Below, piece by piece: positions 1 to 21,310 of a stretch of DNA of 21,310 nt. The DNA comes from a virus. Numbering within the stretch: position 1 is the first letter of the stretch; every line of letters begins with the position of its first letter. Under the pieces are notes generated by a model. That model did not search any database and was not told the DNA's origin. It saw only the letters and a list, made by a program, of their open reading frames with translations. The DNA lies in IMG/VR virus record IMGVR_UViG_3300032116_001521, positions 1 to 21,310 of that record; one strand, written 5' to 3'. The position numbers and the translations under genes are program-made.

Positions 1-864
1 CTCTGATTGTGTCCTTTGATCGCAAATTTGATTTATATCATCACAGCAAGCACCAAGATCACCACCAGTATCACATGTTGAGCAATTTGTATTTTTACCT
101 TTATAATTTCCACCAGCCGCAGCACATTGTGCTGGAGTTATAACAGAGCAAGTACCGTCTGTTTTACAACATGCTCCAGTTTCTTCTGGTTGTGGGCATT
201 GATCACATGTGGTGTAATCTCCAAGATAAGAACCAGAACTACTCACACAAGCGGTAAATGATAAAATAGAACAACTACCATCTGAATAACAGCAAGCACC
301 TTTTGGAACAGAATATATGCAATCACAGTTAATTTCTGAACAGTTTAAATCTTCACCCATAAAAACACCACCAGCTGCATCACATTGAACTTTATTTAGT
401 TCAACACAGCCAGCTGTTGTGCAACATGGGCCAACACCAACAGCATCTTCACAACAATTTACATCGTTACATGATCCAGTATATCCAACACCGCCAAGAT
501 ATTCCTCACATAAAAGTCTGGTAAAATTGCTACCTAAACATATACCATCTTTACAGCAGGAAACAATTTCATAATCGCCACAGTAGTATGGACACAATCT
601 ATTTCCAAAATTTGTACCCTGTGGGTCATTTGCGTATGCTCCACATGTTATTCCCCTGTAGAATGTGCCAGCAAATGATTCACATTCAGTTGGATTGCTA
701 TTTTCAAGACATCTACCATTTGAACAGCAAATTCCAGTTATACCGCAGGAATTTATGCACGATTGAAGGGCATTAAATGTTCCAAATAATCTATCGCATT
801 GATCCTTTGTGACATATTCATTACAACCAAGAGTTCCATCAAAATTTGTATAACAGCAAGAACC
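1..864 (-). repeat. Seven tandem cysteine-rich repeats (coding)
   Basis: This codes for residues 301-588 of the partial adhesin. Each unit opens with G-x-C-C, then G-x-C, a single C about 8-9 residues later, a Gly-rich G-x-[FY] turn, and one or two closing cysteines. CC-to-CC spacings are 43, 57, 44, 44, 41 and 41 residues. The 57-residue unit carries an insertion ending in CPYYC. The last unit runs off the window, so the array is longer than seen. Units 5-7 are the most regular, for example GACCKTDGTC. The pattern suggests small disulfide-stabilised modules; I do not assign a named family. Confidence 0.85.
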
Positions 865-1764
865 AAAAGTATATGTTATTGGACAATTGTCATTATCAAC
901 ATCAAAACCTCTAGCAGCAACCGTCGCTGACCAGCTCTCACCTTGAGTTGTGGTTGTCAGGTTGACTATGGATTTTCCACAAGTTAAGTAGTTTTCACCA
1001 TTTTCAAAATACACATTTTCTGGAAAATACCATATATCTTCATTTTGGAAAATTAAAGTTATAGATACTGATTCATTTTTATTAAATGTTCCAGTGAATC
1101 CAGCAATACCGTTTGGAGTCGTTATATAGAATAATCCAGCATCATCAACATTTAGATATGTTGGTGTATCAAAAATGTTTCTAGATTGTACAAACTTAAT
1201 TTTTGATCTAGAATTTAATTTTGATTTTGTATTTCCCTTATCATCGTATACCAAGGTTCCACTGTTATAAACACCGTCATAAGTTACACCGATTGTAGTA
1301 CTTGAAATTTGATAATTTGTCTTTAAATATACCAAAGTATCAACATTCAAATTGGCAATATCTAACTCCGACTGAACTTCTGCCAATGTTGTGTTGAAGT
1401 AAACGAAGTTTTCATCTTCTGTCAAATATAAAGAACCAGTGGCCGAAAGACCCTTTACTTGCAACTCACCAGAAGAGTATGTATAGTATAAAGTTATACC
1501 GTCACCACTACTCACTCCAGCGATCAAAAATTCAGAAGTAGCACCTCTAAAATTTCCAGTTATTGTGCTTGTAGATCCATCAGAAAGATTTAAAATTATT
1601 CCAGTATTTGTTGGATTTGATGATAATATATAAACACCATATGGACCAGTTGCTCCGATTGGACCAGTATTTCCAGTACTTCCAGTTACACCCCTTGAAC
1701 CAGTTGCTCCACTTGGTCCTTTTGGTCCGATATATGAATGTGTTCCAATAGTGCTGCTTGACAT
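1..1764 (-). CDS. Collagen-like, cysteine-repeat tail adhesin (3' end missing)
   Basis: A minus-strand frame stays open from ATG at 1764 to the window edge (588 codons, no stop), so this is the N-terminal part of a larger protein. Residues 13-43 are eleven Gly-X-Y triplets rich in Thr and Pro, a collagen-like stalk as found in phage tail fibres. Residues about 44-300 have few cysteines and look beta-rich. From residue 301 the protein becomes cysteine-rich: CC pairs at 303, 346, 403, 447, 491, 532 and 573 open seven repeats of about 41-57 residues. By comparison with its two upstream paralogues I infer an Lcl_C/DUF1566-like domain after the missing end. It is the last of three tandem paralogues, 22 bases after the previous stop, the largest gap in the window. 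No clear Shine-Dalgarno is seen; the leader is almost pure A/T. Likely a virion surface or host-binding protein. The reading frame is certain; the role is inferred. Confidence 0.85.
   Translation of the reverse strand, partial: MSSSTIGTHSYIGPKGPSGATGSRGVTGSTGNTGPIGATGPYGVYILSSNPTNTGIILNLSDGSTSTITGNFRGATSEFLIAGVSSGDGITLYYTYSSGELQVKGLSATGSLYLTEDENFVYFNTTLAEVQSELDIANLNVDTLVYLKTNYQISSTTIGVTYDGVYNSGTLVYDDKGNTKSKLNSRSKIKFVQSRNIFDTPTYLNVDDAGLFYITTPNGIAGFTGTFNKNESVSITLIFQNEDIWYFPENVYFENGENYLTCGKSIVNLTTTTQGESWSATVAARGFDVDNDNCPITYTFGSCCYTNFDGTLGCNEYVTKDQCDRLFGTFNALQSCINSCGITGICCSNGRCLENSNPTECESFAGTFYRGITCGAYANDPQGTNFGNRLCPYYCGDYEIVSCCKDGICLGSNFTRLLCEEYLGGVGYTGSCNDVNCCEDAVGVGPCCTTAGCVELNKVQCDAAGGVFMGEDLNCSEINCDCIYSVPKGACCYSDGSCSILSFTACVSSSGSYLGDYTTCDQCPQPEETGACCKTDGTCSVITPAQCAAAGGNYKGKNTNCSTCDTGGDLGACCDDINQICDQRTQSE
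1636..1728 (-). repeat. Collagen-like Gly-X-Y tract (coding)
   Basis: Residues 13-43 of the partial adhesin have glycine at every third position, with T, P, A or K between. Such tracts form trimeric stalks in phage fibres (known for the class); trimerisation here is inferred. The DNA repeats near-identical TCC-AGT and ACC-AGT codon pairs on the plus strand. Confidence 0.9.
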
Positions 1765-1773
1765 AATTTTAAT

Positions 1774-1781
1774 TATTTATA
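1774..1781 (-). promoter_or_regulatory. Possible T4-type late promoter (TATAAATA)
   Basis: An exact match to the T4 late -10 element TATAAATA (minus strand) lies in the 22-base gap before the last adhesin gene, ending 9 bases from its ATG. The location in the largest intergenic gap is suggestive. However, an 8-mer of A and T is expected about five times per strand in 21 kb at roughly 70% A+T, and the start would leave almost no leader. Low confidence. Confidence 0.25.
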
Positions 1782-1786
1782 AGATA

Positions 1787-4700
1787 TTATGTAGTTCCAT
1801 CTGGACAACTTGGGCATGAATTATAGTTAAAATCATCCTCAGCTAGTTTTATAGAATAAGAAGAATCTTCATAAACTAAAATTGGAATTCTTCTTATTGG
1901 CCTCAATCTGGCTACTTTAGAATCTCTATTTTGTGATTCTACAAATCCATTTGAAAAATTTTGCGTTAGCATTTTTTCACCAGCACAAGCATTCATACTT
2001 AAATCGTATAATTTATCTTCTGTTAGATTAAAATCATTTTTTGTAAATCTAAATTTAGAATTAAATTCTCCACTTGGAGTTTCGAATATTTCATAGTATT
2101 TCTTATCCAAATGATTATTTACATTCCACTTGTGTAGAGTACACATACTGGAAGAACTCCAATATTTTTGTGCTGCAAACACATCATCACCATTTAATGC
2201 TATTGCAGTATTTAGTTCAGTTAGATTTCCATAAATATGGTTCAATTCAATGATACTTGGAACATACCAATCATTGTATCCATTTAATCCAGTTTGATTC
2301 AAAACAGAAATTTGCTTCATACAGCTGTCGGAATCAGTCATATTATCCCATAAAATTGCATATGAATTTTTAAATTCATTTTCATTTGTTTCAATGGTAT
2401 TTTCAATTGTATTATTTTGCCACTTACTATTTGGATAGGCTCCATTGCTATAGAATACGAATCTATCAAAAGCAAGTGCATCTACCCCAGTATTTGAATC
2501 GTTTTCAGCTAAATCTCTAAACCAAAAATAAGTATTTTCTTTGGAAGTTTCGTCATGCATTCTTGTGGTTAGAAGACCGTCAATCATGCATGTTGAAATT
2601 GGTTCCAAATTATATCCAAATTCACCATTACCTCTTACTCTTGATTCAGATATTCCCCAAGACAAATTCTTACTACCAGATATTTCAATATCTTCTGGGG
2701 CAACGATTATAGCCCAAAGCATATGAATTTGAGTTTCACCGTAAAATTGTTTTGCCAACTTAAGATAAGTTGAGGAGCCAACAAAACCTAAAGGTTCAAA
2801 CATTGAAATATTTGAAAGATGTTCTAATGAATATGAGAAAGTTCCATTTCTAATATCATATTCTAGGTTATCCTTGAACATGATTCCATCATCCCACTCA
2901 ACTGGAGTATTTAATGTTGCAGTTTGTCTGGCAACACCTTCATATGTTTGCATTATGAATGGTAAACCAGCTTTTAACAAGCAAGAATTTATTCTTTGCT
3001 TATCTTCTGTCAAAACTTCTGGATAGGTTCTTGTAAAGTACTTGATATTAAGTGATGATGGAGGAAGGGAAGTAGTGCCAAAAGTTACACCAGATTCACC
3101 AAAACAGTTTTTATATTTCCAAGTTGGATCTGTTGGCATAAATCCTCTTGGAAAATATCTACAAGAAAGTGGTTGACCTTCAGCAACCAATGGATTTGAA
3201 TAAACTGAACAGGGTGATGGTGCTCCAACAATACCAACAAGATATCCACCACCAACATAAGTCCCTATTGGTAAACATGGGATCAATTCTGAATATTTAC
3301 ACGCTTCAGATGAATTGAAATATTCACCTCTGAAGTTGTTTCCGCAGCAGGAATTTAGACCACAAACTTCACCTGGCCCTAAGAAAATTCCACCACTTTC
3401 TTTGCACTCTACTGGTGTATAACCATCGTTACATTCACTACCATCAGCTTTGCAGCATCCACCCCGTAAGGTATCTAAGCAATCTGGATCACAATCACCA
3501 TCACAGCTTTCTCCTGGATGAAATGAACTATTTGGTATGCTTTCACAAGCAAAACTTGTTATATCATCGTAGCATTTACCTTTTACGCAGCATTTTCCAG
3601 TTTGATCATCTAGAGGACAATAACTTGGGCAATTAAAATATCCCTCACCAATACTACCTCTCACTGGATGACAGACTTCATTTGGGTAAAAAATTCCATT
3701 ATATTTCAAACATAGTTCTTGTGAGGTGCTTATACATTCCCCGTTAACACAGCAAGCACCTTCTGCGAAACAATCACCACTTCCATTTTCTAAACTTGAA
3801 ACATATCTTTTAACGCATTCTACCGTGCTGAAACTTCCACCCATATCATAGCAATATTGCTTTGTAACATAATCTAAACATTTAATATCTGATACTGTCT
3901 CATTTAACGCACAGAAGCAGCATGAACCTATATTCCCAGTTGCACCTATTACTTGTGGAGTAAATATAGAATTTTTCTTAATAGTAACTGGTAAAAACTT
4001 ATAATCTAAATCGACACCACCACTACTTCCAATGAAGAGATTCGGTGTATATGTAAATCCATTTAAAGTATTGTTTATCTTTTCTTCAAATCTTTGTTTA
4101 TTTACATTATAGCCAATATCTGGAGAATATGAATAAACTGGAACTGCTATTCCAGTTGCACCAGTATAACCCACTATATCCTGGGTTAAATTTGCTAGTG
4201 TTTCATTAAAATTTTTAGTGTTGTATAATGTTATTCTTTCACCAGCTAATGGAATTCTTAAGGTCTGCGTTGTAGCATCCCAATAACTATTCGGAACTCC
4301 CTTTGCCTTTGTTGGTGTGTAGATATAAGCAATATTTCCAGTTTCACCAACTGGGAAAAAATTATAGGTTTTACCCTGAACTATAATTTGATTAGATGTT
4401 ACTGAAACTGATTCTATAGATCCTGTGGAACTTCTAAAAGTTATACCTTTAATTTTCAGATAATCAGTTTTTCCCAATTCTAATAAATTTTGAGATTTTT
4501 GAACTTCGTTGTAATGATATAATACGGATATTCCATTAGTAGTTACACCCTTAACAACAGCATACTGATTTTCATACTCTGAGGTTGCACCCTGAATATT
4601 AATTTGAATCGTTCCAGTATCACCTAAAAATATAGTTAAAATATTTGAAGATGTCGAAGTAAATCCAGTTATACCATAACCAGTATTTCCAGTGGCTCCA

Positions 4701-4825
4701 CGAACCAAAGGTCCAGTGATTCCAGTAGCACCAGTTATACCAACAGGGCCAGTTGGACCAGTAACACCAAAAACTCTTGTACTGATCGTTGAAAAGACAA
4801 AATTTGAGCTTCCTAAAATCGACAT
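1787..4825 (-). CDS. Collagen-like, cysteine-repeat, Lcl_C/DUF1566-like tail adhesin (1012 aa)
   Basis: Complete gene starting one base after the upstream stop. Residues 20-54 form a Gly-X-Y stalk. About 55-299 is a spacer with more GATG/GNTG motifs. Residues 300-556 are cysteine-rich, with four repeats opening at CC 302, 358, 412 and 457 plus a further CC at 493. A Gly-rich stretch follows (about 515-535), then a block with VAPEDIEISG near 708. Residues about 820-980 resemble the Lcl_C (DUF1566) domain: GYNDWYVPSIIELN at 849-862, YWSSSS at 888-893 and closing RLRPIRR near 973. That domain is known from the collagen-like adhesin Lcl of Legionella and belongs with C-type-lectin-like folds. A short tail ends in CPSCP. 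The likely role is a trimeric virion adhesin that binds a surface ligand through its C-terminal domain. Architecture is seen; Lcl_C membership and role are inferred. Confidence 0.85.
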   Translation of the reverse strand: MSILGSSNFVFSTISTRVFGVTGPTGPVGITGATGITGPLVRGATGNTGYGITGFTSTSSNILTIFLGDTGTIQINIQGATSEYENQYAVVKGVTTNGISVLYHYNEVQKSQNLLELGKTDYLKIKGITFRSSTGSIESVSVTSNQIIVQGKTYNFFPVGETGNIAYIYTPTKAKGVPNSYWDATTQTLRIPLAGERITLYNTKNFNETLANLTQDIVGYTGATGIAVPVYSYSPDIGYNVNKQRFEEKINNTLNGFTYTPNLFIGSSGGVDLDYKFLPVTIKKNSIFTPQVIGATGNIGSCCFCALNETVSDIKCLDYVTKQYCYDMGGSFSTVECVKRYVSSLENGSGDCFAEGACCVNGECISTSQELCLKYNGIFYPNEVCHPVRGSIGEGYFNCPSYCPLDDQTGKCCVKGKCYDDITSFACESIPNSSFHPGESCDGDCDPDCLDTLRGGCCKADGSECNDGYTPVECKESGGIFLGPGEVCGLNSCCGNNFRGEYFNSSEACKYSELIPCLPIGTYVGGGYLVGIVGAPSPCSVYSNPLVAEGQPLSCRYFPRGFMPTDPTWKYKNCFGESGVTFGTTSLPPSSLNIKYFTRTYPEVLTEDKQRINSCLLKAGLPFIMQTYEGVARQTATLNTPVEWDDGIMFKDNLEYDIRNGTFSYSLEHLSNISMFEPLGFVGSSTYLKLAKQFYGETQIHMLWAIIVAPEDIEISGSKNLSWGISESRVRGNGEFGYNLEPISTCMIDGLLTTRMHDETSKENTYFWFRDLAENDSNTGVDALAFDRFVFYSNGAYPNSKWQNNTIENTIETNENEFKNSYAILWDNMTDSDSCMKQISVLNQTGLNGYNDWYVPSIIELNHIYGNLTELNTAIALNGDDVFAAQKYWSSSSMCTLHKWNVNNHLDKKYYEIFETPSGEFNSKFRFTKNDFNLTEDKLYDLSMNACAGEKMLTQNFSNGFVESQNRDSKVARLRPIRRIPILVYEDSSYSIKLAEDDFNYNSCPSCPDGTT
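3335..3928 (-). repeat. Four cysteine-rich repeats (coding)
   Basis: This codes for residues 300-497 of the 1012-residue adhesin. Units open at CC 302, 358, 412 and 457. The first two match the first two units of the downstream paralogue in order. Both first units contain a YVTK segment followed by C and a G-x-F turn. Both second units carry an insertion that ends in CPxYC. This points to descent by duplication of an already assembled array. Confidence 0.8.
4664..4768 (-). repeat. Collagen-like Gly-X-Y tract (coding)
   Basis: Residues 20-54 of the 1012-residue adhesin have glycine at nearly every third position (20 to 38, then 43 to 49, then 51 and 54). There are two phase breaks, at the PLVR segment and at the YG step. 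Middle residues are mostly Thr, Pro and Ala. Confidence 0.88.
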
Positions 4826-4826
4826 A

Positions 4827-7667
4827 TTAGATATTTATGATTGGGAATCTCCAGAATTTATAATTATTTGAACCTGGTAGTGGATGTCTTCCATCACATC
4901 TTATTAATTTAATTGGTCTTATTTTTCTCTCACTTGTTCTTGTATATGCTACATCGAAAGAATAAGTAGAAGATCCAAAAGGAGTTGTAAATAAATCATA
5001 TGCCCAAGCTCTTGTTCCTATTGTTGTTGATGTTGCAAAACCATTTAATAAAGCTAGATCAAATGATCCAGTAGATGTCCAATAACTTCCAATAATTGGT
5101 TCAAATCCACTCAATAATAATGATGAATTTAAATTAAAATCAGTATCAGTTAAAACTAAATTAAATAAAAATCCCATCTCATCATGACTAGGAACAAACC
5201 AACTTGATTCTATATCTGATGTTGGTGGATTATCTATATTAAATTTTGTTATAGCATCGGCTAAACTAGTACTATTAGCATATATTGGATCTGGTGCATA
5301 TGCTGGATCAAAAGAAGAAATTCTAGCACCACATAGTCTACCAGTATTATATAACCCATAATTTCTAGTCCATGAACCATTTATAGATTGCTTGGGTGCA
5401 TTATAAATCCAGATGGCATAATCATTTATCGTTCTTACCGTAGCACAACTTCTGAAAGAATTTGAATATAAAGAAGCATAAGATGCTACAGATATAGTTG
5501 AATTATTTTCAAAAATATATCCTTCATCTGCATATGTTTTAGTTAAAATATCTTCTGTGTCTTTTGTTAATGTTATTGGATCATATAATGGACCCCAAGA
5601 AAGATTATTTTTACTCCATATAAAATTTTTATTTCCATTTATTTCTATATCTTCTTTTGCAACAATTATAATAAATGTATCAGAATTTCCACATATATTA
5701 GATTCAGGATACGCATTTACACCATATCCTGAATAATCTTTAAGAGATCTATAATTTCTCTTATAAAATCCACTAGCATTTAGAAAAATATTATTATAGC
5801 TATTTGTTAAGTCTGCTGGTGGCTTTCCAAATAAATTAACATCATAATTAAAATTATCAAAGACTTTATGTCCAGAAACTATATTAGAAAAATCAAAAAA
5901 GCCAGCAACGACACCACCAGCAAATTCATCTCCCTGTTTCAATTCCCCTATTCCAGGAACTCCCTGAAAGCATGGAATGTTATCAGGTGAACAATTAATT
6001 TCTTGACATGTTAAATTTGCACCAGAATAACTTTTATTATCTGCAAAACAATCACTATAAATAACATTATTTTCACATGTTATTCCTTTATCGCAACACG
6101 CACCATAACCATCCTGACAAATATATGCAAGTTGCCCATTATCAGTTCCAAAATTTTTAGTACATGTTCCATGAAAATACCATTGATTCAATATAGCATT
6201 AGATTTTGATGTTATTCCACCTGTTTGATTTACTCCAGTACAATAAGCACCCTGTTCCTGTTCAACAACAGTTTGGGAACATTGAAAGAATGAACTATTT
6301 GTAACTATTCCTCTATATGGATGCCAAATTGCATTTGGATCAATTGCCTTGCATTGACAAAATGTTAGATCTGCACTTGCATTACCATTGTAAAAACAGC
6401 AGAATCCTTGTGAAGAGCATAGAGATGAATCGCCTAAAGTTTTTCCATAATAAAAATATCCAGGACAATTTGATTTAAATGATTCAGACACAGATCCAAA
6501 ACAGCTAACTGGACAACATAATCCTTCTGCAAAGTTTACAGATGCATTAACATCAATCTCATCTTCAAAAGGATAACATGTTGTTGGTATTGTATCGTGA
6601 GTTGATGTTATATCTGCTTGTGCCGAATCATATTGAGCGGGGATTGCAAAATATCTTCCACCTAAAGATATCATGTTAATAACATTAAATTTTTGTTTTG
6701 CTGGACAAAAATATGAATCATTTTGCCAAACAATTCCAGATAAATCAAATCTTTCAAAAAAATTAGATGCAAATGTTATTCCATTTGATATATCTGATTC
6801 ATCTTCATAAGTAGCGTAGTAAATGTTTCCACCATAAGTAAAACCATTTGGAATGTGTAGAGACAATCCACTAGAGTGTGTGGTTAGTTCTGGTTTCTTT
6901 ATCAGGAAAGCAAAACCATTTATTCCATTATTTGTAGACAAATTTTGAGTGTATGGACTTATGTAAAAGACACTACCATCATCTGGATTTATTTTATAAC
7001 ATGCCAATGAATTGCTGAATATAGTTGGATTCGCAATTACCAAGCCTTCTTGAATATTTTTATTTTGTACTAATACAGCTTTTTCATAATCATCATAAAA
7101 TGATGCTGTAATTCCATATTGTTTCTGCCCAGTTCTATTGTAAAGTAAATTTCCAAGAGTTCCACCAGAAATTCCTATAAAGCCAAGATTTACTGCACTA
7201 TAATCCACAACAACTGTTTCTGGTGGATTTGAAGTGTTGTCGTAATATATTCTTAAAATATTTTCATAGTTTGACGATATACCTTTAAATGTCAGTATAT
7301 CAACTGGAAAATCGCCGTCATAAGTTTGATCAATTAAAGAATTTGATAAAACGCTAAAGGAGGCTAGACTTATTCCTTCCAGAGATATTTTAGAATACCC
7401 AGATATTCCAACTATTTCAGATTGGCTTAGTTTTGATGTGTTATCGCTATAGAAAAATTCAAAATAATTATCACTAAGTTTTATTATATTGACTAGTGTA
7501 GCACCAGTTGGTCCAGTTGGGCCAACAATACTTGGACCACAAGCACCAGCTGGACCCTGTGGTCCTTGATTTCCAGTTGGTCCAGTTATACCAATAAAAT
7601 TACGAAAAAAAGTCAAACCCCTATATGGGATATTACTTGAATCTGGTATGAATGGTTCATCTGCCAT
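4827..7667 (-). CDS. Collagen-like, cysteine-rich, Lcl_C/DUF1566-like tail adhesin (946 aa)
   Basis: First of the three tandem adhesins. Its ATG overlaps the stop of the 156-residue gene by one base (TAATG), so translation is probably coupled. Residues 26-55 are a Gly-X-Y stalk that includes a cysteine at 43. About 60-380 is a long spacer region with few cysteines. Residues 382-566 are cysteine-rich, with CC at 384, 423 and 524 and a degenerate unit near 476. A Gly-rich segment (GDEFAGGVVAG, about 579-589) precedes a block with VAKEDIEINGNKN at 669-681, closely matching the next gene. Residues about 819-924 resemble Lcl_C (DUF1566): SSWFVPSHDEM at 821-831, GSYWTS at 860-865, and KIRPIK at 915-920. 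No cleavable signal peptide is evident, as expected for a virion protein. Likely a host-binding fibre or appendage; target unknown. Confidence 0.83.
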   Translation of the reverse strand: MADEPFIPDSSNIPYRGLTFFRNFIGITGPTGNQGPQGPAGACGPSIVGPTGPTGATLVNIIKLSDNYFEFFYSDNTSKLSQSEIVGISGYSKISLEGISLASFSVLSNSLIDQTYDGDFPVDILTFKGISSNYENILRIYYDNTSNPPETVVVDYSAVNLGFIGISGGTLGNLLYNRTGQKQYGITASFYDDYEKAVLVQNKNIQEGLVIANPTIFSNSLACYKINPDDGSVFYISPYTQNLSTNNGINGFAFLIKKPELTTHSSGLSLHIPNGFTYGGNIYYATYEDESDISNGITFASNFFERFDLSGIVWQNDSYFCPAKQKFNVINMISLGGRYFAIPAQYDSAQADITSTHDTIPTTCYPFEDEIDVNASVNFAEGLCCPVSCFGSVSESFKSNCPGYFYYGKTLGDSSLCSSQGFCCFYNGNASADLTFCQCKAIDPNAIWHPYRGIVTNSSFFQCSQTVVEQEQGAYCTGVNQTGGITSKSNAILNQWYFHGTCTKNFGTDNGQLAYICQDGYGACCDKGITCENNVIYSDCFADNKSYSGANLTCQEINCSPDNIPCFQGVPGIGELKQGDEFAGGVVAGFFDFSNIVSGHKVFDNFNYDVNLFGKPPADLTNSYNNIFLNASGFYKRNYRSLKDYSGYGVNAYPESNICGNSDTFIIIVAKEDIEINGNKNFIWSKNNLSWGPLYDPITLTKDTEDILTKTYADEGYIFENNSTISVASYASLYSNSFRSCATVRTINDYAIWIYNAPKQSINGSWTRNYGLYNTGRLCGARISSFDPAYAPDPIYANSTSLADAITKFNIDNPPTSDIESSWFVPSHDEMGFLFNLVLTDTDFNLNSSLLLSGFEPIIGSYWTSTGSFDLALLNGFATSTTIGTRAWAYDLFTTPFGSSTYSFDVAYTRTSERKIRPIKLIRCDGRHPLPGSNNYKFWRFPIINI
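5970..6524 (-). repeat. Cysteine-rich repeat block, diverged (coding)
   Basis: This codes for residues 382-566 of the 946-residue adhesin. Three clear CC-opened units (384, 423, 524) and one degenerate unit (near 476) are visible, less regular than in the two downstream paralogues. The unit starting at 423 contains WHPYRG before its distal cysteine, matching CHPVRG in the second unit of the next paralogue, so the units still align between genes. Confidence 0.7.
7503..7592 (-). repeat. Collagen-like Gly-X-Y tract (coding)
   Basis: Residues 26-55 of the 946-residue adhesin run as GIT/GPT/GNQ/GPQ/GPA/GAC triplets, then a one-residue phase break at PSIV, then GPTGPTG. The cysteine at 43 sits inside the stalk and could cross-link chains of a trimer (inference). 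Confidence 0.9.
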
Positions 7668-8137
7668 TATGCTTGAACTTTATATCCTATGTAATTTACA
7701 ACGACACCAGTATAAGCACCATGTGGTGCTACCTGATAAACAGCTTTCACTATATGGTTCGAATCTGTAGGAGCCAATGACTGCAATTTACCAGCAGTTA
7801 ATCCACTTAAAAAGTAAATATCATGTCCACCAGCACCGCCTGTGCTCAAGTTAATGTTTCCAGTTAAACCAATAGAACCATACATGACTACATTTGCATT
7901 ACCACTTCCATCTATCGATTCAACCACACCAAAAACTTCAGCGGTAACGGCATTATCTGCTTTTGATTTTGTATATTTGCCACTGGCAACATCGTAATAA
8001 ATAGCATCACCCAAAGAGAGTCCAGTTGCTACAATGGCTGAAGATTGTAGTAAAAAGGAAAGTCTACTTCCACCATCTGATGAACTAACGACTGTGTTTG
8101 ATGATTTAATATTTGAACTGGTACTACAGGATGGCAT
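7667..8137 (-). CDS. Small virion protein matching a repeated fibre domain (156 aa)
   Basis: Complete small gene between the 769-residue fibre and the first adhesin. Residues 1-30 are Ser-rich. Residues about 36-152 have the order LSLGDAIYYD, then AEVFGVVESIDGSGNA, then a Gly-rich turn, IYFLSGLTAGKL, and a closing VVVNYIGY strand. The same order occurs in the fibre upstream (GMPVRVY, AEVMGIV, VYFLD, ILPYRG), and its second copy shares DGSGDA. I infer one stand-alone copy of that beta-rich domain. It may decorate, cap or attach a fibre. A capsid-type decoration protein is an alternative, but the neighbours favour a tail location. An AGGA ribosome site lies 7 bases before ATG, and the gap to the upstream stop is 12 bases. 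Function unproven. Confidence 0.8.
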   Translation of the reverse strand: MPSCSTSSNIKSSNTVVSSSDGGSRLSFLLQSSAIVATGLSLGDAIYYDVASGKYTKSKADNAVTAEVFGVVESIDGSGNANVVMYGSIGLTGNINLSTGGAGGHDIYFLSGLTAGKLQSLAPTDSNHIVKAVYQVAPHGAYTGVVVNYIGYKVQA

Positions 8138-8144
8138 ATTTTTT

Positions 8145-8148
8145 TCCT
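8145..8148 (-). promoter_or_regulatory. Ribosome binding site (AGGA)
   Basis: AGGA on the minus strand sits 7 bases before the ATG at 8137 and supports that start. It lies in the 12-base gap between the fibre and the 156-residue gene. Confidence 0.6.
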
Positions 8149-8149
8149 A

Positions 8150-10459
8150 TTATATTGGATAATCTGCGTCGGCTACAAAGTGATAATAGATTTTATCATA
8201 TGGTACATTTCCAGCAACAGCACTAATTCTAACACTATTTATTCTTGCAGTTGCAGTTATTCTATCTCCAGATGTGTAAGTTCTCTCAGCACCGCCATAT
8301 CCATATGTTCCATTACATAATATCAATTCTCTATTTGCTGTTTTATTATAGGCTTCCGATGAAGATCCCGAATATGGAGAATAAATTGTTACGCTTGGAG
8401 TTGTGCGCATCTCAATATTCAGCTCATGCACCTTCTCCGAATAATTTGGAATTGGAACCATAATTGGAGTTGACTCCGCAACATCAAATGTTGAAATCAT
8501 GGTGGGAGATCCAACTCTTTCAGATCTAGAATATGTTGAATAATAGAACTGCCTACAATATCTCAATTGCTCGTCATAGGTTTTGAAATTATGAGCCTGA
8601 ATATTTCCATCCACAGCTCCAGCATTTACAGAAGCAAGAGAGATGAAAACATTGGTTGCTATCGATTCCGAAGCAGCTCTTGCTTGAGTTATCAGTGGTA
8701 TTAAATCAAAACCAATTTCACAGTAATCATTTTCAATTGGTGTTGCTGAAGATGTCAAACCACTAATTGCAACATTAAAATCATATCTATCCCAGTTTGT
8801 TCCGAGACTTGCAGTTCCCAACACTTTATAATCCAATAGTGTAGTTCCAGCATATCTTGCAAGATAAACATTGACATCATTATATGAAGAGTGTGAAGTC
8901 TTACCATAAAATGATACTGCTAATTTTTTACCATCAAAGACTTTACAACCTGGAACAACATGCCCAACCATAACATGATTATAGCTTCCATATGATGGAT
9001 ATTCGTCGTTTATCAAACCTGGATATGTTATTCCAGTTGCACCAAGTGCTTTTACATCAATGTAGTAATTTGGATTACCTTCAATTTCATTTTGATAATC
9101 GGCAAATGATTGTCTAATTATATAATAATTTTTTGTAGATGAATCTCCACTTAGTCCATCGTGTCTTCTCCACAAGTCGGCAAAAACAACATTTCCAGTA
9201 GTTGTATATTGATTTTCTCTTCCAATTTCAGATCTTTGCCATACTTCAAAATTACCATTGACAAGCATATTATCGACAGTATTATCGACATATGTTGCTT
9301 CACCACTAGTGGATCTTAGTGATACATTACTCTGACCACCAACTGAACGAATATTAATAACAGCAGAATCTGAAGAATCATCATATATTGTTGCGATTGG
9401 GAGATATGTTCCAGGATCTCCACCAGTGTTTATCCATTGTGGATTTGCAGCTTTACTGGTTAAATCTAAACTATCTGTAAGATATATTCCACCATTTGTT
9501 TCAATGTCATACACATTTGTATATCCAGACAATTGAATTGTTAATATGGCATCACCACTGCCGTCTATAGTTTTATTAATTATAACACCAACAATATAAT
9601 TTAATTCATTGGTCAAGTTCATACTATGGAACCATCCACCATAGTTTACCCTATTTCCAGTTTCTAATGCCCCAGAAGCAGCATAAGATGGACTATAGGA
9701 GAAAATATCACCAACTTCGATATAATTAAATTCTGATGATGCATTGTAAGCAGAGTCAATGATTATTACTATTTGGTTTGAGCCACTAGATCCATAACTT
9801 GTTAAATCTGAATTTAAATAGTTTCCTCTATATGGTAGAATTATTGCCGCATTTCCAGAAAGACCAAGAAGAAGTGGCTTTGACACATAACCAGTTACTG
9901 CTGGCTCCTCATCGGTAATTTTTCCTTGATTGGTTGGATCTAAGAAATAGACACAACCAGCACTTAATCCTTTACCATAACTGGTTGTAAAATCGCCCTC
10001 GATTTTTCCAGCAACAGTTACAAAGGAATAAGTATTTCCAACAGAAGTTACTATACCCATAACCTCTGCATTCTCTGGATTGTTTGCTCTTGCTGCTGTA
10101 TATCCTATTACTGATCCACTTTGGTATACTCTTACTGGCATACCAAAAGTATATCCAGCACCAGCAGTCATTCCATAAATTTGAACATTTACAGAGCCAA
10201 CATTTACTTGTCCATTGAATGTTACAGTATTGTTGAATATTAATGGAGATTTTATAATTCCAGAAGTTCCACCAATTGAAAGAGTAAGCAAACCACTTGT
10301 ATCAGTGGTGGCTAGAATCCCATCACCACTTGTAGCACCATAAACCTTTAAAAGATTTAATTTACCGATGATATCGGTATTTTCTTTTAAAAACCAATCA
10401 TAAAAAGAATTCGTAGAATTTAATGTTGTTATGCTATATGTGTTTAATTCAACACCCAT
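8150..10459 (-). CDS. Tail fibre / receptor-binding protein (769 aa)
   Basis: Residues 1-97 are a probable attachment region with short GGT/GAT elements. Residues 98-212 and 245-372 look like two diverged copies of one beta-rich domain, the first with AEVMGIV, VYFLD and SKPLLLG motifs. Residues 397-615 match the jelly-roll type segment common in phage fibres, starting NMLVNGNFEVWQR and continuing to FADLWRR at 426-432. Near 631-642, QLRYCRQFYYST resembles the lCqRYY signature of such fibre ends, followed by MRTTPSV at 684-690. These signatures are known from many phage tail fibre C-termini that bind surface glycans; the ligand here is unknown. The start is supported by AGGAG 8 bases before ATG, and only 3 bases separate it from the previous gene. 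Confident as a fibre, less so on the ligand. Confidence 0.83.
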   Translation of the reverse strand: MGVELNTYSITTLNSTNSFYDWFLKENTDIIGKLNLLKVYGATSGDGILATTDTSGLLTLSIGGTSGIIKSPLIFNNTVTFNGQVNVGSVNVQIYGMTAGAGYTFGMPVRVYQSGSVIGYTAARANNPENAEVMGIVTSVGNTYSFVTVAGKIEGDFTTSYGKGLSAGCVYFLDPTNQGKITDEEPAVTGYVSKPLLLGLSGNAAIILPYRGNYLNSDLTSYGSSGSNQIVIIIDSAYNASSEFNYIEVGDIFSYSPSYAASGALETGNRVNYGGWFHSMNLTNELNYIVGVIINKTIDGSGDAILTIQLSGYTNVYDIETNGGIYLTDSLDLTSKAANPQWINTGGDPGTYLPIATIYDDSSDSAVINIRSVGGQSNVSLRSTSGEATYVDNTVDNMLVNGNFEVWQRSEIGRENQYTTTGNVVFADLWRRHDGLSGDSSTKNYYIIRQSFADYQNEIEGNPNYYIDVKALGATGITYPGLINDEYPSYGSYNHVMVGHVVPGCKVFDGKKLAVSFYGKTSHSSYNDVNVYLARYAGTTLLDYKVLGTASLGTNWDRYDFNVAISGLTSSATPIENDYCEIGFDLIPLITQARAASESIATNVFISLASVNAGAVDGNIQAHNFKTYDEQLRYCRQFYYSTYSRSERVGSPTMISTFDVAESTPIMVPIPNYSEKVHELNIEMRTTPSVTIYSPYSGSSSEAYNKTANRELILCNGTYGYGGAERTYTSGDRITATARINSVRISAVAGNVPYDKIYYHFVADADYPI
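9344..10168 (-). repeat. Tandem duplicated fibre domain (two diverged copies, coding)
   Basis: Residues 98-212 (bases 10168-9824) and 245-372 (bases 9727-9344) of the fibre share an order of motifs: an opening G-[DM] turn, a [IV]-x-G-[IV]-[IV] strand, a GxIYLT or GCVYFLD strand, and a closing AI-I or AVINIR strand. Identity by eye is low, so duplication is an inference. A third likely copy is the separate 156-residue gene downstream. Confidence 0.5.
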
Positions 10460-10462
10460 TTA

Positions 10463-11140
10463 TTATGCTCCTGAAAGTGGAATCCCGTTCATCCATTCAT
10501 ATCCATTGCTAGTTACTGTCAATATTGGTTTGATTGCTGTTAGATTTCCAGTATTTGTAAATTCAATAATTGAATTTTTAATTCTATAAGCACCTGGAGA
10601 ACTTGTATTTACAAATCCACCAGAATTATCAAATAATAATTGATCCTCAAAGGCAGAGATGTCCGACGAATCAATTGTTAAACCTATAAAAGTTCCAATT
10701 GTTGATGAATTTATTTGAATGGATAAGTCAAACTGTGTATTATTATGTACCCAGTAACATAAACCACTTGGGTGGGTATAATAATACCATCCAACTAAAA
10801 ATCTAATACCGCCAGATATAACTTGAACTTGTGCTGGATTCAAAGGTACAGCACCGTTCCATAGTATGGATTCTACAGTTTCATCTGGATTGGCCTGTAA
10901 ATATGAAGCTAGTACTGGAGTCCAGAAAGAAAACATATAATTTGATAATGTTAAATTTTTCTGAAAATTATCTTGAATTTCATTCAATTCAGCTGCTTGA
11001 ACAGCCATTCCAGGTGTAAAACCAATTAAAATATAATTTTTATCTAGTTTTTCAAATTCAGTGAATCTAGAATAATATGGTTCTCTTCCTAAAGATGTTT
11101 TTTGTGTTCCTGTTACTTGTCCGAAATAAGTAGTAGCCAT
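10463..11140 (-). CDS. Baseplate/fibre-linking protein with PGxxVQAxELNxIQ motif (225 aa)
   Basis: Residues 34-60 contain KNYILIGFTPGMAVQAAELN followed by EIQDNFQ. This resembles the short N-terminal signature of phage proteins of the DUF4815-like group, where an F-x-PG-x-x-VQA-x-ELN segment opens proteins that sit between baseplate and fibres. The rest (about 70-225) has no motif I recognise and looks beta-rich, with aromatic residues around 117-130 (WYYYTHPSGLCYWV). It begins with a one-base overlap (TAATG) after the gp8-like gene, and the fibre follows 3 bases later. I infer a role in seating the fibre on the wedge, comparable in position to T4 gp9/gp10, without claiming homology to them. 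A purine-rich GAGAAA precedes the ATG. Confidence 0.65.
   Translation of the reverse strand: MATTYFGQVTGTQKTSLGREPYYSRFTEFEKLDKNYILIGFTPGMAVQAAELNEIQDNFQKNLTLSNYMFSFWTPVLASYLQANPDETVESILWNGAVPLNPAQVQVISGGIRFLVGWYYYTHPSGLCYWVHNNTQFDLSIQINSSTIGTFIGLTIDSSDISAFEDQLLFDNSGGFVNTSSPGAYRIKNSIIEFTNTGNLTAIKPILTVTSNGYEWMNGIPLSGA
10468..10472 (-). promoter_or_regulatory. Ribosome binding site (AGGAG)
   Basis: AGGAG on the minus strand lies 8 bases before the ATG at 10459, inside the last codons of the upstream gene. It is the strongest Shine-Dalgarno in the window and fixes the fibre start. Confidence 0.75.
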
Positions 11141-12942
11141 TAAATTTCTCTTATTATATTTATTCTAATTATTCTAGATAAATTTCCATTAGTATCTGCA
11201 ATTTTTATATTTGCTGGAGTTTTTACAACTTGTAGAACTTTTCCGCTATATTGTTTTAGATCTGGTTCTTTAATTATTCTATTGATGAAAAACTTCTCAT
11301 TATCAGTATCAATTACATATTGGGAATTCAAAACATTTTCATGATTACTTCCAATCAATGTAACAAATGATTCTTCAGATGTTGGTGTTGCATCTGTTGT
11401 TATATTTGCGGAAACAATGGTGGTTGGTGATGGTGGTATAGTTGGAACTAAGGCTGCTAATTGGGTTAGATCTGTTTGATCTGCAATCGTTGGAACATAA
11501 ACTTTTCCAGTTACTGGTGCTTTAGTAATAGTACCAGTTCCTATATCATCCTCATAAATAACTGCTGCTTCTATAGAATTAGATGCAATTTTTGTAACAT
11601 TTGGGGGCAACTCAGATCCAGATACGATATAATCGCCAGATGGAAGTTTTTGTAGTGGATTGGACACCAATCCATATAAATTGAATTCTGTTGGATATGG
11701 GACTCCAGCCAGATCTAGTTCCTGAATTTCTATTCTAGAATCGATTAAAACATTTTTACATTCCAATACATCGTATGGGTCAACATTTAAACCATCAATA
11801 ATATCAAGATTTAGTTCTATACTTGATAAAATTTGTGATTTTATATTTGATGCAAAAATATTAGATGAAATATCTAAAATTATATCTTTATAATCTTTAC
11901 CGTTCTCAATAACTTCAATTCCATTAATTATAAATTTTCCATTTATATTTCTATAAGTTTTTAATCTTATTCTTGCCCCAGATCCAGTTAAGGAAATAAC
12001 TGTAAATTCTGGATTTTCTTGATTTACAACAAGTTGACTTAATGGTATATCGCTTAAATTAAGCGATGCAGATATTATAGCACCATCGTCTGGACCATTA
12101 TTTGCTATCTCATATAATGCATAGAATGCAGAGGATGATGGAATTCTATTGTCAGCTATTAATTGCCCTATCTCATCAAATTTATCTAAAATTGATATAT
12201 TTTCTACTATATCTCCAGTGCTTCCATAAAAAACTGGCTGTAGTGTGTTATTTTCATCAAAAAGATAATAACACTCACCACAAGAAGATTCTACAGTTTT
12301 ATATCTTTCACCCTTGATATAATCCTCAAATGTTCCACCAGTAATTGCTATTTTTTTGTTATCTTTGAAATACAGAGAACAATAACCACTAGTATCAATT
12401 GAGTCGTCGCAGAAACTTTCAATATTTTGCTGCTCTGTACTGAATGAGGAAAGTTTAAAATCTTCAAATGAAATAATTGGAATCCAATTAGTTTTAACAA
12501 ATCTTAAATAGTCTCCAGTTATTCTATAAACTGGCAACCAGGTATACCCATCTGGATATTTTTTTATTCCATAGGCATGATTTGGAATATATGTTGAGGC
12601 AATTGTTCCAGATAGATCTTTTCTATTGAATTCATTATTTGATAAACAAATATAAACATTTCCATTTTCTTTATTCCAAACATAGAAATCAGAATTTGAT
12701 GTAGAAAATGCTTTCCATGGATAATAAACACCGCCACTTTTCCATGTTATATTTGGTATGACTCCAACAGCATCATTTCTAGTGACTCTCTTTGAAAAAA
12801 TTGAATTATTCCATAAATCTATACCAGCCTCATTGCTACCAGTTTCAATATAGTTGTCAGTTTTTCCTATAAGAAAATGAAGATTTTCTGTTTTTCCTAT
12901 ACTAGATAAATATTTTTTAATGTCTTTTTGTTTTTTTGCCAT
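11140..12942 (-). CDS. gp8: gp8-type baseplate wedge protein, extended (600 aa)
   Basis: T4 gp8 is a wedge subunit that bridges the gp7 and gp10 layers. Here residues 22-31 (HFLIGKTDNY), a conserved KR-x-x-R/D segment near 51-57, ITWKSGGVYY near 65-74, NVYICLSNN at 95-103 and DGYTWLPVYRI at 131-141 follow the order typical of gp8-like proteins. FNLYGLVSNPL at 420-430 resembles their later conserved segment. At 600 residues it is almost twice the length of T4 gp8 (334), with extra sequence in the middle and at the C-terminus. I choose the ATG at 12942 (MAKKQK), which has CGGAT just upstream and does not overlap the previous gene. An in-frame ATG at 12972 would add 10 residues and overlap that gene by 19 bases. 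A CGEC pair occurs at 221-224. Confidence 0.72.
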   Translation of the reverse strand: MAKKQKDIKKYLSSIGKTENLHFLIGKTDNYIETGSNEAGIDLWNNSIFSKRVTRNDAVGVIPNITWKSGGVYYPWKAFSTSNSDFYVWNKENGNVYICLSNNEFNRKDLSGTIASTYIPNHAYGIKKYPDGYTWLPVYRITGDYLRFVKTNWIPIISFEDFKLSSFSTEQQNIESFCDDSIDTSGYCSLYFKDNKKIAITGGTFEDYIKGERYKTVESSCGECYYLFDENNTLQPVFYGSTGDIVENISILDKFDEIGQLIADNRIPSSSAFYALYEIANNGPDDGAIISASLNLSDIPLSQLVVNQENPEFTVISLTGSGARIRLKTYRNINGKFIINGIEVIENGKDYKDIILDISSNIFASNIKSQILSSIELNLDIIDGLNVDPYDVLECKNVLIDSRIEIQELDLAGVPYPTEFNLYGLVSNPLQKLPSGDYIVSGSELPPNVTKIASNSIEAAVIYEDDIGTGTITKAPVTGKVYVPTIADQTDLTQLAALVPTIPPSPTTIVSANITTDATPTSEESFVTLIGSNHENVLNSQYVIDTDNEKFFINRIIKEPDLKQYSGKVLQVVKTPANIKIADTNGNLSRIIRINIIREI

Positions 12943-12953
12943 TTTTATATCCG

Positions 12954-14153
12954 TTATGATGCAGGGCCGCAATTGTCACAACTCAATATTTCATTTGGGC
13001 TGGTAAAACCAGAATCATAGCATAAAGTTAAAAATTCTTGAATATTTATATCTAGGAATGTATTGGCTGAAAATGTTTGCGCCCAAGTTGGAAATAGATG
13101 AGTTGGGCCAGTAAATCCAGAATAAGAAACACCATCGCAACCAACACAGAAAGTTAATCCAGAATAACTAAAACCATTAACCGATCCTAGATTTGGATAG
13201 GTTGATCCTAAAACATATGGTGAGTAATTTTTCAATAGTGGATATTCACAAACGAATAAATCTTCATCACTTGGCGCATTTGGGATATAATCTGAAAGTT
13301 GTTTTCCAAATATTAACTTAATTCCTGCTGGATGATTTGATTTTCTATACAGATTTTCTAAATCATTATTATTTGAATAATTTGGACCAGCATATAAGAT
13401 ATAAGAAAAATCATGAAACCAATCCGAATCCTGCAATTTACTTCCATTTAAATAGCTACCAGCTAAATCTCCGCGAGTTAGATAATCTCCAGTAATTCCA
13501 GTTGTGATATTGAAGTTAAAGTTTGGAGAATAAAATCTACCACCATTTAATCTTAGTATTTTTTCCTTTGGAATTTCTATTTGTATATCTTCTTCATCTA
13601 TTAAAAACAAAGTTGTTAATAGTTTTCTAGCTGCTTCTTCTGAACCTTTTCTATGATAAAAATTCTTTCTTATACCTATTAAAAAATTCTCTAATTGATT
13701 TCTAGCAACATTCAAATCAGTAGTAAATAAATCATCAAATGATCCAGCATACATTTTGTAGATATTTTGAATCAAATTTGATTTAGTTTTTCTAATATCA
13801 ATTAGATCAAGTAAATTTCTAGATAGTGAATAATTTGCCCCACTAGGTGAATCACAATAAAGCCAATCATAGTATTTTTGTAAAAAATCATATATTGTTA
13901 ATGTTGATTGTAATTGACCAGCTCTATTATTTTTTTCTACTATAACCCAATTTGGAATAAATTTTGTAATATCAAACAGTGTTCCACAATTCTCAGCTGA
14001 ATTAAAATTGAAACCTGTAGATAAGGATTGACCCAATTCAAAATTATCAGATTCGCTTGAAATTGTATCAATCTCATTTGATATTAAAGTAACAAGCGCA
14101 TTTATAGCGTGATTGTTATTTGTTATTCCAGCATATGGGATAAATGGTATCAT
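12954..14153 (-). CDS. gp7/gpI-type baseplate wedge protein (399 aa)
   Basis: It starts with an ATGA overlap at the gp6 stop, indicating coupled translation. Residues 88-98 (YDFLQKYYDWL) and 165-183 (FYHRKGSEEAARKLLTTLF) fit the yyxWL and FYxxKGxExx signatures of a myophage wedge family. P2 gpI, Mu gp48 and part of T4 gp7 carry a related segment. Residues 246-283 (FHDFSYILYAG, then HPAGIKLIFG) fit the second signature of the T4-like marine-phage members. Position directly after gp6 and before gp8 agrees with a gp7 role in the wedge. It is far shorter than T4 gp7 (1032 residues). The C-terminal third is Gly/Ser/aromatic rich with CVGC at 336-339 and ends CDNCGPAS, paired cysteines not typical of the family. 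Wedge role likely; the exact gp7 equivalence is inferred. Confidence 0.72.
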   Translation of the reverse strand: MIPFIPYAGITNNNHAINALVTLISNEIDTISSESDNFELGQSLSTGFNFNSAENCGTLFDITKFIPNWVIVEKNNRAGQLQSTLTIYDFLQKYYDWLYCDSPSGANYSLSRNLLDLIDIRKTKSNLIQNIYKMYAGSFDDLFTTDLNVARNQLENFLIGIRKNFYHRKGSEEAARKLLTTLFLIDEEDIQIEIPKEKILRLNGGRFYSPNFNFNITTGITGDYLTRGDLAGSYLNGSKLQDSDWFHDFSYILYAGPNYSNNNDLENLYRKSNHPAGIKLIFGKQLSDYIPNAPSDEDLFVCEYPLLKNYSPYVLGSTYPNLGSVNGFSYSGLTFCVGCDGVSYSGFTGPTHLFPTWAQTFSANTFLDINIQEFLTLCYDSGFTSPNEILSCDNCGPAS

Positions 14154-15871
14154 ATAAGTTCAACTCTGTCTGGAGCTATTGTATATTTAATATTAGATGA
14201 TGATTTGAAAAAATTATTTTTAAAATTAAAGAATAAATTTACAGGAGAGTTTGATATATTGTATAATTCCAAAATTCCAGAAGCTATATTAATTCTTCCA
14301 TAATTTTTTGAAGCATCGTATGCAGTAGTTGATGGATATTGTATAAATGTTCTTAAATCTATAAATCCATCAATCGCTTGATTTGTTGCTTTAAAAACTC
14401 TCAGATATACTGTTTGTGAAAATTTATCTTGAAAATTATTTGAAATTGTATTTAAACCTTCATTTATTTCAATTTCATTGTTGTCAAAATTTAAAATTGT
14501 TGAAGCTATGTTTGGCGTAACGATTCCACTAAATTTAATTTTTAATGTCGCTGAATTTATTGGAAAAACACTAATTAAAGCATCTTCAACTCCTCTAAGA
14601 TCAATATTATATTGATTCGTATAAGAATAATTTTGTACTAAATAATCTCTTATATTTTTTATTAGTGTATTTTTTTCTTGTTGTGTTAAATTTGAATTTG
14701 TTGGAACAAATTTAACATCATAACTGATTAATCTTGATTCACTCTCAACAAATTCAGGCAATATAGACAAAGTACATTTAGTTTTTAAATAAGCAACAAG
14801 ATCTAGTATATCTTCTCTTGGTAAAATGTCAGTGGTAACAAATACTCTACCATATTTTGGTGGGAAAAATTCTTCACCACCAAATGCATTGAAGTTAGAT
14901 TTAGTAACATTATATCCTTTAGATTTTAAATATTCGGAAGAAATTGCTAAAAAATCATCTTTAGTCACAGCTCTATTTTGTGCTGCAAAGAATTTTGGAG
15001 CTATAAATTTGTAATATGATAAATCTGGAGAATCTAATCCACCAGAAGAACCAGAAATAACTTCAATTGCACTATATGTTAGTTCTGTTGTTGAGAATGA
15101 TACTATATTATTTCCAGCAGATCCAGAAGACACCAAATAACTTATACGAATTCTATAATCTTCTTCTATTTTATTGCCTAAAGTATTTTCTTTTCCAAAT
15201 TGAATTTCAAAACCAGTATCGAATCTTTCAACAAAATATATTGTTTGACTTAGATTCTCTGTACTATCACCAATATTATCAAGTTCAGTCCATAGTCTCC
15301 ATACACCATCACCAACATCTACTTCAACTGTAAGAGTATTAATATCAACATTGGAATCGCCTATGAAATAACTTTGATTTTCAAAATCAAATGCTGATGT
15401 AATATCTTTTTCTTTTACTAATTGCCTTGCTTGATACAATTTAATATTTGTTATAAACTCGCTACCAGATTCTGCTTCAACATAATCTTCAAGGGTATAA
15501 AATGAATAATTTATACCAGTTGAGGATGTTCCAGTAAATCTTGTATATTTTGGTATCGCCACAACACCACCAATTTGTATTATAGCCATTGCGGAAGTTT
15601 TAGTGGGTATCTTAACACCTAAAGGTTTTAGTAGAGATACCACAGATTCTTCTCTCTGTGCTGAATCTAAAAACATTTCATTTGCTAAGACATTTGAATA
15701 CATAGCATAATAAAGAGTATTGTATGCCAGTAAGCTAACAACACTGTTCATGACTGAACCAGCATAATTAAAATCTTTTATCTCATCTTGATTTTGTAGA
15801 TAATTTAGTAGATTTCTTTTTATTTCAATATAATCTAAACTACCCAAATTGATTTCGTTATTATTTGCCAT
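14150..15871 (-). CDS. gp6: gp6 baseplate wedge protein (gpJ-like)
   Basis: gp6 forms the continuous ring of wedge subunits around the baseplate hub; it belongs to the Baseplate J family. Residues 35-92 carry the hallmark sequence: NYAGSVMNSVVSLLAYNT, then ANEMFLDSA and SVVSLLKPLGVKIP. Residues about 290-320 (FIAPKFFAAQNRAVTKDDF) show the second conserved segment with the AV-T-DDF motif, followed by a YGRVFVT strand near 341-347. At 573 residues it is somewhat shorter than T4 gp6 (660). It overlaps the gp25 stop by one base (TAATG) and the next gene by four bases (ATGA), so gp25, gp6 and the gp7-type protein are almost certainly co-translated. No cysteines are seen, unlike several neighbours. 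High confidence. Confidence 0.93.
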   Translation of the reverse strand: MANNNEINLGSLDYIEIKRNLLNYLQNQDEIKDFNYAGSVMNSVVSLLAYNTLYYAMYSNVLANEMFLDSAQREESVVSLLKPLGVKIPTKTSAMAIIQIGGVVAIPKYTRFTGTSSTGINYSFYTLEDYVEAESGSEFITNIKLYQARQLVKEKDITSAFDFENQSYFIGDSNVDINTLTVEVDVGDGVWRLWTELDNIGDSTENLSQTIYFVERFDTGFEIQFGKENTLGNKIEEDYRIRISYLVSSGSAGNNIVSFSTTELTYSAIEVISGSSGGLDSPDLSYYKFIAPKFFAAQNRAVTKDDFLAISSEYLKSKGYNVTKSNFNAFGGEEFFPPKYGRVFVTTDILPREDILDLVAYLKTKCTLSILPEFVESESRLISYDVKFVPTNSNLTQQEKNTLIKNIRDYLVQNYSYTNQYNIDLRGVEDALISVFPINSATLKIKFSGIVTPNIASTILNFDNNEIEINEGLNTISNNFQDKFSQTVYLRVFKATNQAIDGFIDLRTFIQYPSTTAYDASKNYGRINIASGILELYNISNSPVNLFFNFKNNFFKSSSNIKYTIAPDRVELI

Positions 15872-16254
15872 TATCTGGTTCTTTCTAATACCATGGTTAT
15901 TCTACCAGGTTGATTGATATTTGGAATAAAATAATTTATATCCACATCTAGTGTTTTGTCTTTATATTCGTATTTTATTGCTACATCTCTGGCTCTTGGT
16001 TCAAATAATACTACATTGTATGTAATATTTACTCCGAGATTAAATTCATCGCTGTCTGGATTTTCAAATATATTTGAGGAAGTTGGAGTTCCAAAATTAA
16101 ATTCAAAAGGTCTTTCTCCATTATTTGTCAATATAATGTTTCTAATAGACTCCTGTATAGCATTGCCATCCTTTTTTAGAGGCATATCCTTATCGAACGG
16201 ATTTGGTTCGATAAACATTGGAATGTCTGAGTAAACATTTTTTACTAGTTTCAT
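15871..16254 (-). CDS. gp25: gp25 baseplate wedge / sheath initiator
   Basis: gp25 joins the wedge core to the first ring of tail sheath and starts sheath assembly. The protein is 127 residues against 132 in T4. It shows the family core: LTNNGERPFEFNFGT at 42-56, and LFEPRARDV at 83-91 containing the EPR motif shared by GPW_gp25 proteins of contractile phages and type VI secretion. It ends in a beta strand, ITMVLERTR. The gene lies 15 bases after the hub-like gene and its stop overlaps the gp6 start. The leader is AATAAATAAAAAT with no Shine-Dalgarno, so initiation may rely on an unstructured A/T leader. Very high confidence. Confidence 0.95.
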   Translation of the reverse strand: MKLVKNVYSDIPMFIEPNPFDKDMPLKKDGNAIQESIRNIILTNNGERPFEFNFGTPTSSNIFENPDSDEFNLGVNITYNVVLFEPRARDVAIKYEYKDKTLDVDINYFIPNINQPGRITMVLERTR

Positions 16255-16269
16255 ATTTTTATTTATTAA

Positions 16270-19200
16270 TTAAATTAATAGTTTTCTTACATAAAATGGT
16301 TGAGATGAAACATTTGGATCTTTTGCAAAACTATCTCTATGGAGAACTACCGTCATATATTCTTTGATACCTTCTTGGAAATTGAAGAATATTTCAGTTA
16401 CTAGCCATTTTCCATAATACCTTCTATAAGGACTCACAAATAGCTGGGTGTCGTTTACATCCATTAATTCAACAATCGAACCTATCTTAATATTGTCATT
16501 TCTTCCTATTATTAGCTGAATATATTGCCCAAATAATAAATTCATCTGAGAATTTCTCATCAACGGAGTCATTTTTGGAGTATTCCAGAAAGTTGCATAG
16601 GTTCTTGAGTATTCGAGATAATCCATAAATCTATCCCCTATTTCTGGGCAATTGCAACTTGCTGTATTTTCTGAATCCGACCAGACACAACCCAACCATT
16701 CTGGACCAAGATTTTCTTCAATCAAAACACATTCTTTGATCTCTTGCTCTGCTTTATAGAGTTCAATATATGACGGTTCTGGTTCATTTGGTTGTCGATT
16801 TCTTGCTGGACAGTTGCAATATGGATCACCAGCTGTACATCCAGCAGTAGTAACAGGAGCCTTTGGATTCAAACACTTAAAATCAAGTCTATCGCAGAAA
16901 TTGGTGGATCTTGTAAAGACTACAAATTGACCAGCAAAGTTATTATCAAAAATATCAGGATGATTCTTTGTAGTTGGTGGGAAAATCATTCCATACTCAG
17001 AATATCCAGAAAGATCGTATTTCCAAACATCCTGACTCATAAGTCCAGGTCTGTAGATTATATGATCTCCAGATAACCACCAATTTGTAATTCGTCCAAA
17101 ATAAGCTTTTATATCTGGATGAAGTTCTCTAAAAATATCATTTGATTTAAATACGCTTATTTTTTCCTCATAGTAGCTGTTTGGGATTATATAAACAACA
17201 CCCTGAGCTTCCATATTTGTTATAATTTCGGCGGAATCTTGATAACTGTAATCTAAATCAATATAATTTTCATAAAAATTATTAGTATCAACTTCTTCAT
17301 ATGATTTAAATCTATTGATGTCTGATCTTAAAGATGATATATTTCTTAAATAGTTTTTATTTGAATAAAGATAAGAATTGTATTGAGTATTGTAAGAAAT
17401 TTCTGATGGCATACTTGTTGTGTTATTTGTAATAACAGAAATGCCTTGATTTAACTTACTATAAGGTGAACTTGCATCTGGATCAAATATTGCTGAATCA
17501 AAATATGGAACTGTTATTATATTTGATGGTATATGAAATGACCACCAATTTCTAAAAGCCTTCAACGATTTATTAACATCTAAAAGATAATTGGAAGCGT
17601 AATTAAGATTATCTAAAGTTTGTGAGTAGTCTGAAGCTTTTTTATTATTTTTTAAAGCTTCATCCATCGAACCATAAATTGTAAAATTTTCATTTACTGT
17701 TTGTTTTGCAAAATCTTTATAATCGTCTTGACTTTTATAATCAAATTCTATAGAAAATCTTAATGGAGATCCATCTAGGGATGAATTATATTTTGCACCA
17801 ACAGAAACATCAGATTCTTTATGACATGAATAATAATTATATTCAGTTTCAAAAGCCACTTCAGGCCAAAGATCCATCTGCGGTGATTCTATACCAGACC
17901 ACCACCAATAATATTCGCCATTTTGCTTTACATCTGGTATTCTTTTCATTGCAACATCAAAACCATATGGGTCCATTCCAATTACAACAATATTTTGATT
18001 GATTGTTTGTCTACCATTGGGTCCAGATGTTAAAGAAACCAGATATGGTAGAAAATATTCATATCCAGCATTTCTAACAAAACCATTTGGAAAATCTACA
18101 ATAGATTCAAGACCTATAGGTTCCTTAAACTCTATTCTAACATAAGATGATATTTCTTCTCTTATTATACTTGGTGGTTTTAAATTAGTTAAATTTTCGT
18201 GATATAGATTATATCTTTCATCATAACCAGAAGTATTATTTGTTAATTCTAAACTTCTTTGAATAAAATCACTTTTTATAGCTGTATCTGTATAGTTTGA
18301 TCTTCTTGCTTTATCCGATACTGATATAAATCCTTTTAATTTATTAGGCTCAGATACACCACCAAGCAATTCTGAATTAACTTCATCACTTCCGCTATAA
18401 TCGTATCCAACTATAGGATCATAAACTCCAGTAAATGGTGGATCATTTTCTGGAATAATGTCATCAATCAAACCTAATGTTTTATCATCACTTTCGGACT
18501 TATAACTTGAAGTTCCAATATTTGTTTTATATTTTTTATCATAATAGGGATGATTAAAAAGTCCTGGAATTAATTCTCTATCGGAATCATCGTCAAAAAA
18601 TATTTGATATAAATATGGACCAATTTCAGCTCCAGTTATTCCTTTATTCCTGGCTAGTATTTCATATCTAGAACCACGAATAGATTTTCTTTTTATACTT
18701 TTAATATTGTATAAACTGTTACTATTAACAATATTTTTAGCATTATCGATTTTATCTTCTCTTTTAGAGATAAAGAAAGCTTTTCTATTTAAATACTCTT
18801 CTTTCGCCAATTTCCACTTTTCGTAGAATTTAGATCTCAGTGTATCTCTTAGGTGAGTTATTAATTTATTTTGTTCTAATAATGTTGCTCTTATTTTAAA
18901 AGCTTTTCTTCTTTTAACTATTAATGTATTTGCAGATAAACAATCAGTGCACCATATAGTGGTGCACCCATCCTGAGTTGAAGCATCAAGAGCCTGGGAT
19001 AGTTTTTCTGTAGCATTTTTACTTTCTAAAAAATTTACTATTGGATTTTCTAAATGATTTGTATATCGATAAAAATCATATGGACTTCTAAAAAATACTC
19101 TACCACCAGTTGCCTGTACGCTATAAACATTAAATTTTATTTTTGAACAAAGTGCTACCCAAGATGGATAGCTATTATATCCACAGGGGTGTATATCTGT

Positions 19201-21108
19201 ATTAAATCCAAATCTAAATGGCGGATTCATTGGAACGCCGTGTGTAGTATTTGGTATATTGAGTGGAAAATCTGGAGGATTATTAGCACCAACCTCTATT
19301 TCATATAATATAGATGTATGATAATTTACATTTAAAGAGATATAACCATTTGAAGAATTTATAAACTCATTCAAATCAGCTATAGTTTTATTATTTTTTT
19401 CAATCAGTAGATCATATGTTTTGAAACCATTTTCAAATATATGTTTTTCATAATTATCAAATGTATCTGCAAAATTGTAGAATTGCTTTATTGTCTGATT
19501 ATATGGCGCAGAGTTGAGATTATATGATAATGTTATTCCTTTATTTTCTATAACATCTGGGTCATAATTATAAACATCTGTAAATGATCCAGCAGCACCA
19601 ATTCTATACTCTTGACCCAAATCACCAAATACTCCAGTTGGACCAAATAAAATTTTAAATTCTGGATCATTTCCTGGATTTCTGATTGATTGAAATCTTT
19701 CTATATCCTGTTGATCTTTTATTCCACCAAATCTATCCGCCAAACAGCAAACCGAACAACGATAAACTTCCCATTTTCTTTTTAGATTTTTCAAATAAGA
19801 AAATTTAGATCTTTTTTCTTTTAGAGGTTCTCTGATTTTTTTATGAATTGTGTGAAATGTAGGAAGATCCAATTCAGTCATGTCATATTGCGGAATGTAA
19901 TTTACATTATTCCACTTAGAATTTGCCGAAGCTCCAATATAATCCCACCACTGATAATAGGGAGTATTTAACTTTCCTTCTGTATAATATCCATAGATTT
20001 CATCATCAGTTTTTAATGTTTGAATTGGTTTGTTTTTTGTTTTTGAGAGAATCGATGTTTCTTGAGAATCTGGAATTATCTTATACTCATTCAAACTAGA
20101 CCACAATCCAAAATCTCTATGGTAATCAAAATCAACTATCTCAGTTTTGAATGCAAGAGATGTATCAATAAAATCTAGATAATAGTCGTCATAGTTTGGA
20201 CTAATTTTTTCGTAATAGGATTGAAATGTATTATTTGTGGCTAATTGTAAAACATCAGCCTCATTCATTCCTAGAACTTGTCTAACTGCATTTTCGATTG
20301 TTGGTTCTCTTAAGAAGTAAATTTTTTCATTTTCTACATCTTTTTGATCGTCTATAAGACCTTCAACTGATCTGAAATGATAACCTTCAGTATCTCTCCA
20401 TAGAAAGAAATTTACAGCATTTGGATTTTTCTGAGAGACTGCATAATTTTTTATGTAATTGAAGAGAGTTTCTAAATCTAACTGTCCTTTTGATTTAGAC
20501 CAAGGATAGGCAATCTCATTGGATTTAATCCATATTCCATTAAATGTTGGTTCAATTTCGTATTCTTCTATTTGAAGTTTATTGAATATTTCATTTACTA
20601 AACCCTTTATTTCACTTTCTTCTGCCTTCTCTGGATCTAATGAAATATATCCGACGAAATCTCCCTCAAAATTTAAAATATCTTCTTCATCCAATGTGAT
20701 AAGAGGATCATCTGTTGTAAAATCTATTCTAATTACATTATATTCCTGCTTTCCATCAACAGTGTAGTTTGAAGGTTTATCAGAAATTTGAGAAACACTT
20801 ATAATATTGAATTCGATTGTTTTTGTGTCTAATAAAAAAGGAACTTTTGGAAATTTAGTATAAAAAGAAACTATTAGTTTTTCAAAAGAATGTACATTCA
20901 ATTCCCCAGACCAATCATAATGATCTTTAAGCTCAATATAACCACCCATTAAAGTTGAGTGTATCGATTCGTGAATATTTAAAAGTCTAAGTGATGAAGT
21001 TCCTTTTTTATTTTTCCATGGATATATTTCAAATTCAATACCATTTTTAACAATCACTACACTTTTTAATCTTGATGATTCTGAAAATCTTGTACTAACT
21101 TTTGCCAT
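16270..21108 (-). CDS. Giant gp27-type baseplate hub protein with large insertion (1612 aa)
   Basis: T4 gp27 (391 residues) forms the trimeric hub at the end of the tail tube. Here residues 1-350 are compatible with the first hub domains, including NFFLWRDTEGYHFRSVEGL at 233-251, which resembles the F-x-x-x-GF-x-F-x-S segment of gp27-like proteins. Residues 1520-1594 match the closing domain: IKIGSIVEL at 1540-1548, YGKWLVTEI at 1565-1573, then VVLHRDS at 1587-1593. Between them, about 360-1490 has no motif I recognise. That insertion includes CSVCC at 451-455, WCTDC at 719-723, a charged helical stretch (about 730-790) and a cysteine cluster at 1405-1486. It sits directly before gp25, fitting a hub role. 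AGAGG 6 bases before ATG fixes the start. No lysozyme motif is seen. Hub assignment is moderate; the insertion function is unknown. Confidence 0.68.
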   Translation of the reverse strand: MAKVSTRFSESSRLKSVVIVKNGIEFEIYPWKNKKGTSSLRLLNIHESIHSTLMGGYIELKDHYDWSGELNVHSFEKLIVSFYTKFPKVPFLLDTKTIEFNIISVSQISDKPSNYTVDGKQEYNVIRIDFTTDDPLITLDEEDILNFEGDFVGYISLDPEKAEESEIKGLVNEIFNKLQIEEYEIEPTFNGIWIKSNEIAYPWSKSKGQLDLETLFNYIKNYAVSQKNPNAVNFFLWRDTEGYHFRSVEGLIDDQKDVENEKIYFLREPTIENAVRQVLGMNEADVLQLATNNTFQSYYEKISPNYDDYYLDFIDTSLAFKTEIVDFDYHRDFGLWSSLNEYKIIPDSQETSILSKTKNKPIQTLKTDDEIYGYYTEGKLNTPYYQWWDYIGASANSKWNNVNYIPQYDMTELDLPTFHTIHKKIREPLKEKRSKFSYLKNLKRKWEVYRCSVCCLADRFGGIKDQQDIERFQSIRNPGNDPEFKILFGPTGVFGDLGQEYRIGAAGSFTDVYNYDPDVIENKGITLSYNLNSAPYNQTIKQFYNFADTFDNYEKHIFENGFKTYDLLIEKNNKTIADLNEFINSSNGYISLNVNYHTSILYEIEVGANNPPDFPLNIPNTTHGVPMNPPFRFGFNTDIHPCGYNSYPSWVALCSKIKFNVYSVQATGGRVFFRSPYDFYRYTNHLENPIVNFLESKNATEKLSQALDASTQDGCTTIWCTDCLSANTLIVKRRKAFKIRATLLEQNKLITHLRDTLRSKFYEKWKLAKEEYLNRKAFFISKREDKIDNAKNIVNSNSLYNIKSIKRKSIRGSRYEILARNKGITGAEIGPYLYQIFFDDDSDRELIPGLFNHPYYDKKYKTNIGTSSYKSESDDKTLGLIDDIIPENDPPFTGVYDPIVGYDYSGSDEVNSELLGGVSEPNKLKGFISVSDKARRSNYTDTAIKSDFIQRSLELTNNTSGYDERYNLYHENLTNLKPPSIIREEISSYVRIEFKEPIGLESIVDFPNGFVRNAGYEYFLPYLVSLTSGPNGRQTINQNIVVIGMDPYGFDVAMKRIPDVKQNGEYYWWWSGIESPQMDLWPEVAFETEYNYYSCHKESDVSVGAKYNSSLDGSPLRFSIEFDYKSQDDYKDFAKQTVNENFTIYGSMDEALKNNKKASDYSQTLDNLNYASNYLLDVNKSLKAFRNWWSFHIPSNIITVPYFDSAIFDPDASSPYSKLNQGISVITNNTTSMPSEISYNTQYNSYLYSNKNYLRNISSLRSDINRFKSYEEVDTNNFYENYIDLDYSYQDSAEIITNMEAQGVVYIIPNSYYEEKISVFKSNDIFRELHPDIKAYFGRITNWWLSGDHIIYRPGLMSQDVWKYDLSGYSEYGMIFPPTTKNHPDIFDNNFAGQFVVFTRSTNFCDRLDFKCLNPKAPVTTAGCTAGDPYCNCPARNRQPNEPEPSYIELYKAEQEIKECVLIEENLGPEWLGCVWSDSENTASCNCPEIGDRFMDYLEYSRTYATFWNTPKMTPLMRNSQMNLLFGQYIQLIIGRNDNIKIGSIVELMDVNDTQLFVSPYRRYYGKWLVTEIFFNFQEGIKEYMTVVLHRDSFAKDPNVSSQPFYVRKLLI
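16639..20031 (-). other. Coding insertion inside the hub-like protein (residues about 360-1490)
   Basis: This segment lies between the two recognisable hub ends. It includes aromatic-rich stretches (YYWWWSG near 1066-1072), a basic/acidic probable helix (about 730-790), acidic DDDSDRE near 839-845, and cysteines grouped at 451-455, 642-654, 715-723 and 1405-1486. Some parts look like extended, Asn/Ser/Tyr-rich surface regions. The boundaries are approximate and set only by where hub-like sequence stops being recognisable. Confidence 0.5.
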
Positions 21109-21109
21109 A

Positions 21110-21310
21110 TCAAACCTCTAAATCCAATACTAAAGTTTTTCTTTCATTGCTACTGAGCAATTCGAATAATCTACTAGTAACCACACTAAGATATTGTCCA
21201 TTTAGAACTTTAATTATTCTAAATTTAGAGTTATCTTGAATTACTTTTTGTTCAAGAGTTATTGTTCCTGAATGTAATGGAGTAACATCGTCTACAAATT
21301 TTTGAAGAGC
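21110..21310 (-). CDS. C-terminal 66 codons of an upstream late gene
   Basis: A minus-strand frame is open from the window edge and ends in TGA at 21112-21110, one base before the hub-like ATG. The visible protein ends in KTLVLDLEV and includes TPLHSGTITLEQKV and FRIIKVLNGQYLSV, alternating strands with no motif I can name. Its place before the hub suggests another baseplate or tail gene, for example a gp53- or gp5-position gene, but nothing in the sequence decides this. Its last codons carry the ribosome site of the next gene, so the two are probably co-transcribed. The frame is well supported; the identity is unknown. Confidence 0.75.
   Translation of the reverse strand, partial: ALQKFVDDVTPLHSGTITLEQKVIQDNSKFRIIKVLNGQYLSVVTSRLFELLSSNERKTLVLDLEV
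21115..21119 (-). promoter_or_regulatory. Ribosome binding site (AGAGG)
   Basis: AGAGG on the minus strand, 6 bases before the hub-like ATG at 21108, within the end of the upstream coding sequence. It supports that start. Confidence 0.65.

Follow-up and report, generated by a model that had tools for sequence, protein, structure and literature searches.

The three tandem genes at the start of this stretch of viral DNA (21,310 nucleotides, hereafter the window; positions 1 to 21,310 of the IMG/VR record IMGVR_UViG_3300032116_001521), here called A, B and C, form with a fourth gene, D, a set whose products probably serve an uncultivated lineage of T4-like phages as fibres for host recognition. 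The A-D cluster is a variant, itself new, of the known host recognition cluster (HRC) of T4-like phages. According to the passages considered here from the HRC description (PMC7029224), this cluster lies in pelagimyophages and cyanomyophages between a gp7-substitute baseplate gene and the neck gene gp14, the fibre genes form an island, and the structural operon includes proteins with triple-collagen and lectin-like domains. The genes studied here share with the HRC a T4-like phage background, probable fibre genes, collagen and putatively lectin-like domains, and an end at the neck genes. However, that part of the description presents the HRC as non-syntenic and hypervariable, whereas the A-D scaffold is fixed and variation falls on C, the cysteine units and some domains. 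Moreover, the GACC-type cysteine repeats and the Lcl_C, VWA and FG-GAP domains of the A-D group do not appear there.

All three window genes are open reading frames on the minus strand, at the coordinates that an earlier note on this DNA had given: A at 4827..7667 (946 aa), B at 1787..4825 (1012 aa) and C at 1..1764, where the first 588 of its 1645 residues are read before the frame runs open at window position 1. The remainder of C was taken from contig L011 (L011:10001-14938), which holds the gene in full. Directly upstream of A there is always a 156-aa protein (7667..8137), which has a domain in common with the next gene, a conserved 769-aa putative tail or fibre protein (8150..10459). These are followed by a 225-aa protein (10463..11140; weak DUF4815, phrog_358) and by a series of baseplate wedge genes, comprising a gp8-type (11140..12972; phrog_438, E=8e-20), a gp7-position (12954..14153; weak PF23786, phrog_17744), a gp6-type (14150..15871; phrog_219, E=1.2e-71) and a gp25-type gene (15871..16254), all of them likewise on the minus strand. 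On longer, near-identical contigs C is followed by D, by a cysteine-rich 166-aa protein (p166) and then by gp13-gp18, and these contigs together with those of relatives give the order gp25-gp6-gp7-gp8-p225-p769-p156-A-B-C(-C2)-D-p166-gp13..gp17. The A-D genes are thus one tightly packed block which, like the fibre island of the HRC, has baseplate wedge genes on one side and neck genes on the other. They occupy the gp8-gp13 interval that in T4 holds gp9-gp12, which bears out the placement proposed earlier, and neither Pfam nor PHROG matches gave any homology of A-D to gp9, gp10, gp11 or gp12.

An adhesin-type architecture is supported, in which a collagen-like stalk is followed by a spacer and a cysteine-rich region. 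The Gly-X-Y runs are found at 7503..7592 in A (residues 26-55, one break), at 4688..4768 in B (residues 20-46, one break) and at 1630..1728 in C (residues 13-45, 11 triplets). They are very short, with 7, 7 and 11 uninterrupted triplets in A, B and C, respectively, compared with at most 4-5 in shuffled proteins; all three match Pfam Collagen (PF01391) under its cut-off, and a profile search of the PDB returned the collagen of BclA (0.0025). The cysteine-rich regions comprise the CC units of A (5970..6519, residues 384-566), the repeats of B (3275..3922, residues 302-517, with CC at 302, 358, 412, 457 and 493) and the GACCxxDGxC-type units of C (1..858, residues 303-588). Cysteines number 28 in A, 40 in B and 78 in full-length C, and account for 3.0-4.7% of residues compared with a proteome median of 1.1%. 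Counting units by regular expression against shuffled sequences is a poor test for B-D because overlapping units are skipped, and profile comparisons were used in its place. By this measure the cysteine regions are homologous (B-C E=2.7e-11, A-B 2.3e-5, A-C 7e-5; unrelated-segment controls 0.08-0.95). The spacers are not detectably so, the best comparison being a short stretch between B and C (0.002). The description of A, B and C as tandem paralogues is supported for the cysteine regions; it finds no detectable support in the spacers, and it does not hold in the sense of a recently amplified array.

The two genes complete in the window had been noted to end in an Lcl_C-like domain. The module of A (4899..5954, minus strand, residues 572-923) runs from an L..GDxYAGG start to the Lcl_C end (SSW.PSHDE ... 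YWTSTG ... RPI.LIRCDG), and the core in B spans 1898..2332 on the same strand (residues 832-976). Pfam itself recognizes the domain in B, under the curated cut-off (PF07603, E=3.8e-6), and gives no match in A. A profile built from 47 bacterial Lcl_C sequences, which replaced a profile of six sequences with a weak hhalign match to A, returned E=9.5e-7 for A (13 orthologues) and 2.6e-6 for B, while seven control segments and the tail of C gave 0.13-0.87. On these profile scores we regard the Lcl_C ends of A and B as genuine. D matches the same profile weakly (5e-4) and probably ends in the domain as well. In the tail of C the profile test found no Lcl_C (DUF1566), and the gene that follows, D, is not a fourth collagen copy; it encodes a cysteine-rich protein of 485 aa with no collagen. 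The phage proteins score 11.6-14 bits with NF046116, the Legionella Lcl family, whose equivalog cut-off is at least 500 bits. Among structural comparisons, A matched 4eps weakly in a PDB profile search (0.036), the cysteine unit yielded nothing useful, and AlphaFold models were poor, with a pLDDT of 27 for B (4 sequences) and 35 for the C-terminal module of A (13 sequences). Relatives carry other domains, namely VWA, which scores above the cut-off in C1 of G013 (E=9.5e-13, with a DVSGS motif) and is also matched in B (4.2e-5), and FG-GAP in one gene of G017 (E=2e-127).

A has orthologues in 13 lineages of uncultivated T4-like phages, and the order A-B-C-D is constant in every lineage with a long enough contig. 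When the 50,697 deposited phage records were searched by tblastn, A, B, D and the A and C of a second group of lineages had no match, and C matched through collagen only, in agreement with the earlier remark that no phage system of exactly this architecture was known. Gene number is conserved among relatives except in the second group, where C is duplicated (C1/C2, with 21-42 cysteine units) and one B/B2 duplication is found. With these exceptions, A, B, C and D are an ancient set, each gene having an orthologue of its own in the other lineages, rather than a recent amplification. A, B and D diverge roughly as baseplate proteins do, and their conservation does not fall along the sequence as it does in C, where identity is 51-68% over residues 1-500 and 9-45% beyond them. 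The C1 proteins of the second group are 79-93% identical over the first 500 residues and, in comparisons with G013, 13-55% after residue 700. C therefore consists of a conserved platform of about 500 aa and a hypervariable, repeat-rich tail. Across G013, G014 and G015 the lengths of A (1048-1050 aa), B (1087-1106 aa) and D (564-568 aa) are nearly constant, while C1 measures 1695, 1922 and 2569 aa with 27, 36 and 42 cysteine units.

The set as a whole is probably best read as a host-recognition cluster of several fibres, one of which varies in evolution. In each fibre the short collagen stretch would hold three chains together, with the N-terminus placed on the baseplate. The cysteine units would build a rigid shaft, stabilised by disulfides or metal and perhaps oxidised after lysis, and a distal Lcl_C (C-type-lectin-like) or other tip would bind a surface glycan or protein. 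The variability of C points to its tail as the host-contacting part. Tips appear exchangeable within the A-D set; therefore, the contact surface of one protein could change while those of the others stay constant. C would follow changes of the host surface by tail replacement and by gain or loss of cysteine units, and A, B and D would keep their contacts. A multi-receptor set, as once proposed, is plausible. The same features could also describe proteins of the baseplate periphery or whiskers, comparable to T4 gp9-gp11 or wac, with a role in organising other fibres, with Lcl_C mainly trimerising and the true receptor-binding protein encoded elsewhere. The fixed order, the one-to-one orthology and the fact that A, B and D diverge to an ordinary degree are compatible with a structural role, the upstream 769-aa protein is an alternative fibre candidate, and DUF1566 could promote trimer formation according to the Lcl study (PMC11162425). 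However, the turnover of the C tail, of the number of cysteine units and of the domains present (Lcl_C, VWA, FG-GAP) resembles that of receptor-binding proteins, and we judge a purely structural role fairly unlikely.

Under the host-recognition reading, fibre change would be evolutionary, occurring between lineages, and would not be a programmed switch. A switchable or actively diversified set, generated by a diversity-generating retroelement (DGR) or by invertible fibre genes, had been suggested earlier. Among Pfam domains, DUF1566/Lcl_C is indeed the one most often found in genes targeted by DGRs (PMC6642488), and in Bacteroides phages it is subject to DGR action (PMC8143477). However, no reverse transcriptase (PF00078) was detected in 18 contigs, which are partial genomes and include one of 123 kb, no serine-type resolvase (PF00239) in 10 contigs, and no self-repeat of at least 60 bp in G001, G002 and G006, contigs of the same phage as the window. 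The contigs searched thus contain neither a reverse transcriptase with a template repeat nearby nor a serine invertase with inverted fibre segments. In addition, 0-2 base differences separate the contigs of this phage across shared stretches of up to 34 kb; one pair, whose 34-kb overlap takes in the fibre genes, differs by one base. We consider switching or active diversification very improbable.

The cysteine-rich regions permit two further readings. They might be metal-binding or redox assembly modules that form no shaft, with p166, as a zinc or iron protein, responsible for loading or folding them. The reducing cytoplasm in which T4-like phages are assembled favours this proposal, as does p166 itself, a constant neighbour of the cluster with 56-81% identity and a CxxCxC cluster that matches a zinc finger weakly. 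However, a number of units that ranges between a few and 42 is not typical of a catalytic or metal site, and the N-termini of cellular proteins with the unit are often signal-peptide-like, where disulfides are usual; we therefore hold assembly modules to be rather improbable. Outside these phages the unit appears to occur almost only in planctomycete proteins. The units of C follow the tandem Planctomycetota pattern GxCCxxDGxC...C...GGxYxG...C, 29 of the 33 cellular loci are labelled Planctomycetota, the best tblastn match is 65% identical over 34 aa, and cellular arrays reach 22 units. These are cellular proteins, in which the collagen/Lcl_C scaffold of the phage was not seen. It has to be asked whether the repeats were taken from planctomycete hosts that the phage infects. 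However, the GC content of the phage is 30-40% compared with 51-70% for the cellular loci, the unit is present in one Myxococcales MAG as well, and transfer and convergence are indistinguishable for it. Furthermore, a p166 profile, a lineage marker whose use was validated, found no match in 392 genomes of Planctomycetota or in 398 of Pseudomonadota. Acquisition of the repeats from planctomycete hosts that the phage infects is, in our opinion, quite unlikely. A Limnohabitans locus (L076) from the unit scan was discarded, since it is a chance reading frame on the antisense strand of a gene with no relation to the unit.

Several known systems resemble parts of the A-D cluster. Legionella Lcl is a trimer with an N-terminal collagen region and a C-terminal, C-type-lectin-like, glycan-binding Lcl_C/DUF1566 end (PMC11162425), but it is a bacterial surface protein rather than a phage tail product, and no cysteine repeats or large spacer are described for it. 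The receptor proteins of Bacteroides uniformis phages also carry DUF1566 and determine host tropism (PMC8143477), but those are DGR-diversified siphophages, and no DGR was found in the contigs searched here. By description, a likeness is also seen to the eBAP3 fibres of phage-tail-derived extracellular contractile injection systems, in which collagen-like shafts are joined to a TNFR-like domain and beta-propellers, with other anchor domains than A-D; their authors state that the phage literature has not so far described flexible engagement of this sort (PMC12923769). The A-D fibres would be the phage counterpart of these collagen-plus-cysteine-rich fibres and would link both fields. Only tentatively do we extend the host-recognition reading to a previously undescribed modular platform, in which fixed collagen-stalked, disulfide-repeat fibres bear distal modules resembling those of the extracellular matrix (lectin-like Lcl_C, VWA with its metal site, FG-GAP propeller) that are swapped between lineages, and in which reach is tuned by gain and loss of cysteine units shared with Planctomycetota, possibly because these are or were hosts.

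For aquatic T4-like phages without isolates, the cluster would provide a defined and recurring receptor-binding locus. Because constant and variable fibres are separable by sequence, the evolution of host range could be traced in metagenomes. C1 of G015 contains 328 cysteines, the most among these phage tail proteins, and makes the formation of disulfide-rich fibres in a reducing cytoplasm a testable question. Sigma-70-like sites occur at chance level and T4-type late-promoter-like octamers show no enrichment across the whole window; one such octamer, TATAAATA (1774..1781, minus strand), lies in the gap between B and C, 10 nt before the start of C.

Every major ORF of the 21,310-bp fragment, which comes from an uncultivated virus, lies on the minus strand. 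From high to low coordinates, it encodes a 1612-aa hub-type protein, gp25, gp6, a protein in the gp7 position, and gp8 type wedge proteins, followed by proteins of 225, 769 and 156 aa and then by the minus-strand ORFs of genes A (4827-7667), B (1787-4825) and C (1-1764, cut off). Near-identical IMG/VR contigs (99.99% identity over the overlap with the window) complete gene C at 1645 aa and place gene D next (L011:14935-16392, 485 aa), and downstream of D lie p166 (166 aa, Cys-rich), gp13, gp14, gp15, gp16, gp17 and a sheath-type gp18. The T4 counterpart of this site, which we take from the T4 gene order, is gp9-gp12 plus wac. Because the extended gene order runs up to gp13-gp18, the A-D set occupies this position, and the placement proposed in the earlier note is confirmed by the wedge genes on one side and D-p166-gp13 to gp18 on the other. 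The products would be located on the virion. The terminase is closest to Kyanoviridae (52-54% identity). The 156-aa and 769-aa proteins (7667-10459) share a domain, with 31% identity over 80 aa, which points to an old duplication adjoining the fibre cluster.

Genes A, B and C contain Gly-X-Y runs of 7, 7 and 11 triplets, respectively, above every shuffle, and their Cys content is 3.0-4.7% compared with a median of 1.1%. According to segment-by-segment profile comparison, the Cys regions are homologous (B-C, E=2.7e-11; A-B, 2.3e-5; A-C, 7e-5), and homology also links A, B and D in their C-terminal regions (E about 1e-5); cross-type control segments gave E values of 0.08 to 0.95. The shared order of stalk, spacer and Cys repeats that had been proposed holds for the collagen runs and the Cys regions, but no kinship was detected by profile among the spacers of A, B and C (the best pair, B-C, gave 0.002 on a short segment), and the tail of C is related to none of the other segments. 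The gene after C is no fourth collagen-bearing copy: D is Cys-rich, lacks collagen and has a tip homologous to those of A and B.

The Pfam Lcl_C match in B was under the cut-off (3.8e-6), and two A orthologues gave weak matches. Each segment profile was also compared with a reference profile built on 47 Lcl_C sequences taken from genomes of Pseudomonadota. A (13 orthologues) matched over the whole domain, including W.PS.DE, YWTST, AW and RPIR (E=9.5e-7), followed by B (2.6e-6) and, more weakly, D (5e-4, a probable Lcl_C end), whereas values for the tail of C and for seven segments outside the tips were only 0.13-0.87. These values bear out the Lcl_C-like end suggested for A and B; full-length C does not end in this domain. 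The motif L..GDxYAGG, or a close variant, precedes the domain in 13 of the 13 A orthologues. Both predicted structure models were poor. The corresponding domain of Legionella Lcl comes after a collagen region, is trimeric and has a C-type-lectin-like character (PMC11162425). The fibres described here would likewise form trimers and may bind receptors.

One genome per species was searched with two paired C units (GACC[KY][TS]DG...), yielding 33 loci, 29 of which carry a Planctomycetota label, mostly Phycisphaerae; two others come from unclassified bacteria and one from a Myxococcales, and the last, in Limnohabitans, was rejected as an antisense artefact. Because many of the cellular proteins have signal-peptide-like starts (judged by eye) and up to 22 units each, the sequences suggest that the unit is an extracellular module, presumably stabilised by disulfides. 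The unit had no match in a PDB search. A planctomycete host is possible and is unsupported, since a validated method found no p166 in 392 Planctomycetota genomes and the GC of the phage differs from that of the loci with the unit. In one Phycisphaerae protein (L073), one GACC unit is joined to an apparent formylglycine-generating-enzyme-type domain (by eye), a domain that is also C-type-lectin-like.

Seven scans of viral contigs recovered A in 13 lineages of two groups, group 1 with 30-33% GC (the window, G004, G005, G006, G009 and G012) and group 2 with 36-40% GC (G011 and G013-G018); a more distant contig, G007, has only D and p166. The order p156-A-B-C(-C2)-D-p166-gp13, where p156 is the 156-aa protein and C2 a second copy of C, is found wherever the contig is long enough. 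Gene number varies within this fixed order through C2, a B/B2 duplication at the contig end of G011 that is similar to C1/C2, and additional Cys-rich genes between C and D in G017. Among 50,697 phage records, no sequence was similar to A, B or D, nor to A and C of one group-2 phage, and window C gave collagen-only matches, which agrees with the earlier note that no described phage system is known to have this exact architecture. In the hub region of group-2 phages, very Cys-rich proteins with up to 195 Cys (G013 33884-38038; G018 7989-12848; G011 5764-8715; G017 6094-9242) sit between two halves matching the 1612-aa protein.

Between the window and G004, identity is 46% for A, 53% for B, 42% for C and 51% for D, a divergence comparable to that of the gp6-gp8 wedge proteins (46-60% identical). 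Within C, windowed identity is 51-68% over residues 1-500 and mostly 9-45% over the remainder. In the three closest group-2 phages, the lengths of A, B and D are near constant, whereas C1 has 27 Cys units in 1695 aa, 36 in 1922 aa and 42 in 2569 aa. Identity between C1 and C2 is 77-80% over the first 350 residues and 44-48% overall, indicating that C was duplicated in these three phages. Labour may be divided between constant and variable fibres. Domain content also varies by lineage. Lcl_C occurs in group-1 B, and two tail-cluster proteins of G013 (L099:16352-19648 and L099:11219-16306) carry VWA domains above the cut-off (B, E=4.2e-5; C1, E=9.5e-13), with the intact DxSxS metal-site motif DVSGS in C1. 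The VWA match in B of G015 was slightly under the cut-off, and C1 of G014, a close relative, yielded none. Inside the G017 fibre cluster lies a Cys-rich protein of 1692 aa that carries seven FG-GAP repeats (G017 30106-35184 = L110:10106-15184).

The set had been proposed to be switchable. In these incomplete genomes, we found no RT in 18 contigs, no resolvase in 10 contigs and no self-repeat of at least 60 bp in G001, G002 and G006, and the contigs of this phage show near-zero variation among them, all of which argues against switching within the sequence that these contigs cover; a more distant element may exist. The octamer TATAAATA (window 1774-1781), in a 22-bp gap and 10 nt before C, resembles the T4 late promoter consensus, and some relatives have octamers like it ahead of C, B2 or D; since it is not enriched across the window, a promoter role is only suggestive. 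Always between D and gp13, p166 (L011:16389-16889 = G001:39728-40228) contains CxxCxC plus further Cys, matches a zinc finger weakly and is more conserved than A-D. No homologue was found in phage records, and p166 is possibly an assembly factor for the Cys-rich fibres.

In position and content, the A-D cluster corresponds to the host recognition cluster that pelagimyophages and cyanomyophages carry in a structural region with collagen and lectin-like domains; that cluster is termed non-syntenic (PMC7029224), whereas the A-B-C-D order is kept in our phages. DUF1566 receptor proteins are known from Bacteroides phages bearing DGR (PMC8143477), and a 2026 study described eCIS fibres that combine collagen shafts with TNFR-like domains and propellers (PMC12923769). 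Therefore, the novelty of A-D lies in the combination, the kind itself being known. A second contig of the same phage (G002 1-7000, L029) carries a sugar-modification cluster with a C-methyltransferase, an epimerase and glycosyltransferases, as is found in other T4-like phages with a possible effect on host surface glycans.
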